64,000 nucleotides of DNA from NCBI RefSeq assembly GCF_900100695.1, contig NZ_FNCF01000001.1, positions 588,060-652,059 on the forward strand. The letters are read 5' to 3'. A model generated the notes under the pieces. The model saw nothing but the letters and a program-made list of their open reading frames with translations, had not been told where the DNA came from and made no database searches. Origin of the DNA: Klenkia brasiliensis. Its GTDB lineage: Bacteria; Actinomycetota; Actinomycetes; Mycobacteriales; Geodermatophilaceae. The position numbers and the translations under genes were made by a program. Numbering within the stretch: position 1 is the stretch's first letter; the number at the start of each line of letters is the position of its first letter. Shown piece by piece: positions 1 to 64,000 of the stretch.

Positions 1-1
1 G

Positions 2-853
2 CAGCGCCCCGACGTCGTCTACGTCAACACCGTCACCGTGCCCACCTGGCTCGGGCTGGCCGCGGCCCTGCGGGTGCCGGCGCTGGTCCACGTGCACGAG
101 GCGGAGTCCGACCTGCCCCGCTGGCAGCGCTTCGTGCTCAACGCCCCGCTGCTGCTCGCCCGGCGGGTGGTGGTGAACAGCCACGCCGCCCGCGACACCC
201 TGCTCGACGCCGTGCGCGGTCTGGCCGGGCGCACCCGCGTGGTGCACAACGGCATCGCCGGCCCGCCCGCCGAACCCCGGCCGGCCGACCGCGGCGACGG
301 CCCGGCCACGCTGGTGCTGGTCGGGCGCCTGGCCCCGCGCAAGGGCAGCGACGTCGCCGTCGAGGCCGCGGCGCTGCTGCGGGAGCGCGGCGTCGACGTC
401 CGGCTGGAGCTGCACGGCAGCGTCTTCCCCGGCTACGAGTGGTTCGAGGACGAGCTGCGCGAGCGGGCGTCCCGGCCGGACCTGGCCGGGCACGTCGAGC
501 TGGCCGGCTACACCTCCCCCACCTGGCCGGTGCTGGCCCGGGCCGACGTCGTGCTGGTGCCCTCGCGGGCCGAGCCGTTCGGCAACGTGGCGGTCGAGGG
601 CCAGCTCGCGCTGCGCCCGGTCGTCGCCAGCGCCGTGCAGGGCCTGCGGGAGATCGTGCTGGACGGCGAGACCGGCCGCTCGGTGCCCCCGGACGACCCG
701 GCCGCGCTGGCCGACGCCGTGCAGGAGCTGCTCGCCGACCGCACCGCCGCGGCCGCGCTGGCCGCCGCCGGGCGCGACCGCGCGGTGGCGCGGTTCGGGG
801 TGGACCGGTACCGGCAGGCCGTCGTCGACCAGGTCACCGAGCTCGCCCGCTGA
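2..853 (+). CDS. GT4 glycosyltransferase, truncated at window edge
   Basis: Cytoplasmic glycosyltransferase of the GT-B fold (GT4), expected to add one sugar to a lipid-linked EPS repeat unit. The reading frame is open from base 2, so the true start lies before the window; 283 codons are visible, including the complete C-terminal nucleotide-sugar domain. That domain shows the VGRLAPRKG strand-loop and the EPFGNVAVE motif (E-x7-E) typical of GT4 donor binding, then a GLREIVLDGETG loop. The stop is TGA at 851-853, and the next gene is on the opposite strand with its stop 12 bases away, so the pair is convergent. The sugar donor and acceptor cannot be read from sequence. Confidence 0.9.
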   Translation, partial: QRPDVVYVNTVTVPTWLGLAAALRVPALVHVHEAESDLPRWQRFVLNAPLLLARRVVVNSHAARDTLLDAVRGLAGRTRVVHNGIAGPPAEPRPADRGDGPATLVLVGRLAPRKGSDVAVEAAALLRERGVDVRLELHGSVFPGYEWFEDELRERASRPDLAGHVELAGYTSPTWPVLARADVVLVPSRAEPFGNVAVEGQLALRPVVASAVQGLREIVLDGETGRSVPPDDPAALADAVQELLADRTAAAALAAAGRDRAVARFGVDRYRQAVVDQVTELAR

Positions 854-865
854 GCCGCCGGCCGG

Positions 866-2128
866 TCAGGCAGCCCGGCTGCGCGGCACCAGCACCCGCC
901 ACCGGACGGCGGCCGCCGCGGCCACCGGGCCCAGCGCGAGCACCGCGGGCGCCCAGTCGGCGGCCCCCGGCCGGAGCACGACCAGCGCCAGGACGCCAGC
1001 CAGCGCCGCCATCTCCACCGCGCGCCAGCCCAGCACCGCGCGCTGCGCCCCGTGCACCGAGGCCAGGCCGGCGTAGGGCAGCAGCAGCGCGCCGGTGACC
1101 GCGTAGGCGCCCCAGCCGGCGACGGCGGCGGCCGGCACGGCGTAGTCCCCGGCCGACAGCAGGGGGCCCAGCCAGGGCAGCAGCGCGACGGTGACCAGCA
1201 CGACCAGGCCCACCCCGACCGCGGCGGCGCCCGCGGCCCGGTCGGCGCGGCGCAGCAGCTGCGCGGCGGGGCGGTGCCGGGCGCCGGCGAACCAGGGCAG
1301 CAGGAACGAGCCCAGGCCCGCGACCAGCACGAGGGTGGGCGAGGTGAGCACCCGGGCGGCCTCGACGGGTCCGTAGGCGGCGGCACCGGCGGCGCCGATG
1401 ACCACCCCCCGCAGCAGGGTCAGCGTGGCGGGGCGGACGGTCTGCCCCGCGGCGCGCCACACCCCGAAGGCCAGCACGGTGCCGACGGCGGCGTCGCGCC
1501 AGGGGCCGGCCGGTCGCTCGCCGCGGGGCAGCAGCGCCAGCGCGACCGCGCAGGAGACGAGCTGGCCGACGGCGAGGGCGACGAACAGGTCGGTGACCTC
1601 CAGCGGCCCCCCGGCCCGCAGCGCGACCACCACCGCGAGCGCGGCCCCTGCGCCGGACAGGTCGACGGCGGGCAGCCGCCAGTACCGGCCGGCGGCCTGC
1701 AGCAGCCGGCGCAGCAGGTCCTCCAGCACGAAGGAGACGGTGGCGACGCCGATCCACACCCCGGCCCACGCCGACCCCCAGCCGGTGAGGACCACCAGCA
1801 GGCCGCCGGCCAGGCCGGTGCCCCCGGCGGTGCCCAGCGCCAGGCGGTGCAGGGCGGCGCGCACGCCGGGGTCGTGCCGGTCGAGCACGGTGAGCGAGTC
1901 ACCGACCAGACCGCTGGTGACCGCGGTGGCCAGCACGACCGCGCCGTAGACCAGGGAGAACGCGGCCAGCCCGGCCGCGCCGAGCTCCCGCGCCGCGGCG
2001 ACCTGCAGCACCAGCCCGGCCAGCGCGAGGGTGCCCTGCCCGACCAGCGCACCGACCAGCCGGCCACGTCCCCCGCGGGCGGGGGCCGGGGCGGTGGCCG
2101 GCGGCGCGGGGGTGGTCACGGGGCCCAC
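866..2128 (-). CDS. Wzx-like polysaccharide flippase / membrane transporter
   Basis: About 420 residues, almost entirely hydrophobic, with roughly a dozen predicted membrane segments starting near residue 24 (LVGALVGQGTLALAGLVLQV). The N-terminal pattern, a small-residue-rich first helix followed by ARELGAAGLAAFSLVYGAVV, resembles the MATE/Wzx superfamily (polysaccharide biosynthesis protein) that flips undecaprenyl-linked repeat units. The C-terminal part is less typical, so the family call rests on topology and context. An alternative start is the GTG three codons after the ATG (VTTPAPP). It follows the large secreted protein gene on the same strand with a 52-base gap. It is one of three flippase-type genes here (others at 32436 and 49211). 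Confidence 0.8.
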   Translation of the reverse strand: MGPVTTPAPPATAPAPARGGRGRLVGALVGQGTLALAGLVLQVAAARELGAAGLAAFSLVYGAVVLATAVTSGLVGDSLTVLDRHDPGVRAALHRLALGTAGGTGLAGGLLVVLTGWGSAWAGVWIGVATVSFVLEDLLRRLLQAAGRYWRLPAVDLSGAGAALAVVVALRAGGPLEVTDLFVALAVGQLVSCAVALALLPRGERPAGPWRDAAVGTVLAFGVWRAAGQTVRPATLTLLRGVVIGAAGAAAYGPVEAARVLTSPTLVLVAGLGSFLLPWFAGARHRPAAQLLRRADRAAGAAAVGVGLVVLVTVALLPWLGPLLSAGDYAVPAAAVAGWGAYAVTGALLLPYAGLASVHGAQRAVLGWRAVEMAALAGVLALVVLRPGAADWAPAVLALGPVAAAAAVRWRVLVPRSRAA

Positions 2129-2180
2129 CCCAGCACGCCGGTGCCCGGGCCGGGCACCGGCGCGCCCGGGTGGTCGCAGG

Positions 2181-5100
2181 TCACGCGCCGGCGGTGACCG
2201 TCAGCGGCCCGAACCGGACGACGGTCCCCGCGGTCGAGGACCCGGTCAGGTAGGCCGCCAGGCCCACCCCGCCCGGGGCCTGCAGGGCCACGGTGTCGTC
2301 GGTGCGGCTCAGCGAGGGCGCGGCGGGCCGGGGGGTCCCGGCGGCCCAGACCGTCCCGGCCACCGTGGTCGTCCCCGACCCGGCGGCCGACACGTCGACG
2401 GCGAGCGGCTGGCCGGGCACGTAGCCGGTGGCCACGACCACCTCGGTGCCCACCAGCGCCTCCGTCGACGTGCCCGACAGGCGGGTGACCCCGGCCCGCA
2501 CGGTCCCGTCGGTGAGGAAGCGCAGCCGCACCCGGTACTCCAGGTTGGTGCCGACCCGGCGCGGGGTGACGTACACCGAGGTGCCGCCGCCGGTGGGCGC
2601 CGAGGTCAGGGTGACCGTGGTGGAGACGTCGGCCGAGGCGGCGGAGACGTCGCCCAGGTAGGCCGCGGTCAGGTTGCCCGGGGCGGTGAGCCCGAAGGCC
2701 GCGGCCCCGTTGTCCACCGAGAGCCGGGACGCGCCGTTGGCCGCCGTCCAGACGCCGCCGGTGTCGGCGGTGCCCAGGCCACCGGTGGTGGTGCGGGCGA
2801 AGGCGTCCGACGCCAGCACCCACACCGCGGGCCGGGTCACCGTGACGTCCTGCGCGGTGGTGCCGGTGGCACCCCGGTCATCGGTGACGGTGAGCGCGAC
2901 CCGGTAGGTGCCGGGGGTGTCGTAGGCGTGGGTGACCTGCGCGCCGGTGGCGGTGCTGCCGTCGCCGAGGTCCCAGGACCATGCGGTGACCTGGCCGTCG
3001 GCGTCGGCGGAGGCGCCGGCGTCCAGGGCGGCCGACAGGTCCGTGGTGGTCGCGGTGAACGACGCCGTGGGCGCCTGGTTGGGCAGGGCGGCGCGGCGGT
3101 GCGCGGCGACCTGGTCACCGGTGAGCACGGTCGGGTAGACCGCGACGGCGTCCACGGAGCCGACCAGGTCGGTGCGGCCGGCCCCGGGCCAGAGGGTCAG
3201 CGGCCCGCCGCCGACCTGCCAGTACCCGGTGTAGCTGCTGCCCGCGGTGACCGCGGCGTTGGTGGCGACCTGGGTGCCGTCGACCCACAGGGTCATCCCG
3301 CCGGAGCCGAGGGTGGCCACCACGTGGTGCCAGGCACCGTCGTTGAACCCGGCCGCGCTGGACACCGTGCGGCGCGAGGTGGAGTTGACGCCGAAGTAGA
3401 CCCGGCCGGCGGCGTCGAGGTAGACCTGCCGGTCGTAGGTCAGGTTCGACCCGCTCGAGGAGCTGCCGTAGCCGGCCAGCCGCCCACCGGTGGTCGAGGT
3501 GGTGGAGAACCACAGCTCGAGGGAGAACGTCGAGGGTGCGGCCTTGGCCCCGGCGGACGCGCCGGCGACCATGCGCGAGCCCGACGTGCCGTCCAGCCGG
3601 AAGGAGCCGGTGTCGTCGCCGGCGACCGCCCCGGTGGGCTGCGACCGCACCGCGGCGGGCACGGTCAGCGGCGCCCGGCCGGTGGCGTCGGGGCTGGTGC
3701 CGCCGGTGACGGTGCCCAGCGGCCAGGCCGAGGTGGCGCCGTCGGCGACCACGCGCTCGGTGTAGGCCGAGGGCAGCGGCTCGGCGCTGACCGTGCCCGA
3801 GGTGGCGGGGCTGGTGACCGCGTTGCCGGTCGCGTCGACGGCGCGCACCACGTAGGAGTGCGTCGAGGACGGCGTCTGCCGGCGGTCGACCAGCGTGACG
3901 GTCTGCGGCTTGAAGAACAGCGAGTCCACCTGCTGGCTGGCCACGGGGGTGGTGCCGCCGTCGCGGTAGAGCTCGTAGGTCAGGAAGCGGTCGTCGCGGT
4001 CGGACGTCGTGGTCACCGCCACCGACAGGGTGCCGGCGCCGGTGGCGGTCACGGTCGGGGCGGCGAGGCTGTCGGCGGCCGGGCCGACCTTGTTCGGCGC
4101 CAGCGACCGGACGGCGAAGCGGACCAGGCCCTGCTGGCCGGTGCCGTTCACCCGGGGGAACTCACCGCCGTAGACGACGTACTGCGAGGTGCCGGTGACG
4201 CTCCAGCCGGCCTGGCCCTGGCCGGTGACCGTGCCCGGGGTCAGCTGGGGGTACCAGTCCATGACCGACGGGGCGGGCGCGCCGCGGAAGTTCGCGTTGC
4301 CCCAGGTGCCGTTGCCGACGGTGCCGCCGACGGCCTGCGAGTACGCCAGGCCGAACCGGCTGACCCGCGGGGTGACCTCGGGGAAACCGCCGATGTTGCT
4401 GCAGACGTGGGTGTGGCCGGACAGGTAGACCGCGCCGCCCATCGGGAAGGTGGAGTACGTGTCGCCGCGGCAGTCGGCGTCCCAGACCAGGGCGCCGCCG
4501 GCGGCCTGCACGGCGAGGACGCCCTCGGCGTTGCCGGGGCCGGAGAAGTCGTAGGCCGACAGCCACACGGTGGTGCCGTCGGTGGCCAGGCTCGTCACGC
4601 CGCTGTCGTCGCCCTGGTTGGTGATCCGCTGGCCGATCGCGAAGGGCCGGACCTCGCCGGTGGTGGCGTCGACGGCGCCGACGCCGCTGGTGGCGGTGCC
4701 GTTGATCGACCCGAACCGGCCGCCGACGACGACCTGGCCGGCGGTGAGCGCCAGCGAGCTGACCGCGGCGCTGGCGGCGGTGCTGCCGTCGCGGTTGCGG
4801 CCCACGCCGGTGGACGGCGCCCACGGCAGCAGCTGGCCGGCGGGGGAGAAGGCGGCCAGCCGCAGCCGCTCGACGCTGCCGACGGCGTTGAAGTCACCGC
4901 CGACGTAGACGGTGTCGGCCGAGACCGCGATGGCCCGCACCGAGGCGGTGACGGCGGGGGCGAACCCGGGGACCAGCGCGCCGGTGACCGGGTCGAGCGC
5001 GGCGACGCGGCGGCGGGTCTCGCCGTTGACGGTGGTGAAGTCGCCGCCGACGTAGATGCGCGAGCCGTCGGGCGCGGCGGTGATGGTGAGCGCCTGGGCG

Positions 5101-5450
5101 TTCAGCGAGGGCGCCCAGCCGGGCACCAGCACGCCGGTGCGGATGTCGTAGGCGAGCAGGTTGGCCCGCGGGGTGAGGTTGGTGCCGGCGGCGGCACCCG
5201 CCGGGCGGGCCTGGGCGAACCGGCCCGCGACGTAGACGGTGTTCCCCACGACGACCTGGGACCACACCACGCCGTCCACCTGCACGGTGGGCAGGGCGTC
5301 GGCCGAGACCGTGGTGGCCGGGGCGGTCGACCCGGTCGGGGTGCTGCCCTCGGCCCGGGCCGGGGTGCCGGCCACGGTGGCGGCCAGCAGGCCGGCCAGG
5401 ACGGCGACGAGGAACCGGGCCGGACGGCCGGGGAGCTCGGCAGTGCGCAT
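2181..5450 (-). CDS. Large secreted DUF5122 propeller-LamG-PKD protein (1089 aa)
   Basis: Exported extracellular protein, probably an adhesin or matrix protein; the function is inferred. The start is the ATG at 5450, directly before a classical Sec signal peptide (RFLVAVLAGLLAATVAGTPARA); the open frame upstream is not protein-like. Domains in order: signal peptide 1-33; beta-propeller-like repeats about 40-430 with recurring VYVGGDF and RRRVAALDPVTG phrases (DUF5122/delta-60 type); an FN3-like segment about 463-553; a LamG/concanavalin-type domain about 560-780; one PKD domain about 787-873 (WDLGDGS, YDTPGTYRVALTVTDD); a C-terminal beta-rich module of about 200 residues starting ASDAFARTTTGG. 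There is no LPxTG-type anchor or C-terminal membrane helix, so it is probably released or held non-covalently. It is collinear with the larger neighbour at 5678-11401, indicating duplication. Confidence 0.88.
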   Translation of the reverse strand: MRTAELPGRPARFLVAVLAGLLAATVAGTPARAEGSTPTGSTAPATTVSADALPTVQVDGVVWSQVVVGNTVYVAGRFAQARPAGAAAGTNLTPRANLLAYDIRTGVLVPGWAPSLNAQALTITAAPDGSRIYVGGDFTTVNGETRRRVAALDPVTGALVPGFAPAVTASVRAIAVSADTVYVGGDFNAVGSVERLRLAAFSPAGQLLPWAPSTGVGRNRDGSTAASAAVSSLALTAGQVVVGGRFGSINGTATSGVGAVDATTGEVRPFAIGQRITNQGDDSGVTSLATDGTTVWLSAYDFSGPGNAEGVLAVQAAGGALVWDADCRGDTYSTFPMGGAVYLSGHTHVCSNIGGFPEVTPRVSRFGLAYSQAVGGTVGNGTWGNANFRGAPAPSVMDWYPQLTPGTVTGQGQAGWSVTGTSQYVVYGGEFPRVNGTGQQGLVRFAVRSLAPNKVGPAADSLAAPTVTATGAGTLSVAVTTTSDRDDRFLTYELYRDGGTTPVASQQVDSLFFKPQTVTLVDRRQTPSSTHSYVVRAVDATGNAVTSPATSGTVSAEPLPSAYTERVVADGATSAWPLGTVTGGTSPDATGRAPLTVPAAVRSQPTGAVAGDDTGSFRLDGTSGSRMVAGASAGAKAAPSTFSLELWFSTTSTTGGRLAGYGSSSSGSNLTYDRQVYLDAAGRVYFGVNSTSRRTVSSAAGFNDGAWHHVVATLGSGGMTLWVDGTQVATNAAVTAGSSYTGYWQVGGGPLTLWPGAGRTDLVGSVDAVAVYPTVLTGDQVAAHRRAALPNQAPTASFTATTTDLSAALDAGASADADGQVTAWSWDLGDGSTATGAQVTHAYDTPGTYRVALTVTDDRGATGTTAQDVTVTRPAVWVLASDAFARTTTGGLGTADTGGVWTAANGASRLSVDNGAAAFGLTAPGNLTAAYLGDVSAASADVSTTVTLTSAPTGGGTSVYVTPRRVGTNLEYRVRLRFLTDGTVRAGVTRLSGTSTEALVGTEVVVATGYVPGQPLAVDVSAAGSGTTTVAGTVWAAGTPRPAAPSLSRTDDTVALQAPGGVGLAAYLTGSSTAGTVVRFGPLTVTAGA

Positions 5451-5620
5451 CAGGGTCTCACCGTTCACGAGGGGTGCCGGGCCGGGTGCGGCCCAGGACG
5501 AGCGTGCTCCGCGACGGTCACTCTCGGTACTGCCCATCGGGGTGAAGGCTCCCGACCGGGTGACGCCGTCGCGGGTGGGTCCGGTGCCCGGTCACCCGCC
5601 GTGACGGGGCCGGACGCCCG

Positions 5621-5656
5621 GACGGGCCGCACCGCCGGGTGGCGGTGCGGCCCGTC
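5621..5656 (-). terminator. Intrinsic-type terminator hairpin
   Basis: A perfect 16-bp inverted repeat (arms 5621-5636 and 5641-5656) with a GGGT loop sits 22 bases past the stop codon of the 1907-residue protein gene and before the next gene on the same strand. There is no long U-tract, as is usual in high-GC actinobacteria. It probably separates transcription of the two large secreted-protein genes, which therefore need not form one operon. Confidence 0.75.
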
Positions 5657-5677
5657 CGTCCTGCTGTCGTGCTCAGG

Positions 5678-8600
5678 TCACGGCACGTCGGTGACCGTGA
5701 GGGCACCGAAGCGGGCCACGGTGCCGCTGGTGGCCGACCCGGACAGGTAGGCCGTCAGGCCCACCGAGCCGGCCGCCTGCAGCGAGGCGGTGGTGTCGGT
5801 CCGGCTGATCATCGGTGCGGTCGGGGCGGCGCTGCCGTCGGCCCAGACCGAACCGCTGATCGTCGTGGTGCCCGTCCCGGTGACCCGCAGGGACACCTGG
5901 AGGACCTGGCCGGCGGTGTACCGGCCCGGCAGCGTGACCTCGCTGCCCAGCACGGTCTCCGTGGCCGAGCCCGCCAGCCGGGTGACCGCGACGCCGACGG
6001 CGCCGTTGGCCTGGTAGCGCAGCCGCAGGCGGTACTCCTGGTTCAGCCCCACCCGGCGGCCGGCGACGTAGACCGTCGTCCCGCCCCCGGTGACCGCACC
6101 CGACAGGGAGACCGAGGTCCGCACGTCCACCGCGGTGGACGCGACACCCTGCAGGTAGGCGCCCGTCTGGTTGGTCGGGCTGGTCAGCGCGAGCTGGGCC
6201 GTGCCCGGCGTCACCGAGAGGCGGGCCGCACCGTAGGAGGCGATCCAGGCGCCGCCGACGTCGGCGGTGCCCATGCCCCCGTTGACCGTCCGGCCGAAGG
6301 CGTCCGACGCCCGCACGGTCGGCGAGGCCGGGGCCACGGTTACCTCACGGGTGGTGGAGCCGGTGGCCCCGCGGTCGTCGGTCACCGTCAGCGTGACGGT
6401 GTAGGCGCCCGGCGTCGCGTAGGTGTACGACGCCGTGGACCCGGTCGCCGTGCCGCCGTCGCCGAACGACCACGCCCAGGAGGCGACGGTGCCGTCGGGG
6501 TCGGAGGACGCGCGGCCGTCGACGGAGACCGTCAGGGCGCTGCCCGACACGCTGACCGAGGCCGACGGCGCCCGGTTCGGCGGGTCGGTGGCCACGACGT
6601 CGCGGGTCGCCGTCGAGGTCGCGCCCTTGTCGTCGGTCACCGTCAGGGTCACCGTGTAGGTGCCCGCCGTGGCGTAGGCGTGCGTCGCCGTCGACCCGGT
6701 GGCGGTGGCCCCGTCGCCGAAGGCCCACGACCACGACGCGATGGTGCCGTCGGTGTCGGTGGAGCTGCGGCCGTCGACGCTGACCGTGCGGTCGCTGGTC
6801 GTCGCCGTGAGGGCGGCGGTCGGCGCCACGTTGGCCGGCGGGGCCGGGGCCACGGTGACCTGGGTCGTCGTGGTGCCGGTCGCGCCGTCGTCGTCGGTGA
6901 CGGTCAGCCGCACCGTGTAGGTGCCGCCCGCGGCGTAGGTGTGCGTGGTCTGCGCACCCGTGCCGGTGGACTGGTCACCGAAGTCCCAGGCGTAGCCGGC
7001 GACGGTGCCGTCGGCGTCGGAGGAACCGCGGCCGTCCAGGGTCACGACCAGGTCGGCCGTGGTCGCCGTCGCCACCGCGGTCGGCGCCTGGTTCGGCGCC
7101 GCCACCGTCACCGACTGCGTCGTCGACGCCGTGGCGCCGTCGTCGTCGGTCACCGTCAGCCGGACGACGTAGGTGCCGTCGGAGGCGTAGGTGTGCGTGG
7201 CGGTCTTCCCGACCTGGGTGCTGCCGTCGCCGAACTCCCACGTCCAGTCGACGACGGTGCCGTCGCTGTCGGTGGAGCCGGAGGCGTCCACGGCCACCCC
7301 GAGCCCGGTCGCGGTCGCCGTGAAGGCGGCCGCGGGGGCGCGGTTCGGCGGCGGGGCCGTCGTGGTGACCGTCTGGGTCGAGGTGGAGGTCTGGCCCTTC
7401 GAGTCGGTGACGGTCAGCGTGACCTGGTGGTCGCCGGCGGTGGCGTACCGGTGCGTGACCGGCGTGCCCGTCGAGCTGCTGCCGTCGCCGAAGTCCCACG
7501 TGTAGGTGGCGATGGGGCCCTCGACGTCGGAGGAGGTCGAGGCGTCGAAGGTGGCGCTCATCCCGTCGACGGTCGCGGTGTACCGGGCCACCGGGGTGGC
7601 GTCGGGGCCGAGGCCGGAGGCGGTGAAGTGCGCGGCCACCTCGGCGGCCGGGAGGACCCGGTCGTAGACCGCGACCTCGTCGATGGTCGCCTTGACGTAG
7701 GGGTCACCGGACCAGCTGTTGTCACCACCGACCCGCCAGTAGCCGGCGTAGTCCTGCGCACCGGTGTTGGGGTTGGTGCCGACCAGGTTGCCGTCGACGT
7801 AGAGCTTCATGCCGTCGGCGCCCATGGTGGCGGTCACCTGGTGCCACTTGCCGTCGTTGTAGGCGGCGGGGCTGGTGACGGTGTTCGCCTGGCCGGTCCA
7901 CGCGCCGAAGGTCAGCTGACCCGACGGCTCGAGGTAGACGTGGCGGTCGTAGCCGCCGCTGCCCCCGGACTGGTTGGTGCCGAAGCCGATGAGCTTCCCG
8001 CCCCGGGTCGTGGTCGTCTGGAACCACAGCTCGGTGGTGAAGGTGAGCGGGTTGACCACCTGCGTGCGGGAGTACAGCCCGTCGTCGACGCCGTCGAAGG
8101 ACACCGCGGTGTTCGCCGACGTCCCGGTCAGGGGCGGACCGGCGACCGCGAGGGTCGGGTTGCCGGTGTAGGTGCCCCGGCCGCCCGCCGGGGCGGACCC
8201 GGCGGCGGCGGAGGAGCCGGCCGCGTCGTCCATCCGCCAGAACAGCGTGGGGTTGGAGTCCCACACGGCGGCGCCGTAGGCGTCGGCCGGCTTCGTCGGG
8301 GTGGACGAGGCCTGGCCCGCGGCGGTCCAGTGCGCCGCCACCTGGGCCGGGGTCAGCACCTTGTCGAAGACGGAGAACTCGTCGACGAGGCCGTCCAGGG
8401 AGGCCGTGCCCGCGCCGCCCCAGATGTTGTCGGCACCCACGCGCCAGTAGCCGTCGTAGGCGTCGACGTTGCTGCCCGGGCCGGAGCCGACGAGCTGGCC
8501 GTCGACGTAGAGCGCCATGCCGTTGGCACCGAAGGTGGCCACGACCTGGTGCCAGTCGCCGTCGTTGTAGCTGCGCGGGGTGTCGATGACCTGCTCACCG

Positions 8601-11401
8601 GGGCCCCAGACGCCGAAGCGCAGGCGGCCGTCGCTGAACATGTAGACGAACCGGTCGTAGTTGTTGCTCCACTGGTCCTGGGTGCTGCCGAAGCCGACGA
8701 TGCGGCCGCCCTGGGTGGAGGTGGTGTTGAACCAGGACTCGACCGAGAAGGTCGAGGGGCTGTCCGACCGGTTGGCCGCCACCACGTAGCCGAAGCGGTT
8801 GTCCAGGTCCACGGCGGTGTTGCCGGTGACGCCGACCAGCGGGACGCCGGCCTGGCCGCGCGGGACGTCGCCGCGGTAGGAGCCGGTGTTGCCGTTGCCG
8901 GAGAGGTCGGCCGCGCTGTCCTGGCCGGCGGACTCGCCGAGCCGCCAGAACAGGCTGGGCTCGTCGGCGACGACCGCGGCGCCGTAGGCGTCGGCCGGGG
9001 CCGGCGCCGTGGTCAGCGTGCGACCGGTGGCGGTGTAGTGGTCCCGGACCTGCGCGGTGGTCAGCGCGGTCGGGTAGACCGCGGCCTGGGCCAGCTGGCC
9101 GCTGAAGTCCGAGCGGTCGGCCCAGCCACCGAGGTTGCCGGAGCCGAGCTGCCACCAGCCGCGGTAGTCCTGACCCGCGGTCACCCGCCGGTCGGTGCCG
9201 ATCTTGACGCCGTCCACGTAGAGGACCTGGCCCTCGGGCGAGAGCTCGGCGACCGCGTGGTGCCACTGGCCGTCGTTGACCGCCTGGCTGGTGCGGATGG
9301 TCTCGGTGGCGCCGGTGTAGACGCCGAAGACCAGGTGCCCGCTGCCGTCCAGGTACAGGTGGCGGTCGTAGGAGCCGTTGCCACCGGTGTTGGAGTTGCC
9401 GTAGCCGGCCAGCCGGCCCGAGGGCGACGTGGTGTTGAACCACAGCTCGAGGCTGAAGGTGTTCGGCGCCTGCACGGCCGCGGCCGAGGAGGCCGCGGTG
9501 CCGCGGGCCCCGCCGGTGCCGTCACCGGTCAGCGAGGTGGTCGAGGTCGGCGAGCCGTCGGACTGGGTCAGCCCACCGGCCGTGGTGACGTCGTTCAGAC
9601 CCACGTAGTCGTAGGTGGTGGTGCCGGTGACCGACTCCAGCGGCCAGTAGGCGGTGGCGCCGTCGGCGATCACGCGCTGGGAGTAGGCCGGCAGGGTCGC
9701 CGAGGAGGCCCGCACCGTGGCGCTGCCGCGGGTGACGCTGTTGCCGTCGGGGTCGACCACGGTGACCCGGTAGGTGTAGCTGGTCCCCGCGGTGACGTTG
9801 CGGTCGACGAAGCCCAGGGTCGGGCGGGTCCACCAGGCCGAGGTTGCGGTGGTCTCGTAGACCGGGGTGCTCGGCTTGTCGGAGCGGAAGACGCGGTAGG
9901 TCAGGTTCGCGTTGTCGTTGTCGTAGGCCGAGGCCCAGGTGACCCGGACCGAGCCCGCGGCGACCGACAGCGCGGTCGGGGTGATGCCGGCGTCGGAGAC
10001 CGGGCCGACCTTCTTCGGGGCGACGGACGGCATCGCGAAGCGGACCAGGCCCTGCTGGCCGGTGCCGCCGGCGCGGGTGAACTCGCCGCCGTAGAGCAGG
10101 TAGTCACCGGAGGCGGTGACGTCCCAGCCGGCCTGGTAGGCGCCGGTGATCGAGCCGACGTTCAGGTCGGGGAACCAGTGCAGCAGCTGCGGGGACGGCC
10201 GACCGCCCCACGAGCCCCACGGCAGGGTGCCCTGGGGGGTCAGCGACACGGCGGTGGCGTACTTGCTCACCCGCGGGTCCTGCTCGGGGTAGCCGCCGAT
10301 GACCTCGCAGGTGTGCGGGTGCCCGGCCATGTACAGGGCGCCGTTGAACGGCACGCTGGAGTAGGTGTCGCCGTGGCAGTCGTTGACCCACTGCAGCACG
10401 CCGCCGGCGGCGGTGGCCGCGAAGGAGCCCTCGAGGTTGCCCGGCCCGTAGTAGTCGTAGCCGGTGCCGTAGACGGTGGTGCCGTCGGTGGACAGGCTGT
10501 AGACGGCCGAGTTGATGCCCTGGTTGGTGATCAGGGTGCCCATCTGGAACGGGTTGGTCGCACCGGTGGCCGCGTCGAGGGCGCCCACGCCGGAGGCCGC
10601 CTGGCCGTTGAGCGTGTAGAAGTTGCCCGAGACCACGACCTGGCTGCCGCCGTTGGTGAGCACCAGCGACTTGACCTCGTTGCTGGTCTGGGCGTTGCGG
10701 GTCGGGTTGTCGGGCAGCCGGTTGCCGTCGGTCGGGCCGACGCCGGGCACCGGGGCCCAGGGCAGCAGCGCGCCGGCGGGGGTGACGGCGGCCAGGCGGG
10801 TGCGGCTGGTGCCGCCGACGGCGGTGACGGTGCCGCCGAAGTAGACCGCCGAGCTGGTCGCGCCGATGGCCTTGACCACGCCCGAGACGCTCGGGGCGAA
10901 GGAGGTCAGCGCACCGGTGGCGACGTCGAAGGCCGCGATGCGGTTGCGCGTCGTGGCGCCCACCTTGGTGAACTCACCGCCCACGTACAGCGTCTTGCCG
11001 TCGGGGCTGGCGGCCAGGGCGTAGGCCTGCGCGTTGAGGTTGGGGTTGAACGAGGAGACCAGGACGCCGGTCTGCAGGTTGTAGGCCAGCAGGTTGTTCC
11101 GCGACACCTCGTTGCTGCCCGCCGCCGACCCGGCCGGGCGCGCGGTGGTGAACCGGCCGGCCACGTAGACGGTGTTGCCGATGACCAGCTGGTCCCAGGC
11201 CACACCGTTGATCTGGGTGGTCGGCAGCGCGTCGGCGGTGACCGTCGACGGCGGGGTGGTGCCCGTCGTCGGGTTCGCCACCGGTGCCGTGTCGGCGTGG
11301 GCCGGGGTCGGCGCCCCGGCCAGGACACCGACGGACAGGGCCGCGGCCAGCAGGCCGGCGGCCGCGGCGCGGAACGCGCCGGGGAGTGCAGTGGTGCGCA
11401 T
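5678..11401 (-). CDS. Giant secreted DUF5122 propeller-LamG(3)-PKD(5) protein (1907 aa)
   Basis: Exported protein with the plan of its neighbour, expanded. The start is the ATG at 11401 (MRTTALPGAFR), giving a signal peptide ending near APTPAHA. Domains: propeller-like repeats about 45-450 (TLYVGGEFTKVG and similar); FN3-like about 467-567; three LamG-type lectin domains about 577-789, 802-1027 and 1042-1260, each with the phrase FSLELWFNTTS or a variant and a KWHQVTATMG-like strand; five consecutive PKD domains about 1267-1689, each with WxFGDGS and YTVTLTVTDD signatures; and the same C-terminal module as the paralog (ASDAFGRTVNGGMGTADVGG). The PKD run looks like a stalk and the LamG/propeller part a ligand-binding head. 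No wall-anchor signal is visible. Adhesion or matrix structure is an inference from domain types and the EPS context. Confidence 0.88.
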   Translation of the reverse strand: MRTTALPGAFRAAAAGLLAAALSVGVLAGAPTPAHADTAPVANPTTGTTPPSTVTADALPTTQINGVAWDQLVIGNTVYVAGRFTTARPAGSAAGSNEVSRNNLLAYNLQTGVLVSSFNPNLNAQAYALAASPDGKTLYVGGEFTKVGATTRNRIAAFDVATGALTSFAPSVSGVVKAIGATSSAVYFGGTVTAVGGTSRTRLAAVTPAGALLPWAPVPGVGPTDGNRLPDNPTRNAQTSNEVKSLVLTNGGSQVVVSGNFYTLNGQAASGVGALDAATGATNPFQMGTLITNQGINSAVYSLSTDGTTVYGTGYDYYGPGNLEGSFAATAAGGVLQWVNDCHGDTYSSVPFNGALYMAGHPHTCEVIGGYPEQDPRVSKYATAVSLTPQGTLPWGSWGGRPSPQLLHWFPDLNVGSITGAYQAGWDVTASGDYLLYGGEFTRAGGTGQQGLVRFAMPSVAPKKVGPVSDAGITPTALSVAAGSVRVTWASAYDNDNANLTYRVFRSDKPSTPVYETTATSAWWTRPTLGFVDRNVTAGTSYTYRVTVVDPDGNSVTRGSATVRASSATLPAYSQRVIADGATAYWPLESVTGTTTYDYVGLNDVTTAGGLTQSDGSPTSTTSLTGDGTGGARGTAASSAAAVQAPNTFSLELWFNTTSPSGRLAGYGNSNTGGNGSYDRHLYLDGSGHLVFGVYTGATETIRTSQAVNDGQWHHAVAELSPEGQVLYVDGVKIGTDRRVTAGQDYRGWWQLGSGNLGGWADRSDFSGQLAQAAVYPTALTTAQVRDHYTATGRTLTTAPAPADAYGAAVVADEPSLFWRLGESAGQDSAADLSGNGNTGSYRGDVPRGQAGVPLVGVTGNTAVDLDNRFGYVVAANRSDSPSTFSVESWFNTTSTQGGRIVGFGSTQDQWSNNYDRFVYMFSDGRLRFGVWGPGEQVIDTPRSYNDGDWHQVVATFGANGMALYVDGQLVGSGPGSNVDAYDGYWRVGADNIWGGAGTASLDGLVDEFSVFDKVLTPAQVAAHWTAAGQASSTPTKPADAYGAAVWDSNPTLFWRMDDAAGSSAAAGSAPAGGRGTYTGNPTLAVAGPPLTGTSANTAVSFDGVDDGLYSRTQVVNPLTFTTELWFQTTTTRGGKLIGFGTNQSGGSGGYDRHVYLEPSGQLTFGAWTGQANTVTSPAAYNDGKWHQVTATMGADGMKLYVDGNLVGTNPNTGAQDYAGYWRVGGDNSWSGDPYVKATIDEVAVYDRVLPAAEVAAHFTASGLGPDATPVARYTATVDGMSATFDASTSSDVEGPIATYTWDFGDGSSSTGTPVTHRYATAGDHQVTLTVTDSKGQTSTSTQTVTTTAPPPNRAPAAAFTATATGLGVAVDASGSTDSDGTVVDWTWEFGDGSTQVGKTATHTYASDGTYVVRLTVTDDDGATASTTQSVTVAAPNQAPTAVATATTADLVVTLDGRGSSDADGTVAGYAWDFGDQSTGTGAQTTHTYAAGGTYTVRLTVTDDDGATGTTTTQVTVAPAPPANVAPTAALTATTSDRTVSVDGRSSTDTDGTIASWSWAFGDGATATGSTATHAYATAGTYTVTLTVTDDKGATSTATRDVVATDPPNRAPSASVSVSGSALTVSVDGRASSDPDGTVASWAWSFGDGGTATGSTASYTYATPGAYTVTLTVTDDRGATGSTTREVTVAPASPTVRASDAFGRTVNGGMGTADVGGAWIASYGAARLSVTPGTAQLALTSPTNQTGAYLQGVASTAVDVRTSVSLSGAVTGGGTTVYVAGRRVGLNQEYRLRLRYQANGAVGVAVTRLAGSATETVLGSEVTLPGRYTAGQVLQVSLRVTGTGTTTISGSVWADGSAAPTAPMISRTDTTASLQAAGSVGLTAYLSGSATSGTVARFGALTVTDVP

Positions 11402-11622
11402 GGGTCTCTCGATCTCGCTGGCCGGCATGCCCCCAGGCGCCCGGCATCGGGTTATGACTCTGCGTGGTGTTTGAATCCGACACCAGAGGGAATCCGCCCC
11501 CGTTCGGGTGAATTCGCACGTGTCGGAGCGGTTGCGCTCCTGCCCGGTCGCGCTGGGTGACCCCGGGTACCGGTGGTACCGGGTTCTCGCAGGTCGACCG
11601 GGCGTGTCTCAGACCCGGCGGG

Positions 11623-12261
11623 TCACGACACCGCGCCCCTCCACACGAGGTACGGGGCACCGGCCTGGTAGCCGACCTGGATCGTGACGTCGCCGCGGTC
11701 GGACTCCGGGACGTAGAACACGTAACTCCCCGTGACCGAGTCACCCGGATCCACGGTCCCCCGGAGGGGGTTGGCCTGCGGGTCGTCCAGGAGCGTCGCC
11801 GGGACCATGTCCGCGCCGGTGTAGGCCTCGGCGGCGACGGCGTCGAAGGAGACCGGGGCGTCGGTGCCGTTGGTCAGCTCGACGGTGACGAGCAGGGACG
11901 GGCCGTCGACGTTGCCGACGCCGTTGCCGCTGCCCTGGACGGCCTCGACCGACACCAGCCGGCCGGTCACGCCGTCGCCGACCGCGGCCTGGTCGGACAG
12001 GCCGACCGCGGACAGGGTCGGCGGCAGGTCCGTCGCGTCGGCCGTGGGGCCCGAGGGCTCCGGCGTGGGCGGGTTGGTCGGCGCCGGCTCGGAGCTCACC
12101 GGGTCACCGGGGACGGTGGTCGGGGTGGCCGCGGCGGTGTCCTGCCCGCCGTCCCGGGTGGACAGGAACAGGGCGACGGCCGCCAGGACGACGACCACCC
12201 CCGCCCCGACCAGGGCCAGCAGCCGGCGGGAGGGCCGCCGGGTGGTGGTGGGCGAGCTCAT
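11623..12261 (-). CDS. Membrane-anchored DUF4352-like extracellular protein
   Basis: 212 residues starting at the ATG at 12261, whose ATGA overlaps the stop of the upstream phosphotransferase gene by 4 bases, so translation is probably coupled. A short basic N-terminus (SSPTTTRRPSRR) precedes one membrane helix about 14-34 (LLALVGAGVVVVLAAVALFL). A Thr/Pro-rich linker about 40-80 and a beta-rich extracellular domain follow. That domain carries LLVTVELTNGTDAPVSF and ends DVTIQVGYQAGAPYLVWRG, resembling the DUF4352/telokin-like immunoprotective-type fold. It is last in a three-gene set with the CDP-alcohol phosphotransferase and the DUF1972 glycosyltransferase. Its role is unknown; the membrane-proximal position suggests it assists surface polymer assembly or senses it. 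Confidence 0.8.
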   Translation of the reverse strand: MSSPTTTRRPSRRLLALVGAGVVVVLAAVALFLSTRDGGQDTAAATPTTVPGDPVSSEPAPTNPPTPEPSGPTADATDLPPTLSAVGLSDQAAVGDGVTGRLVSVEAVQGSGNGVGNVDGPSLLVTVELTNGTDAPVSFDAVAAEAYTGADMVPATLLDDPQANPLRGTVDPGDSVTGSYVFYVPESDRGDVTIQVGYQAGAPYLVWRGAVS

Positions 12262-13043
12262 GACGTCGTCCCGTCCTGGCGACCGAGGGCCGCCATCTCG
12301 TTCCGCCAGCGCGGGAGCGCGAGCAGGAGGTAACCGGTGGTGCCGAGGGCCAGCAGGCCGTAGGCGGCGAGGAACAGCGGCGTCGCGCCGAGCAGCACGA
12401 ACACCAGGCACAGCACGCCGTAGTCGGTCGGCGCGACGAGCAGGGAGCGCAGCACGCTGGGCCGCTCCCCGGGGACGGCGCGGGCCGCCCGGGTGCGGGC
12501 GCCGTGCTGGGCGCGCAGGGCCTCGTTGAGCAGGGTCAGCGAGAAGTGGGTGACCGCGACGACGGCGAAGCCCAGCGGCACCAGCAACCAGCCGGGGGCC
12601 AGCTCACCGGTGCGGTAGAGGCCGACCAGGACGCAGAGGTGGACGGCGACGACCTTGGCCGAGTCCACCGCGTGGTCCAGCCACTCCCCCGCCGGCGACC
12701 CGCCCCCGCGCAGCCGGGCCAGCTGCCCGTCGGCGGAGTCCAGCGCGTAGCCGAGCACCAGCAGGGCGGTGACCAGCACGCCGGTCAGCCAGGTGTGCGG
12801 GGCGAGGGCGACGACGGCCAGGCCGGTGAAGGTGCACACCGCGCTCAGGCCGGTGACCGCGTCGGGGGTCAGCCCGCGGTGGAAGGCCAGCGCGGCCAGC
12901 ACCCGGCCGATGGGCCGGTTGACGAACCGCGAGTAGGCGGGGGCGCCCTTGGCGCCCTTCTGCGCGCCGGCCAGCCGGCGCACGGTGGCGCCGACGGTCT
13001 CCCCCGGTTCGGGGCGGCGGGCAGGGGACAGCACGGCGGTCAC
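12258..13043 (-). CDS. CDP-alcohol phosphatidyltransferase family protein
   Basis: 261-residue integral membrane enzyme that transfers a phosphoalcohol from a CDP-activated donor to an acceptor alcohol. The complete family signature D-x2-D-G-x2-A-R-x8-G-x3-D-x3-D is present: DSADGQLARLRGGG, then GEWLDHAVD. About six membrane helices follow. The GTG start at 13043 overlaps the stop of the DUF1972 glycosyltransferase by 4 bases (GTGA), and the stop overlaps the next gene in the same way, so the three genes look translationally coupled. A much longer open frame continues upstream but is only the shifted shadow of the glycosyltransferase. The acceptor is not readable. In a polysaccharide cluster it may add a phospho-alcohol decoration or make a lipid anchor such as a phosphatidylinositol-type species. 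Confidence 0.9.
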   Translation of the reverse strand: MTAVLSPARRPEPGETVGATVRRLAGAQKGAKGAPAYSRFVNRPIGRVLAALAFHRGLTPDAVTGLSAVCTFTGLAVVALAPHTWLTGVLVTALLVLGYALDSADGQLARLRGGGSPAGEWLDHAVDSAKVVAVHLCVLVGLYRTGELAPGWLLVPLGFAVVAVTHFSLTLLNEALRAQHGARTRAARAVPGERPSVLRSLLVAPTDYGVLCLVFVLLGATPLFLAAYGLLALGTTGYLLLALPRWRNEMAALGRQDGTTS

Positions 13044-14242
13044 GCGACGGAGCGCAGGTCGGCCGGCCCGTCGCCCTGCGGCGTCGGCTCGACGACCGGA
13101 GGCTCGGGCTGGGTCGCCCGCTTGCCGGCCGGACGGCGGCGCGGGAACTCCCGGGCGGCCAGGCGGCGGGCGAGGTCGGCGTAGCGGGCGGCGACGTCGT
13201 CCCAGTCGTAGGCGGCGGCGCGCTCGCGGGCCTGCGCACCGCGCTTGCGGGCGTTGGCCGGGTCGTCCTCGGCGCGGGCCAGCAGCGCCGGGATGTCGCC
13301 GGCGGTGGCGAAGAACCGGCCGGCGACCCCCAGCACCTCGCGGTTGAAGGACACGTCGAAGGCCAGCACGGTCGCGCCGGCGCCCAGGGCGCGCAGCAGC
13401 GAGGGGTTGGTGCCGCCGACGGAGTGCCCGTGCAGGTAGGTGGTGGCGTGGGCGTAGAGGACGTCGAGCAGGTCCTGGTCCCACACCCCGCCGAGGAACC
13501 GGACGCGGCCGTCGGCCAGGCCGTGCACCCGCGCGGTGTACTCGTCGGAGTAGGGGGCCGAGCCGACGACGACCAGCGGCTGGGTGGCGCCGCTGGCGGT
13601 GTAGCCCTCGACGATCTCGGCGACGTGGTTCTCGGGCTCGAAGCGGGCGACGACCAGGTGGTAGCCGCGGGCGGTGAGCCCGAGCTCGGCGAGGCGGTCG
13701 GCGGGCGGGTCGATGACCGGGGCGCCGTAGGTGATGAGGTCGGTCGGGGCGCCGAACTCCTCGGTGTAGTAGTCGGCGATGCCCTGGGCGTCGGCGATGA
13801 GGGCGTCGGACCAGCGGACGGCGAGGGACTCGGCCATCCGGTAGTACTTCTGGCCGGTGCCGCTCCACTTGGTGCGCTTCCACTCCAGGCCGTCGACGTG
13901 CGTGGCGACCGGGATGCGCGCGGCGCGGATGACCGGCAGCAGCGGGGCGTTGGCGGCGTTGAACACGAACGCGGCGTCGGTGCGGTGGGTGACCAGGTGG
14001 CCGACGGACAGCGCGGTGTGCGACAGGGTCTCCAGCGCGCGCTTGCGGGCGGCGGGCAGGTGCACCAGGCGCATGCCCAGGTGCGTGGCCGGCTGCTCGG
14101 CGGACGAGCCGGGGGTGGTGCGGCAGTACACGACGACGTCGTGGCCGGAGTCGGCGAGCCTGCGGCCCACCTCCTCGACGGCCGTCTCGAATCCGCCGTA
14201 CGCGGCCGGGACACCTCGGGTGCCCACCAGTGCGATGCGCAC
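13040..14242 (-). CDS. DUF1972-type GT4 glycosyltransferase
   Basis: 400-residue glycosyltransferase of the rhamnosyltransferase-like DUF1972/GT4 family. The N-terminus MRIALVGTRGVPAAYGGFET is the hallmark of this group; GLEWKRTKWSGTGQKYYR and the IADAQGIADYY region are also typical. The C-terminal half carries HGHSVGGTNPSLLRALGAG, the donor-side signature. I chose the GTG at 14242 rather than the ATG at 14254 because GGAGG lies five bases upstream of the GTG and the ATG has no good ribosome-binding site. It overlaps the CDP-alcohol phosphotransferase gene by 4 bases. Family members transfer rhamnose or related sugars to lipid-linked acceptors; the actual sugar is unknown. Confidence 0.92.
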   Translation of the reverse strand: MRIALVGTRGVPAAYGGFETAVEEVGRRLADSGHDVVVYCRTTPGSSAEQPATHLGMRLVHLPAARKRALETLSHTALSVGHLVTHRTDAAFVFNAANAPLLPVIRAARIPVATHVDGLEWKRTKWSGTGQKYYRMAESLAVRWSDALIADAQGIADYYTEEFGAPTDLITYGAPVIDPPADRLAELGLTARGYHLVVARFEPENHVAEIVEGYTASGATQPLVVVGSAPYSDEYTARVHGLADGRVRFLGGVWDQDLLDVLYAHATTYLHGHSVGGTNPSLLRALGAGATVLAFDVSFNREVLGVAGRFFATAGDIPALLARAEDDPANARKRGAQARERAAAYDWDDVAARYADLARRLAAREFPRRRPAGKRATQPEPPVVEPTPQGDGPADLRSVA

Positions 14243-14821
14243 GGTCGCCTCCATCTGTTCTCGTTGCGGGAGTGCTGAGTCTCGGACCCATCGGCCCTGG
14301 TGGAGCCGGTCTGGAGCTGCCCGTCACCCGCCCGGGTGGGGCCGGCTGGGGTTCGTGGGGCGCGCGGGACCCGGATCGGGCGGTGACCTCACCCACACGG
14401 AGCAGGCCGCGCCCTCACCCACCGTCACGTGACGGTGCGGACCGGGTGGCGTGGTCCGGACCCGGTGGGGCCGGTTCCGCGCCGTCGTCCGTGGCCGGGG
14501 TGTGGACGGCCGGGGTACGGCCGGCGACCGGGACGGCAACAGTGCGTGCGACCGATCACGCTGCGTGCACGCGCGCCGGTGCGCCCACCCGAACCGGTCC
14601 AGAACTGGCCCTTCCGGGTGAGACCGGAACCGTGCAGACTGCGCCGGGCGAGCCGGACCGGTCTCGCCGGACTGGACGGGGAGCCCGATGATCGAGACGC
14701 GTCGCGCGCGGTTGCACCTGCACTGGTTCCGCCCGGCCACCACCGCGTGGTGCGAGCCGAGCACCCGGTACTCCTGCCGCTGCGGGGCACGCCGGCCCGG
14801 CATCTGAGCCGACCTCCCGCG
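14243..14821. other. 579-bp intergenic region, likely promoter/leader
   Basis: No convincing coding sequence on either strand. It separates the stop of the sugar-phosphate transferase gene at 14822 from the start of the DUF1972 glycosyltransferase gene and is long for this compact region. It contains a perfect 16-bp palindrome at 14421-14436 and several GGGTGAG/CTCACCC half-sites between 14385 and 14420. I looked for conserved riboswitch cores (c-di-AMP, c-di-GMP, cobalamin) and recognised none with confidence. Confidence 0.6.
14421..14436. promoter_or_regulatory. Perfect 16-bp palindrome ACCGTCACGTGACGGT
   Basis: Exact dyad symmetry over 16 bases, about 180 bases upstream of the GTG start of the DUF1972 glycosyltransferase on the minus strand. 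Size and symmetry fit a homodimeric regulator site. The half-site CGTCAC/GTGACG recurs in other intergenic palindromes of this window (16531, 20035, 47243). No regulator can be named from sequence alone. Confidence 0.5.
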
Positions 14822-16366
14822 TCAGTAGGCGCCGGAGGAGGACAGCACGGCGCGGCCGGTGCGCCAGAGGATCGAGGCGTCCATCGCCAGCGACCAGTTC
14901 TCCACGTAGCGGAGATCCAGCCGCACCGACTCCTCCCAGGAGAGGTCGCTGCGCCCGGAGATCTGCCACAGCCCGGTGAGGCCGGGCTTGACCAGCAGGC
15001 GCCGGGTGGTCGAGCCGTCGTAGCGGGCGACCTCCACCGGCAGCGGCGGCCGGGGCCCGACCAGCGACATCGACCCGCCGAGCACGTTGAACAGCTGGGG
15101 CAGCTCGTCCAGCGAGAGCCGGCGCAGCCAGCGCCCGACCCGGGTGATCCGCGGGTCGCGGCGCATCTTGAACAGCAGCCCGTCGGACTCGTTGGCCGCC
15201 TGCAGCCGCGCCAGCTGCACCTCGGCGTCCACCACCATGCTGCGGAACTTGATCATCGAGAAGGTCCGGCCGTCCTTGCCGACCCGCTCCTGGCGGAAGA
15301 GCACCGGCCCGGGGCTGTCCAGCCGGACGGCGACGGCGAGGGCCAGCAGCACCGGCGCGAGCACCAGGACGGCGGCCAGCGCGAGACCGCGGTCGACCGA
15401 GGTCTTCACCACCCGGCGCCAGCCCTCGAAGCGCGGCTGCTCCACCGCCAGCAGCGGCAGGCCGTCGTAGGGGCGGATGTGCAGCCGCGGGCCGGCGACC
15501 TCGATCAGCCCGGGGGCGACCAGCAGCTCGAGCCCGGTGCCCTCCAGGTCCCAGGACAGCCGGCGCAGGTACTCGGCCGCGGTCTCGCTGGCGCTGGTGA
15601 CCGCCACGGTGTCCGCCCCGACCTCGAGCGCCAGGGACCGGACGTCCTCCAGGCCGGCCACCGGCAGCCCGGTCACGCCCGCGACGTGCCGGCGGTCGGC
15701 GTCGGTGACGCACGCACCGACGACGTCCAGCCCGGACGACGGGTCGGCGGCCAGCCGCTCGGCCAGCCCCAGGACGGCGGTGCCGCGGCCGACGAGCAGC
15801 ACCCGCTTGGTGCAGCGGCCGGCGCGGCGCAGGGCGCGCAGCCGGGCTCGGGCGACGTAGCGCACGACCAGGGAGGCCACGACCAGGCCGGGAAGCACGA
15901 CCGCGACGAGCAGCCGGGACAGCGACAGCTCGAAGGCGTAGGAGGTGAACCCGGTGGCGGCCAGCACGACCACCCCGGCGCGCAGCACGCGGGAGAGCTC
16001 CTCGCGGCCCAGCGCCGCCACCCGGGCGGCGTACCCGCCGGCGAGGCCGACGAGCACGGGCCACAGCAGCGGCAGCGCCGCGCACACCCAGAACAGGACG
16101 TCGCGCGGGTTGCTCCAGGTCTGGGTGACCACGACGACGCCGGCCAGCGCGCCGAGGGCGGCATCAGCGCCGACCAGCCCGGCGAGGTAGCCGCGGACCC
16201 AGGAGCCGGGCCGCGGCGAACGGTCGGCGCGGCCGGGGTCGCCGACGGGAGCCGGCGGGCGGAGCTGGTCACCCGGACGGGCGAGGAGTGCACGCTGGGT
16301 GACGAACGAGGTGGTCCCGCTCGCGTCCACCGCCGACGGCCCCCCGCCGTGCAGCTCCACCCGCAT
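14822..16366 (-). CDS. Polyprenyl-phosphate sugar-1-phosphate transferase (initiating enzyme 1)
   Basis: 514 residues. Initiates EPS repeat-unit synthesis by moving a sugar-1-phosphate from a nucleotide sugar to undecaprenyl phosphate at the inner membrane face. N-terminal half: about four membrane helices and a CoA-binding-3/Rossmann-like cytosolic domain (RVLLVGRGTAVLGLAERLAA). C-terminal bacterial sugar transferase domain from about residue 320: KTSVDRGLALAAVLVL membrane hairpin, DSPGPVLFRQERVGKDG, IKFRSM, SLDELPQLFNVL, SLVGPRPPLPVEV, and LLVKPGLTGLWQ. It ends in SGAY like the three paralogs here. The ATG at 16366 was chosen because AGGGG lies 8 bases upstream. It is the most divergent of the four initiating enzymes. 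Confidence 0.94.
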   Translation of the reverse strand: MRVELHGGGPSAVDASGTTSFVTQRALLARPGDQLRPPAPVGDPGRADRSPRPGSWVRGYLAGLVGADAALGALAGVVVVTQTWSNPRDVLFWVCAALPLLWPVLVGLAGGYAARVAALGREELSRVLRAGVVVLAATGFTSYAFELSLSRLLVAVVLPGLVVASLVVRYVARARLRALRRAGRCTKRVLLVGRGTAVLGLAERLAADPSSGLDVVGACVTDADRRHVAGVTGLPVAGLEDVRSLALEVGADTVAVTSASETAAEYLRRLSWDLEGTGLELLVAPGLIEVAGPRLHIRPYDGLPLLAVEQPRFEGWRRVVKTSVDRGLALAAVLVLAPVLLALAVAVRLDSPGPVLFRQERVGKDGRTFSMIKFRSMVVDAEVQLARLQAANESDGLLFKMRRDPRITRVGRWLRRLSLDELPQLFNVLGGSMSLVGPRPPLPVEVARYDGSTTRRLLVKPGLTGLWQISGRSDLSWEESVRLDLRYVENWSLAMDASILWRTGRAVLSSSGAY

Positions 16367-16530
16367 GCGTCGTCCCCTCACTCGTCGTGACCGGTCGCAG
16401 CGGCCCCCGCCGCCGTGACCACGCCATCGGCGGGTGAACACCGCCTGACGTCCGGGCACACAGTGACCGTCCGTGAGGTGTCGGGCAAGGGGTTCCTGCG
16501 CGGACCACCCCAACGTGTGCCGACCCACGG

Positions 16531-16547
16531 CGTGACGGATCGTCACG
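16531..16547. promoter_or_regulatory. Inverted repeat CGTGACG-GAT-CGTCACG
   Basis: Perfect 7-bp arms around a 3-base spacer, in the shared upstream region of the divergent sugar-phosphate transferase and LCP genes. It uses the same GTGACG/CGTCAC half-sites as the palindrome at 14421, arranged in the opposite order, so one dimeric regulator could control both genes. Inference only. Confidence 0.45.
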
Positions 16548-16660
16548 GAGCTGCTGCCACTACGCCAGGTCACGGACCGGTCGCTCTGAGGTCATCCAGG
16601 TCGCCACCCCATCGGGTGGTGCGGAGCACACGGTCGGGGCCGGTGGACCGGCCGCCCGTC

Positions 16661-16666
16661 TAACCT
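16661..16666 (+). promoter_or_regulatory. Putative -10 box (TAACCT) of LCP gene
   Basis: TAnnnT hexamer whose end lies 28 bases before the GTG start, matching the position of TACCCT ahead of the paralogous LCP gene at 24988. No clear -35 is visible, which is common for actinobacterial promoters. Confidence 0.4.
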
Positions 16667-16694
16667 CGGCGCGACCACGAGACAGGGGACGACC

Positions 16695-17804
16695 GTGCGC
16701 GACGACCAGCAGCCTCCCGACGACCCGGAGCACCACCCGGTCTTCGGCGCGCCCGAGGACGAGGACGGGCCCGCGCCGGCGCCCGGCCGGTCGAGGCGGC
16801 GCCGCGCGCTGCGCACCGCACTGGTGTCCCTCGGCGTCCTCACCCTGGTGCTCGCCCTGCTGGTCGGCGGGGGCGCCTGGTTCCTGGCCGACCGCTACGG
16901 CGGCAACGTCGCCCGCGTGCAGGACGTCTTCGCCGGCCTCGACCCCGCGACCCGTCCGGCCGCGGCGACCCCGGCGACCGCGACCGACGCCGCGCCGGTG
17001 ACCTTCCTGCTGGTCGGGTCCGACACCCGCGCCGAGGTCGTCGACGGCCAGCTGCCCGACGCCCGCTCCGACGCGATCATGGTCGCTCGGCTCTCCGGTG
17101 ACCGGCAGCACGTGCAGTTCATCTCGATCCCGCGCGACTCCTGGGTGGACATCCCCGGCCGCGGCAAGAACAAGATCAACGCCGCGTACGCGTACGGCGG
17201 GCCCAGCCTGCTCATCCAGACCGTCGAGCAGCTCACCGGCGTGCGCATCGACCACTTCGCCGCGATCAGCTTCGACGAGCTCATCTCGATGACCGACCAG
17301 CTCGGCGGGGTCGACGTCGAGGTCGCCGAGACGACCACGAACGGCCCGTACACCTTCCCGGCGGGGAAGAACCACCTCGACGGCGACCAGGCCCGCTGGT
17401 ACGTCGGGCAGCGGCACGGCCTGGCCGGCGGTGACTTCGACCGGGTCAAGCGGCAGCAGAACTACCTGCGGTCGATGTTCGGCAAGCTGTTCGCCGCCGG
17501 CACCTTCGACAGCGTCGGCCAGGTGGACTCGGTGCTGCGCATCGTCACCGGCTCCGTGGCGGTCGACGACTCGCTGGGCACCACCGACCTGCTCGAGCTG
17601 GCGCTGTCGGCGCGCGGCGTCACGCCCGAGGACATCGACTTCTTCACCGCCCCGGTGCTGGGCACCGGCATGGAGGGCGCGGCGAGCGTGGTCTACCTCG
17701 ACGCCGTCGCCGGGGCCCGCATGTGGGGCTACCTCAACAGCGACTCGCTCGGCCAGAACGCGGCCGAGTTCGCCGACGAGGCGCTACCCGACGTCCCGCG
17801 CTGA
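16695..17804 (+). CDS. LCP (LytR-CpsA-Psr) family polymer-wall ligase 1
   Basis: 369 residues. Family members transfer undecaprenyl-linked glycopolymers to peptidoglycan on the outer membrane face. A cytoplasmic basic N-terminus (RSRRRRALR) precedes one membrane helix about 38-60 and an extracellular LCP domain about 95-245. Family residues visible: VGSDTR, ARSDAIMVARL, SIPRDSWVDIPG, GKNKINAAYAYGG, and FDRVKRQQNYLRSM, which hold the acidic and arginine residues that bind the pyrophosphate. The GTG start at 16695 has AGGGG 7 bases upstream. The 3' end overlaps the convergent acetyltransferase gene by 21 bases. It is a close paralog of the gene at 24988, with one identical DNA run of 56 nt. Confidence 0.94.
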   Translation: MRDDQQPPDDPEHHPVFGAPEDEDGPAPAPGRSRRRRALRTALVSLGVLTLVLALLVGGGAWFLADRYGGNVARVQDVFAGLDPATRPAAATPATATDAAPVTFLLVGSDTRAEVVDGQLPDARSDAIMVARLSGDRQHVQFISIPRDSWVDIPGRGKNKINAAYAYGGPSLLIQTVEQLTGVRIDHFAAISFDELISMTDQLGGVDVEVAETTTNGPYTFPAGKNHLDGDQARWYVGQRHGLAGGDFDRVKRQQNYLRSMFGKLFAAGTFDSVGQVDSVLRIVTGSVAVDDSLGTTDLLELALSARGVTPEDIDFFTAPVLGTGMEGAASVVYLDAVAGARMWGYLNSDSLGQNAAEFADEALPDVPR

Positions 17805-18440
17805 CCCCGGGTCCGGGGTCATCGACGGCAGCCGCCGGCTCCACGGCTCGAACCAGTGCTGCAGGTGCGCGGCGAGCCCGGCGCGCCACGCCTCGCCGTC
17901 GTCGGTGCGGCGCCCGTCGCCGTGCAGCAGCGGCCGGCCGTGCGCGGCCTGCACGCCGAACGCGGCGGTGACCAGAGCGGTGGCGATGCCCTTCCGGCGG
18001 TGCTGCGGGGCGACGTAGAGCTGGTGCACCAGCCCGCTCCCGGTCCACCACCGGACGGCGGCCACCTGCTGGTCGCCGCGGACCCCGGCGGCCTGTGCGT
18101 CGGCCGCGGTGAGCACCTCGCCGTGGGCGTGGCGGGCGTCGGAGAAGGCCAGCAGGGTGGCCGCCGGCGGGTCGGCGGCCGGTTCGTCGAGCTCGACGAA
18201 CCACAGCAGCGGAACGCCGGGCTGGTTCACCAGCACCCGGTGCACCCGGCCGGCGTCGGAGCGGGTGACCGAGACCGCCCACCCCGGGGGACGGCGGTCG
18301 TCGGGCTGCTCGACGTCGCTGCCGAACGGGTACTCGTCGCTGTCGACCCCGGTCAGGGTGACCAGCGCCGGCGAGCCCGGTGCCGCCGGGGAGCGGTACC
18401 GGGCCCACCAGCCGCGGGGCTCAGACGCGCTGGCGGGCAC
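17784..18440 (-). CDS. GNAT-family acetyltransferase
   Basis: About 218 residues with a C-terminal GNAT fold: LVHQLYVAPQHRRKGIATAL is motif A with the acetyl-CoA pyrophosphate-binding R-x-x-G-x-A loop. The N-terminal about 90 residues are less conserved. Substrate unknown; an amine on a nucleotide sugar or a small metabolite is possible. The start is uncertain. The GTG at 18440 overlaps the 3' end of the upstream LAxTG protein gene by 20 bases and lacks a strong ribosome-binding site; the frame further upstream is arginine/proline-rich shadow. The stop TAG overlaps the convergent LCP gene. Confidence 0.78.
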   Translation of the reverse strand: MPASASEPRGWWARYRSPAAPGSPALVTLTGVDSDEYPFGSDVEQPDDRRPPGWAVSVTRSDAGRVHRVLVNQPGVPLLWFVELDEPAADPPAATLLAFSDARHAHGEVLTAADAQAAGVRGDQQVAAVRWWTGSGLVHQLYVAPQHRRKGIATALVTAAFGVQAAHGRPLLHGDGRRTDDGEAWRAGLAAHLQHWFEPWSRRLPSMTPDPGSARDVG

Positions 18441-19881
18441 GGCGCCGCAGCACGCCGCCGGTGGCCAGCGCCCCGGCGCCGAGGGCGACCAGGCCACCAC
18501 CGAGCAGCGCCATGGTCTCGACCGGGCCGCCGGTGGTGGCCAGCGCCGGGGCCGGAGCAGCGGCCGGAGCAGGGGCCGGAGCGGCCGCGGCGGCGGAGGT
18601 CCCGGTGGGGACGGCGACCGCGGTCGTCGTGGTCGGGGCGGCGGAGGCGACGTCGCCGCCCGGGACGCCCGGCGCCGGGGCACCGCCGGCGAGCGGGCCG
18701 GTGACCGACCGGCTGATCTGCGCCGGGGTGCCTGCAGCGGCCTCCTGCGGGGTGGTGACGATGCCGAAGGCGTCCGCCGCGTCCGGGGTGAACCCGGCGG
18801 GCAGGTGCTCCGGGGTCAGCAGGTAGCCCTCGGCCGGGAGGAACCAGCCACGGAAGGTCAGCGAGCCGTCCGCGTCGGTGGTCTGCGTGCCGTAGGAGTG
18901 CCGGGGCGCGTCCTCGCGGGCGAAGCCGTGCAGCTCGACGACGTCGGGGCCCGGGTCGGTCGTCGTGGTGGTCGGGTCGGTCGTCGCGTCGGTGCTGGTC
19001 CCGGCGTCCGACGAGCTGGGGGCCGAGGTGTCCGTGCTCCCGGCGGGGTCGGTGGTCATGGGGGCCGTGGTGGTCGGCGCGGCGGTGGTGGTCGGCGCCG
19101 TCGTCGTGGGCTCGGTGGTCGCCGGGAGGCACGCGGCCGGGACCGGGTCGGCGGCGGGCACCGCGGGCACCGGGCCGCCGTCGTGCGGGTAGTCCGGGCC
19201 GGTCAGCTCGTAGGCCGCGCAGGCGACCGGCGCGCCGGTGGCGGAGTCGGTGACGGTGGTGACGAGCTCGGTGCGGAACAGGGAGTCGTCGCCGACGACG
19301 GCGGAGTGCTGCAGCTGGCCCATCCCGCAAAGGATCGAGTCGCAGATGGTGAAGGTGGCCGAGCCGGTGTTGGCGGCCAGGCCCGGGGAGGCGGTGACCT
19401 GGGTGAGCGTGAAGGTGCCGGTCGGCAGCGAGGCGTCCGAGCCCTCGGCCGTGAACGTGAGCCACGGCTCGTCGTCCGCGGCGGGGCCGTGGAAGGTGCA
19501 GGAGCCGTCGACGTCGGTGGTGCACTCGTACGTGGTGCCGGTGGCCGGGACGGGGGCGGCCCGGAAGACCCCACCCGACAGGTCGAGGTCAGCGGGGGCC
19601 GGGCCGGTCGGGGCGACCTGGACGCTGAAGTCCTTGCCGGTGCCGAAGTCGCCGGTCAGCGGCGCGGCGAGGACGACGTCCGCCTCGGCCCCGGTCTCGG
19701 CGGGGGTCTCCTGCAGCGGGACGGGGGTGCCGTCGAGCTCGGCGGGCTGGCCGGCGGCGTCCTGGGGTTCGTCGATGGCGAACGCGGCCGGGGCGCTGAT
19801 GCCGCCGGCGACGAGCAGGCCGAGGCCGAGGGCCGAACCGCGCAGCACGCGGCGGGTGGTGCGGGGACGCGACAGCGCCAC
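18421..19881 (-). CDS. LAxTG cell-wall-anchored surface protein with prealbumin-like domains
   Basis: 486-residue exported protein. Signal peptide 1 to about 35 (VLRGSALGLGLLVAGGISAP); the body has repeated beta-sandwich segments with paired cysteines, including one starting VTTVTDSATGAPVACAAYEL and another with TTDADGSLTFRGWFLPAEGY. These resemble SpaA/Cna-B prealbumin-type modules. A Thr/Ser-rich spacer (PTTTAPTTT...) splits them. The C-terminus is a sortase signal: LATTG, a membrane helix, then RRRARQRV, which is the LAxTG class used by sortase E. The start is the GTG at 19881 with AAGGAGA 7 bases upstream; the open frame further upstream is not protein-like. No sortase gene lies in this window. 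Likely a wall-displayed adhesin or polymer-binding protein. Confidence 0.87.
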   Translation of the reverse strand: MALSRPRTTRRVLRGSALGLGLLVAGGISAPAAFAIDEPQDAAGQPAELDGTPVPLQETPAETGAEADVVLAAPLTGDFGTGKDFSVQVAPTGPAPADLDLSGGVFRAAPVPATGTTYECTTDVDGSCTFHGPAADDEPWLTFTAEGSDASLPTGTFTLTQVTASPGLAANTGSATFTICDSILCGMGQLQHSAVVGDDSLFRTELVTTVTDSATGAPVACAAYELTGPDYPHDGGPVPAVPAADPVPAACLPATTEPTTTAPTTTAAPTTTAPMTTDPAGSTDTSAPSSSDAGTSTDATTDPTTTTTDPGPDVVELHGFAREDAPRHSYGTQTTDADGSLTFRGWFLPAEGYLLTPEHLPAGFTPDAADAFGIVTTPQEAAAGTPAQISRSVTGPLAGGAPAPGVPGGDVASAAPTTTTAVAVPTGTSAAAAAPAPAPAAAPAPALATTGGPVETMALLGGGLVALGAGALATGGVLRRRARQRV

Positions 19882-20034
19882 GGTTGTTCTCCTTCGCACG
19901 CCGCCGGTCCTCCGGCGGGATCGTGCGCAGCATCGGCAGTCCCCGTGTGTGGACTGTGCAGTTCCGCAGCGAACGGGCGAGCGTCCTGGTTCCGGATTCA
20001 CACCGGGCACACCCGTCACGGGTGGGCGACCCCC

Positions 20035-20052
20035 CGGTGACCCGGGTCACCG
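20035..20052. promoter_or_regulatory. Perfect 18-bp palindrome CGGTGACCCGGGTCACCG
   Basis: Exact dyad symmetry over 18 bases, ending 16 bases before the GTG start of the acyltransferase. A smaller inverted repeat, CACCCG-TCA-CGGGTG, lies just upstream at 20009-20023. The position suggests an operator overlapping the promoter, shared with the divergent LAxTG protein gene. The half-site GGTGAC/GTCACC matches other palindromes in this cluster. Confidence 0.5.
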
Positions 20053-20068
20053 TGGAAATGTCCGGCTC

Positions 20069-20605
20069 GTGCACTTCACTCCCGCAGGGGCCCAGCGGCT
20101 GACGGGCAAGCTCGTCGCGGAGGTCTCGATGTGGCCGGTGTGGCCCGTCGTCCTCCGCCGCCGACTGCTCGTCGCGGCCGGCCTCCAGCTGGCGCCGACG
20201 GTCGACGTGAAGGACCGCGTCCGTTTCGTCAGGCGCAATGTCTCGGTGGGCGACGGGACGCGGATCAACCGCTACAGCTACTTCGAGGACCACGCCGGGG
20301 TGCACATCGGCCGCGAGGTCTCGGTGGCCGCGCACTGCAAGGTGCTGACCACGACGCACACCCTGGGCCCCGCGGCCCGGCGGGCCGGCCCGCTCGAGGA
20401 GCGGCCGGTCCGGATCGGGGACGGCTGCTGGCTGGGCACGGGGGTGACGGTGCTGGCCGGGGTCACCATCGGCGACGGCTGCGTGGTCGCCGCGGGCTCG
20501 GTCGTGACGTCGGACTGCGAGCCGCACGGCCTGTACGCCGGGGTGCCCGCCCGGCGGAAGAAGGACCTGTTGCCTGCCCGGGAGTCGGCCGCGGCGGGTC
20601 AGTAG
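20069..20605 (+). CDS. Left-handed beta-helix (hexapeptide) acyltransferase
   Basis: 178 residues. Transfers an acetyl or acyl group from CoA to a sugar, probably decorating the EPS repeat. Hexapeptide repeats run from about residue 60: VSVGDGTRINRYSYFEDHAG, VHIGREVSVAAHCKV, VRIGDGCWLGTGVTVLAGVT, IGDGCVVAAGSVV. The TTTHTLGP loop supplies the catalytic-type histidine, and the end (PHGLYAGVPARRKK) is the usual Vat/CysE-like C-terminus. Two starts are possible: the GTG at 20069 (longer form, with an amphipathic N-terminal helix common in this family) and the ATG at 20129, which has GGAGG 5 bases upstream. The 3' end overlaps the convergent sugar transferase gene by 7 bases. Confidence 0.86.
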   Translation: MHFTPAGAQRLTGKLVAEVSMWPVWPVVLRRRLLVAAGLQLAPTVDVKDRVRFVRRNVSVGDGTRINRYSYFEDHAGVHIGREVSVAAHCKVLTTTHTLGPAARRAGPLEERPVRIGDGCWLGTGVTVLAGVTIGDGCVVAAGSVVTSDCEPHGLYAGVPARRKKDLLPARESAAAGQ

Positions 20606-22071
20606 GCGCCCGAGCCGCTCACCACGGCGCGGATGGTCTTGCACAGGATCATGAAGTCGAAGGTCAGCGACCAGTTCTCCACGTAGCGCACGTCGATGCG
20701 CACCGAGTCGTCCCACGACAGGTCCGACCGGCCACTGATCTGCCACAGGCCCGTGATCCCCGGCTTCACCAGGAACCGCCGGTGCATGTCGAACCCGTAC
20801 CGCTCCACCTCGCTCGGCAACGGCGGCCGCGGCCCCACCAGCGACATGTCGCCGCGCACCACGTTGAGCAGCTGCGGCAGCTCGTCCAGGGAGCACCGGC
20901 GCAGCACCCGGCCGACCCGGGTCACCCGGGGGTCGGTGCGGGACTTGAACAGCACGCCGTTGCCGTCGTCGGGCGCGGCGATGCCCTCGGCCCCGGCGAC
21001 CATCGAGCGGAACTTCAGCATCGAGAACACCTGGCCGTCGCGGCCCACGCGCTGCTGCCGGAAGAACACCCCGCCCCGGCTGGTCAGCCCGACCGCGGCG
21101 GCGATGCCGACCAGCACGGGCAGCATGAGCAGCAGCGCCAGCGCCGAGGCCGAGCGGTCGACGGTCTCCTTGGCCAGCCGCCGGACACCGCGCAGCTCGG
21201 GCTTCTCCATGTGCAGCAGCGGGAGCCCGCACACCGGCCGGATGCGCACCCGCGGCCCGACGATCTCGGTGACCGCCGGGGCCAGCAGCAGCTCGGCGCG
21301 GGTCTTCTCCAGCTCCCAGCCCAACCGCCGCAGCCGCGGCCCGTCGAGCTCGGGGCAGGGCAGGACGGCGACGGTGTCCACCTCGAACCGCGCCACGACC
21401 CCGGCGACGTCGTCCAGCCCGCCGAGCACGGGGACGCCGGCGAAGACGCTCTGCTCGGGCAGGCCCTCACCGCCGGGCAGCAGGCACCCGACGACGGTGT
21501 AGCCGTGGTGCCGCTCGCGCTCGACCTGCTCCTTGAGCGCGGCCACCCCGCTGCGGTGCCCGACGAGGACGGCGGTCTGCAGGTACCGGCCGCGAGAGCG
21601 GGCCCGGTGCAGCCGGTCGCGCAGCAGCCAGCGGACGGCGAGGGTCAGCACGGTGGCCAGCGGCAGCGTCACGACGACGAAGCCGCGGGCCAGGTCGAGC
21701 TTGAGCGCCCAGGACACCGTGCCCACCGTGGCGAGCATGAGCATCGCGGCGAAGAAGACCCGGCGGAACTCCTCGGCGCCGATCCAGAGGAAGCGCTGCT
21801 CGTAGGCGCGGGCGACGAGCATGGCGCCCACCCAGGCCAGCGGCAGGGCGGGCAGGACCCACACGGGCAGGTGGCCCAGCGACCCGGTGCCGAACCGGGC
21901 GGCGTAGCCGGCGACCGCCGCGACGACGGCGCACAGCAGGTCGGCGAGGACGACGGAGCGCACATAGCCCGACTGCCAGGAGCGGCGGGCCTCGGTGCCG
22001 GCGCCCCGCAGGCGGGACGGCGCGAACAGGCTGCGCCGGACGTCGGACGCGCGCGGCTGCGTCGTCGTCAC
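20599..22071 (-). CDS. Polyprenyl-phosphate sugar-1-phosphate transferase (initiating enzyme 2)
   Basis: 490 residues, same reaction class as the protein at 14822. About four N-terminal membrane helices (LADLLCAVVAAVAGYAARFG onward), a Rossmann-like middle domain with TAVLVGHRSGVAAL, and a C-terminal catalytic domain: RGGVFFRQQRVGRDG, MLKFRSM, SLDELPQLLNVV, SLVGPRPPLPSEVERYGF, VKPGITGLWQISGRSDLS, ending GSGAY. I chose the GTG at 22071 because GGGGG lies just upstream and the same CGCACGGGGGTGCA leader precedes the paralog at 27927; a GTG at 22104 is the alternative. Its 3' part is nearly identical in DNA to the paralog at 27927-29435. A GACACGTGTC palindrome lies 29 bases before the start. 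Confidence 0.94.
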   Translation of the reverse strand: MTTTQPRASDVRRSLFAPSRLRGAGTEARRSWQSGYVRSVVLADLLCAVVAAVAGYAARFGTGSLGHLPVWVLPALPLAWVGAMLVARAYEQRFLWIGAEEFRRVFFAAMLMLATVGTVSWALKLDLARGFVVVTLPLATVLTLAVRWLLRDRLHRARSRGRYLQTAVLVGHRSGVAALKEQVERERHHGYTVVGCLLPGGEGLPEQSVFAGVPVLGGLDDVAGVVARFEVDTVAVLPCPELDGPRLRRLGWELEKTRAELLLAPAVTEIVGPRVRIRPVCGLPLLHMEKPELRGVRRLAKETVDRSASALALLLMLPVLVGIAAAVGLTSRGGVFFRQQRVGRDGQVFSMLKFRSMVAGAEGIAAPDDGNGVLFKSRTDPRVTRVGRVLRRCSLDELPQLLNVVRGDMSLVGPRPPLPSEVERYGFDMHRRFLVKPGITGLWQISGRSDLSWDDSVRIDVRYVENWSLTFDFMILCKTIRAVVSGSGAY

Positions 22072-22247
22072 CTGCACCCCCGTGCGGTCGCCTTCGGGGG
22101 ACACGTGTCAGGGCCAGGTGGCCGCTCCCCCGGGTGCGGCGCCCCGAGGGAGTGTAGGTGAATGCGAGCCGTGCCCGGTCCGGATCATGGACGTTCCTGT
22201 ACCGCCACGGGTGTCGTGACGCGGAGTGCGCGGTCCGCGGCCCCGGG

Positions 22248-22394
22248 TCAGGCGGCGGTGAGCACCTCGGGCTCGACCACGGCGTCGTCGTCGGCCCAGC
22301 CGCGGCGGGCCTCCGCCACACGCACCGCGCCGCCGATCGCCAGGGCGAGCAGCAGCCCGCCGAGGACCCAGGCGGCGAGGATGAGGACGATCAC
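22248..22394 (-). CDS. Small single-helix membrane protein (48 aa)
   Basis: Short frame with a clear amphipathic plan: an N-terminal membrane helix (MIVLILAAWVLGGLLLALAI), then a short polar tail (VRVAEARRGWADDDAVVEPE). The GTG start at 22394 directly follows GGGGAG, closer than usual, so the start is not firm. It lies between the sugar-phosphate transferase and LMW-PTP genes on the same strand. Function unknown. Short basic-then-acidic tails after a single helix are typical of small actinobacterial membrane proteins, but I recognise no named family. Confidence 0.6.
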   Translation of the reverse strand: MIVLILAAWVLGGLLLALAIGGAVRVAEARRGWADDDAVVEPEVLTAA

Positions 22395-22463
22395 CTCCCC
22401 ACCATCGACCTCCGGGGGGTGGAGCTGTAGCCCCCAGAAGGGGGGTCACGATGGGGTGAGCGG

Positions 22464-23048
22464 TCACCCAGCGCGACGGTCGACCTCCGGGCCGGCGAGA
22501 GCCCGCAGCAGCGGCAGCAGCGCGGCGGCGATGTCGCTGCCCACCTGCGCGTGCACCTCGGGCGGTCGCCGGTAGGGGTCGGTGATGTCGGTGGCGCCGC
22601 TGCTCCCCCGCCAGTCGTTGCGCCGCCGGGCCAGCGCGGCCACGAGGTGCCGGCCGCGCTCGTCGAGGTCGGTCGCCGTGGGCAGGTCGGTGGGGCGCAG
22701 CAGGCCGAGGACGGCGGAGGCCTCCCGCAGCGTGAACGTGCGGCGCAGGGCGCGGGGGGCGCGTTCGAGCACGGTGCTGCGGTGCCCGCGCTCCAGGGTG
22801 AGCACCAGGTCGGCCTGCTCGGCCATCCAAGGCAGGAACGCGCGTGCCCCGAAGCCGTCGGCGTCGCCGCCGAGCCCGGCGAGGACGACGGCGGCGTCGG
22901 GGTCCATCGGTCGGCCGACCAGGGCGCCGGTGCCGGCGCTGGTGGCGGTCAGCCCGGGGACGTCGGCCTCGGCCGCGAACGCGGTGGTGAGCCGTTCGGC
23001 CAGCGGGGAGCGGCAGATGTTGCCGGTGCAGACGAAGAGCAGGTGCAC
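22464..23048 (-). CDS. Low-molecular-weight protein tyrosine phosphatase (copy 1)
   Basis: 194 residues. Removes phosphate from phosphotyrosine, most likely on the BY-kinase or its targets in EPS control. The active-site P-loop C-x5-R-S is intact: VCTGNICRSPLAE, Cys7 nucleophile and Arg13. The DITDPYRRPPEVH segment holds the general-acid aspartate in the usual DP motif. It is longer than the classical 150-160-residue enzymes because of an inserted helical part with TFTLREASAVLGLL, as in the other copies here. It starts 3 bases after the stop of the zinc-ribbon membrane protein gene, so they are probably one transcript. Confidence 0.92.
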   Translation of the reverse strand: MHLLFVCTGNICRSPLAERLTTAFAAEADVPGLTATSAGTGALVGRPMDPDAAVVLAGLGGDADGFGARAFLPWMAEQADLVLTLERGHRSTVLERAPRALRRTFTLREASAVLGLLRPTDLPTATDLDERGRHLVAALARRRNDWRGSSGATDITDPYRRPPEVHAQVGSDIAAALLPLLRALAGPEVDRRAG

Positions 23049-23051
23049 CGC

Positions 23052-23468
23052 TCAGCCCCGGCGGGCGTAGGCGGCCAGCGCGATGACCAGCAGGAACACC
23101 ACCACCGGGACGGCGACGGCGAGCCAGACCGAGACGACGAGCAGCAGGCCGGCCAGGACGACGGTGAGGACGGTGGTGAGCACGGCGAGCAGGACGACGG
23201 CGGTCCAGCCCAGCGCGGTCATCACCGGACGGCGGGCGCGGGTGGGCTCCTCGGCGCGCGCCTCACCGGAGGCCGCGCGGCGGAACCCGCAGACCTTGCA
23301 GCGCTCGTAGACCTTCTCGTGCGCGTCCCAGAACGGGTTGACCTTCGCCAGCCCGGTGCGGACGTCGCGGGAGCGCATGAGCCGCAGCTCCTCGCGCTCG
23401 CACCGCGGGCAGCGCACGGCGGCGCGGGACAGCACCACCCGCACCCGGTCCTTCACCCCGTCGGCCAT
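23052..23468 (-). CDS. Zinc-ribbon membrane protein, CxxC-x33-CxxC family (138 aa)
   Basis: Unrecognised small protein. The N-terminal part has two CxxC knuckles, Cys20/Cys23 (RCPRCE) and Cys57/Cys60 (RCKVCG), separated by 33 residues, with an NPFWD motif between. About 45 C-terminal residues form two close membrane helices (LGWTAVVLLAVLTTVLTVVL and LLVVSVWLAVAVPVVVFLL). The start ATG at 23468 gives a compact protein; the frame upstream of it is not protein-like. The same CxxC-x33-CxxC spacing and N-P-x-[FW]-D position occur in the proteins at 23573 and 27654. It is probably co-transcribed with the downstream LMW-PTP gene. Metal binding is inferred from the cysteines. Confidence 0.82.
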   Translation of the reverse strand: MADGVKDRVRVVLSRAAVRCPRCEREELRLMRSRDVRTGLAKVNPFWDAHEKVYERCKVCGFRRAASGEARAEEPTRARRPVMTALGWTAVVLLAVLTTVLTVVLAGLLLVVSVWLAVAVPVVVFLLVIALAAYARRG

Positions 23469-23572
23469 CACGACATGTTCGCTGGTCAGACGCCTGCGGT
23501 TCAATCGGCGTGACGGAGACGACGGGTCGCTGCACCCCGTAGGGGTGACGTTCCGCAGGGTCACAGGCCACC

Positions 23573-23965
23573 ATGGACCCCGTGGCGGACAGGAAGCGAC
23601 GGCGGACGATCATCGGCTACTCGGAGATCCCGTGCCCGCACTGCGGCGGCGGACCGCTGGTGTTCACCTCCTCCAGCACGAAGCGACGGGTGCGCGACCT
23701 GCTCAACCCGCGCTTCGACGCCAAGACCGCCTACCGCGAGACCTGCCAGGCCTGCCGCGTGCGGTTCTCGGTGCACCCGGACGCCCGCCAGCCCGTCGTC
23801 CGCGCGGCCGCGCCGGCCGGGGTGGCGGCCGCACCCGCCGCGCCGCTGTTCGGCGGGGCCGACCCGGTCGACGACGAGCCGGTGCGCCCGGTGACCGACC
23901 TGACGTCCAAGAAGCCCACGCAGGCCGCCTTCTTCACCGACGACGACGAGCTCGACGAGGACTGA
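23573..23965 (+). CDS. Zinc-ribbon protein, CxxC-x33-CxxC family (130 aa)
   Basis: Soluble, function unknown. Cys21/Cys24 (PCPHCG) and Cys58/Cys61 (TCQACR) are spaced exactly as in the neighbouring zinc-ribbon protein, and LLNPRFD falls at the same distance from the first pair. The C-terminal half is low complexity, Ala/Pro-rich then acidic (FFTDDDELDED), without membrane helices. Transcribed divergently from the zinc-ribbon/LMW-PTP pair across a 104-bp gap. The ATG at 23573 or the GTG at 23582 could be the start; neither has a strong ribosome-binding site. Convergent with the next LMW-PTP gene. Possibly a scaffold or nucleic-acid-binding partner of the phosphatase system, but this is only context. 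Confidence 0.75.
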   Translation: MDPVADRKRRRTIIGYSEIPCPHCGGGPLVFTSSSTKRRVRDLLNPRFDAKTAYRETCQACRVRFSVHPDARQPVVRAAAPAGVAAAPAAPLFGGADPVDDEPVRPVTDLTSKKPTQAAFFTDDDELDED

Positions 23966-23976
23966 CCCGTCGCCGG

Positions 23977-24630
23977 TCAGGCGGCGGAGCGGACCGCGAC
24001 CGGCTTGGCGGTCACCGGCTGCGGCACAGCGGCCGGGGCCCACAGCTCGGTGGCGAACTCGGGCAGCACGAGGGCGCGCAGCAGCTTGCCCAGCCGCTTC
24101 TCGATGACCTGGGCGACCTCGACGTGCGCGGCGGCGGGCTTGCCGATCGGGTCAGGGACGTCGTCCTGGCCGGGTTCGGTGACCCGGTTGCGGCGGGCGT
24201 CGGCGAGCATCGTGATCAGTGCGCGGGCGTGGGCGTCGCCGTCGTTGGCCAGCGGGGCGGCGACCGGCGGCAGGGTGCGCAGCAGGCCGACGGCCTCGCG
24301 GAGGGTGAAGACCTTGCGCAGCCCGCGGGGGTAGGTGGCGAGCACGGTGGCCCGCTGCTCCTCGGTCATGGTGATGACCAGGTCGCTCTCGGCCACCATC
24401 TCGACGGTCAGCTGCTGGGCCAGGTGGCCCTTGCCCTCGACCCCGCGGGCGGCGAGCGCGGCGCGGGAGGCGGGGTGCATGGCCGAGCCGACGACGGCGG
24501 CCGTGCCGGCGCTGGCGACCTGGATCTGGTCGGCGTCCCCGGGCAGCCAGTCCTGCAGCCCACGGCGGGTCATCCGCTCGGCCACGGCGGAGCGGCAGAT
24601 GTTCCCGGTACAGACGAAGGTCAGGCGCAC
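23977..24630 (-). CDS. Low-molecular-weight protein tyrosine phosphatase (copy 2)
   Basis: 217 residues with an intact P-loop, VCTGNICRSAVAE (Cys7, Arg13), and the general-acid segment DDVPDPIGKP. The inserted KVFTLREAVGLLRTLPP helix matches the other copies. The C-terminus adds an Ala/Pro/Val-rich tail. The GTG start at 24630 has no ribosome-binding site, but a -10-like TACCGT ends about 7 bases upstream, so a leaderless mRNA is likely. The same arrangement precedes the degenerate copy at 39369, with clear similarity through the promoter. The gene is divergent from LCP copy 2. Confidence 0.92.
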   Translation of the reverse strand: MRLTFVCTGNICRSAVAERMTRRGLQDWLPGDADQIQVASAGTAAVVGSAMHPASRAALAARGVEGKGHLAQQLTVEMVAESDLVITMTEEQRATVLATYPRGLRKVFTLREAVGLLRTLPPVAAPLANDGDAHARALITMLADARRNRVTEPGQDDVPDPIGKPAAAHVEVAQVIEKRLGKLLRALVLPEFATELWAPAAVPQPVTAKPVAVRSAA

Positions 24631-24637
24631 GGACAGA

Positions 24638-24643
24638 ACGGTA
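24638..24643 (-). promoter_or_regulatory. Putative -10 box of a leaderless LMW-PTP mRNA
   Basis: TACCGT on the minus strand ends about 7 bases before the GTG start, placing the expected transcription start at or near the start codon. Preceding bases (TGTGAC, then CGGTCCC) are conserved ahead of the paralog at 39989. Confidence 0.5.
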
Positions 24644-24771
24644 GGGACCGATCAGTCACAAAGTGTTACGACACGCATCTTCTGCGTCGTGATGTGCAGA
24701 GTTTCGAGGCCCGGATCCAGCCCGTCCCGGCTGTCACAAAGGCCCCATCCGCCACGGTCAACTGCCCACAT

Positions 24772-24783
24772 CCGTGATCACGG
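24772..24783. promoter_or_regulatory. Perfect 12-bp palindrome CCGTGATCACGG
   Basis: Exact dyad symmetry in the middle of the divergent LMW-PTP/LCP promoter region, positioned where a repressor or activator could act on both genes. No regulator family assigned. Confidence 0.4.
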
Positions 24784-24954
24784 TAGCTGTGCGATGGTGC
24801 CAACGAGCGCCGCGCCGCTCTTGTCGTCCTCATCGGCAGACCCGCCCTTGACCGGCACCACGGAGCCGACCGCCAATCTGGCCGAGCTGCGGGGTCGGGT
24901 CGGCAGGCTCCCTGTTCAAAGCATGAACCGGATCATCCCTGCTGGTCAGCCGCC

Positions 24955-24960
24955 TACCCT
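24955..24960 (+). promoter_or_regulatory. Putative -10 box (TACCCT) of second LCP gene
   Basis: TAnnnT element ending 27 bases before the ATG, equivalent in position to the TAACCT before the first LCP gene. The gap to the start holds GGGAGGG as the ribosome-binding site. Confidence 0.4.
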
Positions 24961-24987
24961 GGATCCCCGACACGGGGAGGGTGCCGC

Positions 24988-26079
24988 ATGAGCAGGTCCG
25001 GTGAACCGGACGCCGACGAGCTGTTCGGCAACGAGGACGAGGTCGCGGCCGCGCCCGAGCAGCGACGACGCCGGCGCGGGCCGCTGCGCCGGCTGCTGAT
25101 CGGTCTCGGTGCCCTGACCGTGGTGCTGGCCCTCGCCGTCGCCACCGGCGGCTGGTACCTGACCGATCGGTACGCCGGCAACGTCGACCGGGTGCAGGAC
25201 GTGTTCGCCGGCCTGGACCCGGAGCAGCGCCCGGCGCCATCCACGCCGACCACGCAGACGACGGCCGACCCGGTGACCTTCCTGCTCGTCGGCTCGGACA
25301 CCCGGGCCGAGATCGTGGACGGTCAGATCCCCGACGCCCGGTCCGACGCCATCATGATTGCGCGGTTGTCGGGCGACCGGCAGCACGTGCAGGTGGTCTC
25401 CATCCCCCGCGACTCCTGGGTGGACATCCCCGGCTACGGCAAGAACAAGATCAACGCTGCGTACGCGTTCGGCGGGCCGAGCCTGCTCATCCAGACCGTC
25501 GAGAACCTGACCGGGGTGCGCATCGACCACTTCGCCGCGATCAGCTTCAACGGGCTCATCTCGATGACCGACCAGCTGGGCGGGGTCGACGTGCAGGTGG
25601 CCGAGACGACGCAGAACGGCCCGTACACGTTCACCGCCGGGCTGAACCACCTCGACGGCGACATGGCCCGCTGGTACGTCGGGCAGCGCTACGACCTGCC
25701 CGGGGGCGACTTCGACCGGGTGAAGCGGCAGCAGAACTACCTGCGGTCGATGTTCGGCAAGCTGTTCGCCGCCGGCACGTTCAACAGCCCGGGCCAGATC
25801 GACTCGGTGCTGCGGGCGGTGACCAGCTCGATCGCGGTCGACGACTCGCTGAGCAATGGTGGCCTGCTGGAGCTGGCGCTGTCCGCGCGGAGCCTGACGC
25901 CCGACGGCATGGACTTCTTTACCGCCCCGGTGCTGGGCACCGGCACGGAGGGCGCGGCGAGCGTGGTCTACCTGGACCAGACGACCGGCGACCGCATGTG
26001 GGGCTACCTGCAGACCGACTCGCTGGGCCAGAACGCCGCCGAGTTCGCCGACGAGTCCCTGCCCGCGACCCCACGCTGA
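24988..26079 (+). CDS. LCP (LytR-CpsA-Psr) family polymer-wall ligase 2
   Basis: 363 residues, paralog of the protein at 16695 with the same layout: acidic and basic cytoplasmic N-terminus, one membrane helix about 35-57 (LTVVLALAVATGGWYL), then the extracellular LCP domain. Family residues are intact: VGSDTRAEIVDG, ARSDAIMIARL, SIPRDSWVDIPG, GKNKINAAYAFGG, FDRVKRQQNYLRSM. The ATG has GGGAGGG 6 bases upstream. The conserved C-terminal tail (GYLQTDSLGQNAAEFADESL) is shared with copy 1, so both are full-length. Two LCP enzymes could serve two polymers or be redundant. Confidence 0.94.
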   Translation: MSRSGEPDADELFGNEDEVAAAPEQRRRRRGPLRRLLIGLGALTVVLALAVATGGWYLTDRYAGNVDRVQDVFAGLDPEQRPAPSTPTTQTTADPVTFLLVGSDTRAEIVDGQIPDARSDAIMIARLSGDRQHVQVVSIPRDSWVDIPGYGKNKINAAYAFGGPSLLIQTVENLTGVRIDHFAAISFNGLISMTDQLGGVDVQVAETTQNGPYTFTAGLNHLDGDMARWYVGQRYDLPGGDFDRVKRQQNYLRSMFGKLFAAGTFNSPGQIDSVLRAVTSSIAVDDSLSNGGLLELALSARSLTPDGMDFFTAPVLGTGTEGAASVVYLDQTTGDRMWGYLQTDSLGQNAAEFADESLPATPR

Positions 26080-26130
26080 ATGGCGCAAAGTAGGTCCCAC
26101 GCAGCCATCCGATGGTCACTCTTGAAGCCG

Positions 26131-26799
26131 TCAGGTGGTTTCCGCGAACTCAAGAGCCCGGTAGACGCCGCGGACTCGTTCTCCATAGCGCCTCCACCGG
26201 TTGGTCGTACCGATGCGGAACGCCCGCTCCTTCACATTTACGTCTGTGTAGGCCTGGGAGGCCTTGTAGAACTGCTTGCCCGTCCAACCGTCATTGACCA
26301 ACACCTGGACGCGAAGATGGGCCGGTTCGATGCTCCTACCACGGCTGTCGCGTTCCGCGCCGCGCAGCAGCAACAAGTCCTCCAGGCTGCGAGCGTCGTT
26401 GTCCGCGACCTCATGGAAGCCCAAATCTTTCAGCTGCAGCTTCGCCCCCGGAGGGAGGCTTGCAGGATCGATGGCCCATGCCATGTTGCCTCCTGGACGA
26501 ACCCGCGGCCGCTCGGCCGTGCTCATCTCCAGGCGGAACGACGTCCACGACAACGATTTCTCCGGGTCGAGACCCTGAACTGAGATGACCGCCCGCGCCT
26601 GGAGATCAAGAGCGCTGCGGAAAACCCCAACGTTCTGCAATTTGACGCGGTATCGATAACCGCAAGGGCTATGGGGCGAGTCCTTCTTGCTGACGCCTTC
26701 GGAAAACCTGATCCGAGGCTGCAGAAGCGTTTGGGTGAGCAGCCAAGCGACTATGGAGGTTGCCAAGCCCGTGAGGATCCCAATCATGAGCTCGCTCAT
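26131..26799 (-). CDS. Membrane-anchored orphan protein (222 aa), lower GC
   Basis: No family recognised. An N-terminal membrane helix (MIGILTGLATSIVAWLLTQT) is followed by a predicted cytosolic or external domain of about 190 residues with mixed beta strands (YRYRVKLQNVGVFRSALDLQ; LRVQVLVNDGWTGKQFYKAS). The YRVKLQNVG segment looks like one strand of an immunoglobulin-like fold, but I cannot prove it. The start at 26799 is preferred because the upstream extension is not helix-like; the ATG at 26871 is possible. Codon use is visibly less GC-biased than the flanking LCP and phosphatase genes, suggesting recent acquisition. No partner gene is evident. Confidence 0.65.
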   Translation of the reverse strand: MSELMIGILTGLATSIVAWLLTQTLLQPRIRFSEGVSKKDSPHSPCGYRYRVKLQNVGVFRSALDLQARAVISVQGLDPEKSLSWTSFRLEMSTAERPRVRPGGNMAWAIDPASLPPGAKLQLKDLGFHEVADNDARSLEDLLLLRGAERDSRGRSIEPAHLRVQVLVNDGWTGKQFYKASQAYTDVNVKERAFRIGTTNRWRRYGERVRGVYRALEFAETT

Positions 26800-26921
26800 C
26801 GACGCATTGTGGCAGCTACCGGCCATCAGACGAATAGCTGGAGAGCGAGTCGGGACCCCCGGCTCACTCATCAGCCTTTCGGCGCAGCCACCTCGACCGG
26901 GTCTCGCGACGCAGCAGCAAG

Positions 26922-27590
26922 TCAGCTAACGAGATAGAGGCGCGGCTTGCCGTCGCCGTCGTCGGGGTCCTCGGCGGCCGCGGGGGCGGGGCGGAGGGCC
27001 ACCAGCCGGTCGAGCAGCGGGATGAGCGACTCGGCGATGGTCTCGGCGACCTCCTGGTGCACCTCGAGCGGCCGGCCGATGGGGTCGGTGATGTCGTCGG
27101 CGGCGTCGGAGGGCCGGCGGGAGCGGGCCGCAGCCATCCGCTTGACCAGGGAGCGGCAGCGCTCGGCGAGGTCGTCGCCGCCGAGGGCGGTGGCAGGGTC
27201 GACGAGGGCGACCAAGTCGGTGGCTTCCCGGAGCGCGAAGGTGCGCTGCAGAGCGCGCGGGGCGGCCTTGAGGACGGCGCGGCGGTGGGTGCGGGTGAGC
27301 GCCAGGGTCAGGTCGGCGTCGATGGCCATGTCGTCGAGCAGCTGACGGGCGACGTGACCCGTGGGGTCGCCGCCGAAGCCCCCGAGCACCGTTGCGCTGT
27401 CGGGGTGGACGCCGGCGCCCTTGACGGCGTGCGTGCCGGCGCTGACGACCTGGATACGGTGCGCGTCGTCGCCGAGGGCCTCGTCGAGGTAAGCGCGGGC
27501 GATCCGCTCGGCCATGGCGGAGCGGCAGATGTTCCCGGTGCAGACGAAGAGCACGGTGAACACCGGGTTCGGGGACCAGTGCCGTGCCAC
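26922..27590 (-). CDS. Low-molecular-weight protein tyrosine phosphatase (copy 3)
   Basis: 222 residues from the GTG at 27590. The P-loop VCTGNICRSAMAE is intact (Cys17, Arg23), as is the general-acid motif DDITDPIGRP. The inserted TFALREATDLVALVDP helix matches copies 1 and 2. The C-terminal tail is acidic (EDPDDGDGKPRLYLVS). The GTG at 27590 was chosen because GGGGGAG stands about 9 bases upstream; the ATG at 27608 would place that sequence inside the gene. It follows the zinc-ribbon gene at 27654 on the same strand, mirroring the LMW-PTP/zinc-ribbon pair at 22464-23468. Confidence 0.9.
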   Translation of the reverse strand: MARHWSPNPVFTVLFVCTGNICRSAMAERIARAYLDEALGDDAHRIQVVSAGTHAVKGAGVHPDSATVLGGFGGDPTGHVARQLLDDMAIDADLTLALTRTHRRAVLKAAPRALQRTFALREATDLVALVDPATALGGDDLAERCRSLVKRMAAARSRRPSDAADDITDPIGRPLEVHQEVAETIAESLIPLLDRLVALRPAPAAAEDPDDGDGKPRLYLVS

Positions 27591-27653
27591 GCGGTCAGTC
27601 TCCCCCATCGCTGCGTCGCTGACCGGTTGCGCGGCGTGTCCACTGCTGGGACG

Positions 27654-27857
27654 TCAGCGGATGCCGGCGGCCGCCACCTCGTAGTTCTTCGCCCCGCAGC
27701 CGCGGCACAGCTCGTAGCGGTGCTCGTGCGGGTCGAAGGCCGGGTTCAGCAGCGCCAGCCCGCGCCGGACCAGCCGGGTGCGCACGGCCACCACGTCGTC
27801 GCTGCCGCACAGCGCGCAGGGCCGCTGCCCGCGCCCCACCGTCTCCCGAGTCCGCAC
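27654..27857 (-). CDS. Minimal zinc-ribbon protein, CxxC-x33-CxxC family (67 aa)
   Basis: Only the zinc-ribbon core of the family: Cys14/Cys17 (PCALCG) and Cys51/Cys54 (LCRGCG), 33 residues apart, with LLNPAFD at the same place as in the two longer members. A short basic N-terminus and no membrane helix. The GTG at 27857 is the likely start; a GTG five codons downstream is possible. It lies between a sugar-phosphate transferase gene upstream and an LMW-PTP gene downstream, all on the minus strand. Small size means the call relies on the conserved cysteine geometry. Role unknown. Confidence 0.75.
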   Translation of the reverse strand: MRTRETVGRGQRPCALCGSDDVVAVRTRLVRRGLALLNPAFDPHEHRYELCRGCGAKNYEVAAAGIR

Positions 27858-27926
27858 GAGAAGAGCGTGGCCGACCCGGGTGACCGCCAGGTGACGGGCG
27901 CCTGGGAGTTCCCTGATGGGCGGCGG

Positions 27927-29435
27927 TCAGTACGCCCCGGAGCCGCGGACGACGGCGCCCAGGGTCTTCCACAAGATCATGAAGTCGAAGGTCAGCGACC
28001 AGTTCTCCACGTACCGCACGTCGATGCGCACCGAGTCGTCCCACGACAGGTCCGACCTTCCCGAAATCTGCCACAGCCCCGTGATGCCGGGCTTGACCAG
28101 GAACCGCCGGTGCATGTCGAACCCGTACCGCTCCACCTCCGACGGCAACGGCGGACGTGGACCCACCAGCGACATGTCACCCCGCACTACGTTGATCAGC
28201 TGCGGCAACTCGTCCAGGGAGTAGCGGCGGAGCACCTTGCCGATACGGGTGACGCGGGGGTCCGTGCGCTGCTTGAAGAGGACGCCGTTGCCGTCGTTTT
28301 CCCCGGCGAGGTGGTCGGTCATCTGCTCGGCGCCGGCGACCATGGAGCGGAACTTCAGCATGGAGAAGGTCTGGCCGTCTCGGCCCACCCGCTCCTGCCG
28401 GAAGAAGACCCCGCCCCGGCTGGTGAGACCGATGACCGCGGCGAGGACGAGCAGCACCGGCAGCATGAGGAACAGGGCCAGCGCAGCGGAGGACCGGTCG
28501 ACGGTCTCCTTGGCCAGCCGGCGGACGCCGCGCAGCTCGGGCTTCTCCATGTGAAGCAGCGGCAGCCCACAGACAGGGCGGATCCGCACCCGCGGACCGA
28601 CGATCTCGGTCACCGCCGGCGCGAGCAGAAGCTCGGCCTGGGTCTTTTCGAGCTCCCAGCCCAGCCGCCGCAACCGGGGGCCGTCGAGCTCCGGGCAGGG
28701 CAAGACGGCGACGGTGTCGACCTCGAAGCGGTTGACGACGGCGGTGACGTCGTCGAGGCCGCCGAGTACGGGTACGCCGTTGAAGAGGCTCTCCGCCGGG
28801 AGGTGCTGGCCGCCCGGCAGCAGGCAGCCGATGACCCGGTAGCCGTGGTACTTCTCGCGCTCGATCTGAGTCCTTAGCGCAGCCACGCCGTTGCGGTGCC
28901 CGACGAGGACCGCGGTCTGCGTGTACAGCCCACGACGGCGAGCCCGATGCAGCCAACTCCGCATTGCGTACCGAGTCAGCAGCGTCGCCATCGTGGCCAG
29001 CGGCAGGGCGACGATGACGAATCCGCGTGCAAGGTCGAGCTTGAGCGCCCAGGACACCGTGCCGACCGCGGCGAGCATGAGCATCGCGGCGAAGAAGACC
29101 CGGCGGAACTCTTCTGCGCCGATCCAGAGGAACCGCTGCTCGTAACTGCGGGCGACCAGCATGGCGCCGACCCAGGTAAGGGGGAGAGCGGCAATCACCC
29201 AGAACGGGACATGGTCTGGGCTCAGGGAGTCCGACCCGAATCGGAGGGTGTAACCGGCGACCGCCGCCGCCAGTGCGCAGACGACGTCGGCCAGCACGAT
29301 GCGCTGCACGTACCGGCACTGCCAGCTGCGGCGCTCCCTGGTGCCCGCCCCGCGGAGCCGGCTCCGGCTGAATAGCCGGCGCCGGTCGGTGGCATCAGCC
29401 ACCCGCGCGCCATCCAGGACATCAACCAAAGCCAC
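27927..29435 (-). CDS. Polyprenyl-phosphate sugar-1-phosphate transferase (initiating enzyme 3)
   Basis: 502 residues and very close to the enzyme at 20599: the same membrane N-terminus (QRIVLADVVCALAAAVAGY), the same VLVGHRNGVAAL middle domain and the same C-terminal domain (RGGVFFRQERVGRDG, MLKFRSM, YSLDELPQLINVV, SLVGPRPPLPSEVERYGF, ending GSGAY). The DNA of the last about 250 bases is nearly identical to that copy, with identical runs of about 39 and 43 nt separated by one mismatch. I chose the GTG at 29435, 8 bases after GGGGG; the ATG at 29492 is an alternative. It immediately borders the low-GC island. Confidence 0.94.
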   Translation of the reverse strand: MALVDVLDGARVADATDRRRLFSRSRLRGAGTRERRSWQCRYVQRIVLADVVCALAAAVAGYTLRFGSDSLSPDHVPFWVIAALPLTWVGAMLVARSYEQRFLWIGAEEFRRVFFAAMLMLAAVGTVSWALKLDLARGFVIVALPLATMATLLTRYAMRSWLHRARRRGLYTQTAVLVGHRNGVAALRTQIEREKYHGYRVIGCLLPGGQHLPAESLFNGVPVLGGLDDVTAVVNRFEVDTVAVLPCPELDGPRLRRLGWELEKTQAELLLAPAVTEIVGPRVRIRPVCGLPLLHMEKPELRGVRRLAKETVDRSSAALALFLMLPVLLVLAAVIGLTSRGGVFFRQERVGRDGQTFSMLKFRSMVAGAEQMTDHLAGENDGNGVLFKQRTDPRVTRIGKVLRRYSLDELPQLINVVRGDMSLVGPRPPLPSEVERYGFDMHRRFLVKPGITGLWQISGRSDLSWDDSVRIDVRYVENWSLTFDFMILWKTLGAVVRGSGAY

Positions 29436-29639
29436 GCAGTGCACCCCCGTGCGATCCGGCCCGGGGTGCCGACCCCAGGGTTGCCCATGCAAGCCCTGGA
29501 ACCCCGCTGTTCGTCCGGCTGCTCAGCAACCTAGCGAACACAGGCCGTCACCGGCACCCCCCCTGGACCATGCGGACGGGTGAAGCGAGCCACGTTCAGC
29601 ACTCGCGTTGCGTCACGGGTCGATTCAGTGCCGCACAAC

Positions 29640-31025
29640 TCAGCTGGTGGTCGGCGCCGTCGGGTCCGGGTCGTAGCCGTAGTTGTAGCCGTACCCATAG
29701 GCCGAGGTCACCTCCGCCTTCGGCGGCACGATGTTCAACACGATGCCCAGCGTCTTCGCGCCAACGCGACCAAGCGTCGCCTGTGTCTGAGCTAATTGTT
29801 CCTTCGTAGTGCTGCCATACCGCAGGGACAGGACGACGCCGTCCACAAGTACAGCCAGGCCGCTGGCGTCCGCTACCGGCAGCAGAGGCGGCGCATCAAG
29901 GAGCACGAAATCATTCTTAACACGAAGATCGTCGATTAGCGAAAACATGTGAGACGAAGAAAGTAATTCGCTAGGATTTGGAGGCGTGGGACCAGCAGCA
30001 ATGACCGTCAGGTCACCGTCCCCATAGGGTTGTTCCACGTCTTCTACAGCCGCCGAGCCAGTGAGAATGTTCGTGAGGCCAACACCCCCCACCATCCCCA
30101 GATATCGTGTTACCCGAGGACGTCGTAGGTCCGCCTCTATGAGAGTCACAGACCTTCCAGCTTCCACAAGCGACAGGGCGAGATTAACGGCAAGCGTCGT
30201 CTTCCCTTCAGACGGCACAGCGCTGGATACCATGATCACTTTCGGCGGCTCGTCGATGTTCAAAAACTGAAGATTAGTTCGCAATTGGCGGTAACCTTCG
30301 GCGGACCTACCCACTCCATTTCGCTCGATGGTGTGTTGGGCAGCGAGCGCCTCGTCTCGTACAATCACACCAATTACCGGGCTCCCGGACAGGGCACTAG
30401 CGTCCTCTGCGTCCCGCACGGTCCGGTCAAGCCGCAACCTCAAGATTGATACTGCCGCGCCTAGGAATAGTCCACCCGCCAATCCGATCGCCAGATTCCT
30501 CGCGATCTTCGGCGAGTCTGCGCTATCCGGCAGGTTGGGGCGATCGGTGACGGTTACGCGAACTGGCGGGGCTGCGCCAGTTTCTCCCGTAGCCTCTAAT
30601 TCATCCACAAGATTCGAGAACTCAACCCCAACCGCCTCGGCAATGCGCTGCGCTTGACGTGGCGATGGATCCTCGACAGAAACGTCGATCAGAACAGTAT
30701 CGACTACGGGGACGGCGCTGATCCGTTGCGCCAGCGTTGCAGGCGTCACACTTAGATCCAGGTCGTCCACTACACGAGACGCCAGATCTTCACCCTGCAA
30801 GAGCCGCGCGTAAGAAGCCACCCGCTGCGCGGAGAGTTGGCTGCCCTGAAACGCGTCCGATGTAGATACGACCTCGGTGGCAGACACAAAAAGCTGCGTG
30901 TTCGAGACATACATCGGCGTCTGAAGCAGGCTGACACCAAGGGCAAGCCCAGGACCGACGAGTGCGCCAACGAGCAGGAACCACCAGCCGCTACGCAGTG
31001 CTCGAAGAACCTCGTTGAGCTCCAT
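29640..31025 (-). CDS. Wzz/BY-kinase fusion (CpsD/CapB-type tyrosine autokinase)
   Basis: 461 residues. Fuses a polysaccharide co-polymerase (chain-length) domain to a bacterial tyrosine kinase. The N-terminal membrane helix is at about 12-35 (RSGWWFLLVGALVGPGLALG), a Wzz-type periplasmic region follows, and a second helix lies near 180-200. The kinase domain has Walker A (SSAVPSEGKTT), Walker A' (VTLIEADLRRP) and Walker B (FVLLDAPPLLPVAD), all intact. The C-terminal tyrosine cluster YGYGYNYGY is the autophosphorylation tail read by LMW-PTPs. The start ATG has GGTGG 6 bases upstream. It controls polymer length and export through phosphorylation cycling. Codon bias is intermediate, at the edge of the low-GC island. 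Confidence 0.94.
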   Translation of the reverse strand: MELNEVLRALRSGWWFLLVGALVGPGLALGVSLLQTPMYVSNTQLFVSATEVVSTSDAFQGSQLSAQRVASYARLLQGEDLASRVVDDLDLSVTPATLAQRISAVPVVDTVLIDVSVEDPSPRQAQRIAEAVGVEFSNLVDELEATGETGAAPPVRVTVTDRPNLPDSADSPKIARNLAIGLAGGLFLGAAVSILRLRLDRTVRDAEDASALSGSPVIGVIVRDEALAAQHTIERNGVGRSAEGYRQLRTNLQFLNIDEPPKVIMVSSAVPSEGKTTLAVNLALSLVEAGRSVTLIEADLRRPRVTRYLGMVGGVGLTNILTGSAAVEDVEQPYGDGDLTVIAAGPTPPNPSELLSSSHMFSLIDDLRVKNDFVLLDAPPLLPVADASGLAVLVDGVVLSLRYGSTTKEQLAQTQATLGRVGAKTLGIVLNIVPPKAEVTSAYGYGYNYGYDPDPTAPTTS

Positions 31026-31263
31026 GCTGTGGCCACCAATCCCGTTCGATAGTCGACAGACCGCCTAAGCCTAGATCACCGCTCGGCCGAACCGCCCTCA
31101 CCCCGAGCTCCCAGCAAAACAGACTCAAGAGCGCCCTACTTTCAAGGCCATCACCCGGCAGCCAAAGTAATTCGCCTGGTCAATCTTGCATTTGAACTCC
31201 CGACACAGGAAGAACAAGCCACTCGCCTGCCGACCACCCGAACAAGCTAACGATGCTCAAGAA

Positions 31264-32475
31264 TCATTTAGCTCCGGCCAACTTCAAACTGCACATCATT
31301 AATACAAGAAAACCGAAGTTACTCACAAACGACTGCTCCGTTACACCGTAGAGTAGTAGGCAACCGAAGGCCATACTCGACCAGACGACTGGCCGAGCCG
31401 CAGTCTCCTCCAGACGGCTCGTGTTCACGACGAAGCGACCTAGGGGGAATATTAAAAGCAGAACCAACCCAACAAATCCAACCTGCAAAATAACGTCGAG
31501 GAAGGCGTTATGAGCATGCGCGAAAGCGAAATGAGCCGAACTCCACATCTCCTCCGTCACCTGTACACCCGGGGTCCATAAAGCATTCCAACCGTAGCCG
31601 ATCCAAGGCTGCGCGTTGATAAACGGGAGTACGGCAGCCCAAATAATTGTTCTTCCGGTCAGGGATGCATCACGACCGAGCAAACCAGAAGCTGCCGAGT
31701 AATTGGTGAAAATTATTAGCGCGAAGCCCGCAACCATCGCCGTCACGGCCGCGAGCGTCACCCGTCGGCCAACTTCGCTCATTTTGCGAGTCTGCCTCAC
31801 AACTAAGCCCAGTAAGAGAACCGCCGCCAGGACAACGAGCGATGTGCTGCTCCGCGCTAAAAGGAGGCACAATAACGTCAGAATTAACCAGAAGCACTCT
31901 TTGTGCTTGCGCCCAAGCGACCACTCTCTATCCCAAAGCGCAACCGTACTTATGATGATGACGACCATCACGAACGACGCTACATTGCGCTGAACGAAAA
32001 GACCAGTAAACGCTCCTGCCTGATAAAAGCTCTGCTCGCGCCCAATGCTCGGTACAAAGACATACGTGATGGCACTGAGCGCAACCACAACTCTTAGCCC
32101 ACTCAAGAAGGCCGCCAGAGTCTGCTCGGGACCACAGGTTTCCCACACAGCCGCGGCGGCGAGCAGGAGTAGGAGGGACAACACAACACCATCAAATGTG
32201 GCGCCGCCAGCAACCGACCAGAAAGAAGATGCGCCAATCCAGCCGAAAAATATCAGGGATGACCAATGAATCGGAGAGAGCAATGTGCGGCGCGCACACA
32301 AAAGGAGTACCACGACACATGCCCCGACGGTCAACGGGCCGCTAAGGCGGAATGGCGACACCGAGACGATCGCCACCAGCGACGCGAAAGCAAGCCGCGC
32401 GAGCTGGCGTCGAGAAACCCCGTCCTTACCGCCCGTCAGTGGTTCGCTGTATCCCTGTGCATTTGCTGCAGCCAA
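31264..32475 (-). CDS. Wzy/O-antigen ligase-like polymerase
   Basis: About 403 residues with roughly eleven membrane helices (LVAIVSVSPFRLSG onward) and a large periplasmic loop carrying RNVASFVMVV and YGWNALWTPG, then AHNAFLDVILQVGF, the Wzy_C histidine-containing motif. Polymerises flipped repeat units or ligates glycans at the outer membrane face. I chose the TTG at 32475, preceded by GGGAG 6 bases away; ATGs at 32508 and 32547 lie inside the flippase gene and give a hydrophilic, unlikely extension. It overlaps the 3' end of the flippase gene by about 40 bases, so it is probably co-transcribed. GC is low, matching the island. Confidence 0.87.
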   Translation of the reverse strand: MAAANAQGYSEPLTGGKDGVSRRQLARLAFASLVAIVSVSPFRLSGPLTVGACVVVLLLCARRTLLSPIHWSSLIFFGWIGASSFWSVAGGATFDGVVLSLLLLLAAAAVWETCGPEQTLAAFLSGLRVVVALSAITYVFVPSIGREQSFYQAGAFTGLFVQRNVASFVMVVIIISTVALWDREWSLGRKHKECFWLILTLLCLLLARSSTSLVVLAAVLLLGLVVRQTRKMSEVGRRVTLAAVTAMVAGFALIIFTNYSAASGLLGRDASLTGRTIIWAAVLPFINAQPWIGYGWNALWTPGVQVTEEMWSSAHFAFAHAHNAFLDVILQVGFVGLVLLLIFPLGRFVVNTSRLEETAARPVVWSSMAFGCLLLYGVTEQSFVSNFGFLVLMMCSLKLAGAK

Positions 32476-33749
32476 GACCGTCTCCCTGCTAAGAACACCG
32501 CGATCCATATAACGGCAGTCACTGTCGAACTGCAGGCTATTACCCATAATCCTCCACTTGCTGCCATCCAGATACAGAACGCCGCTACGCTACCTAGAAT
32601 TGGCAGCGCCAGAAGCGCGCGCACTTTGATCTGCACACCGATCTGCCGATTTGCGCGCAAAAGGACACCGAAGCAACCACCGACTAAGCTGGCGATTAGC
32701 TGCACTATGAGCGGTGGCAGGTACTCCCGTGCGTCCCTCCAGTCGCCACCCACCAGGGTGGAGATCCAAGGGCTTGGCAGGAACCAAAGCAACAACCCAT
32801 AACTGGCGAACGCGACACTGCCGGCAGCTGCCACAGCGGAAGCGAATCGGAGAGCAGAAAGGTCATACCTGCCAAACTTTCGGATGCGCTCGGCCAACAA
32901 CGGCTGCAAGGCCGCCAGCAGGCCCGAAATTACCACCATGGCTGGCCCCATGAGGATCTGAACTTTTCTGACCAACCCGAGCGAGTCGAGCGAGACCAAG
33001 ACCGACAGCAATAGTATTGCAATTTGACCCGAAGCCTGTGTCAGCAAGAAGTCGGACACTAGCCTGACCGAGCGACCAAAATTTCCTACTATCCACCTTG
33101 AACCAGCGCGGAACTCGGCCCCACGCCATCCTCGCCCACGCAGCAGCAGGCCAAGACCAATTAAGCCCCCTGGCACTGACGACAGACCCCAAATGGCAAC
33201 AACAAGAGTGCTTGACCGGAGACCGGCTGAGCAAGACAGCCACACCCAAAACGCAGCATTAATGGACCAGCAAGTTGAGATAAGCAACGCTGCACCCATT
33301 CGCCGCTCTGCGTAGCAAGTCCATCGCACGTGGTCCTGCAAGACCACCGCCGCCAAGGCTACCGCCAGAAGCGACCATTCCCACCAAACGAAAGAAACTT
33401 GCATCAAGAGAGTCGCCACCGCGGCGGCTGCCGCGGCAATTGGCCAGCAGGTCGTCCCAAGGGCAGTTAAACTTGGAAGAGCATTGCTTAAGAATTCAGA
33501 AGTACGAGGTCGGGAGGACTCTCCGTACGACAAAATTAGTGTGTCGCCGAACCAGCTGCGTGTCGCCGCCTGCAATGTCACGGCTACGAGGAGTCCTACA
33601 GAGAACTGCCCGAAGACCGGCAGGCTCACGTAGTGGGCGACGACCAGGCTCGTAAGGAGATTGCCTAGGCTGGAGACGCCGGCGTCAACCATCCCGAGAG
33701 ATAGTCTGGACCCTCCCGTCTTCGACCCCAGCGACTTCAACGGTGCCAT
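32436..33749 (-). CDS. Wzx-like flippase (polysaccharide biosynthesis protein)
   Basis: 437 residues and about twelve membrane helices. The N-terminus (MVDAGVSSLGNLLTSLVVAH) and the following PVFGQFSVGLLVAVTLQAAT segment fit the oligosaccharide flippase group. The ATG at 33749 shares a base with the TGA of the upstream glycosyltransferase (TGATG), so translation is coupled. It should flip the island's repeat unit; other flippases lie at 866 and 49211. Low GC. Confidence 0.87.
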   Translation of the reverse strand: MAPLKSLGSKTGGSRLSLGMVDAGVSSLGNLLTSLVVAHYVSLPVFGQFSVGLLVAVTLQAATRSWFGDTLILSYGESSRPRTSEFLSNALPSLTALGTTCWPIAAAAAAVATLLMQVSFVWWEWSLLAVALAAVVLQDHVRWTCYAERRMGAALLISTCWSINAAFWVWLSCSAGLRSSTLVVAIWGLSSVPGGLIGLGLLLRGRGWRGAEFRAGSRWIVGNFGRSVRLVSDFLLTQASGQIAILLLSVLVSLDSLGLVRKVQILMGPAMVVISGLLAALQPLLAERIRKFGRYDLSALRFASAVAAAGSVAFASYGLLLWFLPSPWISTLVGGDWRDAREYLPPLIVQLIASLVGGCFGVLLRANRQIGVQIKVRALLALPILGSVAAFCIWMAASGGLWVIACSSTVTAVIWIAVFLAGRRSWLQQMHRDTANH

Positions 33750-34882
33750 CAGCGGGCTGGAAATGATGCGTAGACCCGCATCAGGTCCCCTGCCAAACTT
33801 TCCAATGCGAAGTTGTTGACGAAGACCTCACGGCTTCGTTCACCTGCACGATCCAGCGGCACCCTTTTCAGGAAGCCTGCCAATAGGGCAGCCACGGAGC
33901 TAGCGGAGTCACCCGGGTGGAAAAGAATGCCGTTTTGCCCATCGCGCACAGCCTCTCGGCATCCGCCGACGTCCGGCACAACAACGGGAAGCGACAGCGA
34001 CAGCGCTTCGAGTAGCGCTAGCGGCAACCCTTCACGCTCAGAACAGAGCAGAAACACGTCCGCAGATGCTAACGCCCGCGCTGGATCGTCAGAGTGACCA
34101 TGCACATGGAAGTTCTTCACCTGAGCGACTCGCGCCGCGTCGATGACCTCCTGTTGCAAAGACCCTCCCCCGAACCAATGGAATGAGACATTGAGCCCAT
34201 GGTCCCCGAGTGCTTGGCACAATCTGACCGCGAATAATGGTCGCTTTTCCGGCTCAAGTCGCCCAAGCGTTACAATCTTAAGCAGCGAGTCCGCAGGGTC
34301 GGGACTCAGTGTCCTAACAGCCGTTCCGCTTTGATCATCTACCCTATTAGTTACCACATGCAAGCGTGCCTCCGTCCAGGGATATCGCTCCCTTACATGT
34401 GCAGCCACTGTTTGAGAACACGCGACTATAGCGTCGGCGCGGTACGACAACTTTCGCGTCGCACCGGCGTCGATGACGTTGTGCACGTGCTCTACGCTTC
34501 TCACCCTAAAGAGTCGGCCCCAGGCCGTCGAAACGAGCGAGACACCGCGTTGATGGCTGTGAACTAGCTGAACGGGCCCATTGATCCATAGGCGCGTGAG
34601 CCTGATGAACAGAGTCAGCGGCCACAAGAAGTGCCGTCTCGATCGTTCCCCAATGACGGAAGCACCCTGCGGCGGCTTCATAGACGGGTCCACCGGACCG
34701 TCAATCACTATCGCGACATTTAAACCCTCGTCGATCAGGACTTGACACAGGTTGAGAACGACACGCGGCAACCCCCCACGGTTTAAATTGTCTGTAACCA
34801 TAACGATGGTCGGCGTCGCGACCTTCCGGCGCCGACCAAGGGACGCGAATTGACCGTCTCGAAGCGGAGGTCGGCTAATCAT
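33749..34882 (-). CDS. GT4 glycosyltransferase
   Basis: 377 residues. N-terminal GT-B domain opens with TIVMVTDNLNRGGLPRVVL; C-terminal donor domain has VTLGRLEPEKRPLFAVRLC and EREGLPLALLEALSLSLPVV, the E-x7-E motif. The ATG at 34882 overlaps the stop TAG of the nitroreductase-like gene by 8 bases. Cytoplasmic, adds a sugar during repeat-unit assembly. Low-GC codon use places it in the island. Confidence 0.9.
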   Translation of the reverse strand: MISRPPLRDGQFASLGRRRKVATPTIVMVTDNLNRGGLPRVVLNLCQVLIDEGLNVAIVIDGPVDPSMKPPQGASVIGERSRRHFLWPLTLFIRLTRLWINGPVQLVHSHQRGVSLVSTAWGRLFRVRSVEHVHNVIDAGATRKLSYRADAIVACSQTVAAHVRERYPWTEARLHVVTNRVDDQSGTAVRTLSPDPADSLLKIVTLGRLEPEKRPLFAVRLCQALGDHGLNVSFHWFGGGSLQQEVIDAARVAQVKNFHVHGHSDDPARALASADVFLLCSEREGLPLALLEALSLSLPVVVPDVGGCREAVRDGQNGILFHPGDSASSVAALLAGFLKRVPLDRAGERSREVFVNNFALESLAGDLMRVYASFPAR

Positions 34883-35882
34883 TTTTGACCATTTTTATGG
34901 TTCCAGCCAGCGGCTTGCGATCGGCGACCGGAATCTCACTGGTCTCGGGTCGGGCGCCCACTGCAATAAAAAGGATGATCTCATCGGCCGGGTCCGCTCC
35001 CAAAATTCGAACGACCTCACGACGATCCCGCCTGTACAGGCAGGCGTTTAGGGGCACCGCCCCGAGACCTTCTGCCTCGAGCCCCAGCAATACCGACATC
35101 GAGAATAATCCACCGTCGACGAATCCTTGATTGCGCTCAACCGGGCTTATAAAGAAAGCATTTGAGCACGTGATCGTCAAAAGGATCTCGGGCATAACAT
35201 CGTATGCGAAGCCCCGTTGGTGCTGAAGAATTCGCGCAATGGTCTGCTTATCCTCGCACCAAAACACAGACCAAGCTTGCCTATTGCAGACAGAGGGTGT
35301 CTTCAGAGCTGATTGAATAGATCGCTCGACGCCATTCGGGTCTATCGGCTCACCCGTAAATTCCCGAATGCTCACCCGCCGTTTGAACAAGGAATAAAAG
35401 TTGTCGCGAACAACTTCATCCGCCAACTCCGATGTGACCCTCTGGGTACCAGCCCCAGCGCGCGCGCGCAGCCGTTCTTCCGCTAGGACGATCGGGTGAA
35501 GCAGTTTGTCTAGAAACTGGGTATCAACATCAGCAGCCTCATGACGTTCGCGATACCTTTGAATGACTGAGATTCCCTGATCGAAGGCAAAGGAGTCTGT
35601 CCCATATCCTAATTCGATACAACGAGCCAGTGAATCACTCAAGTTCCTGATCGCCGACGTGCCTCGACGGGGTTCCCACTTTCTGCTTTGGGCAAGTCCT
35701 TTTTCAATTGAATGCACAAAGTACAGAGTTCGCCCGTGGATTTGATCCCGCGATGAGTCAAAGGTCGAGAGGGACGAACCCCGCCAAAAGCGGGCGGCGT
35801 CGGAGACCGCATACATCCCTAGACGGCCTGCCTGTGCAGCTCGCTTGATGAGCTGCCGCCGCCGGCTGTTGTGAAGGGGCAT
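34875..35882 (-). CDS. Nitroreductase-family protein in EPS operon
   Basis: 335 residues. The C-terminal about 190 residues form the FMN-binding nitroreductase-type fold: RRVSIREFTGEPIDP and SALKTPSVCNRQAWSVFW are the usual flavin contacts, with LEAEGLGAVPLN near the end. The N-terminal about 140 residues (RGSSLSTFDSSRD and onward) are a distinct extension. Such proteins often sit beside pyruvyl transferases in EPS loci, where a redox step or structural role is suspected, unproven. The start ATG overlaps the pyruvyl transferase TAA by one base (TAATG). Low GC. Confidence 0.86.
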   Translation of the reverse strand: MPLHNSRRRQLIKRAAQAGRLGMYAVSDAARFWRGSSLSTFDSSRDQIHGRTLYFVHSIEKGLAQSRKWEPRRGTSAIRNLSDSLARCIELGYGTDSFAFDQGISVIQRYRERHEAADVDTQFLDKLLHPIVLAEERLRARAGAGTQRVTSELADEVVRDNFYSLFKRRVSIREFTGEPIDPNGVERSIQSALKTPSVCNRQAWSVFWCEDKQTIARILQHQRGFAYDVMPEILLTITCSNAFFISPVERNQGFVDGGLFSMSVLLGLEAEGLGAVPLNACLYRRDRREVVRILGADPADEIILFIAVGARPETSEIPVADRKPLAGTIKMVKND

Positions 35883-37021
35883 TAGCGCACCGGGTTCATG
35901 AGGCGGCCCAGATATTGGCGCGACTTCAATCGCTGTTCGTCGATCCGACTCGAAACTAGATCGAAGTCGAGGGTGGCCGGCAGCACTTCAGTCAGCTGAT
36001 CAACATCATACAGGCCCCTCCCTCGTAGTCCGAGTTGCTCCAAAAGGAACGTCAATTTCTCCTCGTTGCCGTATCCATGGGTGCGGCTTCGGCGGATAAG
36101 ACTTACGAACGGGGTTTTGCTGATAACCGAGAAGATAGTTCCGTGAAACGTATCAGTCACCACAGCCTGAGCTCCAGCGAAATAGCTTAGTACCTCCAGC
36201 GGGCTGCAATCGACGAATGTCCCCTCACCAGGCTGGATTCCGCCGATAAAAACAATCTCAAGCCCAGCGTTCTTCGCATACCGCTGGACAGTTCTACTCT
36301 CCGATTCGGAGAAGCGTCCGGAGTAGCCGTAAACAACTACATATGGTTTCGGTCGTTTGGCATGGACGAGGTGTTGAGGAGAAAATTCGTGAATTAGGGT
36401 CGGGTCCAGATGTAGCTCTGGGTCCGTCCCAATAAGCTCTTGCACAATTGCCCTAGAATTTTGATCCCGAACCGATAGCGCAGCAAATCGCCGCAAGTCC
36501 GAGGCTAGCTCGGCCTTGATGCCGGCAGCAACAATTTTGTCCATCGTGGTGTTTCCGAACGAAGCCGCATAGCTAGCTAGGGTGCTCGCGGACGATCCAT
36601 GACCGAAGAGTTGCCTCGCATAACCAACGTCGGGGTTCGGCTGGACGCAGTTGAACACCTCGTCGCTACCGATGATCTGTAGGTCAACCTCAGTGCCAAG
36701 ATCACGCTCTGGGGTAATGTCAAGTTGTGAAAAGTACCGACGGTCGTATGACCGCTTGTGATTCAAGAACGCGATCTTGTTGCGGGGTTTTCCTGGTCCG
36801 CCAGCATGGGCGAGGGCTTTAGACAGCTTCCCCGCCAGGCCGATTTTGCTGCCGCGGGGACCCGTTCCAGGGCCGATAAGCGGATCACCGGGCTCGTAGT
36901 CAATGAATCGGACCTCCGCGTTCGGCTGAATCTGACGGAGAGTGTGACTAAGAGCAAAGGCTTGCAGCGACGATCCATAATTCTTTATGCGCTGCATCGA
37001 CATGATTCCAACCGTCAACAT
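35882..37021 (-). CDS. Polysaccharide pyruvyl transferase family protein
   Basis: 379 residues. Family members attach a pyruvate ketal from phosphoenolpyruvate to EPS sugars, adding charge. N-terminus VGIMSMQRIKNYGSSLQAFA and DLQIIGSDEVFN are family-typical; C-terminal VVTDTFHGTIFSVISKTPFV is the conserved histidine-containing motif. First gene of a five-gene minus-strand operon (pyruvyl transferase, nitroreductase-like, GT4, Wzx, Wzy). Divergent from the WecG-type gene across about 115 bases. Low GC. Confidence 0.9.
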   Translation of the reverse strand: MLTVGIMSMQRIKNYGSSLQAFALSHTLRQIQPNAEVRFIDYEPGDPLIGPGTGPRGSKIGLAGKLSKALAHAGGPGKPRNKIAFLNHKRSYDRRYFSQLDITPERDLGTEVDLQIIGSDEVFNCVQPNPDVGYARQLFGHGSSASTLASYAASFGNTTMDKIVAAGIKAELASDLRRFAALSVRDQNSRAIVQELIGTDPELHLDPTLIHEFSPQHLVHAKRPKPYVVVYGYSGRFSESESRTVQRYAKNAGLEIVFIGGIQPGEGTFVDCSPLEVLSYFAGAQAVVTDTFHGTIFSVISKTPFVSLIRRSRTHGYGNEEKLTFLLEQLGLRGRGLYDVDQLTEVLPATLDFDLVSSRIDEQRLKSRQYLGRLMNPVR

Positions 37022-37084
37022 ATGTATCGCTCCCCGGTCGCGAAGGTCGAGCTCAGCCGCTTCTCGAAAAGTGCACTTCCAGAT

Positions 37085-37112
37085 ATGGTAGCGTCCCGCG
37101 GCACCCTACCAT
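37085..37112. promoter_or_regulatory. Divergent -10-like boxes forming an inverted repeat
   Basis: ATGGTAG at 37085-37091 and CTACCAT at 37106-37112 are perfect inverted 7-mers. Read outward each gives TACCAT, a plausible -10 for the pyruvyl transferase operon (minus) and for the WecG-type gene (plus). Either two back-to-back promoters or an operator; not resolvable by eye. Confidence 0.4.
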
Positions 37113-37135
37113 GCGACTGGAATTCGGTGACCGTT

Positions 37136-37912
37136 ATGTTGGCTTCGGTCAATCAAGTTAAGATTAAGTTACTTCGTGGCAACATTAGCCTGCTCACGAG
37201 TCGTGATGTTGCTGCGCTAGCCATGAGCCACTCTGCGGCACACCAGCCTCTCTTGATCGGTAACCTTAATCTGCACGGTGTTTTCCTGCGAGAATCAAAC
37301 GAAAAGTTTGCCCGGTTTTGCGCCCAGGTCGACATTATGTTGGCGGACGGTATGCCACTTGTTTGGCTCTCCGGTGCACCGGCGTCCGCTCGGATCAGCA
37401 GCACCGACTGGATAACGGAGCTGGGCGTATTGGCCCACGGCCTCAAGGTCCTGATCGTGTCCGGCACGCCGTCCGATGCGGCTGTAACGCAACAAGTGCT
37501 GACCGCCCGCTTTCCTCGCATTCATTGGGATTGCGTGGACGGCTACGCAGGGGCGGTTATGAGTTCAGAGCTAAGATCGAAAATTGACACTGCGAACGTC
37601 ATCCTGGTCGGCATGGGAATGCCGTTACAAGAGGAATGGATTCTCGAGAATTTCTCTTTGCTCGCCCCAAAAGTGGTCGCCAATGTGGGTGGGTGTTTCG
37701 ACTATTTTAACGGACGCCAGAAAGTTCCTCCCCGGCTGCTTAGCAGCGTCGGGCTTGAGTGGTTATTTCGTCTGCTACATAGTCCTAGACGACTAGGGCG
37801 ACGGTATCTAGTGGAGCCGCTCCACTTAATTCTGATCATCACCCGCCGAAGCTTGTTTGGATATGGGAAAGGCGCAACTAGCTCCGCTCCTGAAGGGCAT
37901 CGTCGATCCTAG
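37136..37912 (+). CDS. WecG/TagA/CpsF-family glycosyltransferase (GT26)
   Basis: 258 residues, the usual length of the family that adds N-acetylmannosamine-type sugars to lipid-linked N-acetylglucosamine. Signatures: LADGMPLVWLSG, VDGYAGAVMSSE region, and VGMGMPLQEEWILEN, which holds the catalytic-type residues. I chose the ATG at 37136; an in-frame GTG at 37127 is equally possible, and the ATG at 37022 abuts the divergent gene with no ribosome-binding site. The 3' end overlaps the convergent GT4 gene by 35 bases. The only plus-strand gene of the low-GC island. Confidence 0.87.
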   Translation: MLASVNQVKIKLLRGNISLLTSRDVAALAMSHSAAHQPLLIGNLNLHGVFLRESNEKFARFCAQVDIMLADGMPLVWLSGAPASARISSTDWITELGVLAHGLKVLIVSGTPSDAAVTQQVLTARFPRIHWDCVDGYAGAVMSSELRSKIDTANVILVGMGMPLQEEWILENFSLLAPKVVANVGGCFDYFNGRQKVPPRLLSSVGLEWLFRLLHSPRRLGRRYLVEPLHLILIITRRSLFGYGKGATSSAPEGHRRS

Positions 37913-39083
37913 CTCCCAAAGCCGCGGTGGAGAACTTATCGTGCGCCACGGAGCGGGCGTAACGACTAGCTTGATAAAGACTATCGGAGGACAGGTTTGT
38001 GATTGCTGCCGGGAATTGGTCCATCGATTGAACTAGAGCCGCTGCCGCCTTGGTGGGGATTCCCTCCATACCCTGATAAGTAGAAACGACGGGAATTCCA
38101 TAGCCCATAAAGGTGAGAGTTTTTAACTTAAGCCCTGCTCCCGTAAGAATGGGAACAATGCCCACTCGTGCTCCGCGGAGAGCAGTTGATAGCTCGGGGG
38201 CATAACCGACATAATCCACCATTGACTGAGCCTTTAGCCACCGTTCTTTACCCTTCGACGCCCCACCGCCGACAACTCGAACCGTGAAGCCATGGGCGTC
38301 GAGCCATTTTCCATTTGTTCGGATAAATTCCTTTAATCCATCCCAATTTGGACCATAATTGAGCGTCCCCATCCACAGTAATGTCCGGGATTCGGGATCA
38401 AATCCAGTCGGATCGATGGGAACGTCGAACACAGATGGGATTACTTCGACCACCGGAGTCGAATAGTATTTTGCAAGTCGTTCGTGTTCCGCGGTCGTCG
38501 TAACCCAGACTTGGTTGGCCACCCCGAGCACGCGTTTCTCAAATCGGAAGGCCAATGGTGCCTGCAGTGCACCGCGTATTCGCTGCGTGATGCCGCGCGC
38601 TTCCCTCACGGCCCGCAAGTCCGAGCTTACGAGGACGTTGCTTTTGTCCCAAATCAGCTCCGAATTCGACCTGCGAGCCGCTAGTCCCGCCGCTTCTCCG
38701 AGCAGGATCAGAGTTGAGAATTCTCCTGCTTCGATCCGGTCGCCGACCATCCGCACAGATTGGGGTGTCACTAGGGTGAGGACCCAGGGGGGAATACCCT
38801 GGGCTAGCCCTTGCAGCGTTCGTCTAAGTCTCGAAGTGACGGATCGTGACGATGTTTCTAGGCGTGGGGCAAGAACCCATTCGATGGACGGATTTCGAGC
38901 GGCAACTTCTCGTATGTGGGCCTCTGAAGTTCCGTCTCGTCTGATCGTGATGACGGTTGTTTGATATCGTTTCGCAATTTCGTCGATTATCGCAAGGCGT
39001 CGGAGCGCGTCGCCGTGATTCTGCGGCCACGGGAAAAATGGGCTGAATATCAGGACCTTTGGACCAGCCGCGCACATGGGCAT
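37878..39083 (-). CDS. GT4 glycosyltransferase
   Basis: 401 residues. N-terminal GT-B domain starts KVLIFSPFFPWPQNHGDALR; C-terminal domain LLWMGTLNYGPNWDGLKEFI, then GLKLKTLTFMGYGIPVV, the donor-binding motif in which lysine replaces the first glutamate, as in one GT4 subgroup. Cytoplasmic. First gene at the right end of the island on the minus strand, preceded by a 285-base AT-richer gap (39084-39368) in which I see no gene. Ends overlapping the WecG-type gene. Low GC. Confidence 0.9.
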   Translation of the reverse strand: MPMCAAGPKVLIFSPFFPWPQNHGDALRRLAIIDEIAKRYQTTVITIRRDGTSEAHIREVAARNPSIEWVLAPRLETSSRSVTSRLRRTLQGLAQGIPPWVLTLVTPQSVRMVGDRIEAGEFSTLILLGEAAGLAARRSNSELIWDKSNVLVSSDLRAVREARGITQRIRGALQAPLAFRFEKRVLGVANQVWVTTTAEHERLAKYYSTPVVEVIPSVFDVPIDPTGFDPESRTLLWMGTLNYGPNWDGLKEFIRTNGKWLDAHGFTVRVVGGGASKGKERWLKAQSMVDYVGYAPELSTALRGARVGIVPILTGAGLKLKTLTFMGYGIPVVSTYQGMEGIPTKAAAALVQSMDQFPAAITNLSSDSLYQASRYARSVAHDKFSTAALGARIDDALQERS

Positions 39084-39368
39084 AGCCTACATTCTACTGC
39101 CTCCGAGCGGAGCCCGGGCGACCTTCATTGGTCCAAATGGCTTCTGGCCTTTTGCGTAGGGCGGACACGTGAAAGTGGCCGATGAGAAGTTCTAGATGGT
39201 CATCGCACTTGCGCGTAGTCGCACTTGTCGCAGGCGGGATCTGCAGCCCGAGGGAAAGATGTGTTGAGGCACATTCCGTATCATCTAGACTATAGTATTT
39301 ACATACTGGGTTTTCTCCACTCCTACCCATGAGCGACCGGTCTTTGTCAACTAGGAAAACGGCAGTTT

Positions 39369-39989
39369 TCAGGCAACCGCTGTCGCCGTCGGTTGGACTC
39401 CCGGCGCCTCAGTTCCGGTCTTAGCGTAGGGCTGGACCAGCGACCTCAATATGCGCGCCACGCATGCTTGAATCTGCTCAGCAACAGCCACTATGTCCGC
39501 CTCATTCCCAATTAGATCGGGTAGGTCGTCCGATCCATCAAACGCCCGATGAAACCGGCGCAGGGAGGCCATTCCGGCGACGAAAGCACGAGCGTGGGCC
39601 TCAAACTCCGGCGCTAGCGGAACCTCGACCTGCAACGCATCGCAAAGTCGCGCAGCCTCGAGCAACGTAAAGGTGCTCCGGAGACGGAGCGGGTGCAGTG
39701 CCAGTGCCGCGTCGCGCTGGATCGCACCCATGGTGAGTACGAGGTCCGCATGATCGAGGACCTCGCTGGTCATCCAACGGGCACGGTGGTTCTCCGCGCG
39801 CAATCCAAGGCCGGCCAAAACTCGCTGGGCGGGTGCGGGAATGACCGCGCCTATTTGAGGGCGCACCCCCACGCTCTCGATCTGAATAAGGTTGCGGTCT
39901 GGATCCCACTGGGCAAGCAGAGATCGCGCCATGAGGTCGGCCATGGCCGAGCCCCACACGTTGGTGGTGCAGACGAAGACGATGCGCAC
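39369..39989 (-). CDS. Degenerate LMW-PTP-like protein lacking the catalytic arginine
   Basis: 206 residues, clearly homologous to the three LMW-PTPs of this window over its full length, including STFTLLEAARLCD. The P-loop reads VCTTNVWGSAMAD: nucleophile Cys7 kept, but the invariant Arg13 is Gly (codon GGC) and the loop Cys12 is Trp. The general-acid segment is DDLPDLIGNE, keeping Asp but losing the following Pro. Without the arginine, phosphate binding and catalysis should fail, so it is probably a pseudophosphatase or an inactive relic that is still an open frame. The GTG start at 39989 lies 7 bases from a -10-like TACGGT conserved with LMW-PTP copy 2, suggesting a leaderless transcript. 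Confidence 0.87.
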   Translation of the reverse strand: MRIVFVCTTNVWGSAMADLMARSLLAQWDPDRNLIQIESVGVRPQIGAVIPAPAQRVLAGLGLRAENHRARWMTSEVLDHADLVLTMGAIQRDAALALHPLRLRSTFTLLEAARLCDALQVEVPLAPEFEAHARAFVAGMASLRRFHRAFDGSDDLPDLIGNEADIVAVAEQIQACVARILRSLVQPYAKTGTEAPGVQPTATAVA

Positions 39990-39996
39990 AGATCAG

Positions 39997-40002
39997 ACCG
40001 TA
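39997..40002 (-). promoter_or_regulatory. Putative -10 box of leaderless LMW-PTP-like mRNA
   Basis: TACGGT on the minus strand, ending 7 bases before the GTG. The sequence around it (CGGTCCC before, TCTGATCTGTGCGC after) is closely similar to that before the LMW-PTP at 24630, indicating that the promoter was duplicated with the gene. Confidence 0.5.
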
Positions 40003-40126
40003 GGGACCGGCCCGTCACACACCGGCTCGCCACGCTCACTCATTGTCGACATGTCTGCACCGGGGTCTCGGCAGCACTCGCCAGCCCGTCGTCGCCGATC
40101 GCCATCCGACCAGTGACCGATACAGC

Positions 40127-40162
40127 ACCGGCCGCCGTCCCTACATCGGGGCGGCGGCCGGT
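40127..40162. terminator. GC hairpin, terminator family copy 1
   Basis: 15-bp arms (40127-40141 and 40148-40162, one G:U pair) around TACATC. The arm ACCGGCCGCCGTCCC is shared with hairpins at 45139 and 45826. It lies just past the stop at 40179 of the Wzz-like stub gene (minus), where it would terminate transcription. Confidence 0.65.
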
Positions 40163-40178
40163 TTCGTCACGACGAATG

Positions 40179-40400
40179 TCAGCGGGTGGCGGTGCGCAGC
40201 GCTCCCCGCAGCAGGACGGTGGCAGCGACGAGTCCGCCGGCGTTACCGGCGAGCAGACCGGCCACCGCGGTCAGGACCAGGTCCCCGCCGGTCGAGCCCA
40301 GCAGCAGTCCGACGGTCAGCGCGACGGCCAGCCCGGTGAGCAGTCCGACGACCAACAGCCACCAACCCTGTCGCAGGACCTCGCGCACGTCCGCACCCAC
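40179..40400 (-). CDS. Wzz-like membrane stub (73 aa)
   Basis: Small two-helix membrane protein. The N-terminus VREVLRQGWWLLVVGLLTG closely resembles that of the Wzz/BY-kinase at 29640 (LNEVLRALRSGWWFLLVGAL), but the periplasmic and kinase regions are missing. A second helix runs about 45-65 (LTAVAGLLAGNAGGLVAATV). The start is the GTG at 40400, which has GAGGAG 6 bases upstream; the ATG at 40478 adds a polar extension. It could be a minimal co-polymerase-like regulator or a degraded remnant of a second wzz gene; full-length homologs would decide. Confidence 0.66.
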   Translation of the reverse strand: MGADVREVLRQGWWLLVVGLLTGLAVALTVGLLLGSTGGDLVLTAVAGLLAGNAGGLVAATVLLRGALRTATR

Positions 40401-40540
40401 TGTGGACTCCTCACCATCCGGAACCGGCGGGAAGTCGACCGGCGGCGATGAAGCTAGCGTGATCGCACCGCTACGCATGGTTAGGTCCGCAGGTGTCGCT
40501 ACGTGTCGTCCCCACCCGCACCATCAGCCCCGGGCGGTTG

Positions 40541-41338
40541 TCAGCTCGTGCGCGCCGACTCCACCAGCGGAGCGATCTGCTGGGACAGGAAGACGTGCCC
40601 GGCGTCCAGCAGCGAGATGCCGTCGATGGGCGACACCAGCCCGTTCGGGTCCGAGAACCAGCCCAGGGTGAGCGGGTCGACGTAGGTCGCCCCGGCGGCC
40701 GTGGCCGCCGTCCGCACCGCGTCGGACACCGCGGTCAGCTCCGCCGGCGCACCCGAGCTGCTCCAGCACGGCCCGATGACTACCAGCTTGGTCGTCGGGT
40801 CTGCGGCCAGGATCGCCTGGAAGGTGCTGGTCGCCGCAGCCTGCACCTCGGCCGGCGTCGCCGCCACGTCGTTCCGGCTGCCGAACACCACCGTCACCGC
40901 GGCGTCCGCCGGCGGCTGCGCCTGCACCAGCTGCGGGTAGGTCTGCCCCGTCGAGCCCGGGCGCACATAGCCGGCGAGGGTTGCCGCCCGCAGCTCCAGC
41001 TGCATGCCGAGCTGCTGCGCCACCAGCGCCGGCCACCCGGCCGCACCCTCGCCGCCCTCGGAGTTGCCCGACGAGTAGCCGTCGCCGTAGACCGCGAGCG
41101 CGCCGCCCTGCGACGTCGTCTCGGCCGTACTCGGGGACGTGCTCGCGGTGGAGCTCCCGCTCGGTGTCGACGAGGTGCGGGTGCTCGACGTCGCGGTGGC
41201 GGAGGCCGCCACGGCCGGACCGGCGTCGGGAGCGCTGTTGTTGCGTTGCACCAGCAGCAGGACCAGGCCCACGTTGGCGAGCAGCAACACCACGATCGCG
41301 ATCAGGCCCCACCGCGGGGGACGCTCCAGGGACACCAC
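40541..41338 (-). CDS. Membrane-anchored SGNH-like protein with altered nucleophile motif
   Basis: 265 residues: an N-terminal membrane helix about 10-28 (IAIVVLLLANVGLVLLLV), a Ser/Thr-rich linker about 35-75, then an SGNH-hydrolase-like domain outside the cell. Block I is YGDGYSSG at about residue 84, where the GDS serine of the family is glycine. Block III (VFGSRNDV, about 151) and block V (DAGHVF, about 246, the Asp/His pair) are present. Family members remove or transfer acyl groups on glycans. With glycine in place of the nucleophile it may be inactive, or use the serine two residues on. The GTG at 41338 is the start, with no strong ribosome-binding site. The larger open frame upstream is shadow. 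Confidence 0.78.
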   Translation of the reverse strand: MVSLERPPRWGLIAIVVLLLANVGLVLLLVQRNNSAPDAGPAVAASATATSSTRTSSTPSGSSTASTSPSTAETTSQGGALAVYGDGYSSGNSEGGEGAAGWPALVAQQLGMQLELRAATLAGYVRPGSTGQTYPQLVQAQPPADAAVTVVFGSRNDVAATPAEVQAAATSTFQAILAADPTTKLVVIGPCWSSSGAPAELTAVSDAVRTAATAAGATYVDPLTLGWFSDPNGLVSPIDGISLLDAGHVFLSQQIAPLVESARTS

Positions 41339-41452
41339 TCGTGCCAACCTACTGAGACCCCGGTGCCGAGCCCGACGCCGTGGCGCGCCCCTCACCACCT
41401 GCGACCGGGCCAGCGCGAACGGGCACGAGCATGGGCCTGATAAGCAGTTCCT

Positions 41453-42094
41453 GTGAACCAGTCCGTTCCTGATCACCGCATGCCCGGCGTAGGGGCGGCC
41501 GCCGCCGTCCTCGGGTTCGTCGAGGCGGGCCTCGCTCTCGTCGTCGTCACCGCGATCCTCGTGGACGAATCGGACCGGTACAGCTCCAGCGGTGGCACCG
41601 GGCTGCTGGCGCTGATCCTGCTGGTCCTGCTCGGGCTCGCCGGCGTTACCGCCGTCGGCAGCCTGCTGGTGCTCCGCCGCGCCACCCGCGCCCTGCTCGT
41701 CGGCGCCACCATCGCCGAGCTCGTCGCGATCGCCGGCCTCTAGGTGGTGCTGCTCGTCGAGTTCAGCACCGACGACTTCGTCGACTACGGCCCCGGCGTC
41801 TGGGCGGCAGCGACCGTGATGGCGGTGGTCGCGGCGACGACCCCCGTCGTCCGGCTGGTCCTGGTCTCCCGGCCGTCGGTGACGAGCTGGATCAGCAACC
41901 GTCCGCCGGCCGAGCCCGTGTGGTCCGCCGAGCAGCAGCAGTGGGTGCAGCGACGCAGCACCACCGCCGCCGCCGTCCTCGCCGTCCTGACGCCCCTGCT
42001 GCTCGTGCTCGTGCTGGCCGTCGTCGTGCTGAGCACCCAGGAGGAGCGCGTCGACTACGGCATCCCGGAGCCCCCGGAAATCAGCGGCGACTAG
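41453..42094 (+). pseudogene. Membrane protein gene interrupted by in-frame TAG
   Basis: Reads as one 213-codon gene, collinear with the intact paralog at 42198, except for TAG at 41741-41743. Before it: GVGAAAAVLGFVEAGLALVV, LLVLRRATRALLVGATIAEL; after it: VVAATTPVVRLVLVSRPSV, EPVWSAEQQQWVQRR. The paralog has the same blocks in the same frame (IAAAVLGFVDAASV, LATPVVRLVLALQRP, APVWQPETGQWVTPRR). A recent nonsense change is the simplest reading. Two GTG codons follow the TAG immediately, so termination-reinitiation could produce two halves of 96 and 116 residues. The GTG start has no strong ribosome-binding site. It also lacks the acidic, Cys-rich C-terminal domain of the paralog. Confidence 0.8.
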
Positions 42095-42197
42095 ACCTCC
42101 CTCCGTGCGGTGAGCCGCGTTGACCGCACCGGTGCGTTCGCACATGATCGCGCTCCACCGGAGACCGTCCGGCCTGGTCACACGGGGGTTCCGCACG

Positions 42198-43187
42198 ATG
42201 TCCCAGCCCTACCCGATCTACGCCCCGCAGCCGCGCACACCCGGCCTGGCGATCGCCGCCGCCGTCCTCGGCTTCGTCGACGCCGCCTCCGTGCTGAGCA
42301 TCGTGGTGTTCGTCCTCGCCGAGACCTCGGCGAGCGGGACCAACGGGGCCGGGGTCGGCATCGCGCTCGGGTCGGCGCTCGCCCTCGCGGTGTCCGCCGT
42401 CCTGCTGCTGGGCAGCCTCGCCCTGCTGCGCGGCACCGGGCGGACCCTGCTCGTCGTCGGTGCCGCGCTGCAGGTCGCGGTGACCGTGGCGCTCGCCGTC
42501 GCCGTCCTCCTCGCGATGGGTGACGACCCGTTCGGGTTCGCCGACTCGGTGCGCGGCCTCGTCATCGGGGCGGTGGTCGTGTCGTTGGCGACGCCCGTCG
42601 TCCGGCTGGTTCTCGCCCTGCAGAGGCCGGTGGCTGCCTGGCTCACCTCCCGCCGCGCGGCCGCGCCGGTGTGGCAGCCCGAGACCGGCCAGTGGGTGAC
42701 CCCGCGCCGGTCCCCCGGCACCGCCGTCGCCGTCCTGGCGCCCGTCGGTGCGCTGGCCGTCGCCACCGTGCTGGTGCTCGCGACCGCGCCGGAGTCCTCC
42801 CCCGCCGAGGAGGCCGCGTACGGCTGGTTCGCCTCTGACCCGGCCCTGGGGTTCGACCCGTACGCGATGGACCCGTACGCGACCGACCCCTACGGCCTGG
42901 GCTACGGGCCCAGCGAGCCGATGCTCGACCCGGACGCGACCCAGTACGCCGACCTGTACCAGGGCGGCGAGCCCGTCGCCCCGCCCACTGCCGGCGACCA
43001 GGACTACGACGAGCAGTACGACGCCTTCGCGCAGAGCTGCTTCGAGGGGGCCGTCGGGTCCTGCGACGACCTCTACTACTCGACCCAGAGCGGGTCGTTC
43101 TACGAGTGGTACGGGTCGACCTGCGCCGGCCGGCTGGACGCACTCACGTCCGGGACCTGCATCTACGTCCCGTTCGACGAGGACTGA
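42198..43187 (+). CDS. Multi-helix membrane protein with acidic Cys-rich tail (329 aa)
   Basis: Intact paralog of the interrupted gene upstream. Pro-rich N-terminus (SQPYPIYAPQPR), four membrane helices within residues 15-155, a cytosolic APVWQPETGQWVTPRR loop, a fifth helix about 176-200, and an extracellular tail of about 130 residues rich in Asp, Tyr and Pro with four cysteines (CFEGAVGSCDDLYYST, then STCAGRLD and SGTCIY). Paired cysteines suggest disulfide bonds outside the cell. I recognise this tail as a recurrent actinobacterial module without an assigned function. Start ATG at 42198 with GGGGG about 10 bases upstream. Confidence 0.8.
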   Translation: MSQPYPIYAPQPRTPGLAIAAAVLGFVDAASVLSIVVFVLAETSASGTNGAGVGIALGSALALAVSAVLLLGSLALLRGTGRTLLVVGAALQVAVTVALAVAVLLAMGDDPFGFADSVRGLVIGAVVVSLATPVVRLVLALQRPVAAWLTSRRAAAPVWQPETGQWVTPRRSPGTAVAVLAPVGALAVATVLVLATAPESSPAEEAAYGWFASDPALGFDPYAMDPYATDPYGLGYGPSEPMLDPDATQYADLYQGGEPVAPPTAGDQDYDEQYDAFAQSCFEGAVGSCDDLYYSTQSGSFYEWYGSTCAGRLDALTSGTCIYVPFDED

Positions 43188-43289
43188 CAGGCCTGGCGCG
43201 GAGGCCGCCCGGCACGGTGATGGGCTGCGACCGGCAATCAACGGGCATCACTGGTCGCGCCCGCGGCCGGGACCCGAGACCATCCGGGC

Positions 43290-43436
43290 GTGGACCTCGA
43301 CCTCCTGGCCGCCTTCTCCCCCTCGAGCGGGCAAGGTGGTGGTCCGATGGACTGGCCACAGTTCATCACCTTCGCCGTGGTGTTCGTGCTCATCGGCGGC
43401 TGGATCTTGTGGAACAAGATGAAGGGCCGCGGGTGA
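43290..43436 (+). CDS. Single-helix membrane peptide (48 aa), repeated family member 1
   Basis: GTG-initiated. A Gly-rich N-terminus (SSGQGGGPMDWP) leads to one helix (FITFAVVFVLIGGWILW) and a basic end NKMKGRG. The second copy at 45648 keeps DWP-x-FITFAVVF-x-L-x-GGWI-x-WNK-x-KGRG. Positive residues at the C-terminus predict that end to be cytoplasmic. Conserved amino acids with diverged codons (Ile ATC/GTC, Lys-Met/Lys-Ile) argue that the peptide is translated and under selection. No function recognised. Confidence 0.7.
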   Translation: MDLDLLAAFSPSSGQGGGPMDWPQFITFAVVFVLIGGWILWNKMKGRG

Positions 43437-43467
43437 ACCAATGCCGCACGCGCAGGCGGTGGCGACA

Positions 43468-43809
43468 TCATGCGCCCCAGATCGGGTCGAAGTCGGGGTG
43501 GTCGGCGTACTGCTCAGCGATGGGCCGGAGAGCGGCGACCGTGCCGTCCCGGAACCCGAGCAGCCAGTCATGCGGGTCGGAACGATCGTCGCCGGGTCCT
43601 GTCCGGCGGGCAGCCTGTTGGGCTGCGGCCACGAGGCAGCGGGTGGCGTAGCAGGCGCGGAGCACGCGGTGAGGCGACCACCCCACGTCACCGATGACGT
43701 CGCCGTCCTCGATCAGGACGGCCCAGTCCTCGTCGCCTTGACCGACGCCGAGCTTGGCCCTTCGCTCGTCCTCGGCGACACGGGCCAGGACGAAGTCGGT
43801 GATGTGCAC
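43468..43809 (-). CDS. DUF6221-family protein (113 aa)
   Basis: Small soluble actinobacterial family of unknown function. It starts MHITDFVLARVAEDERRAKL, has SPHRVLRACYATRCLVAAA in the middle and ends AALRPIAEQYADHPDFDPIW, the recognisable family ending. Family members are common in actinobacterial accessory regions and phages. It is convergent with the membrane peptide gene and lies downstream of the 225-codon frame on the minus strand. Confidence 0.8.
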   Translation of the reverse strand: MHITDFVLARVAEDERRAKLGVGQGDEDWAVLIEDGDVIGDVGWSPHRVLRACYATRCLVAAAQQAARRTGPGDDRSDPHDWLLGFRDGTVAALRPIAEQYADHPDFDPIWGA

Positions 43810-43890
43810 GGGCTCATGCTGACGCGGCGAGATCGAGCCCGCCGAGCCCGAGTGGGCACTGACGGACTGACGCGTCTCCTTCGCTCTGGG

Positions 43891-44505
43891 CTAGTCGTCG
43901 GATGCGACGACCAGGACGAGGCTCCGTGCAGGCCGGTCGATGGCGACGAATTCGTGGAAGCCCGTCGCCCCCACCACCCCACCCCAGTCATGCTGTCCGT
44001 CAGGGCGGAGGTCTGGGAGGTAGTACAGCGGGGTCACCGAGAGAAGTGGGAAGACCCTCTTCTCGAGGATCACGTGGGTCTCTGACGAAGGCGGCTCGGG
44101 GTCATCAGCCCACTTCTGGATCGTTGCCCGGGCCGAAGCTGGGTCCGTGGACTGGAAGCTTGCTGGCTGGATGGCGTGCAGCCAGTAGGGCCCGTGAACG
44201 AAGGGCTCCTCCTGCTCGGCCGGCTCGACCCGGTAGGACTCCGCGTAGGTGTCCCGGTACTGGCGGTCCGCCAGGAGCGTCGCCACGAGGTCGTGGTCGC
44301 TGCCGTTCTCCTCGATGGCGAACCTCTTGATGTCCACCCAGCTGTACAGACCTTCGTCCATGGGCAGGAGGTCGTGCCCGACGAACGTGAGGATGGGTGG
44401 CGGCACGCCGGCATGGTGCCATGTGGTGGGGTACCTGCCCGCCTCGTGAACCGGGCCCTGGCGTGCCCCGCTGAGCGAGCAGTCCAGTGCGTCTGAATCC
44501 GCCAT
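43891..44505 (-). CDS. Uncharacterised soluble protein (about 204 aa)
   Basis: No family recognised. The convincing part begins about 33 residues in, at VPPPILTFVGHDLLPMDEGL, and continues with SWVDIKRFAIEENGSDHD, VHGPYWLHAI and a beta-rich C-terminus (HEFVAIDRPARSLVLVVAS). The start is uncertain: ATG at 44505 was used; GTG at 44406 would give a shorter protein, and neither has a clear ribosome-binding site. No signal peptide or membrane helix. The neighbours (DUF6221, DUF805) give no functional clue. The region 44506-44690 holds no gene that I can see. Confidence 0.55.
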   Translation of the reverse strand: MADSDALDCSLSGARQGPVHEAGRYPTTWHHAGVPPPILTFVGHDLLPMDEGLYSWVDIKRFAIEENGSDHDLVATLLADRQYRDTYAESYRVEPAEQEEPFVHGPYWLHAIQPASFQSTDPASARATIQKWADDPEPPSSETHVILEKRVFPLLSVTPLYYLPDLRPDGQHDWGGVVGATGFHEFVAIDRPARSLVLVVASDD

Positions 44506-44690
44506 ACCTGCCGACTGCCACATGCCCCGCTGCCAAGCCCGGCTGTGCAAGGCGTCCCGTCCGTCCAAGGCTGACGAAGTCCCAGCCGCCTCATCCGGGT
44601 GAGTCGCGCACAGGTGACACCAATACGAGACATGCAGGGCTCATCATCTGCTCACCCGGCCGTTGGTGCCGGCCCAACAGGGAGACCTGC

Positions 44691-45125
44691 ATGTCCCTCG
44701 GTTCCTGGTACCTCAGCCGTGGCCGCATCGACCGGCCCACCTTCTGGCTGAAGTACTTCCTGCCCCTCGCTGTCCTCGGCATCGTCGCCAGCGTCCTCGA
44801 CGTCGCCCTGTTCGGTGGCGAGGCGACCGCCACCACCACCTCCACGTCGGCATCCGTCTCCTTCGACACCGGCGGCCCCATCACCCTGGTCGTCACGCTG
44901 CTGACGCTGGTGCCGTCGATCTCCTCCGCCGTCACCCGCCTGCACGACACCGGCCGGTCCGCCTGGTGGCTGCTCATCGCGCTCGTGCCGATTGCCGGGT
45001 TCATCGTGCTCATCGTCTTCTGGGCGCTCGCCGGCGACGCGCAGCCGAACAAGTACGGCCCGCCGACCGGCAACACCCGCGGCTACCCCGACCCCGGCTA
45101 CCCGCAGGCCTCCTACGGGGTCTGA
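44691..45125 (+). CDS. DUF805 membrane protein (144 aa)
   Basis: Opens with LGSWYLSRGRIDRPTFWLKY, the signature of DUF805, followed by three or four membrane helices; SAVTRLHDTGRSAWWLLIAL is also family-specific (RLHD-x-G-x-S-x-WW). The C-terminal tail is Gly/Pro/Tyr-rich. Family function unknown, found widely in bacteria. The ATG at 44691 has GGGAG 6 bases upstream. It ends just before the strong hairpin at 45139. Confidence 0.9.
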   Translation: MSLGSWYLSRGRIDRPTFWLKYFLPLAVLGIVASVLDVALFGGEATATTTSTSASVSFDTGGPITLVVTLLTLVPSISSAVTRLHDTGRSAWWLLIALVPIAGFIVLIVFWALAGDAQPNKYGPPTGNTRGYPDPGYPQASYGV

Positions 45126-45138
45126 CCTCCCCCAGCAA

Positions 45139-45182
45139 CGGCACCGGCCGCCGTCCCCCGGTGGGGACGGCGGCCGGTGCCG
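45139..45182 (+). terminator. Strong GC hairpin, terminator family copy 2
   Basis: Perfect 20-bp arms (45139-45158 and 45163-45182) with a CGGT loop, 13 bases after the DUF805 stop. The longest of three related hairpins; its arm includes ACCGGCCGCCGTCCCC, found also at 40127 and 45826. Confidence 0.8.
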
Positions 45183-45225
45183 CTTGACAGGGCGGGCGGT
45201 CGCGGTGCTGACCGCCTGGCGCCCC

Positions 45226-45558
45226 CTAGGCTCCTTGTCCCACGTCGTCGACAGTGCCCTCCGTGGCTCTCGGGCGGGCCACCGGGGCGGACCGCGCAGG
45301 GCTCAAGGGCACGACGAGGTACTCCAGCGCGTCCGAGTTCACAGCCATCCGGCCGGCTGCACGGCGTGCCTCTGCTTCGTCGTCGAAGCGCACCGCCTGG
45401 GCCTCGTACGGGGACCAACGCTCGGCGGAACGGCCGCCGTCGTCCCGGTAGCGATCGTCCTGGAAGTACCAGGACCGGCGACCATCCGACAGGCGGACCT
45501 GGATGCCCCATCCAGGTCCGCTGCGAGCCGGCCGCGATCTGCTCTTGTTCTTGCCCAC
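45226..45558 (-). CDS. Uncharacterised basic protein (110 aa)
   Basis: No family recognised. Basic N-terminus (VGKNKSRSRPARSG), then a compact beta-rich part with IQVRLSDGRRSWYFQDDRYR and SPYEAQAVRFDDEAEARRAA, ending YLVVPLSPARSAPVARP. Start is the GTG at 45558, with GGAGG 8 bases upstream, a good ribosome-binding site; the frame upstream is shadow. It looks like a small actinobacterial protein that may bind nucleic acid, judged only by charge. Confidence 0.62.
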   Translation of the reverse strand: MGKNKSRSRPARSGPGWGIQVRLSDGRRSWYFQDDRYRDDGGRSAERWSPYEAQAVRFDDEAEARRAAGRMAVNSDALEYLVVPLSPARSAPVARPRATEGTVDDVGQGA

Positions 45559-45647
45559 CCCGACATCCTCCGGCCACGGGCAACCCGGACATGCCCGCCG
45601 TCGTCCTGCAGCTGACAAGCAGACACCTCTGCCACGACCATGCCTAC

Positions 45648-45800
45648 GTGAACTCCGACGTCGTGACCGCCGCTCCCCTCAACCCGGGCAATGGCGGTGG
45701 CGGCGGTCCGGTGGACTGGCCTGTCTTCATCACCTTCGCGGTGGTCTTCCTCCTCGTCGGCGGCTGGATCGTCTGGAACAAGATCAAGGGGCGCGGCTGA
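45648..45800 (+). CDS. Single-helix membrane peptide (50 aa), repeated family member 2
   Basis: Paralog of the peptide at 43290. Gly-rich linker (NPGNGGGGGPVDWP), helix (FITFAVVFLLVGGWIVW) and the same basic end (NKIKGRG). The last about 85 bases of the two genes form a direct repeat that has diverged mostly at codon third positions, the pattern expected from selection on protein. GTG start at 45648. Followed by the third hairpin of the terminator family at 45826. Confidence 0.7.
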   Translation: MNSDVVTAAPLNPGNGGGGGPVDWPVFITFAVVFLLVGGWIVWNKIKGRG

Positions 45801-45825
45801 AGCGGTCACACGAGCTGCGCCCGCA

Positions 45826-45872
45826 ACGGCACCGGCCGCCGTCCCCTTGGTGGGGACGGCGGCCGGTGTCGT
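45826..45872 (+). terminator. GC hairpin, terminator family copy 3
   Basis: 17-bp perfect core (45830-45846 and 45852-45868), extendable by four more pairs including one G:U. It lies 26 bases after the peptide gene stop and 14 bases before the convergent LAxTG protein gene stop, so it can terminate both. The left half is nearly identical to the copy at 45139. Confidence 0.75.
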
Positions 45873-45885
45873 CGGGCGGTGCGGG

Positions 45886-46866
45886 TCAGGCGCGGCGGCG
45901 GGTGGCCACCAGGGCGCCGGCGCCGGTGGCCAGCAGGCCGCCGCCGACCATGGCCATCACCGCGGTCGGGGTGCCGGTGTTGGCCAGCACGGCCGGCTGC
46001 TGCGCGACCGGTTGCACCACGACGGGCGCGGCGACCGGCTGGGTGGGCTGCGCCGGGGTGGTCGGGTGCGCGCCCTCGTCGACCGCGCACGCCACGACCT
46101 CGCCGCTGCCGGTGATCGACGTCGTCAGGTCACCGACCAGGTAGACCTCGTAGTCGACGGTGAAGGCGCCCTCGGCGACGGTGGCGTCCTGGTCCTCGGT
46201 CACCGGGATGGTGACCGCGCCGGCGCCGGCCCCGTCGGTGTCGAACTCCGCCGGGACGAAGGGCTCGTCACCGGACGCAGACACGAAGCCCTTCGACGTG
46301 GAGACGACCACGTAGGACGAGTCGGGCAGCAGGCCGGTCGCCCGGAAGTCCAGCGTCAGGGTCTCGGGCACCAGGCAGTCGCGGGTGACGGCCAGCTCGG
46401 CCTCGCCCTGGCAGGTCTGCACGACCTCGACCTCGCCGGACGCGATCGTGTTCTCGTCCGGCTGCTCCACGTCGTAGTTCACGAAACCGGTGGCGTTCGG
46501 GACGAACTCGGTGAACAGCTCCACCACGCCGTCCTCGTCGGCGGGGAACGGCTCCGACCGGGCAGTGCGGTCGCCGTTCGCGTAGATCGTGTACGCCACG
46601 CCCGGCTCGGCACCCTCGACGTAGACGTCCAGCACGCCCACACCGTCGCAGCCCACCGAGGCGTAGACCTCGTGCGTCGGGAAGTCGCCGGGCGCGCAGT
46701 CGGGGAACGGCAACCCGCCGTCGCCCTCGGACTCCGCGGTCACCTGCAACGCGGGCAGGCAGCCCTCGTCGGTCCCCCCGGTCGGGTCGGCCGAGGCGAT
46801 GCCGGCTCCCCCGGCCCACGCCACGGCGAACGCCGCACCCACCACTGCCCACTGCCGAACCCGCAC
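45886..46866 (-). CDS. LAxTG cell-wall-anchored surface protein (326 aa)
   Basis: Signal peptide 1 to about 27 (WAVVGAAFAVAWAGGAGIAS). Mature part: two or three beta-sandwich segments with cysteines (DEGCLPALQV, DCAPGDFP, GCDGVGVLDV, QTCQGEAELAVTRDC), then a Pro/Thr/Val/Gln linker. The C-terminus has LANTG, a membrane helix (VMAMVGGGLLATGAGALVA) and TRRRA, a class E sortase signal like that of the protein at 18421. The GTG at 46866 has GGGAG further upstream. Probably a wall-displayed binding protein; ligand unknown. Confidence 0.87.
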   Translation of the reverse strand: MRVRQWAVVGAAFAVAWAGGAGIASADPTGGTDEGCLPALQVTAESEGDGGLPFPDCAPGDFPTHEVYASVGCDGVGVLDVYVEGAEPGVAYTIYANGDRTARSEPFPADEDGVVELFTEFVPNATGFVNYDVEQPDENTIASGEVEVVQTCQGEAELAVTRDCLVPETLTLDFRATGLLPDSSYVVVSTSKGFVSASGDEPFVPAEFDTDGAGAGAVTIPVTEDQDATVAEGAFTVDYEVYLVGDLTTSITGSGEVVACAVDEGAHPTTPAQPTQPVAAPVVVQPVAQQPAVLANTGTPTAVMAMVGGGLLATGAGALVATRRRA

Positions 46867-47046
46867 GCACCGCTCCCGCCGTCGGGGTCCGGCCGGGCGC
46901 CGGACCTCAGGTGTCGGCGGGCAGGTTCACATCCGATCCGCAGGTTCCCGCAACGCAGACCCATGGTTGCGCGGACGATCCGGTCCGGCGTTGCGCGCCG
47001 CAACCGTCCGTGAGCGGACGGTGCAGTCCGCTACGACATTCGGCCC

Positions 47047-47214
47047 TCAGGCCCCGGCGGGGTCCAGCCGGTCGGCGGTCCAGGCCGCCGGCACGCAGAC
47101 CAGCTCGTCGACCGCGGTGCCGGGCGAGCGGCGGCGGAGCATGCGACCGGTCGAGACCGCCACCAGGGGCGCGCTCGCACACCATCCGACCAACCCGGCC
47201 GCCACCCACCACAT
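47047..47214 (-). CDS. Possible small membrane protein (55 aa)
   Basis: ATG at 47214 begins a frame with one membrane helix (WWVAAGLVGWCASAPLVAVS), then a basic segment (GRMLRRRSPG) and a short polar tail. No recognised family, and no strong ribosome-binding site. Upstream lie two overlapping inverted repeats (47243-47273) that look regulatory, which supports a transcribed gene. Could be spurious. Confidence 0.45.
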   Translation of the reverse strand: MWWVAAGLVGWCASAPLVAVSTGRMLRRRSPGTAVDELVCVPAAWTADRLDPAGA

Positions 47215-47242
47215 CACGGCGACAGGATGGCCCCCGCCGCGC

Positions 47243-47273
47243 GTCACAGGAAGGACCTGTGACGGCGTGTCAC
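47243..47273. promoter_or_regulatory. Overlapping inverted repeats with three GTCAC half-sites
   Basis: GTCACAGG-AAGGA-CCTGTGAC (47243-47263) has perfect 8-bp arms, and GTGAC-GGCGT-GTCAC (47259-47273) shares its middle half-site. It lies between the sugar transferase stop at 47287 and the small membrane protein start at 47214, both on the minus strand. A multi-site operator or a weak terminator are the options. Confidence 0.45.
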
Positions 47274-47286
47274 CAAGCGATTGCGA

Positions 47287-48849
47287 TCAGTACGCTCCGG
47301 AACCCTTGACGACGGCGCCGAAGGTCTTGGCCAGGATCATGAAGTCGAAGGACAGCGACCAGTTCTCGACGTACCGCACGTCGATGCGCACCGACTCGTC
47401 CCACGACAGGTCCGACCGGCCGCTGATCTGCCACAGCCCGGTGATGCCCGGCTTCACCAGCAGCCGGCGCCGCATGTCGACGCCGTAGGCCTCGACCTCG
47501 CGGGTCACGTGCGGCCGCGGGCCGACCAGCGACATGCTGCCGCCGAGCACGTTGAACAGCTGGGGCAGCTCGTCGAGGGAGTAGCGCCGCAGCACCGCGC
47601 CGACCCCGGTGATGCGGGGGTCGGCCTTCATCTTGAACTGGACGTCGTTGCCCTCGTTCGAGGTGGCGAACAGCTGGTCGACCTCGCGGTCGGAACCCGG
47701 CCGCATGCTGCGGAACTTCAGCACCTCGAACGGCTGGCCGTCCATGCCGATGCGCTGGTGCCGGTAGAACACCGGACCGGGGCTGGTCAGCTTCACGGCC
47801 AGCGCGATCACCAGCAGCGCCGGCGCGGTCATGAGCACCAGCAGCCCGGCCACCGTGCGGTCGAAGGCCGACTTCGCCCAGCGCCGCGGGCCGCTGAACT
47901 CGGGGCTGTCCATGTGCAGCAGCGGCAGGCCCGAGACCGGCCGGATGGCGACCCGGGTACCGACGATCTCGGTCACCGCGGGCGCGAGCAGCAGCTCCGC
48001 GCGGGTGGCCTCCAGCTCCCAGCCCAGCCGGCGCAGGTCCGGCCCGTCGAGCTCGGGGGACGGCAGGACGGCGACGGTGTCGACCTCGTACCGGCGCACC
48101 ACCTCCGCGACCTGGGTCATGTCGCCGAGCACCGGCAGGCCGTCGAACTCGTCCTGGGACTCGTCCACGCCCTGGCCGGGGGGCAGCACGCAGCCGATCA
48201 CGCGGTAGCCGTGGTGGGCCTCGCGGTCGATCTGGCGGTGCAGGTGGGCCACGCCGCTGCGGTGGCCGACGATGACCGTGGTCTGGGTGTGCCGGCCGGC
48301 GATCCGCTGCCGGTGCAGCACCTTCCGGTGCACCCACCGGCCGAGCAGGGTCAGCACGGCGGCCATCGGGATGGCCGTCATGGTGAACCCGCGGGCCAGG
48401 TCGAGCTTGAGCGCCCAGGACACGAACGCCACGCCGCCCAGCAGCGCGAGGGTCGCGCGGGCCACCCGGCGGTACTCCTCCGGGCCGATCCAGAGGTAGC
48501 GCTCCTCGTAGCTGCGGGCGGCGAACATCAGCGCGACCCAGCCCAGCGGCATCGCGAAGGCGAGGAAGCGCGCCGCCGACTGCGGGACACCGTCGATGGG
48601 GGCGTCGTCCCCGAAGTGCAACCAGTAGCTCACCGCGGTGGCCAGCGTCGCGGCGACCAGGTCGGTCAGCGCGATGCGGCGGCGGTAGGCGCCCCGCCAG
48701 GCCCGGCGGGCGTCGGTCCCCTGGCCCCGGAGCCGGGACGCGAAGGGCCGACGGCGGGTCCGCAGCGGGCGGGCCGGCCGCGCGTGCGGCGCCCGCGCGG
48801 CGGTGCTCAGGTCGGTCGAGTCGATCACGTGGTTCGGTGTCCCCCGCAC
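47287..48849 (-). CDS. Polyprenyl-phosphate sugar-1-phosphate transferase (initiating enzyme 4)
   Basis: 520 residues. N-terminal membrane helices from about residue 50 (IALTDLVAATLATAVSYWL), Rossmann-like middle domain with VIVGHRSGVAHL, and the catalytic C-terminus: SPGPVFYRHQRIGMDG, VLKFRSM, YSLDELPQLFNVLGG, SLVGPRPHVTREVEAYG, VKPGITGLWQISGRSDLS, ending GSGAY. The middle and C-terminal parts are closely related to the enzymes at 20599 and 27927, more so than to the one at 14822. GTG at 48849 has GGGGG 4-5 bases upstream; a GTG at 48828 is possible. Divergent from the flippase gene. Confidence 0.94.
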   Translation of the reverse strand: MRGTPNHVIDSTDLSTAARAPHARPARPLRTRRRPFASRLRGQGTDARRAWRGAYRRRIALTDLVAATLATAVSYWLHFGDDAPIDGVPQSAARFLAFAMPLGWVALMFAARSYEERYLWIGPEEYRRVARATLALLGGVAFVSWALKLDLARGFTMTAIPMAAVLTLLGRWVHRKVLHRQRIAGRHTQTTVIVGHRSGVAHLHRQIDREAHHGYRVIGCVLPPGQGVDESQDEFDGLPVLGDMTQVAEVVRRYEVDTVAVLPSPELDGPDLRRLGWELEATRAELLLAPAVTEIVGTRVAIRPVSGLPLLHMDSPEFSGPRRWAKSAFDRTVAGLLVLMTAPALLVIALAVKLTSPGPVFYRHQRIGMDGQPFEVLKFRSMRPGSDREVDQLFATSNEGNDVQFKMKADPRITGVGAVLRRYSLDELPQLFNVLGGSMSLVGPRPHVTREVEAYGVDMRRRLLVKPGITGLWQISGRSDLSWDESVRIDVRYVENWSLSFDFMILAKTFGAVVKGSGAY

Positions 48850-49035
48850 GGAGCCCCCGCGGGCCCTGGTGGTTCCTGCCGCCCTCCGTTGGACGCTGAC
48901 TGGGGTGAACCGTAACCGCCGTCGTCACGCTCCGTCGCCCCGGAACAGGGTCTTGACAGCGAATGTCACGGGAAGTTCACGAACTCCGCGACGAGTCGCG
49001 GTTCATCGATCACGGTGAGTGACGACCACTCCGGA

Positions 49036-49069
49036 GTCGAGCCGCCGGTGTGCCGTTCTACGGCTCGAC
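49036..49069. promoter_or_regulatory. Inverted repeat GTCGAGCCG-N16-CGGCTCGAC
   Basis: Perfect 9-bp arms separated by 16 bases, about 145-175 bases upstream of the flippase start. Could be an operator with two half-sites 25 bases apart on centre, or an RNA hairpin in the leader. Confidence 0.4.
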
Positions 49070-49082
49070 GCAGGACCGGATA

Positions 49083-49094
49083 TGAGTCGACTCA
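49083..49094. promoter_or_regulatory. Perfect 12-bp palindrome TGAGTCGACTCA
   Basis: Exact dyad symmetry between the inverted repeat at 49036 and the -10-like box at 49150, about 120 bases before the flippase start. Typical size for a dimeric regulator site; regulator unknown. Confidence 0.45.
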
Positions 49095-49210
49095 CACGGA
49101 CCCCCACCCGAGGGGGTCACCACCGCCTCCGCGGGACAGCAATGCCCTCTACCCTCGTCCGCTGGAGACCGTCACGGCAGGGACGTCGGGCGACGAGCCT
49201 GAGGAGCCCC

Positions 49211-50731
49211 GTGTCCGAACAACCCGCAGCCGACCCCGCCGTCGAGGTGACCGCCCGCCGCGGCACGGTGTCCGGCGGGCTGTGGAACGCGGCCGCCACG
49301 GTGCTGCCGATGGGCAGCACGCTGGCGCTGTCCATCGTCATCAGCCGCGAGCTCGGCGCCGCCGTCCTGGGCGAGCAGAGCGTCATCGCCTACGTGGCCT
49401 CGCTGCTGGTCTCTGTCTTCATCTTCTCCTTCACCACGGCGAGCATCCAGCTGCTGGCCACCGCGGTCGGCGCCCGGGACGACGACCGGCTGGCCTGGCT
49501 GGCCCGCTGGTCGGGCTCGGCCCACCTGTCCGGCGGTGTGCTCGCGGCAGCCCTGATGACCGGCATCGGCATCTTCCGCGACGACTACAAGCTGCTGTGG
49601 TTCCTCGCCGCGGCCACGGCCCTGGTCGACGCGCTGGGCTGGTCGCGCACCGTCCGCGACATCGCCCACCGCGGCTGGACCCGCACCTCCCGGCGCCGGC
49701 TGGTCGCCCAGGCCGCCGCCCCGCTGATGTCCATCGCCGCCATCTACCTGGGCTGGGGCATCGAGGGCGTCTTCACCGCCCAGCTCGTGGTGGCCGTCGG
49801 CCTGCTGACCTCGCTGGCCTTCCTCGACCGGACCCTGCCGCACCCGCCCCGGCGCCGCGCCGGCCGGCCGGACTGGCGGCCGGTGGCCCGCACCTGGCTG
49901 ATGTTCACCGGCTCGCTGCTGATCAGCCAGATCGTGCAGCGCCGCATCGAGCTGGTCTTCCTCGACCAGTACCACGACGGCCCGACCGTGGCCATGTTCT
50001 CGGTGGCGGCCAACGTCATCACCATCCCCGTCGTGCTCACCAGCACCCTCATCGGCGCCTCGCTGCCGGCCATCGCGGCGCGCTACGTGCAGGACCCCGA
50101 CGTCGTCACCGCGGTCATGGGCCGCACCGCCCGGGTCGTGTGCACCCTCGGCGTCCTGCTCAGCGCCGCCACCCTCGCCGTCGGCCCGGGCCTGGTGCGC
50201 ACCGCCTACGGCGCCGAGTTCACCCAGGCCGCCGAGATCGTGCGCTACCTGGCGCTCATGCTCCTGGTCGTCCCACTGGGCCAGGTCTGCACCACGCTGT
50301 GGACCGGCATCGGGCGGTTGACCCCCGTGCTGTGGTCCGGCGGCACCGCGGCCGCGGTCGACGTCCTGCTCTCGCTGGTGCTCATCCCGCCGTTCTCGCT
50401 CACCGGCGCGATCATCGCCACCTTCGCCGCGCAGACCGTCGGGGCCGTGCTGATCCTGGGCTACACGGTGCGGCGCGGCATCGCGCTGCAGCTCGCCCCG
50501 CTGCGACTGCTGGCGGCGGTCCTGGTCAGCGCCGTGGCCGCGGCGGCCGCGATCCTCGTCCGGGCCGAGGTCGACGGCCTGCTCGGCGACCTCGCCGCCG
50601 GCACCGTGTTCCTCGTGCTGGCCGCCGTCGGCGTCCGGCTGGCGCGGGTCTTCGCCCCCGCCGACCTCGGCTGGCTGGCCGACGCCCTGCCGGGGCCGGT
50701 CGGCCGCGGCGTCCGGCTGCTGGCGCCGTGA
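49211..50731 (+). CDS. Wzx-like flippase (506 aa)
   Basis: About twelve to fourteen membrane helices. SGGLWNAAATVLPMGSTLAL and SRELGAAVLGEQSVIAYVAS are the usual first-helix features of polysaccharide flippases; RRIELVFLDQYHDGPTVAMF and SVAANVITIPVVLTSTLIGA are mid-protein family features. The GTG at 49211 has GGAG just upstream (GAGGAGCCCC). The stop overlaps the GTG of the following GT4 by 4 bases, so the two are coupled. Expected to export the repeat unit assembled by the downstream glycosyltransferases. Confidence 0.88.
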   Translation: MSEQPAADPAVEVTARRGTVSGGLWNAAATVLPMGSTLALSIVISRELGAAVLGEQSVIAYVASLLVSVFIFSFTTASIQLLATAVGARDDDRLAWLARWSGSAHLSGGVLAAALMTGIGIFRDDYKLLWFLAAATALVDALGWSRTVRDIAHRGWTRTSRRRLVAQAAAPLMSIAAIYLGWGIEGVFTAQLVVAVGLLTSLAFLDRTLPHPPRRRAGRPDWRPVARTWLMFTGSLLISQIVQRRIELVFLDQYHDGPTVAMFSVAANVITIPVVLTSTLIGASLPAIAARYVQDPDVVTAVMGRTARVVCTLGVLLSAATLAVGPGLVRTAYGAEFTQAAEIVRYLALMLLVVPLGQVCTTLWTGIGRLTPVLWSGGTAAAVDVLLSLVLIPPFSLTGAIIATFAAQTVGAVLILGYTVRRGIALQLAPLRLLAAVLVSAVAAAAAILVRAEVDGLLGDLAAGTVFLVLAAVGVRLARVFAPADLGWLADALPGPVGRGVRLLAP

Positions 50732-51759
50732 CCCGCCGGGGGGACGGCGCCCTGCGCATCGCCCACGTCGTCGTCACGCCGTCCTTCGCCGGCACCGAGC
50801 GCTACGTCGTCGAGGTCGCCGCCGCCCAGGCCGACCGCGGCCACCGGGTGGCCGTCGTCGGCGGCTCCCCCGACCGGATGCGCTCCGAGCTGCCCGACGC
50901 CGTCGACTGGCTGCCCGGCGCCACCGCGCCCGCCGCGCTGACCTCCCTGCGCCGCTCCGGCCGCCGCGACGTCGTGCACTCCCACATGGCCAAGGCCGAC
51001 TTCGTCGCGCTCGCCGCCGCCCCGGCCACCCGCGGCCGCCGGTTCTCCACCCGCCACATCACCGCGGCGCGGGGCTACGGGCGGGCGGCCCACCTGCTGG
51101 CCCCTGTGGTGCGGCGGGCGCTGCACGCCGAGCTGGCGGTCAGCGACTTCGTCGCCCGAGAGGTGGAGACCCGGCCCGACGTCGTGCTGCTCAACGGCGT
51201 GCGGCCGCAGGAGCCCGGCCCGGAGCAGCGCCGGCCCGTCGTCCTGGTCGCCCAGCGGCTCGCCCCGGAGAAGGACACCGGCACCGCTCTGGCCGCCTTC
51301 GCCGCGTCCGGGCTCGCCGCGCACGGCTGGACCCTCGTCGTCGCCGGCGACGGCCCCGAACGGGCCGACCTGCAGCACCGGGCGCTGGAGCTGGGCCTGG
51401 GCGGTGCCGTGGAGTTCCGCGGCTGGGTCGAGGACCCCGCCGACCTGCTGGCCTGCTCGGCCGTGCTGCTGTCGACGGCCCCCGCCGAGCCGTGCGGCCT
51501 GTCCATCCTGGAGGCCATGGCGGTGGCCACGCCGGTCGCCGCCGCCGCGGCCGGCGGCCCGCTGGAGACCGTGGGCCGCGCGCCCGGGGCGGCGCTGTTC
51601 CCGCCGGGCGACGCCGCGGCGGCCGGGGCGGTCCTGGCCCGGCTGGCCGGTGACCCCGCAGGGCGGGCCGCGTACGGCACCGCCCTGCGCGAGCTCCAGC
51701 GGTCGAGCTTCGACCTGGCCGGCCACGTGGACCGGCTGGAGCAGGTCTACCGGGCCTGA
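50728..51759 (+). CDS. GT4 glycosyltransferase
   Basis: 343 residues. Starts at the GTG overlapping the flippase stop (GTGA). N-terminus LRIAHVVVTPSFAGTERYVV; donor domain LVAQRLAPEKDTGTALAAF and EPCGLSILEAMAVATPVA (E-x7-E). Cytoplasmic, extends the lipid-linked repeat unit. Its 3' end overlaps the convergent dioxygenase gene by 13 bases. Confidence 0.9.
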   Translation: MTRRGDGALRIAHVVVTPSFAGTERYVVEVAAAQADRGHRVAVVGGSPDRMRSELPDAVDWLPGATAPAALTSLRRSGRRDVVHSHMAKADFVALAAAPATRGRRFSTRHITAARGYGRAAHLLAPVVRRALHAELAVSDFVAREVETRPDVVLLNGVRPQEPGPEQRRPVVLVAQRLAPEKDTGTALAAFAASGLAAHGWTLVVAGDGPERADLQHRALELGLGGAVEFRGWVEDPADLLACSAVLLSTAPAEPCGLSILEAMAVATPVAAAAAGGPLETVGRAPGAALFPPGDAAAAGAVLARLAGDPAGRAAYGTALRELQRSSFDLAGHVDRLEQVYRA

Positions 51760-52508
51760 CCCCGCAGGCCCAGCACGGCCCGCTTGGCACCGCGCAGGGC
51801 GCGCTTGTGCAGCGGGGCGGTGGCGAAGTCGATGACCCAGGCCCGGCGGGTGTGCTCGCCGTGGTTCTGGCCCGCGCCGTGGACCATGTAGAAGTCGTGC
51901 ATCGTCACGCCACCGGCCCGGCAGGGCACGTCGACGGCGGAGTCGTCGTCGACCTCGAGGTGGAAGACCTCCTTGCCGCCGGGGCCGATGCGGGTCAGGT
52001 GCTCCATGCGGCCGGCCAGGTGGCTGCGCGGCACGTAGCGCATGCACCCGTCGACGACGTCGGTGTCCTGGAAGGGCACCCAGATCGCCAGGCCGTGGTC
52101 GAGCACCTGGTCGAACCCGGCGTCCTGGTGCCACGAGGTGCGCCCGCCGATGCCCGGGGGCTTGTAGATGGCGTGGTCGTAGGTGGAGTAGGTGCCGCTG
52201 CCCAGGACCGCGCGGGCCACCTCGTGCGCGGCCGCCCAGACGGCGGTGTCGCGCAGGCGGGGCTCGAGGGTGGAGCAGTCGAGGACCTCGGGGACCGTGG
52301 GGCGGCCCGGCTGGCCGCCGGTGCCCAGGTCGTGCGCCTTGTCGGCGGGCAGCTCGTCGAAGCGGTCGAACAACCCGTCCAGCAGGCGGCGGGTCTCGGC
52401 CAGGTCGGCCGCGCTGACCCCCAGCTCGGGGAGGTGGGCGTAGCCCTCGGACCGGACCTGGTCGGCGAGGTGGCCGTACCGGCCGGTCGGGGCCGTGGTG
52501 GACGTCAT
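51747..52508 (-). CDS. Phytanoyl-CoA dioxygenase (PhyH)-family protein
   Basis: 253 residues; non-haem Fe(II)/2-oxoglutarate oxygenase fold. The metal-binding HxD is in TSWHQDAGFD; the distal part has VHGAGQNHGEHTRRAWVIDF with the candidate histidine and the 2-oxoglutarate-binding arginine. The start ATG at 52508 is preferred; the upstream frame is not protein-like. It follows the GMC oxidoreductase gene after 85 bases on the same strand. Substrate unknown: hydroxylation of a sugar, lipid or secondary metabolite is possible. Its presence inside an EPS cluster is unusual. Confidence 0.9.
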   Translation of the reverse strand: MTSTTAPTGRYGHLADQVRSEGYAHLPELGVSAADLAETRRLLDGLFDRFDELPADKAHDLGTGGQPGRPTVPEVLDCSTLEPRLRDTAVWAAAHEVARAVLGSGTYSTYDHAIYKPPGIGGRTSWHQDAGFDQVLDHGLAIWVPFQDTDVVDGCMRYVPRSHLAGRMEHLTRIGPGGKEVFHLEVDDDSAVDVPCRAGGVTMHDFYMVHGAGQNHGEHTRRAWVIDFATAPLHKRALRGAKRAVLGLRGQAR

Positions 52509-52593
52509 CCGGGCAAGGTATGACGCTCCGTGTGCACCGGGCCCGGCGAGTTCCCCGTTCTCCCGGCCTGTCGCGCCCCCCGGCGGCACGTCG

Positions 52594-54207
52594 TCACGCT
52601 GGGTGCAGCTCGCCTCGCACCGGACGGTCGGCCAGGTGGGCGGCCAGCCGCAGCGCCAGCGCCACGATCGTCAGGGTCGGGTTGGCGTACCCGGCGATCG
52701 GGAACACGCTGCTGCTGGCGACGTAGAGGCCCTCGACGCCGTGCACCCGCAGGTCGGGGTCCACCACGCCCTGCGCCGGGTCGACCGACATCCGGGTGGT
52801 GCCGGCCGGGTGGAAGGCGTCGGACACGGCCGCGCGCCAGGCGTCGTCGTCGGTCATCGCCGGCAGCTCGGTGACCTCGGCCAGCCCGTGCGACCGCAGG
52901 TCCTCGGCCACCCAGCGGGCCATCGTCCGGCTGGTGCGCACCTCGGTCTCCGACACCCGCCAGTCCACCCGCGGCAGCGGCAGCCCGAAGGCGTCCCGGT
53001 CGGCCGCGTCGAGGGTGACCCGGCTGTCGGGGTCGGGCACCTGCTCCAGCCACACGTCCAGCCGCACCCGCGACGCTGGCCGGCCCGAGGACAGCCCGCG
53101 CGCCCAGCGCCGCCAGCCCGTGCGGACCGTCGGGCCCACCGCGCGCAGCGCCAGCCGGAGGTCACCGGCCAGGCCCTGCGGCACCCGCCGCCGCTTGAGC
53201 GCACCGGCCAGCCGGCGGACGGCGTCCAGCTCGGGCTCCTCGACCTCGTGCACCAGCACCGCGTTGGCCGCCACCAGCTCCTCGCGCTCCTGCGCGGCGG
53301 GGGCCAGCCGGACCTTGGGCCAGATGCGGGCGTCGCGGGCGAACAGGTGCGACGTGCGGTCCTGCAGCCAGGCGCGCCGGGTGGGCGCGACCTCCAGCAG
53401 CGGCACGACCGGGTGGTCCTGCAGGAACCGGCCGGTCAGCGCGCGGCCGGTGCCCAGCCCCACCCCCTCGGGGTCGGACAGCATCAGCAGCCGGGCGCTC
53501 TCCACCGCCCCGGCGGCCACGACCACGCGGCCGGCGGCCAGGAACAGCTCCCGGCCGGCGGCGTCGCGCAGCTCGACGCCCTGCACCCGGTCCTCGACCA
53601 CCCGCACCCCGACCGCGGTGGCCTGCACCAGCGTGGTCAGCGTGGTGCTGGTGCGCAGGTGCTCGTGGAACCGGTCGCCCAGGTGCGGGGTGGCCGTGTA
53701 CTCGGCGAAGTCGGCCAGCAGGCGGTCGCCCGACCAGGGCAGGGGCGAGAGCCGGCGGTGCTCGGCCCACCGGGAGTCGTCGTAGCCCCGGCCGCTGAGC
53801 CCGAACCAGCGCTCGGCCGCGTCGTACCAGGGGTCGAGCACCTCGAGGTCCAGCGGCCAGCCGCTGTGCGGGAGCCAGGACCGCTGCGCCAGGTCGCCGC
53901 TGCGCAGCCGGGTGCACTGGCCGTGCCAGAGCTGGGTGGCCCCGCCCAGGCTGCGCTGGCGGCCGTCCTGCAGCCCGCGGTAGTGCAGGCCCCCGACCAC
54001 CGCGCCCTCGTTCAGCGGCGCGGCGGCGGCGATCGCGGCGTCGTCCCGGGCGTCGCCGCCGGACTCCAGCAGCACCACCGGGGAGCCGAGCTCCTCCAGC
54101 CGGAGCGCGAGCGCCAGGCCGGCCGCTCCCCCACCCACCACGACGGTGGCGTCGGGTCGGGCCAGCTCGGGGGCCGAGGGCTCCAGGGTGGCCAGGTCGA
54201 CGATCAT
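52594..54207 (-). CDS. GMC-family FAD-dependent oxidoreductase
   Basis: 537 residues. N-terminal dinucleotide-binding motif DATVVVGGGAAGLALALRLE, with LLESGG as the end of the second strand; middle RVVVAAGAVESARLLMLSD and FLQDHPVV are typical of the family; C-terminus DAFHPAGTTRMSVDP (catalytic-type histidine) and PTLTIVALALRLAAHL. Oxidises an alcohol, often a sugar or polyol, with FAD. The ATG at 54207 was chosen, with GGAG 11 bases upstream. Probably co-transcribed with the PhyH gene. The electron acceptor and substrate are unknown; sugar oxidation to a uronic or keto form would fit an EPS locus. Confidence 0.9.
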   Translation of the reverse strand: MIVDLATLEPSAPELARPDATVVVGGGAAGLALALRLEELGSPVVLLESGGDARDDAAIAAAAPLNEGAVVGGLHYRGLQDGRQRSLGGATQLWHGQCTRLRSGDLAQRSWLPHSGWPLDLEVLDPWYDAAERWFGLSGRGYDDSRWAEHRRLSPLPWSGDRLLADFAEYTATPHLGDRFHEHLRTSTTLTTLVQATAVGVRVVEDRVQGVELRDAAGRELFLAAGRVVVAAGAVESARLLMLSDPEGVGLGTGRALTGRFLQDHPVVPLLEVAPTRRAWLQDRTSHLFARDARIWPKVRLAPAAQEREELVAANAVLVHEVEEPELDAVRRLAGALKRRRVPQGLAGDLRLALRAVGPTVRTGWRRWARGLSSGRPASRVRLDVWLEQVPDPDSRVTLDAADRDAFGLPLPRVDWRVSETEVRTSRTMARWVAEDLRSHGLAEVTELPAMTDDDAWRAAVSDAFHPAGTTRMSVDPAQGVVDPDLRVHGVEGLYVASSSVFPIAGYANPTLTIVALALRLAAHLADRPVRGELHPA

Positions 54208-54392
54208 GCGGTGCGGGGCTCCGTCCGTGGGGGCGGCCGACGGGTGCCGGCGTCCCCCCAGCATGACCGCCGCCACCGGCCCGTGCGCACCACCGGGCCG
54301 TGATCCCGGCGACCCCGGCACCGCTAGCGTCCACCCCGACGTCGGACCACCGGGGCCGCACCGCGTCCCCGCGCCCCCCGAGGAGCCCGCCC

Positions 54393-55511
54393 GTGCGCAT
54401 CCTGCTGCTGCTGTCCGACCTCGGCGACAACGGGGCCCACCGGGTCGCGCTGGAGCGCGCCCTCGCCTGGCAGCGGGCCGGGGACGAGGTCGCCCTGCTC
54501 AGCCTCGTGCACCCCGGACCCGGTGACCTGGCGGTCCCCCGGGAGCTGCGCCTGCTGTTCGCCACCGACGACCCGCGGCCGCTGCGCGTCGCGCTGCCCG
54601 CGGGGCTGGCGCGTGCCCGCCGGTGGGCCGCCCGCGCCGACGTCGTGGTGTCCGCGACCGAGATCGGCCTCGGGCTGCTGGTGGCGACGGCGGCGGCCCG
54701 GGCCGCCCGGCGGCCGGTGAGCGTGCTCGTGCAGTCCGACCCGGCGCACGCCCTGGCCTCCTACGTGCCGCCCTGGGCGCAGCCACCCACCCGCGCGGCC
54801 CTGGCCACGGCGACCCAGGCGGTCTGCGTCGGCGTCGACCTCGCCGCCCGGGTGGCCCCGCTGCGGCACGACCGGGAGACCGTCGCGGTGCCCAACGCCG
54901 TGCCCGGGCCGGAGGTCGCCGCCGCCGCGCGCCGCGGCCCCCGCCGCGACCCCGGCGCACCCCCGCTGGTGGTGGGCTGCGGCCGGCTGACCCGGCAGAA
55001 GGGCTTCGACCTGCTGCTGGAGGCCGTGGCGGCGGCCCGCGGGCTCGGCGCACCGGCCGTGGAGGTGGTCGTGCTGGGCGAGGGCGACGACCGGACGGCG
55101 CTCGAGGCGCAGGCGGAGCGGCTGCTCGGCCCCGGCGTGGTCGCCTTCCCCGGGCACGTCGCGGACCCGCACGCCGTCGTCGGGACGGCGGACGTGTTCG
55201 TGTTGCCCTCGCGCTGGGAGGGGTACGCGCTGGCGCTGGTCGAGGCGCTGGCCGCCGGGACGCCGTGCGTGGCCCTCGACTGCCCGACCGGGCCCCGCGA
55301 GGTGCTCGCCGACGGGGCGTTCGGCGCCCTGGTCCCTGCGGAGGACGTGCCCGCGCTGGCCCGGGCGCTGGCCGACCACCTGGCCGACCCCGCCCCGCTG
55401 CGGGCCGCCGCCGCCCGGGCGGTGGTGGAGGCACCGCGGATGTTCGACCCGGCCGCCGCCGCGGCCGAGCACCGGGCCGCGCTGGCCCGCCTGGTCGACG
55501 GCCGGCGCTGA
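54393..55511 (+). CDS. GT4 glycosyltransferase
   Basis: 372 residues from the GTG at 54393, with AGGAG 8 bases upstream. N-terminus VRILLLLSDLGDNGAHRVAL; donor domain VVGCGRLTRQKGFDLLLEAV, and SRWEGYALALVEALAAGTPCV with the E-x7-E motif, then DCPTGPREVLADGAFG. Cytoplasmic. Divergent from the GMC gene and convergent with the aldo/keto reductase gene, 10 bases apart. Confidence 0.9.
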   Translation: MRILLLLSDLGDNGAHRVALERALAWQRAGDEVALLSLVHPGPGDLAVPRELRLLFATDDPRPLRVALPAGLARARRWAARADVVVSATEIGLGLLVATAAARAARRPVSVLVQSDPAHALASYVPPWAQPPTRAALATATQAVCVGVDLAARVAPLRHDRETVAVPNAVPGPEVAAAARRGPRRDPGAPPLVVGCGRLTRQKGFDLLLEAVAAARGLGAPAVEVVVLGEGDDRTALEAQAERLLGPGVVAFPGHVADPHAVVGTADVFVLPSRWEGYALALVEALAAGTPCVALDCPTGPREVLADGAFGALVPAEDVPALARALADHLADPAPLRAAAARAVVEAPRMFDPAAAAAEHRAALARLVDGRR

Positions 55512-55521
55512 CCCGGGGCCG

Positions 55522-56466
55522 TCAGGCCCTCGGGGTGGCCAGGGCGGCGAGGGCGTCCTGCACGGCCTGCGGCGCGGGGCCGGCGGCGACCGCGGCCACC
55601 GCGCCCGCCAGCCGCCCCGGGCGGGAGGTGGCCAGCACGACCTCGTCCACGCCCTCGGGACGGCGGGCCAGCAGCGCGCGGGCCAGGCCGTCCTCGGCGT
55701 CGTAGCCGGTGCCGGCCACCGCGGCCCGCCACCGCTGCGCGGCGGCGGGGTCCTCGCGCAGCCGGTCGCCGAGCTGCCGCAGCGCCCCGCCACCGGCGCC
55801 GAGCAGGCCGTGCCCGACCCGCGTGGTCACCGTGGGCGGCAGGTGCACCGGCGGGTCCAGCGGGCCGGCGGCGTACTGGGCGACGGTGAGCACGCCCTCG
55901 CCCCGCTCGACGGCCGCCGCGGTGAGCTCGACCTGGGTGGCCACGCCCACCGCGCCGACGTCCCCGGCCTGCACCGCGCGGCGCAGCACGGCGACCAGCT
56001 CCGGGGTGACCTCCGCGGGCTGCACCTCGTGCAGCAGGTAGCGGTCGATGCGCCCGCCGAGCCGGCGCAGCGACTCCGCCAGCGACTCCTGCACGGCGGC
56101 CGGGTCGAACCGGCCGCGGGAGCGCTCCTGGCTGGCCTTCCTCAGCCGGCGGGTGACCGCCTCGGGCAGCACCGCCCGCGCGACCCGGACCAGCTGCCGG
56201 CCACCGCCGCGGGTGCCCAGCGCCGGGGCCAGGCCGACCTTGGTGGCCACCACCTGCACGCCCTCGCGCCCGGCCAGGAAGGCGCCCAGCTCGGCCTCGG
56301 TGCGCCCGCCGCCGTAGGAGGGCGCGGTGTCGAACCGGCGGACGCCGGCGTCCCACGCCTCCTGCAGCAGGGCGCGCGACGCGTCGTCGCCCTCGACGAG
56401 GCCGAACAGGTGGGCCGTGCCGGCGACGACGGTCGGGGGCACGGCCGGTGCGGGGGTGGCGGTCAC
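55522..56466 (-). CDS. Aldo/keto reductase family protein
   Basis: 314 residues, (beta/alpha)8 barrel NADPH reductase. The catalytic tetrad is visible: Asp and Tyr in FDTAPSYGGG, Lys in VVATKVGL and His in RYLLHEVQPAE. C-terminal coenzyme region EVVLATSRPGRLAGAVAA is weakly conserved. It follows the HAD-like gene after 24 bases on the same strand. Reduces a carbonyl; a keto-sugar intermediate or a regulatory subunit-like role are both plausible. Confidence 0.87.
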   Translation of the reverse strand: MTATPAPAVPPTVVAGTAHLFGLVEGDDASRALLQEAWDAGVRRFDTAPSYGGGRTEAELGAFLAGREGVQVVATKVGLAPALGTRGGGRQLVRVARAVLPEAVTRRLRKASQERSRGRFDPAAVQESLAESLRRLGGRIDRYLLHEVQPAEVTPELVAVLRRAVQAGDVGAVGVATQVELTAAAVERGEGVLTVAQYAAGPLDPPVHLPPTVTTRVGHGLLGAGGGALRQLGDRLREDPAAAQRWRAAVAGTGYDAEDGLARALLARRPEGVDEVVLATSRPGRLAGAVAAVAAGPAPQAVQDALAALATPRA

Positions 56467-56490
56467 CCAGGCGAAGGTACGGCCCCGGTC

Positions 56491-58506
56491 CTACCCGCGG
56501 CGGCGGAGCAGCAGCTCCCGCCGCACCCGCAGCGGGACCCGGGCCAGCCGCGACCGGTCGACCCGGCCCAGCCAGCGGGCGGCCCACCGCACCGGGCCGG
56601 GGCTCAGCCGCACGGTGCCGGCCAGCCAGAACGTCGGCTCCCGCCAGGTCGCCGGTCCCACCCCGGCCCGGCGCAGCAGCCGGCGGGCGGTGAGCGGGCG
56701 GGCCAGCGGCCACCAGCGCTGGTTGGCGAAGTCCTCCCCGTAGGGCTGGGCGCCCCAGGCCAGGGCCTCGGCGCGGGTGGGGTGCCGCCACAGGTCCAGC
56801 AGCTGCTGCCAGGCCGTCGGCCGCAGGTCCACCGCCGTGCCGGGCGGGTCGCCGTCGACGAAGGCGGCCACCGCGAGGTCGAGCGCGGCGCGGTAGTCGG
56901 CGAACCCCCACCCGGCCGTCGCGGGGTTGACCGGCGCCGACAGCACCGGGCCGACCCGGCCGTCGCGCTCGGCGAACCCGGTGGTGGTGCCCTCGCCGCC
57001 CATGGCCAGGGTCTCCACCAGCATCACCGGGTCCTCGCCCGGCCGGCTGCGGGCGTGCCGGCCGCGCGCCTCGTCCAGCAGCCAGCCCGCGCTGCGGTCG
57101 AACAGCTCGTCGCCCATCGTGCGCTGCGCCGGGGCCAGCAGGCCGACGAACAGGTGCGCGGCGGGCACCGGCCGGCCGGCGGCGGTGAGCAGGTCCTCCA
57201 GCGCGCGGGTGGCCCGGCCGGTCCAGCCGACGTCGACGAACCCGACCCGGCCGGGGGCGGTCACGCCCTCCTGGTCCAGGTAGGCCAGCAGCAGGTCCGC
57301 GCGCCCGCCGGCCCGCCGGGCCGCCTCGGCGCCCACCGGGCCCGACGCCAGCGCGGCGAGGAACGCCGGGGCCCCCGCGCCCAGCGGCCGGTCCGCGGTC
57401 CCCGGCGGCACGGCGGCCGGGTCGAGGGCGGCGGCCTCGTCGGGGTCGAGGTCGAGCAGGTGCAGCAGCTCGCGCGGGCTCAGGTCCTCCACCGCAAGCC
57501 CGTCGGGCACCCACAGGTCGGCCAGCACGTCGTGCCCGGGCCGGCCGGCCGACGCCAGGGTCCAGCTGCGCCGGGACCCGTGCAGGTAGCGCAGCTCGGG
57601 CGCCCCGGGCCGGGACGCCGCCAGCCGCGCGGTCACCTCGCGCAGCACCTCGCCGTCCCGGGCCACGAAGTACAGCCGGTCCAGTCCGCGGCGGGCGGCC
57701 TCGTCCAGCACCCAGCGGGCGAACCCGGCGAACAGCGGCAGCGCCACCGTGCCGGCCACCGAGACCAGGCCGGCGTCCAGGCCGGCGGCGGCGCCCTGCA
57801 GCCGGGCGGTGCGGGCCGCGGCGGCCAGCCGGGCCGCCAGGCCGTCGGTGGCCCGCCCGCCGGCGGCCAGCAGCCGTTCCCGGCCGGCCAGGTGCGCGCT
57901 GCCGTCGAGGGTGACCTGCCAGCCCCGCTCCAGGGCGTGCACGCCGTCGGACCAGCGGTCGTCCCCGGTGTGCCGCAGCTCCCCGGCCGGGTCGCCGAGC
58001 CGCTCGCGGACGACGTCGAAGAGCGCGCCGTGCTGCTTGGAGCTGCCCGTGTCGGCCGAGGCGACCAGGTCGTCGCCGTCCCGGAACAGGCCCTCCCGCC
58101 GCAGCACCTCGACGAGGAACGCGGCGGGCAGCGGGGTGTCGGAGACGAACACCACGCCCCGGCCGGTCGCGGCGCGGGCGGCGTCCACGCGGGCCACCGC
58201 GCCGGGCACGGCGCGGCAGGCGGCCCGCTCCACCTCGAGCTCGGCGGCCTCGAGGTGCGCGGCGGCACCGGGCACGCCGAGCCGGTCGGCGACGTCCCGG
58301 GCGAGGTCGGCCAGCCGCGGGTGCACCGCGACGTCGGGGGTGCGGTCGTCCTGGGCGGCCCGCCGGGCGGCGGCGTAGACCGCCGGGGAGACCGGCAGGA
58401 CGCACCGGGCCCGCAGCAGGCGGCCGGTCTCCTCGGCCACGTGCTCGGGGCCGCCCAGGGCGCGCACCAGCACGGTCTCGAAGACGTCGAACGTCGCGAC
58501 CGCCAC
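56491..58506 (-). CDS. Large HAD-like protein of polysaccharide clusters (671 aa)
   Basis: The N-terminal about 220 residues form a HAD-type phosphatase domain: motif I ATFDVFETVLVR (Asp nucleophile kept; Phe two residues on, as in dehalogenase-like members), motif II VVFVSDTPLP, motif III Lys in SSKQHGALF and motif IV GDDRWSDGVHA. The remaining about 450 residues are family-specific, with RLYFVARDGEVLREVTARL, VGFVDVGWTGRATRALEDLL and AAHLFVGLLAPAQRTMGDEL, a layout seen in uncharacterised EPS-cluster HAD proteins. GTG at 58506 has GGGAG close upstream and a TACGGT -10-like box at 58547-58552. Likely a glycan phosphate hydrolase or transferase; substrate unknown. Confidence 0.82.
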   Translation of the reverse strand: MAVATFDVFETVLVRALGGPEHVAEETGRLLRARCVLPVSPAVYAAARRAAQDDRTPDVAVHPRLADLARDVADRLGVPGAAAHLEAAELEVERAACRAVPGAVARVDAARAATGRGVVFVSDTPLPAAFLVEVLRREGLFRDGDDLVASADTGSSKQHGALFDVVRERLGDPAGELRHTGDDRWSDGVHALERGWQVTLDGSAHLAGRERLLAAGGRATDGLAARLAAAARTARLQGAAAGLDAGLVSVAGTVALPLFAGFARWVLDEAARRGLDRLYFVARDGEVLREVTARLAASRPGAPELRYLHGSRRSWTLASAGRPGHDVLADLWVPDGLAVEDLSPRELLHLLDLDPDEAAALDPAAVPPGTADRPLGAGAPAFLAALASGPVGAEAARRAGGRADLLLAYLDQEGVTAPGRVGFVDVGWTGRATRALEDLLTAAGRPVPAAHLFVGLLAPAQRTMGDELFDRSAGWLLDEARGRHARSRPGEDPVMLVETLAMGGEGTTTGFAERDGRVGPVLSAPVNPATAGWGFADYRAALDLAVAAFVDGDPPGTAVDLRPTAWQQLLDLWRHPTRAEALAWGAQPYGEDFANQRWWPLARPLTARRLLRRAGVGPATWREPTFWLAGTVRLSPGPVRWAARWLGRVDRSRLARVPLRVRRELLLRRRG

Positions 58507-58604
58507 GGCTCCCCTCCCGGGCCGCGTGCACCACGACCCCGGAGGCACCGTAGGGGGTTACGGAGCCGACCGGGACCCGTTCCTCCCCCGCCGGGGTGAG
58601 GTGC

Positions 58605-59822
58605 TCAGCCGGCGCCGGGCAGCAGCCGGTCGACCAGCGCACCGACGGCGGTCACCGCGGCGGCCGGCCGGAACCGGTCGCGGTAGAGCTGCTCGCCCGC
58701 GTCGACGAGCCGGTCGCGCAGCTCCGCGTCCTTCACCAGCCGGGCCACCGCCTCCGCCGTCCCGGCGGCGTCGTCGCGCAGCAGCAGGTGCTCGCCGTCG
58801 ACGGCGCCGGTGCCCTCGCTGCCCAGCGTCGTGCTGACCACCGGCCGGCGGTGGGCGAAGGCCTCCAGCACCTTCAGCCGCGTGCCGCCGCCGTAGCGCA
58901 TCGGCACCACGACGACGTCGGCGCCGGCCAGCTCGGTGCCGACCTCCTCGACCGGCCCGACCACCTCGACGCCGGGCAGGTCGGCCAGCTCGGCGACCCG
59001 GTGCGCCTCGCGGCCGACCAGGCGCAGCCGGGCGCCGGGCAGCAGCCGGCGGACCGCCGGCAGCACCTCGCGCGCGCCCCACCCGGCGGCGTCCACGTTC
59101 TGGTCGGTGCCCCAGTTGGCCACCAGGGCCAGCACCGGGGCGCCCGGGTGCTCACCGGCCGGGGGCGGCGGCACGGACGCCGGCTCCGGGTAGGTGTTGG
59201 GCAGCACGGCCACCGGCCCGGTGCCGAAGCGCTGCGCGTCCAGCTCGCTGCAGACCACCACCGCGTCGGCCCAGCCGGCGACGTCGTCCTGGATGCGCTG
59301 CCACAGCGGCAGCTCCAGCCGGCGCTGCACCCGCTCGACCCGGCCGCCGCTGCCGGCCTCCAGGTAGGCCCGCCACTTCTCGGTCTCGACGTCGTCGCAG
59401 TCGACCACCCAGCGGGCGCGCGGGAACCGCCGCGCCAGCACGGGGTGCAGCGCCCGCGCGTGGTCCAGCCCGCCGAACCAGACCAGGTCGTAGTCCTCGG
59501 CCAGCCACGGGCCGAGCTCGGCCTCGACGACGTCCCAGCGCTGGGCGCCGACGTGCACCGGCAGCCGGCGGGCCAGCGCCGTGGCCGCCCCGGCCACCCG
59601 GCCGCGCGGGGCCGGCTGCACCCGCAGCCACCGCTGCACCTCGACGCCGGGGGGCACCGGGTCACCGCCCTCGGGGGCGGTGGAGAAGAGCACGGCCAGG
59701 TCCACCCGGCCCGCGGCGGCCAGCCCGCGCAGCACCCCGGCGCAGCGCAGCCGCTTCCCCCCGTCGGCCGGCTGCGCCACGTCGGGGAGCGTCACCAGGA
59801 TGCGGGGCCCCTGCCCCGTCAC
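58605..59822 (-). CDS. GT4-like glycosyltransferase
   Basis: 405 residues. N-terminus RILVTLPDVAQPADGGKRLR; the middle WVVDCDDVETEKWRAYLEA; donor domain LVANWGTDQNVDAAGWGARE, then GGGTRLKVLEAFAHRRPVVS, where Lys replaces the first glutamate of the E-x7-E motif, as in the GT4 at 37878. The GTG at 59822 directly abuts the stop of the beta-helix protein gene, so they are one transcript. Cytoplasmic. Confidence 0.88.
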   Translation of the reverse strand: MTGQGPRILVTLPDVAQPADGGKRLRCAGVLRGLAAAGRVDLAVLFSTAPEGGDPVPPGVEVQRWLRVQPAPRGRVAGAATALARRLPVHVGAQRWDVVEAELGPWLAEDYDLVWFGGLDHARALHPVLARRFPRARWVVDCDDVETEKWRAYLEAGSGGRVERVQRRLELPLWQRIQDDVAGWADAVVVCSELDAQRFGTGPVAVLPNTYPEPASVPPPPAGEHPGAPVLALVANWGTDQNVDAAGWGAREVLPAVRRLLPGARLRLVGREAHRVAELADLPGVEVVGPVEEVGTELAGADVVVVPMRYGGGTRLKVLEAFAHRRPVVSTTLGSEGTGAVDGEHLLLRDDAAGTAEAVARLVKDAELRDRLVDAGEQLYRDRFRPAAAVTAVGALVDRLLPGAG

Positions 59823-61073
59823 TCAGTTCCCCTCGCGGTCGGCCACGTCGTCGCCGTCCCGCGTGATGCCGGTCATCGTCACGTCCGCGTCGTCGTCGTT
59901 CGTGCCGTACACCGAGTCCGGGCCGTCGCCGTCGAGGGCGAGGTCGGTGAGCGAGATGCCCCCGACGCTGCCGGCGTCCACGACCACGCCCAGCCAGCGG
60001 CTGGCGCTCGGGCGGGTGTCGGAGACCTCCAGGTCGGACACGGTCACGTCGTCGACCGACCGGCCGTCGGCACCGCTGTAGACCAGGACCGCACCGTGGT
60101 CGATGCCCTCGTCGGTGTTGGCGTCGGTGACCGACCCGCCCTCGACCCGGACGCCGTCCACCGAGGTGGTGTCGTAGCTGCCCTCGGCGGCCACGTAGAC
60201 CCCGGCCGCGGCCGTGTCGGACACGGTGATGTCGGTGTAGGTGACGTCGGTGCCGCCGACCACCGAGATGCCGCGGGCGTCGGTGCCGTCGACGACCGGC
60301 GAGACCACCCGGATGCGCGCGCACGGGTCGCCGTCCTGGGCGTAGGACACCACCGCCACGCCGTCGTCGCCGACGTCGCGGACCTGCGGGGCGAGCACCT
60401 CGCCGTCCGATGCCCCGGCCGTGATGTGCACGCCGTCGGCGCGGGTGCCGCTGACCTGCACGCCGTCGAGCACGAAGTCGCGGGTGCCGTAGACGTAGAT
60501 GCCGGCCGCGGCCGAGCCCTCGACGGAGACGTCGCGCACGACGACGCCGCTGTGGCCGTCCAGCCACAGCCGCTGCTGCTCGAAGGCGTCGAAGCGGCGG
60601 GAGGTCTCCTCGATGGTCAGCCGCACGTCCTGCACGACGACGTCGTCGGCGGCGACCTTCAGCGCGGACCGCTCCTCGTCGGTCGACAGCAGCGTGCCGC
60701 CCCCGGTCAGCACCGCGCCCGGGACCGAGAGGGTGAGGACGTCGTCGACCGCGTAGGTGCGGCCCTCGGCCAGCAGCACCGCGCCACCGGGGCGGACGGC
60801 GTCGAAGGCCTCCTGCACCGCGGCGGTGTCGTCGGTGCGGCCGTCGCCCACCGCGCCGTAGTCCTCCACGCGGACGGCGTCGGCCGGGTCGTAGGCCGCC
60901 TGGTCGGGGTCGCCGGACCCGCCCCGGCCGGTCAGCCACCAGACCAGGCCGGCGGCGACCAGGAGCACGACCACGGCGGCGGCGATCAGCGGTCCCCGCC
61001 GGCGGCGGGTCGGGGGCGCCTGCTCGGGCGGGGCGTCCTGGGGCGGGGCGGTCGAGCTGCCGGTGGCGGCCAT
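59823..61073 (-). CDS. Membrane-anchored right-handed beta-helix (pectate-lyase-like) protein
   Basis: 416 residues. Basic cytoplasmic N-terminus, membrane helix about 26-45 (PLIAAAVVVLLVAAGLVWWL), then an extracellular domain starting VRVEDYGAVGDGRTDDTAAV, the Pectate_lyase_3 family opening. It continues with repeating strands (DGVHITAGAS, ISVVGGTDVTYTDITVSDTA, GAVLVYSGADGRSVDDVTV) of a parallel beta helix. Family members bind or cleave polysaccharides, so it may trim the EPS during export. ATG at 61073; divergent from the Wzz-like gene. Catalytic residues are not identifiable by eye. Confidence 0.83.
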   Translation of the reverse strand: MAATGSSTAPPQDAPPEQAPPTRRRRGPLIAAAVVVLLVAAGLVWWLTGRGGSGDPDQAAYDPADAVRVEDYGAVGDGRTDDTAAVQEAFDAVRPGGAVLLAEGRTYAVDDVLTLSVPGAVLTGGGTLLSTDEERSALKVAADDVVVQDVRLTIEETSRRFDAFEQQRLWLDGHSGVVVRDVSVEGSAAAGIYVYGTRDFVLDGVQVSGTRADGVHITAGASDGEVLAPQVRDVGDDGVAVVSYAQDGDPCARIRVVSPVVDGTDARGISVVGGTDVTYTDITVSDTAAAGVYVAAEGSYDTTSVDGVRVEGGSVTDANTDEGIDHGAVLVYSGADGRSVDDVTVSDLEVSDTRPSASRWLGVVVDAGSVGGISLTDLALDGDGPDSVYGTNDDDADVTMTGITRDGDDVADREGN

Positions 61074-61278
61074 GAGCACTGTCCCGTCGTCGGTCGAGGG
61101 CCGGGGGGCGTGGTGCGGCTCTGCACACATTGCTGCGCCGAAGGGTCCACCTGGGCCAGTTGCCAGGCTCGGTCGTGGATACTCGAACGGCCCGGCCCCC
61201 GCCACGGGGCGGTTCGGCGTTCCGGTGACCATACCGTGCGTTGCACGACGACGGCCGGGTCGAAGGGGAGCCACGATC

Positions 61279-62970
61279 GTGACCAGCCAGGCCGTACCCG
61301 GCACCGACGCCTCCTCCGCCGACGACCCCGCACGCCGCCCCGGCGGGTCCGGACGCCGTCGCCGCGCCCTCGTCGGCGCCCTGGTCGGCGCGGTCGTGCT
61401 CGGCGCGGTGGGCGGTGTGCTGGCCGCCACCGCCGACCCCGAGGTGAGCGCGTCGGCGCTGGTGCAGAGCTACCCCGACCCCGGCTCGGTGGAGAACCCG
61501 ACGACCGGCGCCGTGGACGGCGACCAGGCCGCACGCAACGCCACCTACGTCGAGACCGAGCTGGTGAGCCTCAACAGCGCCGACCTGGCCGCCCAGGTCG
61601 CGGCGGCCGTGGGCCAGCCGGTCGACGACGTGCAGCTGGAGGCCGTCCGGGTGGGCGACTCCAACGTCATCACCATCACCGCCACCGCCGGCACCGCCGC
61701 CGAGGCCGCGGCCGAGGCGCAGTCGGCCGCCGACCTGTACGTCGCGGGCCGCCAGCAGCGGCTGGCCGCGCGCATCACCGGCCTGCAGGGCACCGTCGAG
61801 TCCCAGATCACCGCCAACCAGCAGGCCTTGGACGCGCTGCCCACCCCGCCGACCAACGGCGTCGACGTCAACGAGCAGCAGCGGGCCGCGCTGGCCCAGC
61901 AGAACGTCGAGCTGCTCGGCGCGCGCGACACCCTGCAGCGGGCCGCCGCCGACACCGGCCAGGTCGCCGGGGTCATCCAGCAGGCCACCGCCCAGCCCAG
62001 CGGCGCGCTGTCCACCGCGGTGCTCACCGTCGTCGCCGCCGTCCTGGTGGGCGCGCTGCTCGGCGGCGTCCTGGCCCCGGTGGTCTCCTCGCTGCGCGGC
62101 CGGGTCCGCGACGCCCACGACGTCACCGGGCTCGGCGTCCCCGTGCTCACCCCCGACCTGCCCGTCGCCGCCCGCGGCCGGCGCGCGAGCGACCTGCGCC
62201 GGGTGGTGCAGCTGCAGGCCCTGCAGCTGCCCGACGGCCCGGTCAACGGCGGCAGCCTCGCCGTGGTCGGCCCCGCCCCCGCGGTCGGCACGACGTTCAC
62301 CGCGATCGCCCACGCCCGGCACGCCGCCGTCCGCCGGCCCACCCTGCTCGTCACCTACGACCTGGACGAGGCCGCCGAGCTGGTCGGCGGGCTGCGCGAG
62401 CCGTCCATGCTGCTGCTCGGCGGGCGCATCGACACCTCCGGCCACGGCGTGCCCGACGACCGCCCCACCGAGCTGCCGGTCCGCCGCGCGAGCTCGGTGC
62501 CCGGGCTGGCCGTGCTCGAGGTGCCCGCCGGCGGCAGCGTCGCCGACCTCGTGCCCACCGGCCTGGCCGACGCCGCGGCCGCGGCCGGCTGGGCGGTGGT
62601 CGTCGACGCCCCGCCGCTGGACCGCTCCGACGAGGCCCTGCGCGCCGCGCTGCAGTGCCGCGAGACCGTCGTCGTGACCGCCGTCGGCGCCAGCCGGGTG
62701 GCCGACGTCGACCGCGCCGTGCAGATCCTGCACGGCGCGGGCGCCACCCCCGCGGGCATCGTGGTCAACCACGCCCCGCGCAGCGGCCGGCGCACCCGCA
62801 AGACGGCCCGGCCCGAGGCAGCAGCGCCCGCCCCCGCCGCCGCGCCGAACGCGGTCGAGGAGGCACCCGCGGACGCCCCCGTCGACGCACCCGACCCGTC
62901 GGAGCAGACCGGACGCATGCCGGTGGTCCCCGCCGAGGAGCGGGCCGGCCTGCCCACCAGCCGTGGGTGA
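61279..62970 (+). CDS. Wzz-like co-polymerase with degenerate BY-kinase domain (563 aa)
   Basis: N-terminal helix about 27-50 (ALVGALVGAVVLGAVGGVLA), a periplasmic Wzz-type coiled region about 60-250, a second helix about 255-275, then a kinase-like domain. At about residue 329 the P-loop position reads VVGPAPAVGTTFTAI: compared with the intact SAVPSEGKTT of the protein at 29640 the Walker A lysine is missing (GT in place of GK). Walker B-like WAVVVDAPPL and later VVVNHAPRSGRR are kept. No tyrosine tail; the C-terminus is Ala/Pro-rich and ends EERAGLPTSRG. ATP hydrolysis is therefore doubtful. The GTG at 61279 has GGGGAG 9 bases upstream. It overlaps the GT2 gene by 8 bases. Confidence 0.83.
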   Translation: MTSQAVPGTDASSADDPARRPGGSGRRRRALVGALVGAVVLGAVGGVLAATADPEVSASALVQSYPDPGSVENPTTGAVDGDQAARNATYVETELVSLNSADLAAQVAAAVGQPVDDVQLEAVRVGDSNVITITATAGTAAEAAAEAQSAADLYVAGRQQRLAARITGLQGTVESQITANQQALDALPTPPTNGVDVNEQQRAALAQQNVELLGARDTLQRAAADTGQVAGVIQQATAQPSGALSTAVLTVVAAVLVGALLGGVLAPVVSSLRGRVRDAHDVTGLGVPVLTPDLPVAARGRRASDLRRVVQLQALQLPDGPVNGGSLAVVGPAPAVGTTFTAIAHARHAAVRRPTLLVTYDLDEAAELVGGLREPSMLLLGGRIDTSGHGVPDDRPTELPVRRASSVPGLAVLEVPAGGSVADLVPTGLADAAAAAGWAVVVDAPPLDRSDEALRAALQCRETVVVTAVGASRVADVDRAVQILHGAGATPAGIVVNHAPRSGRRTRKTARPEAAAPAPAAAPNAVEEAPADAPVDAPDPSEQTGRMPVVPAEERAGLPTSRG

Positions 62971-63852
62971 GCCGACCGCACCGGTGCTCTCCCTGGTGGT
63001 GAGCACCGTCGGCCGGCCCGAGGAGTTCGCCCGGCTCGTGGACTCCCTGGTGCGCACCGCCCCGGCCGGCCAGGTCGAGCTGGTGGTGTGCGACCAGAGC
63101 AGCGACCAGTCCTGCGCCCGGCTGCTCGCCGAGCTCGACCCCCCGCTGCCGTGGGCGGCCACCACGTCGGGGCGCGGCGCCTCGGTGGGCCGCAACGCCG
63201 GCCTGGAACTGGCCCGGGGCAGCGTGCTCGGCTTCCCCGACGACAACTGCTGGTTCCCGCCGGGGGCGCTGGAGCGGGTGCTGGCGACCTTCGCGGCGGA
63301 GCCGTCGCTGGACGGGCTGTCCGGTCAGCAGCAGACCGTGGACGGCCGGCCGTCGATGCTGCGCTGGCCCGACCGGGGCGGTCCGGTGACCCGGACCAAC
63401 TTCATGAAGACCTCGATCATGAGCACGATGTTCTTCCGGCGGTCCCGGCTGGACCGGGTGGGCCGCTTCGACGAGGGCATGGGCGTCGGCTCGGCCGGCT
63501 GGTACGGCGCCGGCGAGGAGTCCGACCTGCTCCTGCGGGTGCTCGACGACGGCGGCGCGGTGCGGTACGACCCCGCCGTCGTGGTGCTGCAGGACGAGCC
63601 GCGGGACGAGGCCGACGACCGGTTCGTGGCCAAGATGCTGCGCTACGGCTGCGGCAACGGGCACCTGTGGCGGCTGCACCGCCTCCCCCGCTGGCTGCTG
63701 GCCTGGTACTCGGCCCGCAAGGCGGTGGGCGCCGGCGTCCGGCTCGCCCGCGGGCAGCGCGCGCTGGCCCGGGCCGACATCGCCTACCTGCGCGGCACCT
63801 GGGCCGGCTGGGTGGACCGGCGCCCCCGCGACTGGCCGGCCGGGACCGGCTC

Positions 63853-63856
<4 letters not shown>
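62963..63856 (+). CDS. GT2 glycosyltransferase
   Basis: 297 residues. GT-A fold: N-terminus LSLVVSTVGRPEEFARLVDS, LVVCDQSSDQS, GRGASVGRNAGLELARG, and GFPDDNCWFPPGAL, the DxD-equivalent metal-binding site. Later MFFRRSRLDRVGRFDEGMGV with the acceptor-side ED-type motif GAGEESDLLLRVL. Cytoplasmic, no membrane helix. The GTG at 62963 overlaps the preceding gene and the stop overlaps the next GTG by 4 bases. Confidence 0.92.

Positions 63857-64000
<144 letters not shown>

Follow-up and report, generated by a model that had tools for sequence, protein, structure and literature searches.

Described systems related to the Klenkia locus

The LMW-PTPs of exopolysaccharide loci, such as Wzb and AmsI, have the same fold as the protein considered here, and in systems of the Wzb, AmsI and VpsU type the polysaccharide locus is accompanied by a BY-kinase with a tyrosine-rich tail, as it is in Klenkia brasiliensis. 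VpsU of Vibrio cholerae is described as dephosphorylating VpsO (PMC7485978), and the account of this pair illustrates how a BY-kinase and an LMW-PTP control polysaccharide output (PMC7485978). In the window, which is the whole stretch of 64,000 nucleotides that was analysed, a gene at 39369..39989 (-) encodes a pseudo-LMW-PTP, referred to below as dead PTP, with the P-loop CTTNVWGS and a DDLPD loop. It is distinguished from Wzb, AmsI and VpsU by a broken CX5R motif (Gly for Arg, and Trp for the second Cys) and by an acid loop in which DP is DL. Both dead PTP and the intact copies of the window also differ from these proteins in having an insertion of about 40 aa before the acid loop.

To our knowledge, pseudophosphatases have been described mainly in eukaryotes, and no paper on a bacterial pseudo-LMW-PTP or a bacterial pseudophosphatase was found in the open-licence literature of PubMed Central, as judged by listings. 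The STYX-type pseudophosphatases, in the accounts given of them, resemble dead PTP in the loss of a catalytic residue with fold and constraint kept, but they are eukaryotic and have lost Cys, whereas dead PTP is bacterial, has the LMW-PTP fold and has lost Arg with Cys kept (PMC2175518, PMC5106787). Unlike the STYX-type proteins as these accounts describe them (PMC2175518, PMC5106787), dead PTP has an intact twin behind the same upstream element. What is known is the family and the fold; what is new is a form without Arg that is conserved within a genus and has a twin under the same element.

Gene, predicted fold and orthologs

As the preliminary description had stated, the reading frame of dead PTP is intact: it begins with GTG and encodes 206 aa without an internal stop codon. 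The only Pfam-A family detected on the protein was LMWPc (residues 3-112, 45.4 bits against a gathering cut-off of 23.2), and both the profile score and the predicted fold place it in the LMW-PTP family (PF01451). The AF2 model, based on an 11-sequence alignment, had a mean pLDDT of 89 and a pTM of 0.86, with residues 193-206 as the only segment below a pLDDT of 50. Comparison of the model with solved phosphatases of the LMW-PTP fold gave VIA Z values of 17-22; the scores were 21.9 for YwlE, 21.6 for the LMW-PTP of T. tengcongensis, 20.4 for Wzb and 16.5 for ArsC, with ArsC, PTS EIIB and other folds compared only within Foldseek's top-ranked chains. The order of helices and strands was the same in a control model of PTP-B, the intact paralog closest to dead PTP. 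The earlier claim that the whole LMW-PTP fold is kept agrees with these values, and the fold is predicted to be intact.

Orthologs of dead PTP with an identical loop are present in K. soli (NZ_FNIR01000009.1, 58% identity) and K. terrae (NZ_UEXK01000004.1, 54%), so that a sequencing error in the loop is unlikely. Pairwise identity among the three dead proteins is 54-63%, and the stretch MRIVFVCTTNVWGSAMA is identical in all of them. The only Cys that is invariant across the trio is Cys7.

The best structural match, the arginine phosphatase YwlE, has an intact CTGNTCRS loop. ArsC, a thioredoxin-dependent arsenate reductase of related fold, possesses both CX5R and a further redox Cys pair. Dead PTP has lost the CX5R Arg and has a single invariant Cys, and its assignment as an ArsC was rejected.

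Altered active site

The P-loop of dead PTP reads C7-T-T-N-V-W12-G13-S14, compared with CTGNICRS in the three other LMW-PTPs of the window, PTP-A (26922..27608 (-)), PTP-B (23977..24630 (-)) and PTP-C (22464..23048 (-)). The preliminary description had reported these three intact copies and the loss of the invariant Arg and the loop Cys from dead PTP; both observations hold, with Gly13 in the place of Arg and Trp12 in the place of Cys. It was silent on the residues that are retained, namely the nucleophile Cys7, Asn10, Ser14, Asp155 and the DPD-loop general acid Asp158, which are invariant in all three orthologs. The Pro next to Asp158 is Leu in all three dead proteins. Instead of the CX5R(S) loop of a catalytic LMW-PTP, CTTNVWGS was found in 3/3 orthologs.

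The dead trio was aligned with 14 selected canonical sequences and a single Cys-less one, and 34 columns were invariant among the canonical proteins. All three dead proteins kept 23 of these, 5 were variable among them and 6 were uniformly changed (G9T, I11V, C12W, R13G, R19L and P159L). Four of the uniform changes are in the P-loop, one is just past it and one is in the acid loop; the changes at otherwise invariant columns are concentrated at the active site. Compared with PTP-B, the dead trio shows fixed differences at 33 positions, and 47 positions are invariant and common to both. In CX5R phosphatases the Arg chelates phosphate, and its loss abolishes catalysis; Arg13 was invariant in 14/14 canonical rows. 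Judging from the sequence, dead PTP is probably catalytically inactive, and it combines the loss of a catalytic residue with a retained predicted fold, as expected of a pseudophosphatase.

The preliminary description had suggested that dead PTP could be a phosphotyrosine-binding antagonist, which would hold the phosphotyrosines of the BY-kinase tail and shield them from the active enzymes. A BY-kinase with a YGYGYNYGY tail is indeed encoded in the locus, and its orthologs of 77-78% identity were found only in the other dead-PTP species. The usual design of a phosphate trap, however, is the loss of Cys with Arg kept, as in a protein of genome G066 (GTGNICRS), and in dead PTP this is reversed. 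Since the phosphate-binding Arg is lost and a Trp stands in the loop, the affinity for phosphoryl groups should fall. Phosphate trapping is described for pseudophosphatases from other families (PMC5106787), but the loss of Arg with Cys kept disfavours a phosphotyrosine trap here, and we consider this function quite unlikely.

Another possibility is that the active site has been re-purposed, with Cys7, Asn10, Ser14, Asp158, Trp12 and Gly13 lining a pocket for a new ligand or for residual chemistry, for example that of a phosphocysteine carrier without a P-loop Arg, as in PTS EIIB. The EIIB proteins of the cellobiose/lactose type have an Arg-less loop with a phosphorylated Cys, and they have PTS partners. 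Such a role would fit the invariance of the five retained residues in a trio where about half of the columns have changed (95/210 invariant), and the fixation of the new loop residues in all three orthologs. The retention of the five residues, however, may reflect loop folding, the Arg that was given up is the one invariant in the 14 canonical rows, and no PTS family was found by Pfam among 18 neighbour proteins (8 from the window and 10 from two relatives). Literature support for the EIIB analogy was not found either, and a re-purposed site seems unlikely.

Origin from the PTP-B lineage

Trees were computed from 135 sequences with a quick search and, with the loop masked, from 45 sequences chosen from these with a careful search. 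The three dead proteins formed one clade in both trees (support 100/99 in the 45-sequence tree), and this clade was sister to the three PTP-B proteins with a support of 88 in the 135-sequence tree and 95/89 in the loop-masked one. The G066 protein branched outside dead PTP and PTP-B (support 98 and 97/98, respectively). In the 45-sequence tree the stem branch of dead PTP was 0.84 long versus 0.40 for PTP-B. On phylogenetic grounds, dead PTP is a duplicate of PTP-B or of its ancestor.

A survey of 142 distinct loop sequences comprised 130 of the CX5RS form, 7 ArsC-like ones, the dead trio and 2 without Cys (G066 and G025). The unit of these numbers is the distinct sequence rather than the genome, after removal of entries with identical first 60 residues, and the numbers cover part of the places from the family search. 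Because the pattern fixed the positions of C or G, of N, and of R or G, other degenerate forms are missed. Four loci outside an earlier loop pattern were canonical by alignment. The Cys-less protein of G066 (L021, G066:C56:120743-121321) is of the PTP-B type; its nucleophile Cys is replaced by Gly and its Arg is kept, which is the design expected of a substrate trap. The second Cys-less LMW-PTP (L179 / L199, G025:C6:245412-245936) has the loop GDGNVRRS and a long branch. A single genome stands behind each of these two loops, and a sequencing error is therefore possible in both.

Upstream element shared with PTP-B

The query element GTGACNGNNCGGTCCCTA was derived from the upstream regions of the three dead genes. 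Its two exact matches in the window are the promoter-like element GTGACGGGCCGGTCCCTA before dead PTP (40001..40018 (-)) and the same element GTGACTGATCGGTCCCTA before PTP-B (24642..24659 (-)), each 11 bases before the start codon; the element is absent before the PTP-A and PTP-C genes of the window. In the nine Klenkia genomes, with at most one mismatch allowed, it was found at 15 places, which are the three dead genes, the three PTP-B genes and nine 23S rRNA loci identified by Rfam, and at no place besides these. The copy before PTP-B of K. soli carries one mismatch. The 11-base spacing applies to all six genes provided that MRIV is taken as the start of the dead genes in K. soli and K. terrae; a further ATG lies two codons ahead of MRIV in both. 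When up to three mismatches were allowed, the count in the window was 7, which is not above chance (at least 7 in 16/100 shuffles), and the weight therefore rests on the pair of exact matches, on where they lie and on the outcome across the genomes.

The alignment of the six upstream sequences of dead PTP and PTP-B has in common a TANNNT box and, further upstream, a GCGTGTCG-like stretch. The TANNNT element just before the start of dead PTP is kept in three species. Upstream of the Cys-less gene of G066 there is merely a vague similarity to the element. It seems that the element is a promoter, and the leaderless-type promoter assigned to dead PTP in the preliminary description is plausible. 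Dead PTP and PTP-B are probably co-expressed.

Distribution and selection

Searched for with a degenerate DNA pattern, the altered loop turned up in 3/397 genomes of the order, all of them dead-PTP Klenkia species. The search of 84,980 genomes with the window's dead PTP protein as the sole query revealed no relatives. A second scan of these genomes took the alignment of the three proteins as query, with the patterns MRIVFVCT and TNVWGSAM, and may have omitted the window's own genome. It returned both orthologs from Klenkia together with five intact LMW-PTPs from elsewhere, one in an Acidimicrobiia MAG and the other four in Macrococcus, Planococcus and Staphylococcus. The family search with the dead PTP protein (E <=0.001) gave matches in 88/112 genomes, and the dead type was confined to three of the nine Klenkia genomes. 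Frequent disruption in close relatives, named at the outset as an argument against a pseudophosphatase, was not observed: no dead-type copy found in the nine Klenkia genomes contains an internal stop. In G079, a hit at 30% whose aligned stretch includes two TGA codons proved to be a canonical CTGNICRS copy (L063) rather than a dead one.

The preliminary description had also pointed to dN/dS among orthologs as a check. The Nei-Gojobori estimates for the three pairs, with bootstrap ranges in brackets, were 0.28 (0.17-0.40), 0.28 (0.17-0.44) and 0.17 (0.10-0.27), all below 1 even at the upper bounds, and they are rough because dS, at 1.4-1.8, is near saturation. The intact copies gave 0.16-0.20 (PTP-A), 0.19-0.48 (PTP-B) and 0.34-0.51 (PTP-C). 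Three orthologs with dN/dS of 0.17-0.28 at near-saturated dS indicate maintenance by selection, and a constraint on the whole dead PTP gene is supported.

The 5′ end of the gene (39933..39989 (-)) contains the altered P-loop, and the amino acids of codons 2-17 are identical in the three species. In these codons K. terrae shows 4 synonymous and 0 amino-acid changes against the other two, while up to codon 17 the window and K. soli do not differ even at synonymous sites. Within the first 20 codons of dead PTP, synonymous differences amounted to 1/14, 4/14 and 5/14 and were fewer than in later codons. The first 20 codons of PTP-B (24574-24630 (-)) likewise have fewer synonymous differences than the sequence downstream, as if the control region of both genes extended into the coding sequence. 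The invariance of the dead PTP loop may be due partly to DNA-level constraint or recombination, and it is only partly independent evidence because synonymous divergence at the 5′ end is low too. For the same reason, the run-length test of the loop (1.45e-6 for the 16 given columns; a run of at least 16 in 1/20,000 shuffles) is not treated as main evidence, synonymous changes also being fewer in the loop region.

The GC3 of dead PTP (0.70-0.79) is below that of PTP-A, PTP-B and PTP-C, and its synonymous divergence is above theirs. The low GC3, the high synonymous divergence and the long stem would fit a weakly expressed gene, a relaxation of constraint, or alleles that were exchanged together with the neighbouring cassette.

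The exopolysaccharide locus

The low-GC island described earlier was recovered in 1-kb bins, with a GC content of 0.54-0.60 at about 30 to 40 kb versus 0.64-0.82 elsewhere. It was also correct that the window holds active enzymes together with a kinase: the three intact LMW-PTPs are accompanied by a BY-kinase (29640..31025 (-)) with a Wzz and an ATPase domain and the tyrosine-rich tail AYGYGYNYGYDPD. In the reading direction of dead PTP the order is dead PTP, a variable exopolysaccharide cassette (31264..39083 (.)), the BY-kinase, a sugar transferase, PTP-A, an LCP-like gene in the opposite orientation, PTP-B and PTP-C; the sugar transferase, the LCP-like protein and an SGNH-like flank protein were named by reading their sequences. 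The cassette encodes a Wzy_C family protein, two glycosyltransferases, a pyruvyl transferase, a nitroreductase-family protein, a WecG family protein and one ORF that matched no family. Around this one locus lie four polyprenyl-phosphate-type sugar transferases, likewise recognised by sequence reading (14822-16573, 20599-22104, 27927-29492 and 47287-48849, all (-)) and interspersed with PTP and LCP-like genes.

In K. terrae the order dead PTP, cassette, BY-kinase, PTP-A, PTP-B and PTP-C is the same, and in K. soli the genes are on two contigs. Relatives of the cassette proteins in these two species are few and weak (29-36% identity), and the best matches of PTP-A, PTP-B, PTP-C, the LCP-like protein, the sugar transferase and the SGNH-like flank protein have 72-86% identity. 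Orthologs of the BY-kinase (77-78%) and of PTP-B (83-85%) were found only in the two other dead-PTP species, and distant BY-kinases (46-56%) in three Klenkia genomes without dead PTP. The co-occurrence of dead PTP, BY-kinase and PTP-B in 3/9 genomes is suggestive.

Directly upstream of dead PTP, a conserved flank gene (40179..40400 (-)) encodes a 73-aa protein with two putative TM stretches that resembles a Wzz N-terminus; no Pfam family above the cut-off was found for it. Six genomes from other genera have open frames, roughly 500-675 aa long, with internal stretches that match part of it; the frame examined in G022 is BY-kinase-like and 51% identical to the BY-kinase of the window. The small protein may be a dwarf Wzz. 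An obligate partnership with dead PTP was rejected because this protein occurs in 6/9 Klenkia genomes and dead PTP in 3/9. An operon of dead PTP with the cassette was rejected as well, because the next cassette gene is 285 bases away in the window and lies on the opposite strand in K. terrae.

The close relative G082, whose flank proteins are 82-96% identical, shows an apparent empty site (L090, G082:C7:608000-627000), where the LCP-like gene comes immediately after the 73-aa gene. The cassette is absent from the 19 kb around this site, and dead PTP, PTP-A, PTP-B, PTP-C and a near BY-kinase ortholog were not found in the G082 genome. The absence of dead PTP and cassette from this relative, the position of the gene at the cassette edge and its aberrant GC3 and synonymous divergence would be in line with a non-functional relic at the junction of a conserved flank and a swapped cassette. 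G082, however, shows absence and not decay, and a relic would not be expected to keep an open frame, an identical altered loop and a conserved upstream element in three species, nor to give dN/dS values whose bootstrap upper bounds do not exceed 0.44 in any pair. Since the orthologs have the identical loop and dN/dS below 1, decay is rejected as the main reading, and a relic is very improbable; of the two possibilities raised in the preliminary description, the pseudophosphatase candidate is preferred over the recombination relic.

Proposed role

We consider it probable, at roughly 0.6, that dead PTP is a maintained pseudophosphatase derived from PTP-B, which has lost catalysis and tunes the tyrosine-phosphorylation switch of exopolysaccharide synthesis through protein contacts. 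PTP-B or its ancestor would have been duplicated together with its promoter, and the duplicate would then have become inactive through substitutions that cluster in the active site. Dead PTP probably shares its transcriptional control with the active PTP-B and would adjust the switch by contacts, for example by pairing with PTP-B. Hetero-pairing is conceivable because VpsU is described as a domain-swapped dimer in its crystal (PMC7485978). Alternatively, dead PTP might compete with PTP-B for a site at which the BY-kinase, or some other client, is docked.

That dead PTP acts as a regulator rather than being a broken gene is suggested by the three species that keep both the altered site and the element shared with the twin. 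Its target, as we infer it, would be the twin at least as much as the kinase tail, given the sisterhood with PTP-B and the private element, neither of which the preliminary description had pointed out. The pseudophosphatase reading has against it that only three orthologs are known, all in one genus, and that pure scaffolding would not require the retention of Cys7 and Asp158.

A more general view, which we hold only tentatively, is that a paired active and inactive LMW-PTP behind one private promoter type runs the tyrosine switch of Klenkia, and that the PTP-B-type lineage repeatedly sheds catalysis, binding mattering more than hydrolysis; the lineage would have done so in an Arg-less form in Klenkia and in a Cys-less form in G066. 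With an inactive copy, an intact twin, a shared element and a BY-kinase in one locus, the small genes of this soil bacterium make a bacterial pseudophosphatase directly testable.
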